Below, piece after piece: positions 1 through 64,000 of a DNA stretch of 64,000 nucleotides. The notes beneath the pieces are model-generated. The model made no database searches. It was given only the letters and a program-made list of their open reading frames with translations, and was not told the DNA's origin. Positions within the stretch are counted from its first letter, which is position 1, and each line of letters begins with the position of its first letter. The translations under genes were made by a program, and so were the position numbers. Source of the stretch: Nemophila menziesii (taxonomy: Eukaryota > Streptophyta > Magnoliopsida > Boraginales > Hydrophyllaceae); the NCBI GenBank assembly GCA_029959085.1, contig JARWIR010000002.1:63356154-63420153 (forward strand). The letters run 5' to 3'.

Positions 1-1
1 A

Positions 2-3000
2 TGTGATTTGGGGGCAAGTATCAATTTGATGCCCAAGTCAATCTTTGATAAGCTTAAAATTGGAAACGCAAGACCTACCTCTATGGTCTTGCAAATGGCG
101 GACAGGTCTCTTGCTCATCCTGAAGGCCGTATTGAGGATGTCCTTGTTAAGGCAGGTACACTGATATTTCCTGTTGATTTCGTAATTCTTGAATACAATG
201 CAGATAGAAATGTCCCCATTATTTTGGGTAGACCATTCCTAGCTACAGGGAGAACATTGATCGATGTAGAGAATGGCGAATTAACGATGAGGATACAAGA
301 TGAGGAAGTCAAATTCAATGTATTTCGAGCTATGAAATTCCCAGATTCTCAGGAAGATTGCTTCAGAATGGATGTAGTAGAGCAAGCATCGCAAGAGGTA
401 TTTAATTGTTTAAATTTTGATGATATCTTGCAGGCTGCTTTGACATTAGATTCACCTGAGATGATGGAGGAGCTTACAGAAACAGTGGCAGCTCTCAATT
501 CTGAAAATCCGAAGTATAGGCTTCTTGCCTATGAACCTGTGAGAGAACCGGGGGAGATTATTCCTAAAAAGAAGCCTTCAATTGAATCTCCTCCAGAATT
601 GGAAGAAAAACCATTGCCAGCGCACTTGAGGTATGCGTATTTGGGTACTAATGAAACTTTACCTGTTATTGTTTCAGCTAATTTAACAGGTCCTCAAGAA
701 GATAAACTGTTGCGTGTGTTAAGAGCCAACAAAGAAGAAATAGGTTGGACAATTGCTGACATCAAAGGCATTAGTCCATCCTATTGTCAACACAAAATCA
801 TACTTGAAGATGTTAATGCACGCTTAGTTGAAGGTCAGAGAAGATTAATGCCATCTATGAAGGATGTGGTGAAGAAAGAGGTGATCGAGCTTTTAGATGC
901 GGGGATTATTTATCCCATTTCGAGTAGTGAATGGGTGAGTCCGGTTCAGTGTGTACCAAAGAAAGGAGGAATGACAACAGTTTTGAATGATAAAAATGAA
1001 GCGATTCCTTCAAGAACGGTAGTTGGATGGAGAGTTTGTATGGACTACAGAAAGCTGAACAAGGCCACTAGAAAAGATCATTTCCCTTTGCCCTTCATCG
1101 ATCAAATGTTAGATAAGTTAGCCGGAAGAGAGTACTATTGCTTCTTGGATGGTTACTCCGGGTACAATCAGATTTACGTGGCTCCAAAAGATCAACGTAA
1201 GACTACCTTTACATGCCCATTTGGTACTTTTGCATATCGCAGAATGCCATTTGGGTTGTGTAACGCTGCCGCTACTTTTAAAGGTGTATGATGGCCATCT
1301 TCTGGGACATGATAGATAATTTCCTTGAAGTGTTTATGGATGATTTCTCCGTGTTTGGTGATGATTTTGATATATGTTTAGATAACTTGGAGAAAGTGTT
1401 AGTGAGATGCAAGGAAACAGATTTGGTGCTCAACTGGGAGAAGTGTCATTTCATGGTTCGCGAAGGTATTGTTCTGGGTCACAAAGTTTCGAGTGCTGGT
1501 TTAGAGGTTGATAGAGCAAAGATAGAGGTCATTAAAACTCTTCCCCCTCCTGTTTCTGTTAAAGGGGTAAGGAGTTTTCTTGGCCATGCTGGCTTTTATA
1601 GGCGTTTTATAAAGGATTTTTCTAAGATTGCTAAACCGTTATGCAACTTACTCGAAAAGGATTGCAAATTCCTTTTTGATGAAGCGTGTTTAGCGGCCTT
1701 CAAAGCAATCAAAGAAAAGCTTATTTCTGCGCCTATAGTGTTACCTCCATATTGGAATTTACCGTTTGAGGTTATGTGCGATGCGAGTGACTTGTGTATG
1801 GGAGCTGTATTGGGACAGAGAAAAGAGAAAGTTTTTCATTCAATTTACTATGCTAGTAAAACTTTTAGTGGTGCTCAGATTAATTACACAGTTACAGAAA
1901 AAGAGCTACTAGCAGTTGTATATTCATTTGATAAATTTTGCTCTTATCTTCTTGGAGCGAAAGTTATTGTTTATACAGATCATTCCGCGACCAGATTTCT
2001 TATGGAGAAGAAAGATGCGAAACCAAGGTTAATCAGATGGGTGTTATTGCTTCAAGAGTTCGATTTAGAGATCAAAGATAGACAGGGTTGTGAGAATCAA
2101 GTGGCAGATCATCTATCGTGTTTAGAGGGTTCAGAGATGAATAGTGGTACTGAAGCGGTTAGAGAAGAGTTTCCTGATGAGAGTTTATTCGTTGTTCGAG
2201 ATTATGAGGCTCCATGGTATGCAGACATTGCGAATTTAGTGGTGAGTGGTGTTTTTCCTGAAGGTTCTACTTATCAAGAAAGAAAGAGGTTAGCTCATCG
2301 TGCTAGACAGTTCTTTTGGGAGGATCCTTTCCTCTATAAAGTTTGTGCTAACCAAATGATACGAAGATGTGTAGCAAGGGAAGAGACTCAAGCAATTATA
2401 GCTGGATGCCATGATTCACTATATGGAGGACATTTCAAAGGCGATAGAACTGCTGCGAAGGTATTTCAATCAGGTTTTTACTGGCCTTCTCTTATTAAAG
2501 ATTGTCATGAATATGTTAAGAAGTGTACGAGATGCCAATTTACCGGAAACATATCTAAGAGGGATGAGATGCCGCGTAATAATGTGTTAGAGGTTGAGAT
2601 ATTCGATGTTTGGGGCATAGACTTTATGGGTCCTTTCGTTCCTTCAAATGGTAACCTCTATATCTTATTAGCTGTTGATTATGTGTCTATATGGGTAGAA
2701 GCGGTGGCTTTACCTACCAATGATTCACGAGTGGTGATCAAGTTCTTGAAATCACATATTTTCACTAGACATGGCACACCTAGAGTGATTATTAGCGATG
2801 GAGGATCTCATTTCGTTAATAAATATCTGAAGACTGTTCTAGAGAAATATGGAGTTAGACACCGTGTATCTAATGCATATCATCCACAATCCAATGGTCA
2901 AGCTGAAGTTTCGAACCGTGAAGTCAAGTCAATCCTAGAGAAAACCGTTGGTCCTACAAGAAAAGATTGGTCAATGAAGTTAGATGATGCGTTGTGGGCC

Positions 3001-3519
3001 TATCGTACTGTGTTTAAGACTCCAGTTGGTGCATCTCCCTATCGTATGGTGTATGGTAAGGCTTGTCACTTACCTTTAGAGCTTGAAATGGGTGCCTATT
3101 GGGCAATTGCGCAGTTGAACTTAGATCCTATCTTAGCCGGAAAGAATCGTATGATGAAGCTTAATGAACTTGATGAATTCCGATTGCATGCTTATGAAAA
3201 TGCCAAACTTTACAAAGAAAACACAAAGAAATGGCATGACAATCGGATTCGTCCAAAGAACTTTGAAGTGGTGCAAAGAGTATTGAAATATAACTCAAAG
3301 TTCAGCAATTATCCGGGTAAGTTAAGATCTAAGTGGTCAGGTCCATACATTGTGACCAAAGTTACACCTCATGGGGCGATAGAAATAGAACATCCGCTAG
3401 AGAAACGTACCTTTATGGTTAACGGTCACAGATTGAAGATATACCATGGAGGTGAAGATACCAATCGCTCGGAAGATCCACATCCCGGGGAGGTCATGTA
3501 TCTCCTCGAGACTCCTTAG
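2..3519 (+). pseudogene. Athila pol (protease, RT, RNase H, integrase), frameshifted and cut by the window edge
   Basis: The reading frame enters at the protease active site (CDLGAS). It continues through RT up to 1291, where one lost base near 1276 (TTTTAAAGG where copy B has TTTTCAAAGG) shifts the frame. The second frame then runs from about 1277 to the stop at 3517-3519. Visible motifs: [13 protein letters not shown] and FMDDFS; RNase H VMCDAS and YTDHS; integrase HHCC finger ending KKCTRCQ; DDE core with [16 protein letters not shown] and [10 protein letters not shown]-terminal SGPYIVTK. Changes relative to B include NAAATF for NAPATF and VSIW for VSKW. The frameshift should abolish full polyprotein synthesis, so this copy is probably dead for pol while still nearly full length. 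Confidence 0.93.
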
Positions 3520-3534
3520 AAGCGTGAGGTAACC

Positions 3535-3551
3535 CGTCGAGCTTAACGACG
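3535..3551 (+). other. Stem-loop just after the pol stop
   Basis: CGTCG (3535-3539), a 7-base loop, then CGACG (3547-3551), 15 bases after the pol stop. It is followed by GTTAAACAAAAG, which is also found after pol in B, C and E and nearly so in D. In E the paired arms are ACGTCT and AGACGT, so pairing is kept although the bases differ. Role unknown; an RNA-level function is inference. Confidence 0.5.
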
Positions 3552-3749
3552 TTAAACAAAAGCCAATTCGTTGTATATTAGCTGAGTTTTAAATTTTTGC
3601 ATTTTAGATTAGTTTGATTTTCGTAATTTTAGTGTTTTTTTATTAAGAAACGAGGAAGGGTGGTTGTTTTTGATGATTTCAGGGGTAAAAAGGTCATGAG
3701 TTTGGAGTCGATTTGGCGAAAACAGGAGAAAAAGAGGATGGATGTCCAG

Positions 3750-4296
3750 GAGAAACCGGGAACCCTGTTTCGCAAAACCGGGAACCCGGTTTTGGAGCTG
3801 GTACCACCCTCTTCAAACGCAACACTTGGCGTCTCGGTTAACGACACAGCGTCGGAACCGGGTACCCAGATTTTCGAAACCGGGGACCCGGTTTTGGTGC
3901 TGTAGTTTCTGAAAAGTTCTGACCCAGCGTTTTGGTGGCTTGCGTTTTCGTGCGTTTTGATTCGCGCCATCGACACAAAACCGAGAACCCGCATTTGGCA
4001 GAACCGGGTACCCGGTTTCGGAGCTGTAAAAATTCCAATGTTCTGACCCGGCGTCTTGGAGTCCTGCGTTTTGGCGCGTTTTGACTCGCGCCATCGAGAA
4101 AAATCCGGGAACCCGCATTCCACAGAACCGGGTACCCGGTTTCAGCGAGTAAAATCTCTGACCCCGCGTCTTGAGATCCAGCGTTTTGGTGCGTTTTGAA
4201 AAAAAAAAAGAGTCCATAATTGTTTTTCCGCGCCGTCACAGCGACGCGGAACCGGGAACCCGGTTTGCCAAAACCGGGAACCTGGTTTGAAAGCTG
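3750..4296 (+). repeat. Array of about ten CCGG palindromes in pairs
   Basis: About ten copies of an imperfect palindrome of the form AACCGGGTACCCGGTT or AACCGGGAACCCGGTT, arranged as five pairs (near 3752/3776, 3855/3879, 3970/4004, 4101/4125 and 4249/4272). The central part is a degenerate tandem repeat of about 121-125 bases that also carries the phrase GCGTTTTGATTCGCGCCATC and a CATTTGG-type link between partners. The same array lies at the same place in B (27878-28403). It is rich in CG and CHG sites, unlike its AT-rich surroundings. Confidence 0.9.
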
Positions 4297-4364
4297 TGAA
4301 AGGCAGTTTTGGGTGTTTTAACCTAGTTTTCTTAGCCTCTTCTGCAAGTTTTTACCTAAAACGC

Positions 4365-4414
4365 ACCAATAGCCTCCCCACCTCCGAAATTCATCTACCA
4401 AAACACTATATATC
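4365..4414 (+). promoter_or_regulatory. Putative internal promoter of the env-position ORF (CCAAT and TATA)
   Basis: ACCAAT at 4365-4370 and CTATATATC at 4406-4414, about 267 bases before the ATG at 4681 and directly downstream of the palindrome array. The same pair is present in B on the minus strand (27751-27800). The spacing fits a plant RNA polymerase II promoter with an untranslated leader. This is inference from motifs only; the ORF could instead be expressed from a spliced LTR transcript. Confidence 0.4.
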
Positions 4415-4680
4415 ATCAAATCCTACCCTCTTTCACCACAAAAACATAAGATCAACTCACCTCCTCTCCAAAATAACATCAAATCCTTAGTTTTTTCCCA
4501 ACATTCTTCTTCACCCAATTCCTTAAATTAAACCCAATTTTTTCTTCTCCCACACAAATTAACCAAGACCCATCTCATATTTCACCTAGTTCTTAAATTC
4601 TTAAACCTCAAAACATCAAAATTCTAAACTTTTCGCTAAGTTTTTCATTATTTGAAGTTTTGAGTTTGGGGTGAAAAGAG

Positions 4681-5996
4681 ATGACTAACAGAACCGGTGA
4701 TTTCCGAAGAACTGCTCCAAGAAGGAAAACCACCATTGGTGGTTCCCAAGACCAAGCTATTGAGATTCCTGATTCGCGTCCTAAACGTAAGATTGATGAC
4801 ACTAAGCTTGACTCTAACAGAAAAGAAATCACTGGTCAAAAGAGAAGATTGATTGATGAGATAGAAAGTGAGAAGGAACCAGAAGAGGAAATTGCGAATA
4901 ACATTGAGAAGGAAACTGAACAAGAGATTCCAGAAGCACCAGTTCAGAAACCTCCGCGTATGAAGATGTGGGCCCACAAGCCTAAGAGGGTTTATACTTG
5001 TTGGAATACTCAGGTTCGTGAAAGAATTGAATTTCTGAAATTTGGTGAGGAGTCGAATTTTCCTAAGGGTATTATGAGTAGTGATTACAAGGAATATGCT
5101 GTGACATGTGCTAAGTTTGGTTGGAAAGAGTTACAAGAAAGGAAGCTTGAGTTTATTCCTACTTTTGTGCGAGAATTTTATGAAGGTTTAGCCACCTCCC
5201 GTGATGCCATTGATATCCGCAAAAAGGTAGTTCCTTTCTCTATTGAACGTATTCGGAAATCCTTGAAATTACCCAACTTTTCTGGAACATGCCCCTTCCA
5301 AGAAATTCTTAATGACCCTTCTTTCGATTTTGAATCCCTTTGGGGGACCGTGCTTATTAATGGGACTAGCCCAATTCCTGAAGGAGAAAGATATCCTGGA
5401 CAGTTTTACAGCAGTAGTTTGACACCTCGTGCTAAGGTTTGGTCTCGTTTCGTAATACCCACTTTCTTTGGTATTAAACACACTTCTGAGTTGAAGAAAG
5501 AGCACATATTTGTTATTAAGTGTATTTTGGAGGATAACCCATTTGATGTTGCTAAGATCATTTATGATACAATCATGGAGTTCGCGAAATCACCAATGAA
5601 ACAACAAAATCTGAAGTTTCCTTGTACTATTACTCAGTTGTGTCTAGACGCAAAGATTCCGCGTAAGGACGCAGATATTGACATTGTTTCAGTTGGTGTG
5701 AGTATAGCTTTGAGCACAATCAAGAACATCCATGAAGAAGCAACGCGAACTACAAGAAGTCCGAGAACTCCTCAATCAAAGAAAGTGAAAACTGTACCTG
5801 AGTTGGAATCGAAGATTCAGGTGTTGGAAGAGAATCAGGGAAGATGATTGCTACCTTGGGGAACGTTACAAAAGAATTGGACCTATTGCGAAATTTAATC
5901 CTAGGCGTAAATACACTTCAAAACGCAATTTATGATGCTGTTACGCGAGATAAGGGTCCAGAACGCAACACCGATAACCAGCCTCGCGCTGGTTAA
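4681..5996 (+). pseudogene. Athila env-position ORF (putative plant transposon protein domain), C-terminal frameshift
   Basis: The frame opens at ATG 4681 (MTNRTGDFRR) and runs 388 codons to a premature TGA near 5847. A base lost in CAGGGAAGATG, relative to CAGGAGAGGATG in B, causes the shift. The remaining C-terminus (ending DNQPRAG) is readable to the TAA at 5994-5996. The first 100 residues are charged and low in complexity. Residues about 110-340 resemble the domain often named putative plant transposon protein: WKELQERK, FVREFYEGL, VVPFSIERI, KVWSRFVIP. A coiled-coil-like tail follows. No signal peptide or transmembrane segment is evident, so calling it an envelope protein is only positional. 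Confidence 0.8.
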
Positions 5997-6058
5997 GATA
6001 CGTTTTCTAAACTTTCCTCTTAGTGTAAATTAGTTTAAATGCTTTATTGAGTCTTTTC

Positions 6059-6099
6059 GAGTCGTGGGGACACGACTCATTTTTGAGTTTGGGGTGGGG
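6059..6099 (+). other. Perfect hairpin followed by a PPT-like tract
   Basis: GAGTCGTG, loop GGGA, CACGACTC (6059-6078), then TTTGAGTTTGGGGTGGGG (6082-6099). The hairpin is present in B (26662-26681), C (38647-38664) and D (50290-50309). In D the one changed base still allows a G-U pair. The tract resembles the true PPT at 7431-7446. Confidence 0.6.
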
Positions 6100-6589
6100 T
6101 TCGTTGCCTCATCCCAATTTTTATGTGTTATTTGTTTTATTTGCTTTCAATAAAAGAATTTTCGGAGTTGCGTTTGACTGTAGAAATTTTTGAATATCCC
6201 TTTAAGCATACCTTTGATAAATTAGGGATTTATATAAAACGCACTTACAATTGCATGCGAACATAGGTAATTAATAGGAAAAATTAATGAACAATGCAAA
6301 TGAAGTAAGCTTGTACTCAAGGAATATGTTTGGTGTGTAGAACGTGAAATCCTAATTAGTAGAGAACCCACCTAGATATGAACTAAAGACAAGCTATGTA
6401 CTTAGGAAAATGATAGGGGCAGTTCTTTGTTAGCCATTTGTGCCTTTTTAGCTTTCTATCCCTTGAATTAATTATTATCCGTCTTAGCCCACTTTGAGCC
6501 TTTAGACTTTTCTTTGTAGCCACGATATAAGCCATTATCCCTTAGATTATTAGGCATGACCATATGACCCGCACTTGAATCACAATCCT

Positions 6590-6622
6590 GAGACATGTCT
6601 CGAGCTTGAGTTTGGGGTGGTG
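6590..6622 (+). other. 12-bp palindrome followed by a PPT-like tract
   Basis: GAGACATGTCTC (6590-6601), then TTGAGTTTGGGGTGGTGGG. Both are kept in B (26116-26127 for the palindrome). In C and D the purine-rich tract remains but the palindrome does not. Confidence 0.5.
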
Positions 6623-6777
6623 GGACCACTTATGGGAAATTAAATGGGTAGGGATTGATGTGCTTTGTATTGTAGCACAATTGCTGATGATATCTATTTG
6701 TAACCCTTTGCCGGGAATGAAGAAAAAATGAAAAAGAAAAAAAAATGAAAAAAAAAATTGAAAAATCATACAGTAGG

Positions 6778-6817
6778 AACCGGCAACCCGGATTCATCAA
6801 AACCGGGACCCCGGTTT
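6778..6817 (+). repeat. Isolated palindrome pair of the CCGG module
   Basis: AACCGGCAACCCGGATT, a short link, then AACCGGGACCCCGGTTT. It is one more pair of the module forming the array at 3750-4296, placed here after the env-position ORF. B has the matching pair at about 25906-25946. Confidence 0.75.
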
Positions 6818-7410
6818 GCTTCTGTACACAAAAAAAGAGAAAAGAAAAGAAAAAAAAATATGAATGAATAAAACATCCGGCAAAGTGGAATTTTCTGAAA
6901 ATCATCTTGTTAATAGTGGGTAGACATGGGACGCTAAATTGTTGCGTATATGGGTGAGTGAGAACATCTTTTTGAGAGTTAACTCAAGCTCGAGGACACT
7001 GTTGATGGTAAGTGAGGAGAGATCCAAAAGCTCACTTCAAATTTACCAAATATACATCCACACCGGTCCTTAAGCCAATCTTATAACCGTAAAGACCTCG
7101 TGATTCCTAAGTGCATAGCTAATTTATAATTCTGTTGATAGGAAATACACTAAGTGGAGCGTTCAAAGCGAGTTTGGATTAATGACCACCCTATAGCCAT
7201 CATACAGAGATGAGTACAAGTGTAACCTTCAAGCATTGCAACTTTAATTTTATGATTGAGATTATTTATGTTTGATGTTGCATGATTAATGTATGTGTAT
7301 ACTAGTTTCTAGAGTTTGCTATATGAGATTTATTTTGAGAATTGCTTTAGGGTTTATTTGCTAGCTTCTATTGGTTTATACGCTTACTTCTACCCCTTTG
7401 TTTTGTTTTA

Positions 7411-7446
7411 CTTTGTCGAGACGACAAAGGTTTGAGTTGGGGGTCT
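7411..7446 (+). other. Hairpin and polypurine tract before the 3' LTR
   Basis: CTTTGTCG, AGA, CGACAAAG (7411-7429) is a perfect 8-bp stem with a 3-base loop. It is followed at once by TTTGAGTTGGGGGTCT (7431-7446), which abuts the LTR and is the expected plus-strand primer site. B has the same stem; C has a different but equally perfect stem (40112-40130). Confidence 0.8.
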
Positions 7447-9007
7447 TGATGTCTCCCTAATTGTTCTTATTTTCGACCCTTGGGAGACATCATTTTTGGT
7501 GTTTATTTAATTAATTTGATAGACTTTTGTACTAAATATTCAATAATCCGGAATTTCCTTTTTATTTCTAGCATTTTTAATTTATTAAACTTTTGCGCGT
7601 AATATTGGTATTTTTAGTGTAAAGTTTACAGGTTTTAGATGCTAGCTAGGAGAGGAATCCGAAGAGAAAGTCAAAGATCGTGAATTAGAGTCAAGACTTG
7701 AAGATAAATCCCGAAGATATTATTTTTAGAGCTGAAAATCCATTTTCCAGGCCATAGATTGCTGATTTCGAGGTGCTTAAGCGATGATTTAGCTGTTTAC
7801 CTTTGAAGAGAAAACATTCCTTATCGAGTTACGGAACTTTAGAAACTGGAATGAGGTCAATCGGAGTCATAACACATCGGGAAAAGCCGTTTTAGTGAAG
7901 GTGTATCAGCAGTTACGGGATTTTGGGCTTAGAAATTGGGCTTGGACATTTAATTAATATTCTATTTTCTGGTCCAAGCCCTAGAACGAATTTATGCTTA
8001 TAAAAGGAGGTCTGGACTTCTATTTTTCATACAATTCACATTCCACAAGATTAAACACCAGAGAGAAGCAACAGAAGGAAGAAAGAAGAAGCTACAAGAG
8101 CTGGAGTGGGTCTATAGCTCCGTTCGTAGTCATTCCAATTCCGGAAATTAGGTTCTTTTTATATTTTAATTTTGTAAACAATATGAATTCCATTTCTTTT
8201 AATTTTGTTTTTAATTTTAATATGAGCTAAGCTTTTCATAGTGCTTGAGAACAAACAATGGGTGAATCTTAATTTTATGAAATAACGAATGTTGAATTTG
8301 GGTTTATATTAAATTAAATTAGATTGGGTCTATTACTCTTTTCGATAATTTGTTATTATTTACTGATTTTAGAGTCGCGAACTAAGATTAGGTATTAGTA
8401 TCTAAGTTATTCCACATATGTGGCATGTGGATCATCCTGACGGAGGGTTTAGGTATAGAATTAATTATTCAATCTAGGATAAAAGCTATTGATTCTGACG
8501 AATTTAGCTAATTCTAGGGCCAATGAGGTAAAACACTTAAACATCCAATGGTAGATCATATTTACCCTGACGGGACTAGTGACACTTTAGGATCGCCTTA
8601 TAGTCCACCCTGACGGGGGTATAAGGAATTTAGAATCCCGACCATTGTAATTGACCAATTTAGCCCTTAAACAACATAAGTTAGGAAGTAAGATTAGGAG
8701 GATCCTTGCGTTCTCAAGTACTACATCTCACATTGCGTTTTCACTTATTTTACTTGCGTCTTAGCTTTTACTTGCATTTTAATATTTGTCTTTCATTTAG
8801 TAGTTTAAAAAAACAAAACCAAACAAACATTTTATTATCTTTTACTTTTATAAGTGCATCAATCACTACTTGCTAAACATTGTGATCAACCATCCGTCCT
8901 TGGAACGAATCTGTATTATCATACATACTACTTGGGACAACCGTACACTTGCGGTTGTGGTTCGATTAGCATATGCATTTATTTTTAGAACACACAAAGG
9001 ACCACCA
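7447..9007 (+). repeat. 3' LTR of element A (1561 bp)
   Basis: Starts TGATGTCTCCC right after the PPT and ends GGACCACCA. The length equals both LTRs of B. A TATA box, TTATAAAAGG, lies near 7999-8008, so U3 is about 560 bases and transcription should start near 8030. Downstream, a CCTGACGG motif occurs three times (about 8436, 8574 and 8609). The copy differs from B's LTRs at many sites, so A belongs to an older insertion or another sublineage. Confidence 0.93.
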
Positions 9008-9063
9008 CTCCCTCTCTTGACCCTCGTGATTTTGAACCAATTTGGAGGTTTGATATTCCGTTT

Positions 9064-9495
9064 TTGAAAACTATGAAAATCTTCGTCTACAATGGAGAAT
9101 ACATTGATAAGCATATTTTTGATCATCTTCCCGAAAATCTTCGAAAAACTATCTTGAAAAATGTTGGGCAAAATATCACTTCCTCGGGTCCCACTATTGA
9201 GTCTCTTAACATTCCTTCCCGTGAGGTTATGCCTATTGATCCTCCCCCGTCTTATCGTACTTCCCGTTCTAAATCTTCCATTGGTTCTTCCTCAAATGTT
9301 GCTACTAAAGATGATCTTGATAGAGTTGAATCTACATTGTTAAATGTTATTAAAGAGGGTTTTGCGGAAATTAAAGGTTGGTTTGAAAACATGAATAATC
9401 GAATTGAGGGGTTGAAGAATGAAGTTTCATGTCTTCGTGATGATGTTGGAGGTGGAGGAAGGTCTAGGAGCCGCTCTCCTCGGGAAAATCGTTAA
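9064..9495 (+). CDS. Unrecognised C-terminal ORF of the copia element, coiled coil and SR-rich tail
   Basis: An open frame of 143 codons from ATG 9064; the frame may extend upstream in the uninterrupted element, since A's insertion point is only about 55 bases away. Composition: hydrophilic N-terminal 40 residues (HIFDHLPENLRKTI), a Ser/Pro-rich middle (PPPSYRTSRSKSS), a probable coiled coil (DLDRVESTLLNVIKEGFAEIK) and a glycine/SR-rich end (GGGGRSRSRSPRENR). It is not an RT or RNase H domain and I do not recognise a family. Position after pol suggests an extra ORF as found in SIRE-type elements. It could also be the C-terminal part of a longer frame. Function unknown. Confidence 0.5.
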   Translation: MKTMKIFVYNGEYIDKHIFDHLPENLRKTILKNVGQNITSSGPTIESLNIPSREVMPIDPPPSYRTSRSKSSIGSSSNVATKDDLDRVESTLLNVIKEGFAEIKGWFENMNNRIEGLKNEVSCLRDDVGGGGRSRSRSPRENR

Positions 9496-10552
9496 ATCGT
9501 TCTTGTTTGGGTGTTTTCTAATCTTCATTTTATCACTTGGTTTTTATGTGTCTTATTGAAGTTGTTTTAGACTATTTGCTATGTTTATGCTTTAATTGCT
9601 TTTGGGTCCGTGTTTTGGACATTTAGGATGTTATTGCTACTTGGTTTAATTTGGATATTTGGTTTAGTATGCTATGGTGTTTATTTTGGATATTAAATGT
9701 TTAGTTGCTTCTATTTTATGCTTTGGATGTTATATAATTGTGTTGATATTGCTAACATTTTCCTTGATGATATAGGTACTATTGCTCTCTTATCCTTGAT
9801 CTTATTCTATATTGCTTTTTAGTCCCTATAGTTTGTTCAAATTTGTCTTTGTTCTTAAAATGGTTGAAAAATGCACTTAGGTCCCTAAAAGATTTTTCAA
9901 ATTGCTTTTGAGTCCCTGAAACTTTTTGAAAAATAATTTTTATCACCTATACTTTTCAAAAATTACATTTTACCCCTAAATTTCTTAAAAATGACTTCAA
10001 ATATTTTTCTAGGGAGAAATTGTAGATCAAAATTTTACAAAATTGCAACAAACTCTATGCATTGTGTAAGGGGGAGTTTTTGTTAAATCATATTTAAAAA
10101 CTCAAATGCTTAGGCTAATCATTAATCTCAATATATTGCAACTAATCGTTTGTGTCATTAGAAAGCATATGAAATGAAAATCTATCGATCAAGGAGTTGG
10201 TAAAAAGTCTCTATCTCTTAGCTCTTACAATTATCTATCTTTGTGCATCTCTTTCTAAAATAGTTTTAATCTCTAAACTCTTGCACACTCTTAGAATCGT
10301 TGTTTAAAATCTATTCACTTGAGTTTTAGCTCTTCTTCCTTAGTTATGGATTATACATTTATTTCATCTTTTCGATGAAGACAAAGGGGGAGAAATATGT
10401 GCACTAAAACTTTCAAAATTTGCACTTTACAAAACTCACAAATGCATATCGTTTTCATAAAAATACACTTTGACTTAATGCTTTTTGTGAGGGGGAGTTA
10501 GACTCCATATGTATTTTAGTGATTGATTTGTCATCATCAAAAAGGGGGAGAT
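9496..10552 (+). other. Untranslated 3' region of the copia element
   Basis: AT-rich, no coding potential seen. It carries four AGGGGGAG purine tracts, the last adjoining the LTR at 10540-10552. Multiple such tracts before the LTR are usual in SIRE-like copia elements. Confidence 0.6.
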
Positions 10553-11883
10553 TATTGGCATATTGCCCCCATCGATTAGGTGTTTTAATGTGACAAATCC
10601 TCTATTGTTTAGTGTGCTAATTTTACTTTATTATCTTGCACTCTAATTCATCAAAAAGCACAATTGACATCATTTAGATCAAAGCTTTATTATCATATCC
10701 TTAGTAGCTAATTTTCATACCATTACTTTTAACCTTATCTTGTGTGTACATTGAGAATTAGCTTTCATGATCAACAACAAAGTTTCTTAAAATGATGTTT
10801 ACTACAACTCTCGTGAAGATAACTTTTCCATCCGACCAACGAATCAAAATATCAAATATTCCAAGTCAGTAAGAACCGGGTACCCGCATTTGATAAAACC
10901 GGGAACCCGGTTTGGTGAAGCTCAAGTCAACATCAAGTCTTTATAGCCGTTTTATAGCCGTTGCAATTGAAACCGGGTACCCGCATTTGGGAAACCGGGA
11001 ACCCGGTTTGGAACAAAGTTTACCACCAACTTTATATCCGTTGGGGACTTTCTTGTGCTATAAATATGGCCTCTTTGAAGGAGAAAATTACCTCTCACAC
11101 TTCAACTATTATACATATCATTCTCCTACAAAATTAGAGGTCTCAAGCTATCAAAGTTAATCATCCAAGCTTGATCAAGAGCTTAAACCAATAAGCTTCA
11201 AAGTTATTATCTACTCAAGAGGAGTTTACATGCTTATAGTTATATCTACTCTTTAGGAGATTATCTAGCAAAGTTGTTTGCACCCCTTTAAACACTTTGT
11301 ATCTATCCTCTTAAGTCTAGGTCTTGTAATAGATAGATTAAGAGAGAATTCAAGTATAGGGAGTATACTTGGTGTCCTTGTGTTGTGATTACACAAGAGT
11401 TTCCTTCGTGGTTTCGAAGAGGTTGTCCTTCGTGTTATCGAAGAGGTTGTAAGGGTTATTGTGTTCTCGACCCGGTTAAGAGAGACACAGGAGCTTAGTG
11501 AAAAGCTTGAAATCCTAAGGAGGCTTCCTTAGGTAGTGGATGTAGGGAAACCGAACCACTATACATCATTGTGTACTTTCTATCCCTACTCTATTTACTT
11601 TCCGCACTTTTTATGTTTGATTACTTGCTAGTATAAATATCGTAATAATGTTTATCTAGTTAATCAACCTATTGCCATCTAGAGTAGTAAGAAAATAGAA
11701 ACTCGTTTTACTTGTTAAACTTATATATTGAACCTCTAACTTATCCTTTGCATGATCCCATAAGTGTTTGATATATTAGTTGACTTAGAAGTTTCTTTCA
11801 TAAACTTATAATTGTCCAAAAGATTTTTAATTAGGCATTAATCTTATTAGTAATCCTATTCACCCCCCCTTCTAGGACTTTCA
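10553..11883 (+). repeat. Copia 3' LTR (about 1331 bp)
   Basis: Begins TATTGGCATATTGCC just after the PPT; TG is probably mutated to TA. Ends CTTCTAGGACTTTCA, a familiar copia LTR end. A TATA box (TATAAATA) lies at 11059-11066. Two palindrome pairs sit 50-190 bases upstream of it. TTTCGAAGAGGTTGTC-type sequence occurs twice near 11412-11448. The next five bases, GAATT, should be the target duplication; the partner copy is outside the window. Confidence 0.75.
10873..11011 (+). repeat. Two CCGG palindrome pairs in the copia LTR
   Basis: Pair 1 (about 10874-10914) and pair 2 (about 10971-11011) both read AACCGGGTACCCGCATTTG, a short link, then AACCGGGAACCCGGTTTGG. The GCATTTG link and the partner order match the array in gypsy element A (for instance 3970-4024). 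They lie directly upstream of the LTR TATA box. Confidence 0.85.
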
Positions 11884-14426
11884 GAATTTCTTATTGAAAT
11901 TTTAAAAGTTTTTGGATTTAGTGAAACGTGTATACAATAGATTCATAATCTCATTTTGACGGCCTTATTTCAATTAATCTTAATAGGGAATAATTACCGA
12001 GGTTTGTACCTGGTCAGCAGTTATGCTAAGATGATCAGTTATCCCCTTTTCCTTTCTCTCTTATGACAGAATCCCTTAATGGGCTTATTGAGGGAAGGGT
12101 GTCACAAAATGTTATCAAAGATATACATATTACTCGAAATTGTTTGATATTATCATATTTATTACAAATGTTTCTTTATTATTTTCTACTGCTTGAAAGG
12201 TGCGAGATCCATGTATCTCCAGAATGTATTGACATATTGTAAAGGATTAGGAGAACATATAAATTTTGATAAGTCATTGATTTGTCTTATTAAAGGTACT
12301 CATGATAATATTAAACAAGCCACGCCTTATCTCTTACATATTTAAGAGAAACATGATCTTGAGAAGTATTTGGGGATTCGTTATGTCATAAATGGTCAAA
12401 GGTAGAAACATTAACATGGGTTGCGGTCAAAGTATTTTCTAAAGCACAAGGATGGTCACCCAATTTCTCATGGAAGGAGGCATGAAGTTCTTATTAAAGT
12501 ATTTATTCAGTTGATTCCAACATATGCCATGTTTGTCTTTTCGTTTTCTGTTACCGTTTGTAGGAAGTTGTCGTCCCTTTTAGCAAACTTTTGGTGGAAC
12601 TTATCGGAGTTGAGATGGGTCCACTAGGCCACTTGGGAGAAATTTGAGGTTGATAAAATGTTAGGTGGGTTGGAATGTGGAATTTAAAAGGATGAGCACT
12701 GCATTATTGGTTGCTCAGGCTTGGATAGTTCTGACTAATCCGGAGTCTCTAGCAGCCATATTGATGATAGATATATACTTTCTGAATTCTGATTTTTTAG
12801 ATGTTAATTTGCGATAGAGTAGGTCGTGGCCATGGGATAATTTGGATTGTATCAGGTAAGGAACGGAGAGACTATTAATATTTAGGACTATAGATGGCTT
12901 GAGTCGAGATGGGAATTGTAAAAACCATCACACTTGAATATTAAGTGTGCCTCACAACTTATGCAAGAGGAAGAGGAATCATGGGACACAAAAATTTTGG
13001 ATAATCTTTTCTCGGGGTTGGTGATTTAACAAATTACTCAGATTTGATTCTACAATGAGATAAGCCAAAATATCTAGGAGAATGATTTTGTAATATTTTT
13101 AAGACTTACCAGCAAGGGGGATGGTCTGTTAACTTTCTTGTGAAATCTATAAAGTGAAGGACCTTTGGAAGGGCGATTCAACGGAATGGAACACAGACCT
13201 ATTAGATGAGATCTTCCCAGAGCCTATTATTCAAATTATTTTAAGGGGAAAGATATTCGAACATGATTCACTAGACTGTTTTATTTGGCCACATGCAACA
13301 AACGGAGAATATGTAACCAAGACAGGCTACAAGGTTCTCACAAACGCCGAACTATACGAATCACCATAGCAATCAAGCACCGTTCCAACCAGAAGCGCGC
13401 TCTGGAGGACCATTTGGCATTCAAATATTCCAACCAAGGTCAAAATTTTCACGTAGAAAGCTTGTAATAATGCTATACCAACTGGGGGAAATCTGGTAAA
13501 GAAACATTGTGACGTCGAAATCGAGTGTTAATGGTGCAAGATGGAACATGAAACAGGGGAACATCTACTTTTAACATGTGGAATGGCAAAATTGGTATGG
13601 GCAGGTTCGGCACTCCAAATCAACATTCGTCCTGAGATTGATGATTTGGGAGGTTGGATTCTTCAGATCATTGAGACTTTCGTTACATGAGGATGGAGAC
13701 GGGATATTGTTACCTCTTATATTCTATTACTTATTTGGGATATTTGGAAATAAAAAATGAAAAGCAGGCATAGTAACTATCAGTTCGAGCCTGATGGCAT
13801 TATAAGAACCGCGAACAAGAGTATGGCTGAACACTTTGGATATGAATGGGTCAACAGTCAAGCGGCACGGACCGCAAACCCAAGTCACACAAAGGAAGAT
13901 AATCCTGATCTGGAGATTCAGACAAATACTGCGTTCACTTGTGATGCCTCGTTTGATCAACCACACACACCAACAGGTATCGGGGTGGTCCAGATTGATA
14001 AAGTTACAGGACATCGGATTGACTTTTCAATGATCACCAAGTGTAATTCAAGCATACAAGGGGAAGCGCAGACGATTATTTGTGCTTTGGACAGAGCAAG
14101 TCAAAGTACATACGAGGGGGTAACCATCTTCTCGGACAACCTTGAAATTATTCAAGGTATACAGCAAGTGTCGGCTACTGATTGGCGGCTAGACCATGGA
14201 TCATGCAAATCAAGAGACGGGCTATGACAATTGGGCCAGTTTTCTTTAAACATATCCCGCAAAAATTCAATGGTCGAGCAGACAGATTAGCTAAAGATGT
14301 CAGACACAGGGTAACCACGGAGTACGATCCAATGTCAATATTGAAGACAAGGTTTTTGAGACTTGGAATCGGCTAATATTCTATGTAATCTTTGAAACTT
14401 TTTCCGCGTAAAAAAAACAATAAAAT
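11884..14426 (+). pseudogene. L1-type LINE remnant (RT C-terminus, zf-RVT, RNase H)
   Basis: Heavily mutated second ORF of a plant non-LTR element; the 5' part is cut off by the copia insertion. Recognisable in order: RT around 11884-12100 (FLIEILKVFGFSE, then a decayed RGL...SYPLFLSLMTESLNGLI); RT thumb region around 12190-12620 (INFDKSLICLIKGT, EKHDLEKYLGI, LLANFWWN); a linker with DSLDCFIWPHATNGEYVTKTGY near 13270; a zinc-finger-like region at 13400-13600 (TIWHSNIPTKVKIFT, WCKMEHETGEHLLLTC); and an RNase H domain at 13920-14375 with CDASF, GEAQTII, IFSDNLEII and GRADRLAK. An A-rich tail follows TTTCCGCG at 14401-14426. Many stops and frameshifts mean it is long dead. Confidence 0.85.
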
Positions 14427-15281
14427 CTAGAATAAAAAGAAAAATTCAACCCATACGGAAATCTGATATAAATAATCTGATAATTGAAGTTAAAATTACT
14501 ATGCCAATATAAACACCTATGTAAATCAAGATTACCAACGACAACAAATACAACAATGTGGAAAATAATTTAGAAAGGGTAAACAGAAAATTAAAATGCA
14601 TATTTAAAGACCTACTTTTTGCTAGATTGATTATCGCTTGTTCTTGAATTTGATTCTCGTTCTGGTGCTGACAGTGATTATGCTCGTTAATTATGACTAC
14701 GATATTCTAGCGAGAAGTGAGAGTAGCTGCGTGGGTGGAGAAAAGCTTTACGTTTTTCGGATGGGTTGGTGATGGCAATAGATATGGGTTTCTCTTTTTG
14801 GGTCGGATACTGAACTCTATTTTTTTATTTTGGATTTATACTAATAATTTTACAAAATAATTATTTATATTTAGTATTCAAAGTTATGGTTAATTTTGAC
14901 GGAAATGAAAGTAACTTCAATCGCAATGCGGTCAACCGATTTCAATCTTAACAAACACAATATCCATGTCTATAGTTGCGAACGGTGCTCTAGAAAAAAA
15001 TTGATATAACTATATATATTTAAATTGCATTCTAAACCCCACAAAAAAAATTACATTCTAAAATAATATAAAAATAAATAATAGTATGATTCTCTCAAAA
15101 CTTGCGACACATACTTCAACACGAATGAGTGTTTATTTAATCGAGTGTGAACTTTTACGTCAATATTAGAGGGAGGTGGAACTTAAAACATCTTCCGTCT
15201 CACACTCCGACATTAATGCCATGCATGATGAGTATTATTTTTATTTTTCTTTTTTTGATACTGAAATTCAGAATATATAAC
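14427..15281. other. AT-rich stretch without recognised genes
   Basis: No ORF with a recognisable product and no clear repeat. It lies between the LINE tail and the 3' end of the minus-strand peptide gene, so part of it should be that gene's 3' untranslated and flanking DNA. Confidence 0.5.
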
Positions 15282-15581
15282 TTAAGTAGGCTTTCCTGGC
15301 TGGCATGCAAGAATATGAAAGTTAACGAATCGACTTGGGGCAGATGCATGACGAAACCCTTTTGGCATGCAATCCTTCATTTCTTTTTTATGAAAAATCA
15401 GATGCTTCTTTTGATTCAGTTCCGGCTTCAAGATAACATAATTATTTCCACCTCCAGATATTCTTGTACTTGGAACACTTGGTGGAAAAATTCTTTTAGC
15501 CATTGCTTCATTCAAAGGAGACAACAATACTAGGAAAAGATAGACAAAAATTATGTTCCTAACGATATTAGAGGTAGACAT
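15282..15581 (-). CDS. Small secreted peptide precursor, IDA-like candidate
   Basis: Intronless 99-codon ORF, ATG at 15579-15581 and TAA at 15282-15284. Residues 1-28 form a good signal peptide (hydrophobic IIFVYLFLVLL, small residues before AMA), so the product should enter the secretory pathway. Near the C-terminus, residues 73-87 read PKGFRHASAPSRFVN. This shares PKG and SAPS(K/R)xxN with the core of plant IDA/IDL abscission peptides (PKGVPIPPSAPSKRHN). Residues 31-40, IFPPSVPSTR, resemble the PIPPSAPSKR half of the same core. Length about 100 residues and lack of introns suit the family. A TATA box lies about 90 bases upstream. It is the only convincing host gene here. The family assignment is inference: it could be another post-translationally processed plant peptide. 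Confidence 0.6.
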   Translation of the reverse strand: MSTSNIVRNIIFVYLFLVLLSPLNEAMAKRIFPPSVPSTRISGGGNNYVILKPELNQKKHLIFHKKEMKDCMPKGFRHASAPSRFVNFHILACQPGKPT

Positions 15582-15668
15582 GATTTGAATATATATGACT
15601 TATTTTTTTGGATAGAAAAGATAATATGATGGTGTTTTGATATTGATCATTTTAACGCGATACCAAGG

Positions 15669-15677
15669 TATATATAG
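15669..15677 (-). promoter_or_regulatory. TATA box of the small peptide gene
   Basis: CTATATATA on the minus strand, 88-96 bases upstream of the ATG at 15581. This would leave a 5' leader of roughly 60 bases. Confidence 0.5.
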
Positions 15678-15976
15678 AGGGGTGGGGGTAGAAACTAATT
15701 AACGGGTACTTAATTGAGCTCGTGAGTAGGAAACAAAGCAGATATTTCACAGCTAATGGGAGGCAAATTAAAGAGAGTATAGGGGTCATGGAGTTGTTGA
15801 GGTTGGTGTTGCTTTTGCTTTTGAGAGAGAGGGGGTGCTCGTGAGTTTCTGTCAGTCCACTTTAAGTCCTAAGTTTCTTGCATAAAATTACAAATATGCA
15901 TGCTTTGTACTTTCGTTCATGTGATAAATTTCTTTTTATTATAAATCATAAAAAAGGTGAAATCAAAAAAAAAAAG

Positions 15977-16165
15977 AGTAATGATATTTGTCACCCTTTT
16001 TGTATCACCTTTTTATCACCTCCTACGTGTATGCCTACATGGACCAATGAATTGATTTCTCTATCCTATTTAATTTTTCTCTATCTTCTATTCAAGGGAA
16101 TCAACACATATATATAGACAGGTGATAAAAGGGTGACATGAAAAGGGGTGACATATATCATTACT
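15977..16165. mobile_element. MITE with about 44-bp terminal inverted repeats
   Basis: The left end AGTAATGATATTTGTCACCC and the reverse complement of the right end, AGTAATGATATATGTCACCC, match closely, and the similarity continues through TTTTTATCACC / CTTTTATCACC. Total about 189 bp with no coding capacity. The flanks are A-rich, so a target duplication cannot be read with confidence and the superfamily is left open. The insertion lies about 300 bases upstream of the peptide gene's TATA box. Confidence 0.75.
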
Positions 16166-17018
16166 TAAAAAAAATCAACCAACCAACTAAAAGTAAATCT
16201 AAATTAGTAAAGCTTAACAGAAATATTAATTGGTATTGATAGATAAAATTTACTTTATTTAAAATACTCTTTAATACTACTACTCCTTATCGAAAAAAAA
16301 AAATACTACTACTCCTATATTTTTTTTTTCAAAAAGATTTTGCAAGTATAAATTCGAAATCGATCACCGTAAGGAAGATTGGCAAGGTTGTTGTGTGAGC
16401 AAAAGACTACTTTCATTTATTCGTGAGGTTTTAATGCGAAATGAAATCACACGATGGACGAGAATGTCCTAATAAATGTATGTTTGTGAAATATTTCTAT
16501 CCTTAATGTATCTATGTATTTTTGTTCGTTTTCCTACTGTTTTTTTTTGGACGGTTGTTTTTCTAATGTCGAGATTGTACTTATTATAAATGTTTTACCA
16601 CAAATATTCAATACTATTTAAAACAAAGCACAAGAGCACCGTACATTTATAGGACATAAGGTGGATGTAGATTATATTCATAATTATATGAGGTTCTTAA
16701 ATTGTTTTGGTAGCTCGGTGGCCCGTGCATGGTAAATGACCAATTAAAAATAATACAAGACCAGTTAAATTAACTTAATTAAGCGCATTTGAAAAAAAAA
16801 CTTAATTAAGCAGGAATTTATTATTTTTTTAATACTTAAAAAAAGTATAGAGTTTAAATCTCTTTTTCTGTAAAGTGAAAGATACAATATTCGAATTCCT
16901 CCATTAACATAGGTAATCTAGTTTTTTTTTATCAGATGAAAACAAAAAATTACAAAATATCATGAAAAAATCTACAAAAACTTAATATAGAGTAATTTTT
17001 TCAATCCCTAAGGTTCTT
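16166..17018. other. AT-rich stretch, nothing recognised
   Basis: Poly-A and poly-T runs and the short direct repeat AATACTACTACTCC near 16270-16320. No ORF or repeat family recognised. Confidence 0.4.
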
Positions 17019-17220
17019 CCCTTCTCTTGAGCATCTTGCCAAAGCATCCGCAATAGTATTAAATTCTCTTTTGATATGTCAGACTTTCTAAAATGGGAAA
17101 ATCTTCAGCCAGTTCCTCATTTCGGCAACAAATGGGTAGATTTGTCAATGAAAACCCGTACTTTTGGAAATACCTTGAACTAATTCAAGGTTATCGGAAT
17201 AGAAAGAACTATTACGTAGG
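17019..17220 (-). pseudogene. LINE-type RNase H fragment
   Basis: One minus-strand frame reads SSFYSDNLELVQGISK, then after one stop FVAEMRNWLKIFPF, and after two more stops HIKREFNTIADALARCSREG. SDNLELVQGI and HIKRE-N-ADALAR are the usual last two motifs of the RNase H domain at the end of plant L1 ORF2 (also found in isolated RNase H-like genes). Three in-frame stops in about 67 codons make it a remnant. It is unrelated in orientation to the LINE at 11884-14426. Confidence 0.65.
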
Positions 17221-17267
17221 TAGTTTTGATTTACCTAAAAATATACATAAGGAGCCTTGTATATTTT

Positions 17268-17333
17268 TGTAGAATTAGTCGTGGTGCGCGCAACCTAACC
17301 TAGACCACCCACATACCAAAAAGAAAAAAAAAA
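17268..17333 (+). mobile_element. Possible SINE or LINE 3' tail
   Basis: GTAGAATTAGTCGTGGTGCGCG followed by CAACCTAACCTAGACCACCC and an A-rich run. AATTAGTCG-GGTGCGCG before poly-A is a phrase I associate with 3' ends of plant retroposons. The rest of the element is not identified. Confidence 0.3.
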
Positions 17334-19401
17334 TACATGCATTTTAAGGTTAACAAATTTTGTAGTAATTAAAGTAAATTTTTGTGGTAATGAAATATAT
17401 TAACGAATAATTTTTGTTTTTTTGAATTTTTCATACAACAAACTACTATATAATAAAAAGAGATTTTTACTAACGGATCTTGAAGATTAATATCCAAAAC
17501 AAAAATATCTTATCCAATCAATTTTATTACTAAAAGTCAATTATATGATTTTAACACTATAAATCTATTTTCTCACTCTTTATTATGTCCTCAAATATTT
17601 GGCACATATCCATTATATACTAAATAAATACACATAAATCACATTTCATGCTTAAAAATCCTAAAACACTCTTTATACTCTCCCTTTCTTCTATTTTCTC
17701 TCCCCACCTCCACCCACACAGAATGAGTTTTCAGGGCGACACAAAGGCCTGGAGTGAGAGACTATGACCTCCGATGACCTTGAATCTTCTCCATAGTTTC
17801 GACATCTGAGTTTTGAACGCTCAATTTGAAACTTTTCTATAGTTGTAATGGAGTCACTGAGCTCGGATCAGATATGTCATGAAGGTCCCCAGCTACTGAA
17901 GTCGTGTCATATTTAAATTGAGGTGGAGCTGAAAGTTTTCCTATAATTTTTAAAAGTTCATCATTTTTTCTTTTCTATAATTTTTTCCTTACTATTTTTT
18001 CTCACAAATATATCTAAAATAAAGTGTTGTAGAAAAAATATCCAAACCGTATATGCATATTACGTCATGTATCAAGTTGAATATGCCCACTAAGTCATGT
18101 AGTCCAAAAAGAACGACAACTGATCTTTTGTCACTTTTTGTAGTCATTCTAACTTTTGTTAATAATTAGTATTTTTTATGTTAGTACTCAAATATTTTAG
18201 CGTAATACCCAGTGATTTTATTTTAATACTTAGTAACTTTGTGTTAATACTTAGTAGTTTTAAATAATACTCAGTGATTTCAAATAATAAATTTGCTAAG
18301 TATATATACTTAGTGATTTTAGACTGAGTACTCAGTGTTTTGGTTGAGCATCATCAGTGACTTTGTTGACTACTCAGTGACTTTGTTGGGCATATTGAAT
18401 TTGGTAAACTAGTTTAAACATATTTTTGCTGAGTACTTAGTGATTTTGTTGGTGAATTCTCTGATTATTAGATAAAATCACTAAGTATTACATAAATCAC
18501 TAAGTATTAACATAAAATCACTAAGTATTATAAAAATCATATCCAAAATAATTGAATATTATCCCACTGATTATTTAATACAAAACCACTGAGTAATTTG
18601 AAATCACAAAAGTTATAACTGAATAATGAGTATTAACACAAAATCACCGAGTAATAACTCAAATAACTGAGTATTAACAAAAAATCACTATGTATTAACA
18701 TGAAATTAGTGCGTATTCATTATCAAACCTATAAGTATTTTCCAACAACTTTTTAAAACTATTATAACTCGAGATCCATGAATTTTGAATTTGAATATTT
18801 TCCAACAAAGTCACAAATGCGAAATTGTTGAATTGTTGAAGAACATGAAGTTTTGAACATGAAGCTCCGATCTCCAGAGATTGGTGGTTGTGTCACTGAT
18901 TATCTATCATAAATGACGGTGATTTCCTCGAGTGTCTCTAGAGAGAAAAGAGTATATAGAGAGAAATCTCAGTGGAGCGAGAAAGGAATTAATATAATTG
19001 AGTAGGTTGCACAGTTGGTTCTCCTATATATGCTCTACAATAATTTTGACCCATAACGTTTCAGTGACTTCTTAGAAGAAGAATGTAGCCACAAGGTCCC
19101 TATGAGGCATAAAACTAGTTTCCAGGACCCCATGAGTCAATTACCCTAATACAAATCCTTGAGAAACAAAACTATGTACTTACCTTTTATTTAATTTTTT
19201 TTGTATCATCATTTAAGAAAGTCTTTTTTTGTCTGATTGTTAAAATTGTCTGATGTTGTAAATATTAGACCTCCATATAATTATTTATTTATATTATAAA
19301 CATAAATAAAATTTAAATAAAGATAATATTGAAAAAATCTGATATTATTATATTATTTGGTTAATAAACGCGTCATATATTAAAGAAAATAGATAGTTAC
19401 C
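17334..19401. other. Unique-looking AT-rich DNA around an inverted-repeat field
   Basis: No gene recognised. It includes a GC-richer patch at 17700-17930 and the short-repeat field at 18140-18720. The right end, TTACC at 19397-19401, is the left target duplication of element C. Confidence 0.5.
18140..18720. repeat. Field of TTAGTGATTTT repeats in both orientations
   Basis: From about 18170 to 18450 the motif ATACTTAGTGATTTT (with variants such as ACTCAGTGACTTTG) recurs roughly every 20-40 bases. From about 18473 to 18700 its complement, AAAATCACTAAGTATTA, recurs about eight times. The two halves can pair as one long imperfect hairpin centred near 18460. It could be a foldback element or a degenerate minisatellite. 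Confidence 0.7.
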
Positions 19402-20935
19402 TGATATCTCCCTATTTGTGATGAATTAATACTAGTTGTAGACATCATTTTTAGTGATTTAGAAGTCTTTCTAATCGATTTTCTTGAGAAATGTTACACT
19501 TTCCTATTTTGAGTCTTGATTTACTAAAATAATATTTTTAGAGCATATTGAGTTTAATTATTTATTTAGTGTGAAGCTTTAAAGATAATTATGGAGATTA
19601 ATTAGAGTCCAAGTCAAAGACTAAGAAATATAGAAAGAGATAAGAATGGTAATTGGAGATAAGGAAAGAAAAGCTAAAATCATGGAAAAGAAAAAGTTGC
19701 CTTAAATCTGAATTTCAGCACCTACGACAACAAATCAGCTTATATCTCAAAATCGGTGAGGAATTTGGAAGAACGGTCAAGATAAAAGTTAAATATCTTT
19801 CCGAGACGATCAATTTCGACTACTCATTCGCGTCAAACGGATGAGTATTGAAGTTTCTAGGACCAAAACAAAAACGGGCCTGATTCCATGTTTTAAGGTT
19901 ACGAATTTGAGTTGGGCTTGGAGTCCACTACTTACCTTCTCCTTCAAGAAAACGAATTAGGGTTCCTAAACACCTATAAATACACCCTTATACCATTGTA
20001 AACATGTCCTTGCTCAGTTTCAAGCTTAGGCTTAGTCCTTACTTGTATTTTCTTAGTTTTAAATAATAGCTTAGTCCTTTAATTTATTATTCATCCTTAG
20101 TATCAAGCTATTCATCCAAGAAGCAAGCTGACCTATAGAGGAAGACAAGAAGAAGAAGTTGGAGAGTGACAAACTCCTCTTCTACATCTCACCTTCTCTA
20201 TATTTAAGGCATTTAGCTATAGATTTGTGTTTCACCATATTTCTAAACTTTTATTCTGTAAGTTTTACTTTTAATTGTTGGGTTATTATTTTGTCTACAT
20301 TCAAAATACTATTTGTTATTTTAATTGGTTTGAGCTTGGCGTATATTGTTATTATGTGTTTTGACTTATTGTTACATCCCTAGATTTGGCCAATCTTAGG
20401 ATTATTCTTAGTTATTGACAACACCACATCGTCTAGTTTTGATCCTTTGCCTAACTAGATAGCCATAAAGGTTTGATTTAATCACCAATCATTACTCATG
20501 AATCCCTGGTAGTGGAGAGGGTGCTCCTAAGCCTAGAAAAGGCTAGGTAGAATTTAGAATCTTGGTTAATATATAATGCTTAATCTGTGACAGGTTAGAA
20601 TAACAACTTAGTAAAATAGATTCATATTAGTGACCCTAATCTATTAGACTTACATTCATATTTATTTATCTGCATTCGTATTTGTTTATTTCATATCAGA
20701 TAGTTATTCATATTATTTTATCTTTTTATATTTTATTCTAAACATATAAATTCATCTACGCCTGTTAAATATAAATAGATCTAACAGATACAATCCCTGC
20801 AAACGAACTTAACTTATCATTAAAACTTGCAAACGATCTGTGATACTTGCAGTGAGTTCCGTGGTTCTCAAGGGTGTGTGCTCTTTATTATTATTTTTAT
20901 TTATCTATTATTTTATCACACCTTTGCCCCCACCA
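19402..20935 (+). repeat. 5' LTR of element C (1534 bp)
   Basis: Starts TGATATCTCCC (TGATGTCTCCC in the 3' LTR) and ends CCCACCA. A TATA box, TATAAATA, lies at 19975-19982. It aligns along its length with 40148-41657, with scattered substitutions and small indels (1534 versus 1510 bp). It is therefore clearly more diverged than the B LTR pair, and C is the older insertion, as the nesting also requires. Confidence 0.93.
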
Positions 20936-20941
20936 AGTTTT

Positions 20942-20959
20942 TGGCGACGCTGCCGGGGA
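20942..20959 (+). other. Primer binding site of element C (tRNA-Asp type)
   Basis: TGGCGACGCTGCCGGGGA, six bases after the LTR. It matches the complement of the plant tRNA-Asp 3' end except for changes such as A in GGCGAC. B and E have TGGCGCCGCTGCCGGGGA. Confidence 0.85.
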
Positions 20960-21063
20960 TTTATCTTTACGTTAAATCTATATTGTGTTTATTTAGTGTA
21001 GAAGTTTTTATTTGTTTTCAGTTTTACGATTTCTTTTTGTTTTAGTCTTTCTCAGGATTATAG

Positions 21064-22335
21064 ATGGCTAATCAACAGTTAGAGCTAGGTTTTCCTAGTA
21101 AATTTCGAGCTCAACGCATTGGGATTCGCTTCCCAACCATTCAAGCCATTAGATTCAAGCCTGATCCTGATTTAATTAATCAATTCGCGAGCTATGGGAA
21201 ATTTAGTGGTGACACAAATCAAGATCCGGTCAGATCTGTTCAGAAATTCATGCAATTTTGTGATGTCTACATTAATGAAGGTGTTACGCAAGAACATATG
21301 TATTACTTAATGTTTCAATTTTTCTTGACCGGGAAAGAAAGCGATTGGTTAGATGATCAACCTCCCGAGCTAATAACCAATTGGGACAAGCTTCAAGAAA
21401 GATTCCTCGATAAATTTTATCCTACAAGTATGCGAGTGAAGGAACTATTGGAGCCTATGAAATTCTTACAAGAAGACGGAGAGAGTGTTGGCAAAGCATG
21501 GACGAGATTTCAAAAGATGTTGGCAAGATGTCCACTACATGGATACACGCCACAATTACAATTATCCATGTTCTATAATGGACTCAATAGAGAGTCAAGG
21601 CTGAGAGCAGGTAATATGGGTCGTGGTAGTTTTGTCTCTATGGATCCAAAAGAAGCAAAGAGTGGTAAGGAAACAATCATTGAGAACAACATGAGTTGGC
21701 CACAAGAACAAACTCCTACCGCTAACGAAGAAGAAGAAACAAGGATTTCAAGCTTGCAAGCTCAAATACAACAACTCGCTATAACTGTTAAGTAAATCAT
21801 CCCAAAGCCACCTCAACAGCTATACCTGCAAGAACAAGCCTATGAAAACCAAGCTAATAATCCACCAGGCTGCAATGTACATAATATAAGTCAAGCTCAA
21901 TCACATCCTCAATAAGAAATCACTGAGTTAAAAGAGACTATTAGTCAATTCATCAACTTCTCGAAGGATAATATGAGCAGACTTGAATCAAAGATCGATG
22001 CATCAGTAGTGCAAAGCCTGCAACAACAGAATCATGATTTAAAACAACATAATCAACTTTTAGAGAAGAATGTGATGCGGCTCACTACAATATTAGAACA
22101 AATGCAAAGTCAACTCCTACAATTGACCCAAGATACAACATCTAACATAAAGAAGATCCAATACGTTGACGACAAGGTTAATACTATTAGTCTTCGAGCT
22201 CAAAAGATGAAAGAACACGACGAGATTCTCGTTGAAGCGCTACCATCTCCCTCAAAAGGGGATGTTTTACCAAACAAGTCAAACGTAAGTAGGCTGAACT
22301 TAGATGAGATAATTGTTGAAGATTGGGTTGAATAA
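21064..22335 (+). pseudogene. Element C gag, broken by stops
   Basis: ATG 21064 opens a 243-codon frame with a complete retrotransposon gag core: FASYGKFSGD, DPVRSVQKFMQFCDVYI, LTGKESDWLD, NWDKLQERFLDKFYP, GKAWTRFQKMLARCPLHG, LSMFYNGLN. A TAA at 21793-21795 ends it. The same frame resumes, with another stop near 21916, into a glutamine-rich coiled coil (21973-22335) that ends at a TAA. No CCHC zinc knuckle is visible, unlike the gags of B, D and E, so it was lost or deleted. Gag would form the particle. With the stops this copy cannot make a full Gag. Confidence 0.85.
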
Positions 22336-22512
22336 GTTGAACACGATGAGATTAAGAAGCCAAGAGTGGTTGATAAATCAAGAATTGAAGAGAGAAGTAG
22401 AGCAAGACAACCACCCATACATTGCCACTATCCCGCTTATCCAAAGGAGCAACAACAGAAGTGTATAGAGACGTTAAAACAAGTGAAAATTAATGTCCCT
22501 TTACTCTAAGCT

Positions 22513-23333
22513 ATGGAAGGAAGGCGAAAATATGATCGATTCTTTATGGAGGCACTCTCCAATAAAGAAAGGTTCACAAGATCCAAATCTGTGACACTTA
22601 ATGAAGGGATATCAGCGCAAGTGCAGCAAAGATTACCACCGAAGCTTAAAGATCTTGGAGGTTTCAACCTCCCAATCAAAATAGGTGGTATATTTCATGG
22701 AAAATCGATGTGTGACCTAGGGGCAAGTGTGAATATCATGCACAAAAGTATATTCAAGAAGATTGGTATTAGTGATGCGAAACCGACATCCGTAGTCTTA
22801 CAACTTGCGGATCAATCAACAGCAAAGCCGTGGGGAGTAATTGAGGACGTATCGTCCAAGTAGGTAACCTTGTTATTCCCACGGACTTTATTATTCTTGA
22901 CTATAAAGCAGATAAGAATGTCCCATTCATTCTTGGGCGTCCATTCCTAGCCACCAGCGATACTATAGTGAATGTGAATGAAGGAACCGTGATGCTCCAT
23001 ATTGAAGATAACTCTGAAATGTTCTATGTCTCGGGGAAGAAGAAAAAGAAAAATGAGTCAAAAGAACTATATCCAATCAGAGTTGTAACCAAGAAGTTAG
23101 AACCTGTAAGCCCCCAAGAAAACATGGAGAAAGAAATTGAGTTTGGGGTAGGAGACGAGGTGGAATGGAGACCTCCCAACCTCAAACATAGCAGTTCTTG
23201 GAAGGGGCCCTATATTATCACGCAAATCATCTCAGAAGGAGTGGTCGAAATAAAAGCTATCGAAGGTTGCAAGCTAAGATTGGTAAGTGTTAATCATCTC
23301 ACTCACTGCTGGGGAGGCTATAAAAAGAAATAA
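22513..23333 (+). pseudogene. Element C protease joined directly to the integrase C-terminal GPY module
   Basis: Protease: CDLGASVNIMHKSIF (active-site Asp in DLGAS), VVLQLADQS, then after a frameshift near 22862 [27 protein letters not shown]. About 100 residues later the frame reads FGVGDEVEW and SSWKGPYIITQI, then LRLVSVNHLTHCWGGY and the stop at 23331-23333. The latter part aligns with the last 70 residues of B's integrase ([22 protein letters not shown]). RT, RNase H, the HHCC finger and the DDE core, about 980 residues in B, are missing between them. D and E have the same junction, so this is a lineage trait. Confidence 0.88.
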
Positions 23334-23719
23334 CCGAGGTAACTCGTCTAACTTTGAAAGAGGTTAAACAAAAGTGCCCTTTGAGAGACATCCCATAGTA
23401 ATTTTTTATGTTTTTATGTTTTTTAGTTTTAATTAGTTTAGTTGTTTTTAGTTGATATTGCGTATTTGAGAAAGGTATTAGTGTTTTTGGATGTTAGGTA
23501 TTAAAGAAATCGAGTCTGGGAAGCAAAAAAATGAAATGTTTCGGAAAAATCAGGTCACAGCACCGGTACACCGGGCCCTAGGGCCGGTATATCGCAGGTC
23601 AAAAACCCGTGCCCACGGGTATCGCCACGCGTCTAATGCCGAGAGGTAAAATTTGGAAAAGTTGCCCACCGGGTACCCGGTCACACCACCGGTAACCCGG
23701 TCAGGCAAAAAGGGGTGCC
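23334..23719 (+). other. Element C post-pol spacer, left part, with CCGG palindromes
   Basis: A weak post-pol stem (GTCT...AGAGG, one mismatch) lies at 23344-23364, followed by GTTAAACAAAAG. From about 23560 to 23705 there are palindromic phrases CACCGGTACACCGGGC, CCGGGTACCCGG and CACCGGTAACCCGGTC. The spacer is interrupted at 23719 by element B, with GTGCC (23715-23719) duplicated at 35966-35970, and continues at 35971. Confidence 0.75.
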
Positions 23720-25280
23720 TGGTGGTCCTTTGTGTGTTCTAAAAATAAATGTAAATGTTAATCGAACCACAACCGCAAGTGTACGGTTGTCCCAAGTAGT
23801 ATGTATGATAATACAGATTCGTTCCAAGGACGGGTGGTTGATCACAATGTTTAGCAAGTAGTGATTTATGCACTTATGAAAATAAAAGACAATAAATTGT
23901 TTGTTTGGTTTTGTTTATTAATTCTAAATAAATGAAAGACAAATATTAAATGCAAGTAAAGCTAAGACGCAAGTAAAATAAGTGAAAACGCAATATGAGA
24001 TGTAGTACTTGAGAACGCAAGGATCCTCCTAATTTTACTTTCTAACTTATGTTGTTTAAGGGCTAAATCAGTCAATTACAATGGTCGGGATTCTAAATTC
24101 CTTATACCCCCGTCAGGGTGGACTATAAGGCAATCCTGAAGTGTCACTAGTCCCGTCAGGGTAAATATGATCCACCGTTGGATGATTAAGATTTATTACC
24201 ACTTTGGCCCTAGGATTAACTAAGTTCGTCAGAATCAATAGTTTTTATCCCAGATTGAACAATTAATTCTGTACCTAAACCCCCCGTCAAGATGATCCAC
24301 ACGCCACATATGTGGAATAGCTTAGATACTAATACCTAATTTTAGTTCGCGACTCTAAAATCAGTAAATAATCATAAATTGTCGAAAAGAGTAAGAGACC
24401 TGATTTAATTTAATTTAACAGAAACCCAAATTCAACATTCGTTATAAAATAAAACTAGGATTCACCCATTGTTTGTTCTCAAGCACTAATGAAAGCTTAG
24501 CTCATATGAAAATTAAAAACTAAATTAAAAGAATTGGAATTCATATTGTTTACAAAATTAAAATACGAAAAGAACCTAATTTCCGGAATTGGAATGACTA
24601 CGAACGGAGCTATAGACCCACTCCAGCTCTTGTAGCTTCTTCTTTCTTCCTTCTGTTGCTTCTCTCTGGTGTTTAATCTTGTGGAATGTGAATTGTGTGA
24701 AAAATAGAAGTCCAGACCTCCTTTTATAAGTAAAAATTCGGACTAGGGCTTGGACCAGAAAATAAAAGCCTAATTAAATGTCCAAGCCCACTTTCTAAGC
24801 CCAAAATCCCGTAACTGATGATAGGCCTTCACTAAAACAGCTTTTCCCGATGCGTTACAACTCCGATTGACCTCATTCCAGTTGCTAAAGTTCCATAACT
24901 CGATAAAGAATGATTTCTCTTCAAAGGTCAGCGGCTAAATCATCGCTTAAGCACCTCGAAATCAGCAATCTATGGCCTGGAAAGTGGATTTTCAGCTCTA
25001 AAAATAATATCTTCGGGATTTGTCTTCAAGTCTTGACTCTAATTCACGATCTTTGACTTTCTCCTCGGATTCCTCTCCTAGCTAACATCTAAAACCTGTA
25101 AACTTTACACTAAAAATACCAATATTACGCGCAAAAGTTTAATAAATTAAAAATGCTAGAAATAAAAAGGTAATTCCGGATTATTGCAAATTTAGTCCAA
25201 AAGTCTATCATATTAATCAAATAAACACCAAAAATGATGTCTCCCAAGGGTCTAAAATAAGAACAATTAGGGAGACATCA
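23720..25280 (-). repeat. 3' LTR of element B (1561 bp)
   Basis: On the minus strand it runs from TGATGTCTCCC (25280) to GGACCACCA (23720). It has the same length as the 5' LTR, with six differences seen (near 24139, 24381, 24894, 24908, 24941 and 25066). It lies directly after the hairpin/PPT at 25281-25316. Confidence 0.96.
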
Positions 25281-25316
25281 AGACCCCCAACTCAAACCTT
25301 TGTCGTCCCGACAAAG
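25281..25316 (-). other. Hairpin and PPT of element B
   Basis: On the minus strand CTTTGTCG, GGA, CGACAAAG (25298-25316), then TTTGAGTTGGGGGTCT against the LTR. The stem is identical to A's; the loop differs (GGA versus AGA). Confidence 0.8.
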
Positions 25317-26743
25317 TAAAACAAAACAAAGGGGTAGAAGTAAACGTATAAACACATAGAAGCTAGCAAATAAACCCTAAAGCAATTCTCAAAATAAATC
25401 TCATATAGCAAACTCTAGAAACTAATATACACATACACTAATCATGCAACATCAAACATAAATTATCTCAATCATAAAATTAAAGTCGCAATGCTTGAAG
25501 GTTACACTTGTACTCATCTCTGTATGATGGCTATAGGGTGGTCATTAATCCTAACTCGCTTTGAACGCTCCACCTAGTGTATTCCCTATCAACAGAATTA
25601 TAAATTCACTATGCACTTAGGAATCACGAGGTCTTTACGGTTATAATATTGGCTTAAGGACGGGTGTGGATGTATATTTGGTAAATTTGAAGTGAGCTTT
25701 TGGCTCTCTCCTCACTTACCATCAACAATGTCCTCGAGCTTGAGTTAACGCTCAAAAAGATGTTCTCACTCACCCATATACGCAACAATTTAGCGTCCCA
25801 TGTCTACCCACTATAAACAAGATGATTTCAGAAAAATTCCACTTTACCGGATGTTTTATTCATTCATTTTTTTTTCTTTTTCTTCTTTTTTTTTTGTACA
25901 GGAGCAAACCGGGTTCCCGGTTTTGAAGAATCCGGGTTCCCGGTTCCTACTATATGATTTTTCAAAATTTTTCATTTTTTTTTTTTTCATTTTTCTTCAT
26001 TCCCGGCAAAGGGTTACAAGTATATATCATCTGCAATTGTGCTACAATACAAAGCACATCGATCCCTACCCATTTAATTCCCCATATGTGGTCCCACCAA
26101 CCCAAACTCAAGCTCGAGACATGTCTCAGGATTGTGATTCAAGTGCGGGTCATATGGTAATGCCTAATAATCTAAGGGATAATGGCTTATATCGTGGCTA
26201 CAAAGAAAAGGCTAAAGGCTCAAAGTGGGCTAAGACGGATAATAATTAATATAAGGGATAGAAGGCTAAAAAGGCACAAATGGCTAACAAAGAACTGCCC
26301 CTATCATTTTCCTAAGTACATAGCTTGTCTTTAGTTCATATCTAGGTGGGTTCTCTACTAATTAGGATTTCACGTTCTACACACCAAACATATTCCTTGA
26401 GTACAAGCTTACTTCATTTGCATTGTTAATTAATTTTTCCTATCAATTACCTATGTTCGCATGCAATTGTAAGTGCGTTTTATATCAATCCCTAAAGTCC
26501 ACTATTTACTATCATAGATTTATCAAAAGTATGCTTAAAGGGATATTTAAAAATTTCTATAGTCCAACGCAACTCCGAAAATTCTTTTATTGAAAGCAAA
26601 TAAAGCAAATAACACATAAAAACTGGGATGAGGTAACGAACCCCACCCCAAACTCAAAAATGAGTCGTGTCCCCACGACTCGAAAAGACTCAATAAAGCA
26701 TTTAAACTAATATACACTAAGAGGAAAGTTTAGAAAACGTATC
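25317..26743 (-). other. Long 3' region of element B
   Basis: Collinear with 5997-7410 of A, no gene. It contains the palindrome pair (about 25906-25946), GAGACATGTCTC with a PPT-like tract (26081-26127), and the perfect GAGTCGTG hairpin with its PPT-like tract (about 26637-26681). Confidence 0.65.
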
Positions 26744-27484
26744 TTAACCAGCGCGAGGCTGGTTATCGGTGTTGCGTTCTGGACCTTTATCTCGCGTAAC
26801 AGCATCATAAATCGCGTTTTGAAGTGTATTTACGCCTAGGATTAAATTTCGAAGCAGGTCCAATTCTTTTGTAACGTTTCCCAAGGTAGCAATCATCCTC
26901 TCCTGATTCTCTTCCAACACCTGAATCTTCGCTTCCAACTCTGGTACAGTTTTCGCTTTCTTTGATTGAGGAGTTCTTGGACTTCTTGTAGCTCGTGTTG
27001 CTTCTTCATGGATGTTCTTGATTGTGCTCAAAGCTATACTCACACCAACTGAAACAGTATCAATATCTGCGTCCTTACGCGGAATCTTTGCGTCCAAACA
27101 CAACTGAGTAATAGTACAAGGAAACTTCAGATTTTGTTGTTTCATTGGTGATTTCGCGAACTCCATGATTGTATCATAAATGATCTTGGCAACATCAAAT
27201 GGTTTCTCCTCCAAAATACACTTAATAACAAATATGTGCTCTTTCTTCAACTCGGAAGTGTGTTTAATACCAAAGAAAGTGGGTATTATGAAACGAGACC
27301 AAACCTTAGCACGAGGTGTCAAACTACTGCTGTAAAACTGTCCAGGATACCTTTCACCTTCAGGAATTGGGCTAGTCCCATTAACAAGCACGGTCCCCCA
27401 AAGGGACTCAAAATCAAAAGAAGGGTCATTAAGAGTTTCTTGGAAGGGGCATGTTCGTCGGAAATCACCGGTTCTGTTAGTCAT
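26744..27484 (-). pseudogene. Env-position ORF of element B with a large in-frame deletion
   Basis: 246 codons from ATG (27482-27484). The first ten residues, MTNRTGDFRR, are followed directly by TCPFQETLND, which is about residue 205 in copy A. Roughly 195 residues, including FVREFYEGL and VVPFSIERI, are therefore missing. A short GAAC homology at the join suggests a deletion during repair or reverse transcription. The rest keeps KVWSRFIIP and SELKKEHIF, and has the true C-terminus (ELEAKIQVLEENQERM ... DNQPRAG) that A loses by frameshift. Whether the shortened protein works is unknown. No membrane segment is seen. Confidence 0.8.
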
Positions 27485-27750
27485 CTCTTTTCACCCCAAA
27501 CTCAAAACTTCAAATAATGAGAAACTTAGAGAAAAAGTTTAGAATTTTGATGTTTTGAGGTTTAAGAATTTAAGAACTAGGTGAAATATGAGATGGGTCT
27601 TGGGTAATTTGTATGGGATAAGAAAGAATTGGGTGTAATTTAAGGAATTGGGTGAAGAAGAATCTTGGGAAAAACTAAGGATTTGATGATATTTTAGAGA
27701 GGAGGTGAGTTGATCTTATGTTTTCGTGATGAAAGAGGGTAGGATTTGAT

Positions 27751-27800
27751 GATATATAGTGTTTTGGTAGATGAATTTCGGAGGTGGGGAGGCTATTGGT
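27751..27800 (-). promoter_or_regulatory. Putative internal promoter of B's env-position ORF
   Basis: On the minus strand ACCAATAGCC (27791-27800), then ACTATATATC (27751-27760), about 267 bases before the ATG. It matches the pair in A (4365-4414) and lies just downstream of the palindrome array. Confidence 0.4.
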
Positions 27801-27877
27801 GCGTTTTTAGGTAAAGACTTGGAAAAGAGGCTAAAAAACTAGGTTAAAACACCTCAAAACCGCCTCTCACAGCTTTC

Positions 27878-28403
27878 AAACCGGGTTCCCGGTTTTGGCA
27901 AACCGGGTTCCCGGTTCCGCGTCGCTGTGACGGCGCGGAAAAATAATTGTGGACTTTTTTTTTTTTTTTTTTTTTTTTCAAAACGCACCAAAACGCTGGA
28001 CCCCAAGACGCGGGGTCAGGGATTTTCTTCGCCGAAACCGGGTACCCGGTTCTGTGGAATGCGGGTTCCCGGATTTTCTCGCTGGCGCGAATCAAAACGC
28101 GCCAAAACGCAGCACCTCAAGACGCTGGACCAGAACTTTTGGATGTTTACAGCTCCGAAACCGGGTACCCGGTTCTGCCAAATGCGGGTACCCGGATTTG
28201 TGTCGATGGCGCGAATCAAAACGCACGAAAACGCAAGCCACCAAGACGCTGGGTCAGGGAATTTCAGAAATCACAGCACCAAAACCGGGTACCCGGTTTT
28301 GCCAAATGCGGGTTCCCGGTTCCGACGCTGTGATATTACCCAAAAACGCCAAGTGTTGCGTTAAAATGGTTGGTACCAGCTCCAAAACCGGGTTCCCGGT
28401 TTC
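27878..28403 (-). repeat. CCGG palindrome array of element B
   Basis: Pairs of AACCGGGTACCCGGTT / AACCGGGTTCCCGG-type palindromes near 27880/27903, 28036/28063, 28160/28185, 28284/28307 and 28386. The central units are spaced about 124 bases apart. Same place and structure as 3750-4296 in A. Confidence 0.9.
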
Positions 28404-28604
28404 TCCTGGACATCCAACCATTTTTTCTCTGTTTTCGCCAAATCGACCCCAAACTCAAGTCCTTTTTACCCCTGAAATCATCAAAAACAACTACCCTTCC
28501 TCATTTCTTAATAAAAAACAATAAAATTACGCAAATCAAACTAATCTAAATTGCAAAAAAATATAAAAACTCAGCTAATATACAAGTAATTGGCTTTTGT
28601 TTAA

Positions 28605-28621
28605 CGTCGTTAAGCTCGACG
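28605..28621 (-). other. Post-pol stem-loop of element B
   Basis: On the minus strand CGTCG, 7-base loop, CGACG, 15 bases after the gag-pol stop; identical to A (3535-3551). Confidence 0.5.
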
Positions 28622-28636
28622 GGTTACCTCACGCTT

Positions 28637-31600
28637 CTAAGGAGTCTCGAGGAGATACATGACCTCCCCGGGATGTGGATCTTCCGAGCGATTGGTATTT
28701 TCACCTCCATGGTATATCTTTAGTCTGTGACCGTTAACCATAAAGGTACGGTTCTCTAGCGGGTGTTCTATTTCTATTGCCCCATGAGGTGTAACTTTGG
28801 TCACTATGTATGGACCTGACCACTTAGATCTTAACTTACCCGGAAAATTGCTGAACTTTGAATTATACTTTAATACTTTTTGCCCCACTTCAAAGTTCTT
28901 TGTACGAATCCGATTGTCATGCCATTTCTTTGTGTTTTCTTTGTAAAGTTTAGCATTTTCATAAGCATGCAATCGGAATTCGTCAAGTTCATTAAGCTTC
29001 ATCATACGATTCTTTCCGGCTAAGATAGGATCTAAGTTCAACTGCGCAATTGCCCAATAGGCACCCATTTCAAGCTCTAAAGGTAAGTGACAAGCCTTAC
29101 CATACACCATTCGATAAGGAGATGCACCAACTGGAGTCTTAAACGCAGTACGATAGGCCCACAACGCATCATCTAACTTCATTGACCAATCTTTTCTTGT
29201 AGGACCCACGGTTTTCTCTAGGATTGACTTGACTTCACGATTCGAAACTTCAGCTTGACCATTGGATTGTGGATGATACGCAGTAGATACACGGTGTCTG
29301 ACTCCATATTTCTCTAGAATAGTCTTCAGATATTTATTAACGAAATGAGATCCTCCATCGCTAATAATCACTCTAGGTGTACCATATCTAGTGAAAATAT
29401 GTGATTTCAAGAACTTGATCACCACTCGTGAATCATTAGTAGGTAAAGCCACCGCTTCTACCCATTTAGACACATAATCAACAGCCAATAAGATATAGAG
29501 GTTACCATTTGAAGGAACGAAAGGACCCATAAAGTCTATGCCCCACACATCGAATATCTCAACCTCTAACACATTATTACGCGGCATCTCATCCCTCTTA
29601 GATATGTTTCCGGTAAATTGGCATCTCGTACATTTCTTAACATATTCATGACAATCTTTTATAAGAGAAGGCCAGTAAAAACCTGATTGAAATACCTTTG
29701 CAGCAGTTCTGTCTCCTTTGAAATGTCCTCCATATAATGAATCATGGCATCCAGCTATAATGGCTTGAGTCTCTTCCCTTGCTACACATCTTCGTATCAT
29801 TTGTTCAGCACAAACTTTATAGAGGAACGGATCCTCCCAAAAGAACTGTCTAGCACGATGAGCTAATCTCTTTCTTTCTTGATAAGTAGAACCTTCAGGA
29901 AAAACACCACTCACCACTAAATTCGCAATATCTGCATACCACGGAGCCTCATAATCTCGAACAACGAATAAACTCTCATCAGGAAACTCTTCTCTAACTG
30001 CTTCAGTACCACTATTCATCTCTGAACCCTCTAAGCGCGATAGATGATCTGCAACCTGATTCTCACAACCCTTTCTATCTTTGATCTCTAAATCGAACTC
30101 TTGAAGCAATAACACCCATCTGATTAACCTTGGTTTCGCATCTTTCTTCTCCATAAGAAATCTGATCGCGGAATGATCTGTATAAACAATAACTTTCGCT
30201 CCAAGAAGATAAGAGCGAAATTTATCAAACGAATATACAACTGCTAGCAACTCTTTTTCTGTAACTGTGTAATTAATCTGAGCACCACTAAAAGTTTTAC
30301 TAGCATAGTAAATCGAATGAAAAACCTTCTCTTTTCTTTGTCCTAATACAGCTCCCATACACAAATCACTCGCATCGCACATAACCTCGAACGGTAAATT
30401 CCAATCTGGAGGTAACACTATAGGAGCAGAAATAAGCTTTTCTTTGATTTCTTTGAAGGCCGCTAAACAAGCTTCATCAAAAAGGAATTTGCAATCCTTT
30501 TCGAGTAAGTTGCATAACGGTTTAGCAATCTTAGAAAAATCCTTAATAAAACGCCTATAAAATCCAGCATGGCCAAGAAAACTCCTTACCCCTTTAACAG
30601 AAATAGGAGGGGGAAGAGTTTTAATTACCTCTATCTTTGCTCTATCAACCTCTAAACCAACACTCGAAACTTTGTGACCCAGAACAATACCTTCGCGAAC
30701 CATGAAGTGACACTTCTCCCAGTTGAGCACCAAATCTGTTTCCTTGCATCTCGCTAACACTTTCTCCAAGTTATCCAAACATATATCAAAATCATCACCA
30801 AACACGGAGAAATCATCCATGAACACTTCAAGGAAATTATCTATCATGTCCCAGAAGATGGCCATCATACACCTTTGAAAAGTAGCGGGAGCGTTACACA
30901 ATCCAAATGGCATTCTGCGATATGCAAAAGTACCAAATGGGCATGTAAAGGTAGTCTTATGTTGATCTTCTGGAGCCACGTAAATCTGATTGTACCCGGA
31001 GTAACCGTCCAAGAAACAATAATATTCTCTTCCGGCTAATTTGTCTAACATCTGATCAATGAAGGGCAAAGGGAAATGATCTTTTCTGGTGGCCTTGTTC
31101 AGCTTTCTGTAATCCATGCAAACTCTCCAACCTACTACCGTTCTTGAAGGAATCGCCTCATTTTTATCATTAAGAACTGTTGTAATTCCTCCTTTCTTCG
31201 GTACACACTGAACTGGACTCACCCATTCACTACTCGAAATGGGATAAATAATCCCCGCATCTAAAAGCTTAATCACCTCCTTCTTCACCACATCCTTCAT
31301 GGCTGGCATTAATCTTCTCTGACCTTCAACTGAGCGTGCATTAACATCTTCTAGTATGATTTTGTGTTGACAATAGGATGGACTAATGCCTTTGATATCG
31401 GCAATTGTCCAACCTATTGCTTCTTTGTTGGCTCTTAACACACGCAACAGTTTATCTTCTTGAGGACCTGTTAAATTAGCTGAAACAATAACAGGTAGAG
31501 TTTCATTAGTACCCAAATAAGCATACCTCAAGTGTGCTGGCAATGGTTTTTCTTCCAACTCCGGAGGAGATTCAATTGAAGGTTTCTTTTTAGGAATAAT

Positions 31601-34270
31601 CTCCCCCGGTTCTCTCACAGGTTCATAGGCAAGACGCCTATACTTCGGATTTTCAGAATTGAGAGCTGCCACTGTTTCTGTAAGCTCCTCCATCATCTCA
31701 GGTGAATCTAATGTCAAAGCAGCCTGCAAGATATCATCAAAATTTAAGCAATTAAATACCTCTTGCGATGCTTGCTCTACTACATCCATTCTGAAGCAAT
31801 CTTCCTGAGAATCTGGGAATTTCATAGCTCGAAATACATTGAATTTCACTTCCTCATCTTGTATCCTCATTGTCAATTCGCCATTCTCTACATCGATCAA
31901 TGTCCTCCCTGTAGCTAGGAAGGGTCTACCCAAAATAATGGGGACATTTCTATCTGCATTGTATTCAAGAATTACGAAATCAACAGGAAATATAAGTGTA
32001 CCTGCCTTAACAAGGACATCCTCAATACGGCCTTCAGGATGAGCAAGAGACCTGTCCGCCATTTGCAAGACCATAGAAGTAGGTCTTGCGTTTCCAATTT
32101 TAAGCTTATCAAAGACTGACTTGGGCATCAAGTTGATGCTTGCCCCCAAATCGCATAGCGCTTTTCCCTTCCATTCTTCTCCAATCGATATGGGAATCGT
32201 GAAACTCCCCGGATCAACTAACTTCGGAGGTAATTTGCTCTGGCAAATCGCACTACACTCTTCCGGAAGGCCAATCATCTCATTATCACAGTAGGGCCTT
32301 TTATTAGTGAGGGCCCTCTTCAAAAACTTCGTATACTTAGGAATATCTCGAATTGCCTCAAGTAACGGAATATTAATACTCAAACCCCTCACTCTATTGA
32401 AGAATTTCTGAAAATCACCCATATCACCCTTTTTCTGAACTCGCGATGGAAACGGTGGTGGAGGGCGATTGCTTACAATTTCATCTCTCTTTTTCGGAAT
32501 TTCTCTTGGTCTTTCTATCTCTTCAACCTCACTATCTTTCTCATTCTCTTTCTCTTTCTCACCCACTTCCTTTTCTTTTCTTGGGACTTCTTTCTCTTTC
32601 ATAACGGGAAAAGGAGGTGGAGGGAGGTTCTTACCACTTCTTAATGTAACAGCCTTGCAATCTTCACGTTGTGTTGGATCTTCCGTATCGCTAGGAAGTT
32701 GCCCTTGTGGACGCTGATTCAGCTGTTTATTAATTTGACTTAGCTGATTCTGGAAAATCTTCATATTTGCTTCAGCTGCGTTTTGACGTTCCAAAGCTTG
32801 TGTTTGAAGAGCAATCAAATTTTCAACGGTTTTCTGAAGGGTAATTACTCCTTCTTGTGGATGGGCAGGTAGAGCTTTCTGGTTTAAATTCTCATCGTAG
32901 GTATTCTGAGGAGCTTGTCTTTGCACATAATTGTTTTGATTCTGTCCTCCTTGATGATGGTTATGTGGTCTTGGATTATAGTTGTTGCCTTGAGTACGCG
33001 GCTGATACGCGTAAGTAGGATTGGCTGCCCCATTAGGATTTGAGTATTGAAACCCAGGATGGTTTCTGTTAGGCTGATATCCATTACCACTTGAATTGAA
33101 ATTACCTCTATTGGACATAAAATTCACTGATTCTTGGTTATTCGGACAACTTTCCTCATCATGATCATCTACCTTACAAATTGAACACATATAAACCTCT
33201 TGTGCAGCATGCACAGCTACCTTCTTACCCGAAAATCCTTCTTTCACAGCTAGAGTAAGCTGCTTCAATTGTTGCTCTATGGTATTCTGGATCTTATTCT
33301 CAAACGTAGCAAATTTCTCTTCTATGTCAACATTATTTACTCCCTTGACTGGTGTTCTTACTGAGCTCCACCCAACTTCATTCTTGACTGTTCTCTCTAA
33401 AATGATCTTGGCATGAGCGGGTTGAACTTGAAGAAAACCTGCTCCACATAGCGTATCCAATTTCTCTCTTGAAATTCCATCAAGGCCTCTATAAAAGATC
33501 TTTAACTGTTGTTGTTCTGAAAAGCCATGATTAGGAACTTTACGCAAACACATCTGAAATCTTGTCCAACTCCTACCCACAGTTTCCTCATACTCTTGAC
33601 GGAATTGTGTCAATTCTAGTTCAGCATCTAACCTCATGTTACTTGGGTAATACCTGTCAAAGAAAGCAATTTCTAATTGGTCCCAATTAGTAATCTTCGT
33701 AGGATCTTGCGTATCGTGCCATTCACTTGCTCCATCAATGACAAAGAATTTGAAAGCAGCAAAATACATCTGTTCTCTTGAAACCCCTTGTGTGATATAA
33801 GAATCACATATCTGTTTGAATTTCTGTACCGCTCTAAGAGGATCTTCCGATGGTCTTCCGCGAAAATTTCCAAAGTTTTGGAACTGAGCTAGCATACCCG
33901 AATCTGGACGGAATCTCGGAACATTAATATCTGGAGCACCTACTCCTATAGCTGGAGCGCGGAATGGAACTTCTGGAGGGCCATTAGTGAACCACGGATC
34001 ATGATTCATCACTATCTGGACTGGAGGATTAGGATTTAATGGTTGAACTTGAGGAATAACGCCTGGAGCTAAAGGTTGGCCATTTGCATCTAACTGGCCT
34101 TGTCCATTCTGTTGACCTTGAATAATGATATTCTCCATTCTGTTACTTAATTCTTCTACTTCTAAAGCTTCTCGTTCTCTTCTTCTTCTGTTCGCAAGTC
34201 TGATCAACGATTCTGGATTACTAAGGATCGGAGGTGTTGGCTCTAGATCCTTGAATAGCCTTCTTCGCAT
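28637..34270 (-). CDS. Gag-Pol polyprotein of element B, uninterrupted (1877 aa)
   Basis: One open frame from ATG (34268-34270) to the stop at 28637-28639, about 110 bases after the primer site. Order by residue: gag core about 115-300 ([31 protein letters not shown]); CCHC knuckle [14 protein letters not shown] at 362-375; Gln/Asn-rich and charged linker to about 620; protease with DLGAS at 707-711 and [11 protein letters not shown] about 960-1200 with FMDD at 1150-1153; RNase H from about 1295 (CDAS, YTDHS); integrase HHCC finger about 1508-1550; DDE residues D1579, D1638 and E1674; GPY at 1819-1821. All catalytic motifs are present. Fusion of gag and pol in one frame is usual for Athila-type elements. 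Processing by the internal protease is expected from the family. Confidence 0.96.
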
Positions 34271-34380
34271 ACACCAAACCTAAAAACCTGAAAAAGCTAA
34301 CAAACAAAAAGCGTAAAACTGATAAAATAAAATAAATGCACTTATCACTAAAGGATAAACACCGTGGTCACACGCTACCG

Positions 34381-34398
34381 TCCCCGGCAGCGGCGCCA
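34381..34398 (-). other. Primer binding site of element B (tRNA-Asp type)
   Basis: On the minus strand TGGCGCCGCTGCCGGGGA, six bases inside the 5' LTR. It is complementary to the plant tRNA-Asp 3' end with one apparent mismatch. Primer use is inferred from this match and from known Athila elements. Confidence 0.9.
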
Positions 34399-34404
34399 AA
34401 AACT

Positions 34405-35965
34405 TGGTGGTCCTTTGTGTGTTCTAAAAATAAATGTAAATGTTAATCGAACCACAACCGCAAGTGTACGGTTGTCCCAAGTAGTATGTATGATAATACA
34501 GATTCGTTCCAAGGACGGGTGGTTGATCACAATGTTTAGCAAGTAGTGATTTATGCACTTATGAAAATAAAAGACAATAAATTGTTTGTTTGGTTTTGTT
34601 TATTAATTCTAAATAAATGAAAGACAAATATTAAATGCAAGTAAAGCTAAGACGCAAGTAAAATAAGTGAAAACGCAATATGAGATGTAGTACTTGAGAA
34701 CGCAAGGATCCTCCTAATTTTACTTTCTAACTTATGTTGTTTAAGGGCTAAATCAGTCAATTACAATGGTCGGGATTCTAAATTCCTTATACCCCCGTCA
34801 GGGTGGACTATAAGGCAATCCTAAAGTGTCACTAGTCCCGTCAGGGTAAATATGATCCACCGTTGGATGATTAAGATTTATTACCACTTTGGCCCTAGGA
34901 TTAACTAAGTTCGTCAGAATCAATAGTTTTTATCCCAGATTGAACAATTAATTCTGTACCTAAACCCCCCGTCAAGATGATCCACACGCCACATATGTGG
35001 AATAGCTTAGATACTAATACCTAATTTTAGTTCGCGACTCTAAAATCAGTAAATAATCATAAATTTTCGAAAAGAGTAAGAGACCTGATTTAATTTAATT
35101 TAACAGAAACCCAAATTCAACATTCGTTATAAAATAAAACTAGGATTCACCCATTGTTTGTTCTCAAGCACTAATGAAAGCTTAGCTCATATGAAAATTA
35201 AAAACTAAATTAAAAGAATTGGAATTCATATTGTTTACAAAATTAAAATACGAAAAGAACCTAATTTCCGGAATTGGAATGACTACGAACGGAGCTATAG
35301 ACCCACTCCAGCTCTTGTAGCTTCTTCTTTCTTCCTTCTGTTGCTTCTCTCTGGTGTTTAATCTTGTGGAATGTGAATTGTGTGAAAAATAGAAGTCCAG
35401 ACCTCCTTTTATAAGTAAAAATTCGGACTAGGGCTTGGACCAGAAAATAAAAGCCTAATTAAATGTCCAAGCCCACTTTCTAAGCCCAAAATCCCGTAAC
35501 TGATGATAGGCCTTCACTAAAACAGCTTTTCCCGATGCGTTACAACTCCGATTGACCTCATTCCAGTTGCTAAAGTTCCGTAACTCGATAAGGAATGATT
35601 TCTCTTCAAAGGTCAGCGGCTAAATAATCGCTTAAGCACCTCGAAATCAGCAATCTATGGCCTGGAAAGTGGATTTTCAGCTCTAAAAATAATATCTTCG
35701 GGATTTGTCTTCAAGTCTTGACTCTAATTCACGATCTTTGACTTTCTCCTCGAATTCCTCTCCTAGCTAACATCTAAAACCTGTAAACTTTACACTAAAA
35801 ATACCAATATTACGCGCAAAAGTTTAATAAATTAAAAATGCTAGAAATAAAAAGGTAATTCCGGATTATTGCAAATTTAGTCCAAAAGTCTATCATATTA
35901 ATCAAATAAACACCAAAAATGATGTCTCCCAAGGGTCTAAAATAAGAACAATTAGGGAGACATCA
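34405..35965 (-). repeat. 5' LTR of element B (1561 bp)
   Basis: Nearly identical to 23720-25280. Minus-strand TATA TTATAAAAGG near 35406-35415 should drive the genomic RNA. Confidence 0.96.
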
Positions 35966-35970
35966 GTGCC

Positions 35971-36508
35971 CACGTGTTATGACTCGGGTATTTTGATGTA
36001 ACATGGACCTGGAAGAACCACAGCTCCGGTATACCGGGCCCTACGGCCGGTATACCACCCGACACTGCTGGAGAGAGGAAATTTTCGCGTTTTTCAGGTT
36101 ACAAGGGTGAGAAGGTTGCTCAATTACGAATTTTTCAATCCTTAAGCTTCACTTTCTTCTCCAAACCTCTCCCAACTCCATTAAAGCTTCAACAAACCTT
36201 CACCCAACATCAAAACACTACCAAATCACCATGAATTCACATCCAAATCCTTCCCTACATCATTACAAAGAATATTCAAGCACCCAAATCATATCAAAAC
36301 ACCTAGAAACCAAGAGTCAAAACCATGAATTTCTAAATCTTTTCCCAAAAATCCTTAAACCCACATCATTAAAGCTTGATTCTATCATACCCACATAGAA
36401 AATCATCATCATAACACCTTTCCTAGCCCAAATAAAGCTTGTTCCACCTATGATCAAGAGTTACAAACTTCAAGAGTGTTCAAAGCTTTGAGTTGGGGGT
36501 CAAAAGAG
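35971..36508 (+). other. Element C spacer, right part
   Basis: Continues C after element B. It holds CTCCGGTATACCGGGC and GCCGGTATACC (about 36022-36052), an A+C-rich stretch like that before the env-position ORF in D, and TTTGAGTTGGGGGTCAAAAG just before 36509, a PPT-like tract. No gene. Confidence 0.7.
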
Positions 36509-36985
36509 ATGATGAAAAGAATGAAGATATTATTAAGGGATATGAAGAATCAAAGCAAGGTATTGGGTATGATCAAGAAGATTTCAATTGAGATGTGTAC
36601 TAGTTCGGGAATAATTACAAGGTAAATCAGATCAAGAGAATAGAGGAAAGCTAGCTGTGGTGAATTCAAAGAGAAAAAAGGTTTAAACTTTCATAAGGAA
36701 GACACTACAACCTCTACAATCTATAGTCCTTTACCTAAGAGGAACAAAAGCTGGGACGCTAGTAGCTGTGTTCAAAACATATTCCTGGATGAACACTGTC
36801 ACATGAGAGATTATTCAAGAGCAAAGTCGGAAGAAGATAAACAAGAGATTTCTAGAGTTTGATTGATTGGGATGGAGCATAAAAAGATGTAAGGGAAAGC
36901 GAAATTGGTGATATAAGAAGTTTACATACATGAAAGCACTACACCCTATTCCGGGTGTTAATCAGGCGAGGTAAATAGCCTCGAA
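36509..36985 (+). pseudogene. Remnant of element C env-position ORF
   Basis: Starts with ATGATGAAAAGAATGAAG, corresponding to the start in A (4681) and the ancestral start in D (49010). It ends near TAGCCTCGAAGAGTATG, which matches the end of the D ORF. Only about 470 bases remain versus about 1200 in D, with no long open frame, so most of the ORF is deleted. Confidence 0.6.
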
Positions 36986-37042
36986 GAGTATGTTTTCTTT
37001 CTTCCTTACCATTTATTTTATGTGCAATATGTGCTAAAATTT

Positions 37043-38608
37043 TGATGTCTCCCTAATTGTTCTTATTTTCGACCCTTGGGGGAGCTCATTTTTTGTGTTT
37101 ATTTGATTAATTTGATAGACTTTTGAGTTAAAAATGCAATAATCCGGAATTCCTATTCTATTTCTAGTATTTTTAATTTATTAAACTTTTGCGCGTAATC
37201 TTGTGTATTTTAGTGAAAAGTTTGTAGGTTTTGGATATTATCTAGAAGTGGAATCCGAAAAGAAAGTCAAAGATCGTGATATGGAGTCAAGACTTGAAGA
37301 TAAATCCCGAAAGAATTCGATTTTAGAGCTGCAAATCTGTTTTCCAGGCCAAATATTGCTGATTTCGAGGCGCTTAAGAGATGATTTAGCCGCTGACCCT
37401 TGAAGAGATTAGATTCCTTATCGAGTTACGGAACTTTAGCAAGTGATTTCAGGTCAATCGGAGTTATAACGAAGCAGGAAAAGCCGTTTTAGTGAAGATG
37501 CTGCAACAGTTACGGGATTTTGGGCTTAGAAAATGGGCTTGGACATTTAATTAGTGATTTATTCTTAAGTCCAAGCCCTAATCCGTTTTTCCACTTATAA
37601 AAGGAGCCTTTGACTTCTATTTTCAGAACAATTCACTTTTTACAAGATAAAACATCAGAGAGAAGCAACAGAAGGAAGAAAGAAGAAGCTGCAAGAGCTG
37701 GAGAGGGTCTATATCTCCGTTCTCAGTCATTCCAATTCCGAAAATTAGGTTTCTTTTATCTTTAATTTTGTAAGACAATATGAATTCCATTTTATTTAAT
37801 TTAGTTTTCTTTTTAATTAGTATGAGCTAAATACATTTTAGTGCTTGAGAATGCTTTATGGGTGAATCCCAATCCTATTGAATTTCATATGTTGGATTTG
37901 GGTTTCTGTTAAATTAAATTAGATTGGGGCTTTTACTCTTTTCGATAAATTAAGATTATTTACTGTTTTTAGAGTCATGAACTAAGAACAGGTGTTAGTA
38001 TCTAGGCTATTCCAATTAGTGGCGATTGGATCATCCTGACGGAGGGTTTAGGTACAGAAATATTTATTCAATCTAAAATAGAAGCTATTTATTCTGACGA
38101 ACTTAGCTAATTTTAGGGCCAATGTGGTAATTAACTTAAACATCTAAAAGTGGATCATATTTACCCTGACGGGACTAGTGACACTCTAGGATAGCCTTGT
38201 AGTCCACCCTGACGGGGGTATAAGGAATTTAGAATTCCGACCATTGTAATTGACCAATTTAACCCTTAAACAGCATAGGGTATGAAACAGGATTAGGAAG
38301 ACCCCTTGCGTTCTCAAGTGCTATCTTCTCATACTTGCGTTTCACATTTATTTACTTGCGTCTTAGTCTTTAATTACATTTTCCATTTAGTATTTCATTA
38401 CTTAGAATAATAAAAACAAACAATCAAACATTATATCTTTATTTGCTTTCCTAAGTGCAACCATTCATTATTCGATAAGCATTGTAGTTAACCAAACCGT
38501 CCCTGCGAACGATCCTAGAATCACTTATTACTACTTGGGTCAACCGTACACTTGCGGTTGTGGTTCGATTACTTTTGCATTTATTTTAGAACACACAAAG
38601 GACCACCA
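37043..38608 (+). repeat. Solo LTR of the A/B family (1566 bp) inside element C
   Basis: Complete LTR from TGATGTCTCCC to GGACCACCA, with a TATA box near 37595-37604. Its flanks are AATTT (37038-37042) and AGTTT (38609-38613), a target duplication with one change. The uninterrupted order of D (GCTAATTTTAATTTC near 50270) confirms the insertion point. It is more diverged than the B LTRs. It was probably formed by recombination between the two LTRs of a former full element. Confidence 0.9.
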
Positions 38609-40111
38609 AGTTTTAATTTCTTTTATTTTATTTTTGAGTCTTTTCAAGTCGTGGGGACACGACTCATTTTTGAGTTTGGGGTGTGGGGATTCGTTGTCTC
38701 CCATCTCCATTTTTTTCTGTTTTTAGGGAAAATTAATTTTTTTTTGAAGAATTAGATGTATGTAGAGTGTGTTTAATAGCTTGAAAGCATAAGCTCAGTA
38801 ACTTAATGATAGTAAGTAGTATGTTTATGAGATATTTTATTTTGTATGCTTTGAAGTACTTGCAGGGAAACACACATTGATAGTAAAGAAAAGATTAGTT
38901 AGCAATGTGATAGAAAGTATGTTCGATCTCAGGGAGCCTTGAGTGGTTTGTAGCCCGTGAGATCCAAGCTAGTTGACAAATCCATTTGATGAAAGTGCTA
39001 AAGCTAATAGAATAACGAAATTACATGGTGTAGAAAATGATTAAGGCGGTTCTTTCATATTGAAGCCACTGGAAGCCTTTTTATACCTTCTCACCTTGTT
39101 ATTTGATTTTATATGATATATCCTTCTCAGCCCCTTCTAGTCTTTCTAAAGCTTTTTATTTAACCACATTATAAGCCATATCCCTTTAGATTATATGACT
39201 TTTCCATATGACCCGCACTCGAATCGCGATGCATAGACAGTTATTTTAGAGCTTGAGTTTGGGGTGGTGGGTCCACCATTATGGGAATTGTTATTGGGAT
39301 GAGATTTTTGAGCTTATTAATTGTGCTCTATTATTATATTGATGATGATTCACAGGATTATATTGTAACCCTTTGTTGGGGTAATAACGAATAAAAAAGA
39401 AGCTACGAGCTAAAATTGCCAACAAGGGCATAAAAAGAAAATATATATATGGAAAAAATAGCGTGATATCTCGAACATCAAAAAGAGAGTCATAGCTATA
39501 CAAAAGAAAAAAATGATTTGAAAAGAATATATATTCGGACCGGCAAAGAGGAATTTTTATGTGAACATCTTATGCTTTAATTGGGTTATTGGGGATGCTA
39601 ATTTGTGCATCAAGGAATTCATTGGGTTGAGTGAGAAACGTTTTATGAGAGTAACTCAAGCTCTAGGGCGATTCGTTGATGTCTAGTGAGGAGAGAGCCA
39701 AAAGCTCACTCCAAATTATCCAAATATACTTATCATACCGTCCCTAAGCCTACATTACAACCTAAAGACCTTTTGATTCTTTGATATGTAATCGAGAAGT
39801 GATTGAGCCAATAGAGAGTAGTTAAGTGGATCTTTGGATACTAGTGAAGGTTGATGAACAATCTATAGCCTCCTTGGTGAACTGAGTAAAGTTCCTCTCC
39901 TTCTTACATTGCGAAGCTAATGTAATCTTGAAGTCAAACTGTGTTGATGGTAGATATGAAAAGTGTGCAGGTATGTAGTTTTTAAATATTATTACATGAA
40001 ATTTTTTGAGTAGTTGTTTTAAGTCTATTCTCCATTATCTGCTATCTTCTTCCCTCTGTGCTTAATTGACCTAGGTGTGTATTTAGAGACTTCCCTTTGT
40101 TTTTATTTTTA
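38609..40111 (+). other. 3' region of element C
   Basis: No gene. The hairpin AGTCGTG, GGGA, CACGACT (38647-38664) is followed by TTTGAGTTTGGGGTGTGGGG. A second tract, TTGAGTTTGGGGTGGTGGG, lies near 39255. The region is collinear with D 50217-51798 and more distantly with A. Confidence 0.7.
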
Positions 40112-40147
40112 TTGTATCGGGACGATACAACTTTGAGTTGGGGGTCT
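40112..40147 (+). other. Hairpin and PPT of element C
   Basis: TTGTATCG, GGA, CGATACAA (40112-40130), a perfect 8-bp stem, then CTTTGAGTTGGGGGTCT against the 3' LTR. The arms differ from those in A/B yet pair perfectly. Confidence 0.8.
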
Positions 40148-41657
40148 TGATGTCTCCCTATTTGTGATGAATTAATACTAGTTGTAGACATCATTTTTAG
40201 TGATTTAGAAGTCTTCCTAATCGATTTTCTTGAGAAATGTTACAATTTCCTATTTTGAGTCTTGATTTAGTAAAATAATATTTTTAGAGCATATTGAGTT
40301 TAATTATTTATTTAGTGTGAAGCTTTAAAGATAATTATGGAGATTAATTAGAGTCCAAGTTAAAGACTAAGAGATATGGAAAGAGATAAGCATGGTAATT
40401 GGAAATAAGGAAAGAAAAGCTAAAATCATGGTAAAGGAAAAGCTGCCTTAAATCTTAATTTCAGCACCACGACAACAAATCAGCTTATATCTCAAAATCG
40501 GTGAGGAATTTGGAAGAACGGTCAAGAGCAAAGTTAAAGATCTTTCCGAGACGATGAATTTCGACTACTCATTCGCGTCAAACAGATGAGTATTGAAGTT
40601 TCTAGGACCAAAACAAAAACGAGTCTGATTCCATGTTTTAGGGTTACGAATTTGAGTTGGGCTTGGAGTCCACTACTTACATTCTCCTTCGAGAAAACGA
40701 ATTAGGGTTCCTAAACACCTATAAATACACCCTTATACCATTGTAAACATGTCCTTGCTCAGTTTCAAGCTTAGGCTTAGTCCTTACTTGTATTTTCTTA
40801 GTTTTAAATAATAGCTTAGTCCTTTAATTTATTATTCATCCTTAGTATCAAGCTATTCATCTAAGAAGCAAGCTGACCTATAGAGGAAGACAAGAAGAAG
40901 AAGTTGGAGAGTGACAAACTCCTCTTCTACATCTCACCTTCTCTATATTTAGGGTATTTAGCTATAGATTGATGTTTCACCATAAATCTAAACTTTTATT
41001 CTGTAAGTTTTACTTTTAATTGTTGGGTTATTATTTTGTCTACATTCAAAATACTATTTGTTATTTTAATTGGTTTGAGCTTGACGTATATTGTTATTAT
41101 GTGTTTTGACTTATTGTTACATCCCTAGATTTGGTCAATCTTAGGATTATTCTTAGTTATTGACAACACCACATAATCGTCTAGTTTTGATCATTTGCCT
41201 AACTAGATAGCCATAAAGGTTTGATTTTATCATCAATCATTACTCAGGAATCCTTGGTAGTGGAGAGGGTGCTCCTAAGCCTAGAAAAGGCTAGGTAGAA
41301 TTTAGAATCCTGGTTAATATATAATGCTTAATCTGTGACAGGTTAGAATAACAACTTAGTAAAATAGACTCATATTATTGACCCTAATCTATTAGACTTA
41401 CATTCATATTTATTTATCTGCATTCGTATTTGTTTATTTCATATCAGATAGTTATTCATATTATTTTATCTTTTTATATTTTATTCTAAACATATAAATT
41501 CATCTACGCATACACTCCCTGCGAACGAATTTAACTTATCATTAAACCTTGCAAACGATTTGTGATACTTGCAGTGAGTTCCGTGGTTCTCAAGGGTGTG
41601 TGCTCTTTATTATTATCTTTATTTATCTATTATTTTATCACAACTTTTCCCCGACCA
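40148..41657 (+). repeat. 3' LTR of element C (1510 bp)
   Basis: TGATGTCTCCC to CCGACCA, with TATA TATAAATA near 40720-40727. It is followed by TTACC (41658-41662), the right target duplication. Confidence 0.93.
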
Positions 41658-41662
41658 TTACC

Positions 41663-43640
41663 CGAATCATAGGGCGCTAGGTTGATAATTAAAATGTTAA
41701 ACTTATCACTACTGAGAGAAACCCTTAATAGAAAAGGAAAATACATGGGACGCATCCTACCTCACTACCTACTTTATGCCCAAATGGTTGATCTCCTAAT
41801 CTAGCAAAACTCAATTTGTAGTTCTTAGCAGCTATTAACGAATGTCCTTGTGAATTGGTTGCACTATCCAATCAACTATCCTAGTGGGTGACGAAATAAC
41901 TCAGATGACAAATAAAGTATCACTTTCAACAGTGACATGATCATAGGTTGACAAACTCGCATAAAAAACTGTACTTTGGGTGGTAAGATACTCAAAGTGA
42001 TAGGCTTAACAAGGGGATGATTAGCATGTATGCTCGCAAATCACTTCCCCCTCGTGGTTCCTCCCAATAAACCCTACTGCTACTCCATGAGTACCCATAA
42101 CTATGTACACGTTAATCTTGATAATGTTAGCATAAGAGGTGACCAGACATACATAATAGAATCAGTAGTAGTAGTAGTAAAAATTGATAGAACATGTTCT
42201 AGTAGATTAAATAAATAAATAAGAAATAAAGATTTTTAAATGAATTTAATGTACAAATATGTCTATATAATATTTTGGGATCTGCATTTTTAACACCTTC
42301 CTCCATTTACACATTACACAAGCAGTTATCATCAATTTTATCAAGCTATCAACAAGCTGACAATTGTGTTCTTAACTACTTTAAAGCAATTCCTACATCG
42401 TTGTTAAAATCCCCACGTTGGAGAGGTGGTTTCCGAGTGATAATATTGAGTAGTTTAGTGATTTCGTTGTCTTACCTACTCTCAGTAAGTTATGACGACG
42501 AGGTCTAACTCGTAACTTTTAAAGTCTTGGATTCATGTCTATGCGTATCCTCGTTATATTTTCACAAAAACTCTTTTCACAAGGTTGAGGTACATTTTTC
42601 CTTATCAAATACCCCTTTAAATTCTAATATTTTCTTCCATTAGGACATATTAGGATTTCATGCCTTCGAACATAACTCACGTTGGTATTACTTTTTCCTC
42701 ATCCACTCAAAAATTATGGGCATATTTAAGTGATAATCAAATACCTTTTCCACATATTATAGGTTTACCCAAATAACCTGTTATAATGACGTGTCTTCTA
42801 TAGGTTTCCAACATTTCAATTACCATGTTATCGTCACCTCCTATTAGTATCCCAAATGGATATATAGTTGAACATTTCACTTTTAATGTACTTAGGATCT
42901 TATATGGATACTGACATAAGTATATTGATTATATATTTTCCCCACACCATTTTTCTCTGGTTCTTTCCTTCTAATACCTTTTTTTAAGTCGGCTGTCGTT
43001 TTCAGAAAGACCCCTTGATGAGTTAAGCAATTTTTTGAATCTTTGGAGGTAAACTTTCACATACTCTCTCTTTATTTTCATTTCATAATGTATGAGTCTC
43101 AAAATATGTATTCCTCTTCAATTCATAGGGGTCTTATACCCAACTCTTCAATTCCTATTGTTCGGAATCTTCCAAGAATTAGAGTTAGTTTTCTATATAG
43201 GAGGAATTATATAGGTTCTAATAAGTTTTTCTTCATTTCAATCTTTCTTATTCTTTAGATTAATATTCGGGAGACAGCCCCTCTTTAAAATTGGTAGGCG
43301 TATATATCTCTATGTCCAACATTTATTTTTGTCGATAAGATGAAATAGATATGATCAGGGTCCCAACCTAAGGTTCAGTGTGGACCATGTTGAATGTTCT
43401 TTACCTAGAGATGTTATGAGTTATTTAAAACTTAGGTGACCTAGGTTGTGGTGTAGAAGTTAGGTACCTGGAAAGAAGGACAAATATTTTGATTGTTATG
43501 ATGATGAAAATGCGCTTTAATTATCTATGATATTTTATTACGGGTATGGAATAAAACTTTGGCCTTTTCATCCATGACTTGTTAATTTTCTACTCCCTGC
43601 GCCCGATTCAACTATCACTAAACACTTGGGGGTAGGATTA
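41663..43640. other. Unrecognised DNA between elements C and D
   Basis: No convincing gene or named repeat; only short frames. The stretch continues the pre-insertion DNA left of C. Its last bases (CACTTGGGGGTAGGATTA) look like a polypurine tract directly outside D's 5' LTR. Confidence 0.4.
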
Positions 43641-45182
43641 TGATGTCTCCTCATTTGTAATGAATTAATATTAGTTAGAGACATCATTTTTAGTGTTTAA
43701 GAAGTCTAAATACTCGATTTTCACATGTATTAGTGCACTTTCCTATTTCTAGTCTTAATTTAATGACTTATTATTTTTAGAGCATATTGGGTTTAATTAT
43801 TTATTTAGTGTGAAGGTTTAAAGATATATATGGAGATTAATTAGATGCCAAGTCAATTCTTAGAGATAAAGGTAAGAAGATATACATGGAAATTGGAGAA
43901 AAAAAAGGAATAACTAGGATATGGAAAGATAAAGTTGCCAAATAAATCTGAATTCCAGCACCCACAACCACAAATGGGTTTATATCTCAAAATCGGTGAG
44001 GAATTTGGAAGAATAGTCAAGAGAAAAGTTAAAGAGCTTTCCTAGACGATCATTTTCCACTATTGGAACGCATCAAACAGATAAGTATTGAAGCTTTTAT
44101 GACCAAAACAAAAACGGGGCTGATTGTTACCTTTTCTATATTTTAGGGTTACGAATTTGAGTTGGGCTAGACGTCCATTACTTGTCTTATACTCCAAGAA
44201 AACGAATTAGGTCTTCTAAACACCTATAATTACACCCTTATATCACTTGTAAATCATCCTTGCTCAAATCCAAGACATAGGGTTTATATCATTAGAGTTA
44301 TTGTAGCGAGCAAGATGAAGTCTTTTATTCAATCTTTTAGTTTATTTCCTTCATGTATGAACTAATTTTCCCATAGCTTGGGTTTTGCATTATGTATAAT
44401 CTATGAATTCTGTTTTCTTTCTATCTAAGTTTCTTTGGGAATCATATGTTTTAATCTGATATTAGCTGCTTACTCATATATTTGTTTATGTGTTTTAACT
44501 TATTGCCTGTCCTAAACTTGATCACTTTAGGCTTTCTTAATAGTAGTTAGATGGTCTCCCGGAAGGGGTGTCTAATTATTGAAACACCACATAACGTCTA
44601 GTGTCCGATATTGGTCCTAACAACACCAATTCTAACTAGATAGCCATTAGGGTTTGTTTTAATCACTATCACCATGTTTGGAATTGAATTGCTTAGGAAC
44701 CTAGTGGCGTAGGATAACCCTAAGTTTAGGCTGCCTCGTGGTTGTGCCGTAGCCCTCCTAGTTGCTCTCAAGGTCTAGGGTATGGGAATTTAGAATCCTG
44801 ACTAAGTATTTAAGAGTTGATTATCTCCCTTATTAACTAGAATTTGATAGAAAGAATTTGAAGGATTAGTGCATACTAGCAAAACCTAAGCTATATCTCT
44901 CATCTCATATTTCTTCGTATTTATTGTATTGTCTTTTATTTTAATTAGTTGAATTTATCATCTCTCAATTATTCTTATTTACTTCTTGTGTTTTAATTAA
45001 TTACTTTCTACTCGTATTGTTTGCTCATTCGTATAACACATTAAGTCCCTGAGAACGAATCTTCTTATCATTAAAACTTGCATACGTCCTGTAATACTTG
45101 CAGTACCGTGCTTATCTTGGATGCATTGTGCATCGTTTCATATCTTTTATTATATTATTTTATCACACCCTAGGCAAAACCA
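43641..45182 (+). repeat. 5' LTR of element D (1542 bp)
   Basis: TGATGTCTCCTC to AAAACCA; aligns with 51833-53410. The TATA region reads TATAATTA (44225), where the 3' LTR has TATAAATA, so this promoter may be weakened. The left flank resembles a PPT rather than ordinary target DNA. Confidence 0.9.
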
Positions 45183-45188
45183 AGTTTT

Positions 45189-45206
45189 TTGCGCCGCTGC
45201 CGGGGA
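45189..45206 (+). other. Primer binding site of element D (tRNA-Asp type, one change)
   Basis: TTGCGCCGCTGCCGGGGA, six bases after the LTR; TTGC replaces the TGGC seen in B and E. Confidence 0.8.
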
Positions 45207-45353
45207 CTTGTGTCTCGTTAGCGTGTGGGTTATCTATTTCGAGTAGTGGTTTTTAGTTAATTTTTATTTCTTAGTTTTTATTTTTATTTTTCCAGATATA
45301 CGCTTGTGGTTTGCTTTAGTCTTTTTCAGGTTTCAACAGTGTTTCATCTTTGG

Positions 45354-47167
45354 CCTCCTTTACCAGAGCTCGAGAGGATTTTCACAGCTTATAACAGACG
45401 TATCCGAGAAGAAAGAGCCTTGAGAAGAGCTATGGTAGATGTTCAAGACCCAGTAGATCCGAGTACTTGGTCCGTTAGGACAATTACCACCACCGGTAGG
45501 AGGTAATGGAGTTAATAACAATAATAATCTGAACAGAGTTGAGCAAGACTGCCCAGGCTTGGGGAGTTCTATTTCAAGTTCAACCATTAGGTTACCATCC
45601 TCCAGAGATCCATAATATTAAATTTAGGCCCGAGTCAAAGTTTTGGACTCTACAGTGGTGCATCAATTCAAGATCCGGTAAGAGCGATTCAGAAGTTCAT
45701 TCAAATTTTTGATGCCTATGTTACTCCAGGCATTACACGCGAGCAACTGTATTGTCATATGTTTTCGTTCTTTCTGACCGGTAAAGCTGGTAAGTGGCTA
45801 GATAGGCAACCACCAGGAATATTAATACATGGGCAGAACTTCAAGCCGCATTATTTTACCATTTTTATCCGAAGAGTAGTTGACTCAAAGACTAAAGCGA
45901 GCTTGCGAAGTTTTGTCAAGAGAATGGAGAAGAAGTAGGAGAAGCATGGACAAGATTCCAACCAAATTTAGCTAGGTGTCCACTCCATGGTTACACCCTA
46001 TCTCTACAGTTAGCGATATTTTATCAAGGTATCAATAGAGAAAGTAGATTGAAGGTAGATAATCTTGGAAAGGGAAATTTCGTGTCCATGGATCCAGCAG
46101 AAGCCGCCGAAGATTTAGAAAATATTATCGAAACAGAAAGGATTTGGCCATCTTCACGAGCCCCTATTACAAATGAAAAAGATACGCTTCGATTAGATGC
46201 AAAAGCTACAAACTCAGCTCAATTATCTGCATTAGAAAATCAAATCAAAGAACTTAAGCTTGAGATGCATAGAAATTTAGCCGCAGCGAATGTAGTGCAA
46301 GAAGCACAAGGTTGTCAACAGTGTAGTGTTACAAATCATACATGGGAAGAGTGCGAAGGAAATCCAGCATCTGTTTATTTCATATACAACCGAGGAAATT
46401 ATCAATTTTGTAACAGATTTGATCCGGGTATGCAATATTCAAATCCACAGGGGGCCGCTAATCCTGGTCATTATCAACCTCGTCCGCATGATAACTCTTT
46501 CCAACCAAGAGGTCAGTATCAAAATCAGAATTATAATCGACCTGCTTCTCCACAACAACCTATTAATGATGCATATATCGAAACGTTAGCTCAGAAAGCT
46601 TTACCATAGTATCCTCATGAAGGAGCTGTGGATGATCATCAATTGAAGAAATTTATGGATCTTATGACCACTAATATGAATTCACAGAGCATGAAGTTAC
46701 GAGAACAAGAAGCTTCAATTCATATTTTAGGTACGCAAGTAGAACAAATGTATAAAGTTTTAACAAACATTATGGAACATAAAGAATGGAAGGCTACCGA
46801 AGGAGGTGATGCCAATGTTGGGTTCGAAGCTTGTAAGGCTATTTTCCTTGAGATAGAAGAAAATAAGGAAGTACCACACGCTACCGAAAGTGCTGTGGAA
46901 GTTCCGAGTACCGAAGAAGAACCAACCAAGTCTAGCCCCGTGGACTCTAACTGCTCTGCAGATGATATGGAGGAAGATTCAGAAAAATCGGATTTTATAC
47001 AACTTCTGAAAGATATGCAAAAAGATATTGGATTAGTTATGGAGTTACAAGCTAAGCAAGCTAAAGAGAAAGAGGAAGAAGCCTCAAAAGAACCAAGAGT
47101 TGAAGTTGCACCTGCTGTGCAAGAAAAGAAAGAAGAAGAGAAGGTGGAATCGCCACCAGTTGTTTAA
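45354..47167 (+). pseudogene. Element D gag, frameshifted
   Basis: The N-terminus PELERIFTAYNRRIREERALRRAM corresponds to E's start at 60398 but has no ATG. The core at 45590-46050 is broken by shifts (readable pieces: KFRPESK, PKSS). A clean frame at 46049-46609 holds KGNFVSMDPAEAAED and the knuckle CQQCSVTNHTWEEC (CX2CX4HX4C), then an Asn/Gln/Pro-rich part. 46628-47167 is a charged coiled-coil linker ending at TAA where E has CAA, a nonsense change. This copy cannot make a full Gag. Confidence 0.82.
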
Positions 47168-47170
47168 ACA

Positions 47171-48118
47171 GTGTCATCAATTATTCCTGATACAAATCCG
47201 AAGGATGACATTGAACTCAAGACATCTGTAGAGGCGTACACTCCTGAAAATATCAACGCCCAAATGCTTGAGAATACAAAGAAAGGGCTTACACCGCAAC
47301 AAGTTTTTACACAAGTTATTCCTGAGAAAGAAGCGAGTGTAGAAGCCAAGAGAGAGACTGTGAGAGTCTCAAGAAGAGTAGAAAAAGAGTTACCATTGAA
47401 GCTCAAAGATACTGGGAGTCTCAACCTTCCTATTCAAATAAATGGTATGCTCAAGACGAAAGCTATGTACGATGTGGGTTCAGGCGTGAATCTTATACCA
47501 AAGTCCATGTTCGAGAGACTTGGACTTTAGAAATCAGAGAAAGCTCTAGTGAAGTTGCAGTTTGCTGACAACCCAGTTACCAAGACATGGGGAACAGTGG
47601 AGGACGTTCTTGTCCGATCAGGTAATATCACCATTCCTACTGACTTTGTTATACTTGATTTTGATGCAGATAAGAAGGTTCAAATCATACTTGGAAGGCC
47701 TTTCATGGCCATGAGTCAAAGCATAATCAACTTCCAAGAAGGGTCCATTACCCTTCATGCTAAAAACGTATCCGAGACATTCTATGTCTTGGGTAAGAAA
47801 CCAAGGAAGTTAGATCCCACCGTTCTTATCATTCACAGCCTTTCACATCACAAAGTCCCTAAAGAAACGATCCTTAAAAAGCTTGTGGATACTGAGCCAA
47901 ACATTGAGGTTGGGGTTGGCCATGAAGTTCTATGGAAAGCCCACAATCTAGAAAATAGGCCACGAAGTTATAAAGACTCGTGGATGGGACCATTCATCGT
48001 CACTAAAGTTGTTTCAGCTAAGGTGATAGAGATCAGACCCAAGAAGCGGATTAAGCGCAGGTTAGTTGATGTTCATAGCCTTACTCGTTTTTGGGGAGAC
48101 TATATTCTCAAATCTTGA
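47171..48118 (+). pseudogene. Element D protease joined to the integrase C-terminal GPF module
   Basis: Protease MYDVGSGVNLIPKSMF carries DVGS in place of the DLGAS of A, B and C. A TAG at 47528-47530 interrupts, then come VKLQFADNP, IPTDFVILDFDADKKVQIILGRPF and, after about 80 residues, VGVGHEVLW, SWMGPFIVTKVV and RRLVDVHSLTRFWGDY, with the stop at 48116-48118. Same junction as C and E. Only the single stop prevents a continuous protease-to-tail frame from 47171. Confidence 0.87.
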
Positions 48119-48128
48119 TAGAGGTAAC

Positions 48129-48149
48129 ACGTCTAACTTTAAAAGAAGT
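48129..48149 (+). other. Post-pol stem-loop of element D
   Basis: ACGTCT (48129-48134) and AGAAGT (48144-48149), five of six pairs. It is followed by TAAATAAAAG. Confidence 0.4.
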
Positions 48150-49166
48150 TAAATAAAAGTGTTGTACGGGAGACAACCCGCAATTTTTTTTTTATGTTTT
48201 TATGTTTTTAATTTATGTTTAGTTTAGTTTTTTTAGTTGATATTGCATATTTTAGAAAGGTATTAGTGTTTTTGATGTTCAGGTGTTAAATAAATCGAGT
48301 CTGGGAGAAAAACGGAATTTTCGAGCATGTTCTGACCTGCCACCGGCATACCGGGCAATACTGCCGGTAAGCTGTCGGGTCAGAAACACGAGCCCTCGGT
48401 TACTCGTCACGTATTCTATGCCGAGAGGTGAGTTTCGAAAGCAAGCAGCACCGGTATGCCGGTCAGACCAAAACCCGAGCCCACGTGTGTACGCTTCGTG
48501 TTTTTTGCCGTAACATGATTTTCAAGGAAAAGCAGCACCGGTATGCCGGTCCATATGGGCAGTATACCGGCCAGCGCCGCTGGAGAGAGAAAAAAGTTGT
48601 ATTTTTAGGTTATAAGAAAAAGTAAGATTAGTCTATTGCGAATTTTACAATCCTTAAGCCTCTCTTTTTTCTCCAAACCTCTCCCAACCCCATTAAAGCT
48701 TCATCAAACCTTCCCCAAACATCAAAATACTACCCAATCACCATAAAAACACATCAAATCTTCTCTCCACATCATTACAAAGAAGATTCAGCCACCCAAA
48801 TCATATCAAAACACATTGACTTGAAGAATCAAAAGCTTAAATTTTCAAAATTCATCCTACAATTTCTTAGATCCACACCAATTCATCTTACACGCATAGT
48901 GATTCATCATCAAAACACCTTTCCTAACCCAAATAAAGCTTGATCAACCAATAATCAAGAGTTTCCATTTTCAAGAGTGGTTAAAGCTTTGAGTTGGAGG
49001 TTAATTGAGATGACTAAAAGAACAAAAACATTAGATACTAAGAGGGAGATGAAGAAAAAAAGGTATTGGGTTCTATTGAGAAGAAATCAAGTGAGTAAAG
49101 TGTAGTTCCAACACAAAGGGTAAGATAGATATTGTAAAGAGAGGTGAGCTAGCTTCGTTCAATTTT
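48150..49166 (+). other. Element D spacer with diverged CCGG palindromes
   Basis: Palindromic phrases CACCGGCATACCGGGC (about 48341), CACCGGTATGCCGGTC (48450 and 48536) and GCAGTATACCGGCC (48560) lie at 48340-48590. An A+C-rich leader-like stretch follows. TTTGAGTTGGAGGTTAATTG stands just before ATGACT at 49010, the ancestral start of the env-position ORF. Otherwise no gene. Confidence 0.75.
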
Positions 49167-50216
49167 ATGGGCAAAAAGGTTCCACTTTTTACCAAGAAGA
49201 CAACACAATCTCTCCTACTCAAAGGTCCTATACCCGAAGACAAAGATAAAGCTTCAAAGGCCATGATAGCTTCTGCAGAGAAACAATTTAAGGGACTACA
49301 CTTTTCTTATGAGAAAGTATTCGATGAAGAAGTTGGTAAAGGAGAGTACAATAGATTCTTGGAGCTTGGTGAAAGATTGGGTTGGTCTACGTTCATGGTA
49401 AGACGTTCTAATTTACGTCATGAGTTAGTTTTAGATTTATATTTAGGCCTCTTTAGCCGAGATAGTGAAGGTTGTGTTCCAGTTAGAGGAAAGTTAGTTC
49501 CTTTCACAGTTGGAGAGATTAGAAACCACTTCCAGTTTAAGAAATTGATTAGACCATGCAAGTATAGGGAAGCGGTGGATAGACAAAGAATCTTTGATTG
49601 GAATTTACTTTTTGAACATGTTTTAGACAAGGAGAAAGTGCAGTCACATAAGGGAGAATTGAAGGCACCTTGGTCTTACAAATATCTTCAACCGGATGCT
49701 AAAATTTGGCACAATTTCCTTATCCCTAACGTCTTTGGAAACACAAGAATTTTGGACGTAAGTAAAAAGAACGATCTACTTTTGAATTGTATTTTGAGAG
49801 GAGACGAAGTGGATATGGCACAGTTGATCTTTGAGGAGGTCATGCGATTTCGGATCTCTCCTACGTCGATTTATAATGTAAAATATCCTACTATGATCAC
49901 GTGTCTTGTGCGAAAAGCGAATGTAATTTTGGGTGAAAAAGAGAAACTGGAGTTTAAAAAGAGTAATATTGATAATGCTTGGATCATGAAAGTCTCGAGA
50001 GGAGTGGGATCTACGCAAGTCTCAAAAGAAAAAAAGGAGCAAAGTTGGCAAGAGAAGATGGAGGAGCGTTTAAACAAAGTTGAAGAAGCTCAAACTTCCT
50101 TAGCCGAAGATTTGGCACACATCAGATCCAATCAAGTGCACATCATGACACTCCTCGAGCAATTAAAGAAAGATCAAGCAAATCCTATCTTGGATGTCTA
50201 TAATGCGAGGAAATAG
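49167..50216 (+). CDS. Intact env-position ORF of element D (349 aa)
   Basis: Open from ATG 49167 to TAG 50214-50216. The family's original start appears to be at 49010 but is now out of frame, so translation would have to use 49167. It has the same domain as A's ORF: FLELGERLGWSTF, LVLDLYLGLF, VRGKLVPFTVGEIRNHF, KIWHNFLIPNVFG, LLNCILRG, IFEEVMRFRISP. It ends in a coiled coil (EKMEERLNKVEEAQTSLAEDL). No signal peptide, no transmembrane segment. This fits the domain databases call putative plant transposon protein; its molecular role is unknown. It is the only uninterrupted copy of this ORF in the window, and it sits in an element without RT. Confidence 0.8.
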   Translation: MGKKVPLFTKKTTQSLLLKGPIPEDKDKASKAMIASAEKQFKGLHFSYEKVFDEEVGKGEYNRFLELGERLGWSTFMVRRSNLRHELVLDLYLGLFSRDSEGCVPVRGKLVPFTVGEIRNHFQFKKLIRPCKYREAVDRQRIFDWNLLFEHVLDKEKVQSHKGELKAPWSYKYLQPDAKIWHNFLIPNVFGNTRILDVSKKNDLLLNCILRGDEVDMAQLIFEEVMRFRISPTSIYNVKYPTMITCLVRKANVILGEKEKLEFKKSNIDNAWIMKVSRGVGSTQVSKEKKEQSWQEKMEERLNKVEEAQTSLAEDLAHIRSNQVHIMTLLEQLKKDQANPILDVYNARK

Positions 50217-51798
50217 CCTCGAGAGTATGTTCTCTTTCTTCCTTACCATTTCTGTAAATTCTTTATCTGCTAATTTTAATTTCTTTTTCGAGTCGTGGGG
50301 ACACGGCTCATTTTTGAGTTCGGGGTGTGGGGATTCGTTGTCTCTCATCTCCATTTTTCTGTTTTTAGGTAGAAATTAAAATTTTGATACATGTGAATTA
50401 GATGTAGAGTGTGTTTGATACATGTGAATTAGATGTAGAATGTGTTTAATAGCTTGAAAACATAAGCTCAGTGAATTAATGATAGAAAGTAGTATGTTTA
50501 TGAGCTATTTTATTTTGTATGCTTTGAAGTATTTGCAAGAAAACACACATTGATAGTAAAGAAAATATTAGTAAGCAATGCGATAGAAAGTATGTTCGAC
50601 CTCAGGGAGCCTTGAGTGGTTTGTAGGTCGTGAGATCCAAGCTAGTTGACAAACCCATTTGATGAACGTGCTAAAGGTAAGAGAATAACGAAATTGCATG
50701 GTGTAGAAAATGTTTAAGGCAGTTCTTTCATATTGAAGCCACTTAAAGCCTTTTTACTTTCTCACCCTGTTATTTGATTTAATATTTTATATCCTTCTCA
50801 GCCCCTTCTAGCCTTTCTAAAGCCTTTTTATTTAACCACGTTATAAGCCATATCCCTTTAGATTATAGGACTTTTCCAAATGACCCGGCACTCGAATCGC
50901 GATGCATAAACAGTTGTTTTAGAGCTTGAGTTTGGGGTGGTGGGTCCACCATTATGGGAATTATTATTGGGTTGGGATTTTTGAGCTTATTAATTATGTT
51001 ATGTTATTATCTAGATGATGATTTACAAGTTTATATTGTAACCCTTTTCCGGGGTAATAGTGAATGAAAAAAGCTAAAAAGCATGAAAAGAAAAGGAAAA
51101 AAAATCTATGAAAAAAATAGCGTGATATCTCGAACATCAAAAAGAGAGTCATAGCTGAATAATAGAGAGAAAAAAAGGATTTGAAAAGAATATATATATA
51201 TATATATATATAAATTCGGACCAGCAAAGTGGAATTTTTATGTGAAAATCTTTATGTTCTAATTGGTTTATTTGGGATGCTACTTTGTGCATCAAGAAAA
51301 ATCATTGGGTTGAGTGAGAGACGTTTCATGAGAGTAACTCAAGCTCTAGGGCGATTCGTTGATGGTTAGTGAGGAGAGAGCCAAAAGCTCACTCTAAATT
51401 ATCCAAAAATACTTATCATACCGTCCCTAAGCCTACATTACAGCTTTAAAGACATTTTGATTCTTTGCTATATAATCTAGAAGTGATTGAGCCAATAGAG
51501 AGTGGTTAAGTGGATCCATGGATACTAGTGAAGTTCGACGAACATTCTATAGCTTCCTTGGTTAACTGAGTAAAGTTCCAATCCTTCTTACATTGCGAAG
51601 CTAATCTAATCTTGAATTCAGATCGTGTTGATTGTGGATATGAGAAGTGTACAGGGGTGTAGTTTGTAAATATTATTACATGAAATTTTCTGAGTAGTTG
51701 CTTTATGTCTATTATGTATATTCTGCTATCTCCTTCCCCATTGTGCTTAAGTGACCTAGGTGTGTATTTAGAGACTTCCCTTTGTTTTTACCTTTAAA
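50217..51798 (+). other. 3' region of element D
   Basis: No gene. The hairpin at 50290-50309 is GAGTCGTG, GGGA, CACGGCTC (one G-U pair), followed by TTTGAGTTCGGGGTGTGGGG. A tract TTGAGTTTGGGGTGGTGGG lies near 50928. A TA-dinucleotide run occurs at about 51190-51212. It is collinear with C 38609-40111. Confidence 0.7.
50386..50447 (+). repeat. 31-bp tandem duplication
   Basis: The unit beginning GATACATGTGAATTAGATGT occurs at 50386-50416 and 50417-50447 with one difference. C has a single copy at the matching place, so it arose in D. Confidence 0.85.
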
Positions 51799-51832
51799 GT
51801 ATCAGGACGATACAACTTTGAGTTGGGGGTCT
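51799..51832 (+). other. Hairpin and PPT of element D
   Basis: GTATC, AGGAC, GATAC (51799-51813), then CTTTGAGTTGGGGGTCT against the LTR. The stem is shorter than in C because of one mismatch. Confidence 0.7.
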
Positions 51833-53410
51833 TGATGTCTCCTCATTTGTCATGAATTAATATTAGTTAGAGAATCATTTTTAGTGTTTTAGAAGTCTAA
51901 ATACTCGATTTTCACATGTATTAGTGCACTTTCCTATTTCTAGTCTTGATAAAATGAATTATTACTTTTATAGCATATTGGGTATAATTATTTATTTAGT
52001 GTGAAGCTTTAAAGATATATATATGGAGATTAATTAGATGCCAAGTCAATTCTAAGAGATAAAGGAAAGAGGATATACATGGAAATTGGAGAAAAAAGAA
52101 AGGAAAAGCTAGGTAATGGAAAGATAAAGTTGCCAAATAAATCTGAATTCCAGCACCCACGACCACAAATGGGCTTATATCTCAAAATTGGTGAGTAATT
52201 TGGAAGAATGGTCAAGAGAAAAGTTAAAGAGCTTTCCGAGACGATCGTTTTCAACTATTGGAACGCATCAAACAGATAAGCATTGAAGTTTTTATGACCA
52301 AAACAAAAACAGGGCTAATTGTTACCTTTTCTATATTTTAGGGTTACGAATTTGAGTTGGGCTAGGAGTCCATTACTTGTCTTCTACTCCAAGAAAACGA
52401 ATTAAGTCTTCTAAACACCTATAAATACACCCTTATATCACTTGTAAATCATCCTTGCTCAAATCAAAGGCATAGGTTTAATCCTTGCCTCACATAAATT
52501 AGTCCTTAGGGTCTATATCATTAGATTTATTGTAGAGAGCAAGATGAAGTCTTTTATTCAATCTTTTAGTTTATTTCTTCAGGTATGAACTAATTTTTCC
52601 ATAGCTTGGGGTTTTCATTATGTATAATCTATGAATTCTATTTTCTTTCTATCTAAGTTTCTTTGGGAATTATATGTTTTAATCTGATATTAGCTGCTTA
52701 CTCATATATTTGTTTTTGTGTTTTGACTTATTGCCTGTCCTAGACTTGATCACTTTAGGCTTTCTTAATAGTAGTTAGATGGTCGGCCGGAAGGGTTGTC
52801 TAATTATTGAAACACCACATATCGTCTAGTGTCCGATATTGGTTCTCACAACACCGATTTTAACTAGATAGTCATTAGGGTTTGTTTTAATCAATATCAC
52901 CATGTTTGGAATTGAATTGCTTAGGAACCTAGTGGCGTAGGATAACCCTAAGTTTAGGCTGCCTCGTGGTTGTGCCGTAGCCCCCCTAGTCGCTCTCAAG
53001 GTCTAGGGTATGGGAATTTAGAATACTGACTAAGAATTTAAGAGCTAATTATCTCCCTTATTAACTAGAATTTGATAGAAAAAATTAGAAGGATTAGTGC
53101 ATATTAGCAAAACCTAAGCTATATCTCTCATCTCATATTTCTTCGTATTTATTTTATTGTCTTTTATTTTCATTAGTTGAATTTATCATCTCTCAATTAT
53201 TCATATTTACTTTTTCTCTTTTAATTAATTACTTTCTACTCGTCTTGTTTGCTCATTCGTATAACACACTAAATCCCTGAGAACGAAGCTTCTTATCATT
53301 AAAACTTGCATACGTCCTGTAATACTTCCAGTACTGTGCTTATCTAGGGTGAATTGTGCATCATTTGATATATTTTATTATATCATTTTATCACACCCTA
53401 GGCAACACCA
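51833..53410 (+). repeat. 3' LTR of element D (1578 bp)
   Basis: TGATGTCTCCTC to AACACCA, with TATAAATA near 52420. It is 36 bases longer than the 5' LTR (1542 bp); one insertion in this copy lies near 52480-52505. Confidence 0.9.
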
Positions 53411-54730
53411 TATTTCTATATTTCATTAACATTATCAACTAAATCTCAAGTTTTCGCCTCCTATGAGTCTCTTTAGGTCTTTATAACAAATAAGAAAGAA
53501 CCTTGTTATCTTAGTCACTGATCTATCAAATACCTCAGAGGAAGTAATATTTCAAGGGGAGTGGTATACTTTCCTCCCTCGCAAATCTAAAAATCAACCC
53601 ACTTTAATCTTTGTGAGTTTCCAAGTAGCCAGGTGGGATGGTATAAGTTGTTTGCTTATATCTGAAAACTCCCTGGTTATCCTATGTCTACGGTTTTGGG
53701 GAATTTTCTCCTAGATAAGATACTTTCCATGTCCTTAGAGAAACCTAGAGTACTCAATGTTTATTAATTCATACCAACAATTTTGAGATCACAATGTAAA
53801 AAATGTTTGAAACCTCGAACATAAAGACTTCCTAGCTTAATCCTCATTACGAGTTCACTATAAGCTAGAAGGATTAATTATACATCACCTCCTTAAAATA
53901 AGGCTATTCACAAAACTTGAGGAAGGAGAAACTAATCTTCAGATAATATAACCTTTTTAAAATTTCTTGACTCTATTTTTAATCCTTGTAATGTTCTTTA
54001 ATTGAACATATATGGATGTGGCAGGAATATTGGAGGAGATGCCCATAGGTATTAATAAGAAATGACAAGCATTTAAGTTAGTAGAAGAGATCTTGTAGGG
54101 AGTTCAATCACTTCCTTAAATAACCTTCAAAACTATTTACCAGGTAGGTCAAGCGATAATTTTGTTCATGAAAGTGAATGCAAATCCAACTTAACCTCTG
54201 TTTAAGAGGGAAACTTCCCCTCCTTTAATCACTCTTTATGACGAGGAAGAAAATAAAGAAAAATTCATTCTCTTAATCTCAAAGAAGTCTTACACCATTC
54301 CGGACTGCACCTTAAAACTTGATAGCTTGCTTGCTAGATGTATAGATTTACCTCCTATCTCTCTAGGGAAAGATTCCTGATGCTTTACTGTTCAATGAGG
54401 CTTGTTGCAAACAGGTGATCCTTAGAGACCAAGACATAAATATTTTTACATATTTCCTCAATAACTCTTGGCCATTGTTGTAGATGAAATTTGTTCAGGT
54501 TATCTTTCTAATCTGGACCCAATAATTTCCAAAGCTGAGAAACCCTTGGAAGGATAAAATAGCTTTCTCCAAGAGGGTAGCTCTTCATCAATTATCCATG
54601 ATGACATGCATAGGGAGATTTCAGTACTCATATTTCCCCATGAATTATCATACCTAGCTTCAGTCAATCTTTGGAAATAGAAGGACAAGGTTTCAGACGA
54701 TTTGGCCATGATGAATCTAAGTTTAACATC
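53411..54730 (+). pseudogene. Unrecognised decayed coding-like stretch
   Basis: One plus-strand reading shows long stop-poor blocks: LVTDLSNTSEEVIFQGEWY and FLPRKSKNQPTLIFVSFQVA near 53510-53640; then 54015-54730 with DVAGILEEMPIGINKK, PPLITLYDEEENKEKFIL, LLARCIDLPPISLGKDS and ICSGYLSNLDPIISKAEKP, separated by several stops. The codon-like texture suggests an old gene or element, but I recognise no family. It could be chance. Confidence 0.25.
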
Positions 54731-57399
54731 ATTTTAGATCAAGTGGAAGACATGGAGAATAAAGCTCGGAAAGATATAGAGATATGTTATCATAAATATG
54801 AGAAAATGATACAAATAAATTAAAAAATATTAAGAATGAAATATTTGCCTTATTGAAGATATATTTTATCTTTAATGTATTTATTAATGATATCACGAAG
54901 TAAGCTATCGGTCTAAAGTAATTTTGAATTTGAAAGTTATTTTTTATATGAAATAACTTGATATCATACATAGGATAATAGATTACGTTTTTTCTCAATA
55001 TTTTTTTCTTATAAAAAGAAGCTATACAATATTATTTTCCATAGCATAATTATTATTTTTACTTTTTTTTTATCATAATTATTTATTTTGGTAATTTTTA
55101 TTTCTTATCCTGATTTTTAATAAATTTTTTATTTTAAAATAAATTAAAAGGTTTAATACTTAATTAATGATACTTATATATAAATTTGTATATATAGTAT
55201 ATGTTGTATATGTATTTTATGTAAATTCACTTATATAACATAATCTATATAATTCTTCCATATACATTAGGTATATACAAACTATGCATATGTATAATAT
55301 ATATATGTAATATGTATAATAAATCTTATATAGTATAACTTATGAAAAAATAGGTTATATAATTATATGTATTTTATAAGAGATTAAGCGTTTAATCACT
55401 GATTTTTTTAAAACAAAATATTAAGACATATACATATGTATCTGATGTCTATATCTTTTGATACCGCATAACCTATATAAAATATAGGTATATAAACAAA
55501 TTATATATACATCTTATACATATATTATTCGATACCACATAACAATTGGAATATAAAGTATATGCATTTACCCAAATTTCTTTCGATATCGCATAATGTT
55601 ATGAATATATTGTATATGTAACTTGTGCCAATATTTTTGTATATTACATATCTAATAAAATGATGGAAATTTTATAAAAAATCTACACATTTAAACTATC
55701 AGTTTTATAAAGATTTTATTAATTTAGAAAAGAGGTTTTAATCTCTCTGATAGTAATACATATGCTAACTTCATGCATGCAACAAAATTAGGGTTAAAAA
55801 GTTAAGAAAAAAATATTTAGTGTATTTTATTGTAGATTAATTTGTGAGCAGTTCATATCATTATATGGGCATGAATTTATCCATGTTAAGAGATTTGAGT
55901 TGACATTACTCTCTGATGAAAAATTATCAATATTACCAAGTGACTCAAAGGCTTACCTAAAGTGAATGGTGTATATAAATTCATTATCATGAATATAAAC
56001 ATAATTATAGTCTTACTTATTATGTGTTTTAAAAAAAAAAATACAATGAGTATAATAATGTATGCGCATGGCCCAATACTAAGATTTTATTATCAAGTAA
56101 ATATTTGATGTATTCTTTATGTCTTAGAGTCATATTAATAGGACAACTACTATTACAAAATTATAATACCCAATAACAATATTAATATAAAATTGTAGCA
56201 AAATTTTAAATATGGATTTTGCTTGTGATGTTTAATTTACATGTTAGTTGAATGATTGTTGTTATATGTTTGTTGTTTATATAATTAATTACTTGTTTTT
56301 TTCTTATGATAATTAATTACATGTTTGCTGAATATATTTTTTATGGTATCAGGTCTTAGACCATTCTTGGTTAGTATGCTATCTCTAACACTTTATTTCT
56401 CTTCTCCTAATCCGTTCGTTCCCATTACACCGCATTAGAATCCAGAAATTTAAAACTACTTACTAAATAATTAAAATAGCACAATGGAAAAGAAATATAC
56501 TGTATTTAGTTAAATAAATGAACCATGATCCTATAAGCTTTAACGAGAACCTCATTGAAAGTAATTGCAACTCTCACCACTAGCAAGAGTCTAGTTTCCA
56601 CACCCCTAGAGAACACTTCTTTGCGTCCGGGATGGATTTGTAACCATCTGGATTCTGCTCTTCACCCCAAAGTCTCTATTGGAGATAGTGGATAGAAATA
56701 CATACAAGGGTGGTATTTCTAGGTACATGTTTCCATGTCTTTGTAGATGAGACATTTCTTGTTAATAAAAATTGAAACCTCGATGCATTAGAAGCGCAAT
56801 TTTTTTGGTCAATATTATAATGGAAATTAGAAGAGCAATATTTTTAGCATCATACGAAACACATAAAGGACGATCCTACCAGACCAAGTCGACCATCTCA
56901 ATGAATTATTTTAGTTTGCACCTCCCATCCCCAATCCCTTAATGAAAGGGAACCCTTAAGTTGATCCATTTGTTGAAGTAATTAGGTTTAGGGATGTTTT
57001 TAAATTGGCATTTTAATTCCACCATTGCCTGATAATCCCTATTCCCCATGTAACAACTAAAAATTTGGTGTTTTAATCTGATATGCTCAATCCATTTTCT
57101 ATGCCTATGATTCTTCTCTTAGAGAGACTCATATGTCTAATGTTGGAAAAGGCAACACCAACTTTGTTGGAACTTAAAGACCAACCGTATGTTGGAAATT
57201 GATCCCCTATGAATTAACAATTGGTTTGGCCAGTCTAATGCTTGGTCTATTATGGACATACACTAAGGGATTGGTAAAGCAACCATCGACTTCATAGGGG
57301 CTAAAAGGTAAACACTCTTAAGAACAACTATATGTTACAAACCTACCCCTTCAATTTTGATCTAAGGGCAGCTGAAGAATATACTAAATCTTTTCAGAT
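54731..57399. other. Very AT-rich DNA, no genes recognised
   Basis: Long A/T runs and TA-rich stretches, strongest at 55000-55700. The motif TTTYGATAYCRCATAA occurs three times (55456-55471, 55527-55542, 55581-55596). No ORF or element identified. Confidence 0.5.
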
Positions 57400-58133
57400 T
57401 ATTAAAATTAATTTTTACATAAATATATTACATTTCTATTCGGAATGAATTAATGAATATAATATCTAAAGGAGTCACAAAGACCCATCATGGGAACATA
57501 CAAAAATATTTATATTTCCGAAGCAAAGTGTATAAAGGCCATGAGCAAAGAACAAGTTCTTCAGGAATCATAAACTGAGGAAAATAAAAGTAATACAACA
57601 AATATAAACTCGTCAATCATTAACCAAAGATAAGCTAGATAAAGGTAAGAAATTTAATATATTGCAACTTATACAACAAAAAAAGGTCGGTTAAGCAAGC
57701 CCTCTCAACATTTATAAAATAAATGAAAGAAGCTAAAGCAAAAAGAGTCGGCTAGGAAATCCCCACAATAGTTACAAAATAAAGGCTCTTTCGCCATACA
57801 ATTAAGAAATACAAAAAAAAAGAAGCAACAATAAAAAGGCTCGACAAAATAAACCTTTGCGGAGTTGTTCCCTTGAATGACTTCATATGTGATATACTGG
57901 GACATTCCTAAGCATAAGAGGTATGAGAAGAACTCTACCCAAACACATGCCAACAAGAAAAAATAAGAGAGGATCGACATAGAGATATAATGTTTGATAA
58001 CAATATATGCAAACAGAAGAAAAAACAATACAGTTAGAAAAAAAGACGAAAAAGGGGTAAGCCTCCATCAATATGATCCGAGAAATGTCTTAACAGCCAT
58101 CCACAAGAAAAAAAATCACAAAGTCTTATCGGT
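57400..58133. other. Unrecognised stretch left of the inverted LTR fragment
   Basis: No gene seen. Two related phrases, AAAGGTCGGTTAAGCAAGCC and AGAGTCGGCTAGGAAATCCC, lie about 60 bases apart near 57685-57765, each followed by a run ending AAAATAAA. This hints at an old tandem repeat. Confidence 0.4.
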
Positions 58134-58728
58134 TGGTGGCTACTAGGGTGTGATAACATAATGATCATAAAGATAATAACTATCACCTTAACCAATCACG
58201 TTACTCACTGTAAGTATCACAGGTCGTATGCAAGTCTTAATGATAAGCTAGATTCCTTCTCAGGGACTTAGTGTTATACGAATGGATTATAAGAAAGCGT
58301 AGTAAGAATTAGCTCAATGAATTAAAAGACAATAAAGTAAATATGAATAATGGTGGAGATATTAATTAAACTAAAGACTGATGCACTAGAATAAAGATGT
58401 AAGAATGAGATGAGAGATATAGCTCAGGTTTGCGTGTATGCACATAGCTTTCTATTTCTTCTACTAGTTATAAGGGTGATTAAAGCTCTTACAGTAAGTA
58501 GCCAGGATTCTATATTCCTCCTAACCCCTTTCCGAGTGGACTTAGGTGGCGACCTAACAATTACCAGGGGATTTAGGTAAGGGGATCCTACGCAATGATC
58601 GGTGGTTGATCTCAAACCCTTATGACTATATAATTATTCAAGCTCTTCCAGATCACTATCGCACACTAGACGTTTATCTGGTGTTTTAACAATTAGACAC
58701 CCCTTCTAGGTGACCATCCAACTACTAT
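58134..58728 (-). repeat. Inverted, truncated LTR fragment of the D/E type
   Basis: The reverse complement matches the 3' 600 bases of the E LTR. It covers the ATAGTAGTTGGATGGTCACC region, the gene-like phrases around CTAACTAGAT-GTCA, and the end ATCACACCCTAGTAGCCACCA at 58134. The 5' part is missing. No primer site is next to it, so it is not the start of a full element in that orientation. Confidence 0.75.
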
Positions 58729-58770
58729 TAATGGGGTAGTGTATACTCATGCACTAGCAAGAACTACATT

Positions 58771-60265
58771 TGATGTCTCCCTATTTATGATATAATAATC
58801 TAGGTTGGAGACATCATTTTAGGTGTATTCGAGTATCTAACTATAGATTTTTATCCATATTTTGATAAATTCTTATTTCTTGTCTTGACTTTATGAAATA
58901 ATATTTTTAGAGCATATTTGGTTTAATTTGTGTGTTGATGTGAAGTTTTAAAGATATATGGAAATTAATTAGATGCCAAATAAATTCTAAAGAGATAAGG
59001 AGAGAAGATATGGAAGGATTTTAGAGATAAAAGGAAGTAGAGATAAAATAGGAAAGGAAAAATTGCCAAGTAAATCTGCAATTTTGCAGCCACGTCGACT
59101 AAAGTACAGATAACTTAAAATCGGCTGGGAATTTAGAGTAACAATCTAAAGGAAAAGTGTATATATTTTTGACGCAGTCGTTTCGATATAAAGTAGGCAA
59201 AATCGGAGCAATAATGAAGAGGTTACGACATGAACAAGACAACAGTATATCCTATCTGCTATGTTTTAGGAAACAAATTTGATTTGGAAAGGAGTCCAAT
59301 TACTTTCCTTTTATTCCAAGATTTCGACCTAGGGTCATCTAGACACCTATAAATACAGCCTTTAATCATTGCAAACATGTACTTGTCTCCCACAATTAGT
59401 CCTTAATAATATTCATCATAGAAGTCATTCAAGAGAAGCATGTTGACACTATGTATCTTTATTTTAGTTTATTTCTTTCTAGTATGAACTAATTTTCCCA
59501 TAGCTTGAGTTTTGCATATGTGTAATCTTTGAATACTATTTTCGTCTACCTAAGTTTCTTTGGGAAAATTATTTTAAATTGATTCTAGCTTCTTAACCAT
59601 ATATTTTTTTTTATGTGCTTTGATTTATTGCAAATCATACTCTTGTTCACGTTAGGATTGTCTTAATAGTAGTCATATGGTCACCCAGAAGGGGTGTCTA
59701 ATTATTTAACCATCACATAAGCGTCTAGTGTGCGGTAGTGATCCGGAATGGCTTGCCTAACTAGATAGTCATTGAAATTTAATCACCGATAGTTGCGCAA
59801 GGTCCCCTTACCCAAATCCCCTGGTAATTGTTAGGTCGCCTCTTAAGTCCAACAGGAAGGGGGTTAGGAGGAATATAGAATCCTAGCTACTTATCTAAGA
59901 GCTATAATCACCCTTATTAACTAGTAGAATAAATAGAAGGATTAGTGAATACTAGCAAAACTTGAGCTATACTATCTCATTTTATTCTTACATCTTTTAA
60001 TTTATTGTCTTCACTTTTAGTTTAATTTATCATTCTCTCCTCAATCAATCATACTTACTTTTATTGTCTTTCAATTTAGTAACTATTTATTACAACGCTA
60101 TTCTGTTAATCCATCTGTATAACACACTAAGTCCCTGGGAACGAATCTTTACTTATCATTAAGACTTGCATACGACCTGTGATACTTGCAGTTAGTACGG
60201 TGCTCCATTACGATGTTTAGTTGCATTTTTATTATCTTATTTTTATCACGACCTAGTCGACACCA
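58771..60265 (+). repeat. 5' LTR of element E (1495 bp)
   Basis: TGATGTCTCCC to CGACACCA; TATA box TATAAATA at 59348-59355. It is related to the LTRs of C and D but clearly diverged. Confidence 0.9.
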
Positions 60266-60272
60266 AGTTTTT

Positions 60273-60290
60273 TGGCGCCGCTGCCGGGGA
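60273..60290 (+). other. Primer binding site of element E (tRNA-Asp type)
   Basis: TGGCGCCGCTGCCGGGGA, seven bases after the LTR, identical to B's. Confidence 0.88.
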
Positions 60291-60397
60291 CTTGTGTCTC
60301 GTTTGCGTGTGGGTTTTTAATTTTTAGTATAGTAGTTTTAGTTATTTTTTTAGATTTACGTTTTTATTTATTTTTGTCTCTCTCAGGTTTTAAGTGC

Positions 60398-62426
60398 ATG
60401 CTTGAGAATACCGAGAGGGTTTTCACAACTTATAATCGACGCTTGAGAAAAGAACGAGAACAAATAAGAGCCATGTCACTAGAGGAAGAGCTAGTTCCAC
60501 GAGGGGATAATATTAATCTCAATAAGAATGATGATCAACGTCAACCACCGGCCCCTCGTGTACCACTACTTGTTCCTCGAGTACCACCAGTAGGAGATAA
60601 CAGAGACAATATCAGACAAGAACAAGATATCCCAGGCTTGGGAGCACCCTTTTCGAGTTCAACCTTTAGGTTATCGTCTTCCAGAGATCCAAAACATAAA
60701 GTCCAGGCACGATCCGAGTAAGCTCAGTCAATTTACAAGCTTTGGACTCTATAGTGGTGCAGCAATTCAAGATCCGGTAAGAGCGATTCAAAAGTTTATG
60801 CAGATATGTGATGCCTATATTACTCCTAGCATTACACGCGAGAACCTGTATTGTCACATGTTTTCGTTCTTACTAACCGGCAAAGCTGGTAATTAGCTAG
60901 ATAGACAACCACCAGGTACACTTAATACTTGAGAATAACTTCAAGCCGCGTTCTTCAACCGTTTTTATACGAAAAGTATGAGATTAAAAGATCAAATGGA
61001 TCTTGCCAAGTTTTGGCAAGAGAATGAAGAAGAAGTAGGAGACGCATGGACGAGGTTTCAACAGAAATTAGCTAGATGTCCACTTCACGGTTATACCCCA
61101 TCTTTACAGTTAGCTATGTTTTATTAAGGTATTAATGCCGAGAGTAGACTGAGGGTAGATAATCTTGGAAGAGGAGGATTTGTGTCCATAGATCCTACAG
61201 AAGCCGCTGACGGTATGGAACGTATTATAGAAACAGAAAGGAGTTGGCCACTTTTGCGAGCTCTTGTTTCAAATACATAAGGTACGCTTCGATTAGATGC
61301 AGAGACTGCTAATTCAGCTCAATTAAACGCTTTAGATAATCAAGTCAAAGAGATTAAGATTGAGATGCAAAGACGTCAAAATTTAGAAGCAATAAATGTA
61401 GAGCAAAAGGCACATGGTTGTCCAAAGTGTGTGGTACCAAATCATACATGGGAAGAGTGTGAAGGAAATCCAGCATTTGTTCATTTAGTATCCAACCAAG
61501 GAAATTACATATTCGATAACAGAAATCATCCGGGTATGTAGTATTCAAATCCACAGGGGGGCCGTAAATCAAGGTAACTATCAACCTCGTCCTCAGAATA
61601 ACTCTTACCAACCAAGAGGTAGACCTACTCCTCCACAACAACTACCAATGTCTCTTATACGGAAACTTTAGCTCAGAAGGCTTTACCACAACATCCTCAA
61701 GAGAGAGTAGTGGGAGATAAGTAATTAAAGAATTTCATGGATCTAATGACGAGTAATATTCATACACAGGATGAGAAGTTGAGAGAACAAGAGGCTTCAA
61801 TTCAGATCTTAGGTACACAAGTAGATCAAATGAGCAAGGATTTAACAAATATTATAGACGCAAGAGAACTGAACGCCATTGAAGGAGGTGATTCCAATGT
61901 TGGGTTCTAAGCTTGTAAGGGAATTTGCTTTGAAATAGAAGAGAAAGAGGAAGTACCACCTGCTGCAGAAATTGCCGTGGAAGTTCCTGAAATTGAAGAA
62001 GAACCAACCAAGTCTAGCCCCGAAGACTTTGACTTTTCTGAAGATTCAGATTCATCCGAAAGATCCGAGTTTATAGACTTTCTAAGAGATATGAAAGAAG
62101 AAATTAGATCAGTTATTGAGTTACAAGCTACCAGAGCTAAAGAAAAAGAGGAAGAAGCCTCAGAAGAGAAGAAAGATGAAGTTGCACCTGCTGTGCAAGA
62201 AATGAAATAAGAAGAGAAGATGGATTCGCCACTCGTTGTTCAAACAATGTCACCATCTATTCTTAATACAAATCCAAAGATAGACATTGAACTCAAGACT
62301 TTTGTAGAGGCGTATAGTCTCGAAAATATTAACGCCCAAATGCTTGAGATTGCGAGTAAAGGGCTTACACCGCTACAAGTTTTCACGCAAGTTACTCCAG
62401 AGAAAAAAGCGAGTGTAGAAGCCTGA
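60398..62426 (+). pseudogene. Element E gag, many stops and shifts
   Basis: The likely start ATG 60398 gives MLENTERVFTTYNRRLRKER, homologous to D's N-terminus. The frame breaks at 60721, and gag core pieces follow in other frames (DPVRAIQKFMQICDAYI, DAWTRFQQKLARCPLHG). A knuckle CPKCVVPNHTWEEC lies near 61410-61455, then an Asn/Gln-rich part and a charged coiled coil (61977-62426) with stops at 62208 and 62424. It is more decayed than D. Confidence 0.8.
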
Positions 62427-62435
62427 AAAGAGATT

Positions 62436-63202
62436 GTGGCTCATACTAAGAGAGTCTCGAGAAGAGTAGAAAAGGAGTTACCACTTAAGCTAAAACATCT
62501 GGGAAGCTTTAATCTTCCGATTCAAATTAGTCGTATGCTCAAGATGAAAGCCACGTGTGATGTGGGTTCAAGTGTGAATCTTATGCCGAAGTTCGTATCC
62601 AATAGGCTTGGGCTGGAGAAGACAGAAAAAGCTCGCGTGAGGTTAAAATATGCGGATAGCTCAGTGGAAAAGACATAGGGAACAAGGGAGTTTGTTCATG
62701 TCTGAACAGGTAATATCACCATCCCTACTGACTTTGTTATACTTGATTATGATGTAGATAAGCAGGTTCCAATTATACTTGGAAGGCCGTTCTTGGCCAT
62801 CAGTCAAAGCATCATTAACTTACAGGAGGGAACAGTTACCCTCCGTGCTAAAAACGTATCTGAGACATTCTATGTATGGGGTAAGAAACCAAGGAAGTTA
62901 GCTCCCACAGTTCCCGTCATCTATATCCTTTCACATTACAAAGTCCCAGAAGAAATCCACGCAAAACCTGTGGATACTAAACCAATGAGTGAGTTTGGGG
63001 TCAGCCATGAAGTGTATGGAAATCCCGCAAACCCGAGAATAGGCCACGAAGTCACAAAGATTGGTGGATGGGACCATTCATAGTCACTGAAGTTGTTTCA
63101 GCTAAAGTGATAGAGATCAGGCTCAAGAGGGGCACTAAACGGAGATTAGTGGATGTTTATAGTCTTACTCGTTCCCTGGGAGGCTATATACATAAATCTT
63201 GA
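62436..63202 (+). pseudogene. Element E protease joined to the integrase C-terminal GPF module
   Basis: Protease TCDVGSSVNLMPKF has DVGS, as in D. After stops near 62676 and 62703 it reads [23 protein letters not shown]. It then continues with about 80 linker residues and FGVSHEV and, after a frameshift near 63030, WMGPFIVTEVV and RRLVDVYSLTRSLGGY to the TGA at 63200-63202. It has the same architecture as C and D, with no trace of RT, RNase H or the DDE core between. Confidence 0.83.
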
Positions 63203-63212
63203 TAGAGATAAC

Positions 63213-63233
63213 ACGTCTAACTTTGAAAGACGT
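63213..63233 (+). other. Post-pol stem-loop of element E
   Basis: ACGTCT (63213-63218), nine-base loop, AGACGT (63228-63233), a perfect 6-bp stem followed by TAAACAAAAG. The arms differ from those of A/B but pair fully. Confidence 0.5.
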
Positions 63234-64000
63234 TAAACAAAAGTGTTGTACAGGAGACACCCCACAATATTTTTATGTTTCTATGTCTTTAGTTTTTTTA
63301 GATTAGTTGTTTTTAGTTAATATTGCATATTTGAGGAAGGTATTAGTGTTTTTGATGTTTAGGTACTTAAGAAAATCGAGTTCGGGAGAAAAAGAACCAT
63401 TTTTTGAGAAATTCTGACCCTCCCGCCGGCTAGCCGGTGATCTTACCAGTATTGCTGGTGGGGGTCAAACCGTCACGACGGGTCCGAAATCAGGTCGATT
63501 TACGAGACGAAGGAAAACCTAAAAAATCAGACCGGTATGCCGGGAAAAAATGCTGGTATGCCGATGCAGCGAAAACCGTCGCCACGGTGTGCAAAATCAG
63601 GTACAATGCTGATAGATCATGGACAAAACCGTGGGTGCAAACCTCGACACAGTCTGGGACCGGTATGCCGGACGAATATCCCAGTATGCCGGCGGCTACT
63701 GCTGGAAAGAGAAATTTTTTTTAGGGTTTGAAAAAAGAAGTTTGCATATAGCTACAAAATTCATATCCTTAAGCCTCTATTTCTTCTCCAAAACTCTCCC
63801 AACTCCATTAATGCTTCTACAAACCTTCACCGAATATCAAAACACTACCCAATCACCATAAATTCACATTCAAATCCTTCCCCACATCTTTATAAAGAAG
63901 ATTCAACCACCCATATCATATCAAAACACCTAGAATCCAAGAATCAAAGCCCAAAATTCCAAATCTTAACCAAGAATTTCTTAGATCTATACAAATCAAG
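63234..64000 (+). other. Element E spacer with diverged CCGG palindromes
   Basis: Phrases CGCCGGCTAGCCGGTG (63423), ACCGGTATGCCGGG (63531), CTGGTATGCCG (63552), ACCGGTATGCCGGACG (63659) and CAGTATGCCGGCGG (63681). An A+C-rich stretch matching the leader-like part of D follows to the window end. No gene. Confidence 0.72.

Follow-up and report, generated by a model that had tools for sequence, protein, structure and literature searches.

How does one short DNA module come to stand in two superfamilies of LTR retrotransposons, and what might it do there? The question is raised by a 64,000-nucleotide stretch of the Nemophila menziesii genome (the window), in which a Ty3/gypsy element (element A) and an inverted relative of it whose gag-pol frame is complete (element B) carry arrays of CCGG palindromes, and a Ty1/copia element carries such palindromes in its LTR. 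An earlier note on this DNA had described ten palindromes in pairs in element A and two pairs in the copia LTR, and both are found (Table 1); its statement that the two families have the same module, with the same partner order and linker, is supported, and its proposal that the module was exchanged, captured or selected fits the occurrence in both superfamilies. The answer that we favor, with moderate confidence, is that the module is a promoter-proximal pair of sites for a dimeric protein, similar to the RM boxes of Sireviruses, and that it was passed between the superfamilies as a cassette of ~40 bp.

Abundance and geometry of the palindrome pair

The palindrome does not occur by chance. 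The 16-letter form is found at 14,466 exact forward places in the whole 1.5 Gb genome (control, 0), and the half-site form ACCGG-N4-CCGGT at 35,732 places (control, 140); in the window, 54 matches were counted on both strands with up to 3 mismatches, compared with a mean of 0.15 in shuffled sequence. The genome-wide count disposes of a possibility that the earlier note had allowed for, that is, that the motif is confined to these few copies. The spacing of the half-sites is fixed: exact ACCGG-Nk-CCGGT has 19 occurrences in the window at k = 4 and none at k = 0–3 or k = 5–8, and the fetched loci, many of which were themselves selected by the motif, contain 121 exact occurrences at spacing four versus 0 (half-site spacing was counted locally over spacings 0–24). 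The N4 spacing is also constant across the palindrome versions of the Athila-like elements.

Most palindromes in the sampled loci are paired, with partners 22–23 bp apart; this distance is found in 132 of 138 modules, a module being two sites 20–25 bp apart. The pairing scan was built on the A-type 16-mer, and the count excluded the duplicates L001–L006, L021, L022, L024, and L025; 33 of 307 sites have no partner at up to 4 mismatches, and many of these are plain look-alikes.

Two adjacent palindromes might also act as RNA, that is, the pair might be a hairpin or small-RNA feature (a source of siRNAs, or a packaging or dimerization signal). The folding energy is −19.6 kcal/mol for each of two 39-nt modules, and the palindromes of maize Sireviruses are small-RNA hotspots according to work cited in two papers (PMC10760457, PMC5311732). 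However, complementary partner centers are found in 8 of 61 Athila modules and 2 of 72 copia modules, fewer than the 13.4 and 20.5 expected if the centers are independent (5 of the 138 modules, with weak cores, were dropped from these counts); the inner arms mismatch (GCAT facing AACC); and, since the copia LTR pairs precede the TATA box, they should be absent from the 5' end of the genomic RNA. Because the partner centers are unmatched, this explanation is the weaker one, and we consider it very unlikely. A dimeric DNA-binding protein fits better the fixed CGG-N4-CCG dyad, its doubling at about two helical turns, and its position near TATA boxes.

The elements that carry the pairs

We name elements A and B Athila-like from the layout of their frames: in B, gag, RT, RNase H, and integrase share one frame and an ORF that matches PF20167 follows pol, that is, a third ORF of the Athila kind follows a Ty3-type gag-pol. 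The earlier note had given B the same array as A; the array is present, on the minus strand, but with nine palindromes, one partner having been lost. It had also described a particular link as occurring often in A; the link is present, but the exact GCATTTGG is found in one of the five A pairs (at 3979) and in two B pairs (at 28159 and 28283). Both arrays stand upstream of the TATA-like TATATATC. Element A contains 12 palindromes in total, and none was found in its Athila-like LTR (7447–9007). The third ORF of A (ATG at 4681) does not reach the length of the frames in L017 and L018 (440 aa). A protein search for its relatives gave none at E ≤ 0.001 among 1,581 candidates. The PF20167 ORF of B is without ~190 residues between its start and the second half of the domain; the same element has an open gag-pol frame, and its two LTRs are 0.45% apart. 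In a further Athila-like stretch (L012:4359–7205), a 1.42-kb unit is duplicated in tandem, head to tail; the two copies are 98.2% alike, and each holds a single palindrome pair.

Element A is inserted inside the copia element. It should, then, be the younger of the two, yet the LTRs of A differ by 1.1–1.5% and those of the copia element by 0.5%. Several features of the copia element are those of Sireviruses: the Sirevirus PBS TATCAGAGC follows the 5' LTR (L008:5099), multiple AGGGGGAG polypurine tracts precede the 3' LTR (four in the window copy and four in a second copy, L051), and the polyC-rich integrase signal CACCCCCC is located at 11861, near the LTR end. A copia-type gag (PF14223) is present; the 3.3-kb interior leaves no room for a copia-type pol, and L051 contains no long ORF for one. 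Because pol is missing, the element is a derivative and not a full Sirevirus. In 13 further copia LTR pairs, the LTRs are separated, start to start, by 4,655–4,710 bp (11 pairs) or 6,258 bp (2 pairs).

Each copia LTR contains four palindromes, and two more are internal (L051). The LTR pairs are located 50–190 bp upstream of the TATA box in 30 of 30 loci on many contigs. These loci are the best 30 of 41 matches (40 of 5,753 candidates were scored), and two of the loci are the LTRs of the window copy itself; all four sites are present (≤3 mismatches) in 28 of these loci and three sites in 2. The linker of pair 1 is TTGGGAA in most copies. The third, internal pair is found in L051, in L008, and in 11 of the 30 LTR loci, which extend into the element from one side only, over 1.5 kb (L024 overlaps L051). 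Behind the internal pair of L051 is an ORF with a weak match to PF20167 that spans most of the profile (E 1.1e-7, profile 3–157 of 177, 32.4 bits with a cut-off of 45); in L051 this ORF is interrupted, PF20167 is not matched by its second piece, and no TATA-like box was found between the internal pair and the ORF. The earlier note had missed that the module precedes a PF20167-type ORF in both elements, and that several palindrome versions exist.

Table 1. Coordinates of the elements, palindrome arrays, and ORFs (positions in the window unless a locus is given).
Feature	Position	Strand	Remarks
Element A pol (RVT_1, RNase H, integrase)	1–3519	+	start outside the window
Element A array, five palindrome pairs (ten palindromes)	3754–4287	+	AACCGGGWACCCGGTT type
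TATA-like box between array A and ORF, putative promoter	4407–4414	+	motif match
Element A third ORF, PF20167 'Transposase_32'	4681–5847	+	E 1.2e-26 for 4675–5847
Element A extra pair, somewhat degenerate	6778–6816	+	linker TCATCAA; between ORF and 3' LTR
Element A 3' LTR	7447–9007	+	
Stretch with four Sirevirus polypurine octamers AGGGGGAG	10069–10550	+	at 10069, 10385, 10490, 10543
Copia 3' LTR (Sirevirus-derived, pol-less)	10559–11883	+	
Copia LTR pair 1	10874–10912	+	23 bp start to start; linker TTGATAA
Copia LTR pair 2	10971–11008	+	22 bp; linker TTGGGA
Copia LTR TATA box TATAAATA	11059–11066	+	50 bp after pair 2
Element C array, ACCGG-TACA/GTAC/TAAC-CCGG	23562–23701	+	strong partners 20 bp apart at 23668/23688
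Element B extra pair	25907–25945	-	between ORF and 3' LTR
Element B PF20167 ORF, shortened	26747–27490	-	first part of the domain missing
Element B array, nine palindromes	27879–28401	-	one partner lost
Element B gag-pol open frame (Ty3/gypsy)	28637–34279	-	
Element C array beyond B, TCCGG-TATA-CCGGG	36025–36060	+	8 of 10 half-site letters
Element D array, ACCGG-TATG/CATA-CCGG	48342–48572	+	partners 21–23 bp off weak, 6–7 of 10 letters
Element D PF20167 ORF	49095–50216	+	E 2e-17; 26–27% identical to A
Element E array, TATG and CTAG centers	63425–63693	+	weak partners 21 bp away
Element E ORF pieces	L054:262–765; 925–1407		PF20167, 25.5 bits, below cut-off; no match
Sister copia LTR	L008:2441–3769	-	
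Copia 5' LTR, left of the window	L008:3770–5093		0.5% divergence from 3' LTR
Internal copia pair, outside the window	L008:6633–6671		
Internal copia pair in L051	L051:2538–2576		before ORF start at 2727

A cassette common to two superfamilies and its variability

In Sireviruses, CGG-CCG palindromes termed RM boxes have been described in the LTR before the TATA box and before ENV (Bousios 2010, PMC2829016); the same account places 77 of 79 linker copies before ENV, reports the boxes as absent from the classic Ty1/copia elements examined there, and describes a box sequence that varies from family to family (PMC2829016). In our elements, a CGG-CCG core is located upstream of the TATA box in the copia LTR, whereas the Athila-like LTR has none; extra copies are present upstream of ENV if the PF20167-type ORFs are taken as ENV (copia L051, A, and B); and where RM boxes number at least eight copies (3' LTR plus linker), copia L051 has 4 + 2. 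Unlike the published boxes, the palindromes described here are found also in Ty3/gypsy (Athila-like) elements, are paired, and in one version are common to both superfamilies. The claim to novelty in the earlier note is therefore narrowed, CGG-CCG palindromes having been published for Sireviruses (PMC2829016). What is new is the Ty3 side, that is, palindromes of the RM-box kind at the corresponding position in a Ty3 lineage; the several palindrome versions within one genome; and a copia element that carries the version of Athila down to the linker. Our searches of open-licence literature listed no title on RM boxes in Athila or on sharing across superfamilies.

The copia and Athila modules align over ~40 bp and hardly further. 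The internal copia linker, TCATCAA, is identical to an Athila linker (the chance for a random 7-mer is 7.6e-4); the copia linker TTGGGAA is one letter from Athila TTGGCAA (chance 0.0136 for a random linker), and TTGGGA is one letter from Athila TTGGCA (chance 0.054 for a random linker); once the outer arms are counted in, the nearest Athila linker to that of LTR pair 2 differs by three letters. As we read them, these matches favor exchange of a cassette over mere convergence, unless the linker itself is selected.

Two candidate sources of the pairs were considered. Gene conversion of the copia pair from a nested gypsy copy, which the earlier note had named as a possible origin, fails because the pairs are found in all 30 of the LTR loci, on many contigs. 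A MITE-like mobile unit with ACAG...CTGT ends is not favored: both flanks are present in 24 of 61 Athila modules and in 0 of 72 copia modules.

At L008:2431–3770, a sister copia LTR adjoins the copia 5' LTR and runs the opposite way; by eye, a short duplicate of the beginning of the LTR can be made out on its far side. The identity of the sister LTR to the window copia LTR is 73% over 10559–10845, 40% over 10870–11030, 70% over 11031–11090, 53% over 11091–11200, and 91% over 11201–11883; low values are thus also found around 11091–11200 (44–53%) and near 10665 (47%). The palindrome segment is the extreme of a fast-changing LTR region, and low identity is not confined to it. In the sister LTR, this segment contains blocks of the form GCGG-TACA-CCG (read by eye), which a scan for ACCGG-N4-CCGGT at 8 of 10 letters misses.

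The variability of the palindromes differs between the two kinds of elements. In ten Athila arrays, the pairwise mismatch is 2.1% in the core columns versus 13.8% between palindromes (6.5-fold), a core variability that was that low in 0 of 10,000 resamplings, and 2.1% versus 11.4% in C/G columns alone; eight of the ten copies were located by searching for the exact 16-mer, which favors intact cores, and some sites of an array may have arisen from others by duplication. A and B of the window, compared alone, differ at 3 of 72 core sites and at 40 of the 367 remaining sites (Fisher p 0.085). Across the 30 copia LTR copies, variability is no lower in the palindromes (1.46%) than in the remainder of the LTR (1.30%; p 0.73, G/C sites); at CpG sites it is lower (1.7% versus 3.3%, p 0.23). 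Since lower palindrome variability is absent in the young copia LTRs, selection is not supported there.

Tandem repeats near the 3' end are common in plant LTR elements, and the palindromes could be such a repeat: satellite-like, homogenized by duplication and without function, with the likeness of copia and Athila reflecting an old transfer, or chance and drift. The copia palindromes, which vary as much as the rest of the LTR, speak for this explanation; it does not account for an N4 spacing that is kept across versions, for Athila cores that are so much less variable than the DNA between them, or for the same ~40 bp with its linker in two superfamilies, and we judge it improbable. We return, then, to a module that would be recognized by a protein.

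Palindrome versions, the PF20167 ORF, and candidate binders

At the corresponding position, elements C, D, and E in the window carry palindromes that are related to these but not the same. In A, B, and the copia element, the centers are GWAC and the partners are at 22–23 bp; in C, D, and E, the partners are mostly weak (6–7 of 10 letters, best of up to 18 offsets), with 5 of 6 weak partners at 21 bp and one strong pair, in C, at 20 bp. PF20167 ORFs above the cut-off follow the arrays of A, B, and D, and a piece below it follows that of E; in element C, which is split by B, the array is followed by a weak PF20167 ORF remnant (tblastn E 0.001), and no TATA-like box was found there. A solo-like Athila-type LTR is located inside C at 37043–38614, and the ORF region of C is cut down. 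A/B and D differ in both ORF (26–27% identity) and palindrome version; palindrome version and ORF type appear to go together in the window, on very few elements.

Elsewhere in the genome, 12 of the 15 site clusters in the first 4.6 Mb of contig C1 were fetched, and all 12 are Athila-like (L009–L016 by similarity to A or B, L017–L020 by their ORF). A PF20167-type frame is present in 8 of these 12 loci with sites (weakly in L010); in L011, L013, and L014, pairs are present but no PF20167-type frame reaches 80 aa, and the L009 locus starts past the ORF position. The best of 150 scored PF20167 matches (L053, G000:C340:27041700-27043700; 134 bits, an open piece of 290 aa) resembles by eye a gene with introns and not an LTR element, and is possibly a domesticated copy.

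For the ORF of the A family, dN/dS is 0.10–0.34 across the 15 pairings of six copies whose frames are long and open (window A, L017, L018, L019, L020, and L052), a set that leaves out broken A-type ORFs (e.g., L010, L015, and L016); in the copia element, pN/pS is 0.21 over 11 copies (first part of the ORF). These ratios show, in both ORFs, the substitution pattern of purifying selection, and the retention of the ORF in a pol-less copia element suggests that its product helps its own element. Pol-less Athila elements of Arabidopsis are reported to keep gag and env-like ORFs under purifying selection, with ESTs that match env (PMC2410132), and the copia derivative described here likewise keeps its ORF under the same pattern; the parts of that paper that concern the env-like ORFs mention no palindrome arrays.

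The company of array and ORF suggests a protein encoded by the elements themselves: the PF20167 protein might be a nuclear DNA-binding factor, perhaps anti-silencing like VANC, the palindromes its own targets, with the copia element responding in trans to the protein of Athila. We regard this as a tentative possibility; it is a special case of the main reading, so the weights that we give to the two overlap. It would explain the usual company of the ORF, with arrays A, B, and D before PF20167 ORFs, C and E before weaker pieces, and the internal copia pair before a PF20167-like ORF (E 1.1e-7); and the fit of version to ORF in the window, where A/B and D differ in both. The low dN/dS and pN/pS also speak for it. 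No transmembrane-like stretch was found in the A or D protein, and the PF20167 protein of a sunflower Athila is predicted to be nuclear, with an NLS (PMC11728184). The targets of VANC are arrays of family-specific noncoding motifs, and binding to the 9-base motif YAGTATTAY has been shown (Hosaka 2017, PMC5735166). As in VANDAL/VANC, an element ORF is accompanied here by short, family-specific, noncoding motif arrays that diverge between related families; however, VANDAL is a DNA transposon with DUF1985/DUF287, whereas here the elements are LTR elements, the ORF is PF20167, and the motifs are palindromes that would be putative binding sites.

Several observations argue against an element-encoded binder. 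L011, L013, and L014 have pairs without a PF20167-type frame, and published Sireviruses without ENV also carry RM boxes (PMC2829016). The copia and A proteins have no significant BLAST match, yet their sites are of one version; a shallow profile comparison of the Athila and copia ORFs gave a probability of 0.7% (E 0.08). A Pfam scan of six PF20167-type ORFs or pieces found no DNA-binding or VANC domain above the cut-off (bZIP_1 at E 5.1 is noise), and DUF1985 and DUF287 are absent from its matches up to E 10; with the VANC domains missing, the PF20167 protein could at most work like VANC. The copia piece L051:2727–3602 contains one hydrophobic stretch (mean 2.01, residues 274–292), which overlaps a second frame and is probably out of frame. 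A structure model of the PF20167 protein, from a three-row alignment, reached a pLDDT of 35. The best of 150 scored PF20167 matches (L053, G000:C340:27041700-27043700; 134 bits, an open piece of 290 aa) resembles by eye a gene with introns and not an LTR element, and is possibly a domesticated copy.

Given a protein site, we lean slightly toward a dimeric factor of the host over the PF20167 protein; a host factor would explain divergent ORFs that share one version, pair carriers without the ORF, and RM boxes in Sireviruses without ENV. LOB/LBD homodimers are described as distinguishing palindromic DNA by 'molecular calipers', with GCGGCG as the recorded site (PMC10118128), and by analogy an LBD protein is a candidate host binder of ACCGG-N4-CCGGT.

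The mechanism that we propose for the RM-box-like site pair is as follows. A dimeric protein would bind CGG-N4-CCG, at two sites about two helical turns apart. In the copia element, the pair would act from its U3 position ahead of the LTR TATA box; in the case of A and B, the array would act upstream of a TATA-like box and leader that precede the PF20167 (env-like) ORF. The module would thus probably drive or open two kinds of promoter, and the ~40-bp cassette, including the linker, would have been passed between an Athila-like lineage and a Sirevirus derivative. The protein binding, the action on transcription or silencing, the exchange and its direction, and the binder are what we infer from these positions and alignments.

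The roles of the env-like genes of plant retrotransposons and of the palindromes of Sireviruses are two open questions, and whether Athila ORFs shape methylation is described in a 2026 study as still to be investigated (PMC12844716). We also consider a wider proposal, which we hold to be doubtful: the env-like genes of Athila and Sireviruses would be one PF20167 family of nuclear regulators with sequence specificity, the pairs would be their targets, and the copia element would use the version of Athila to be switched on or protected by a Ty3 protein. If true, LTR retrotransposons would have a VANC-like system that operates across superfamilies. If one palindrome system precedes one kind of ORF in both superfamilies, the two questions could be tested by a single binding matrix, in which each protein type is tried on each palindrome version, and the module would be a case of regulatory DNA that moves between superfamilies as a short cassette.
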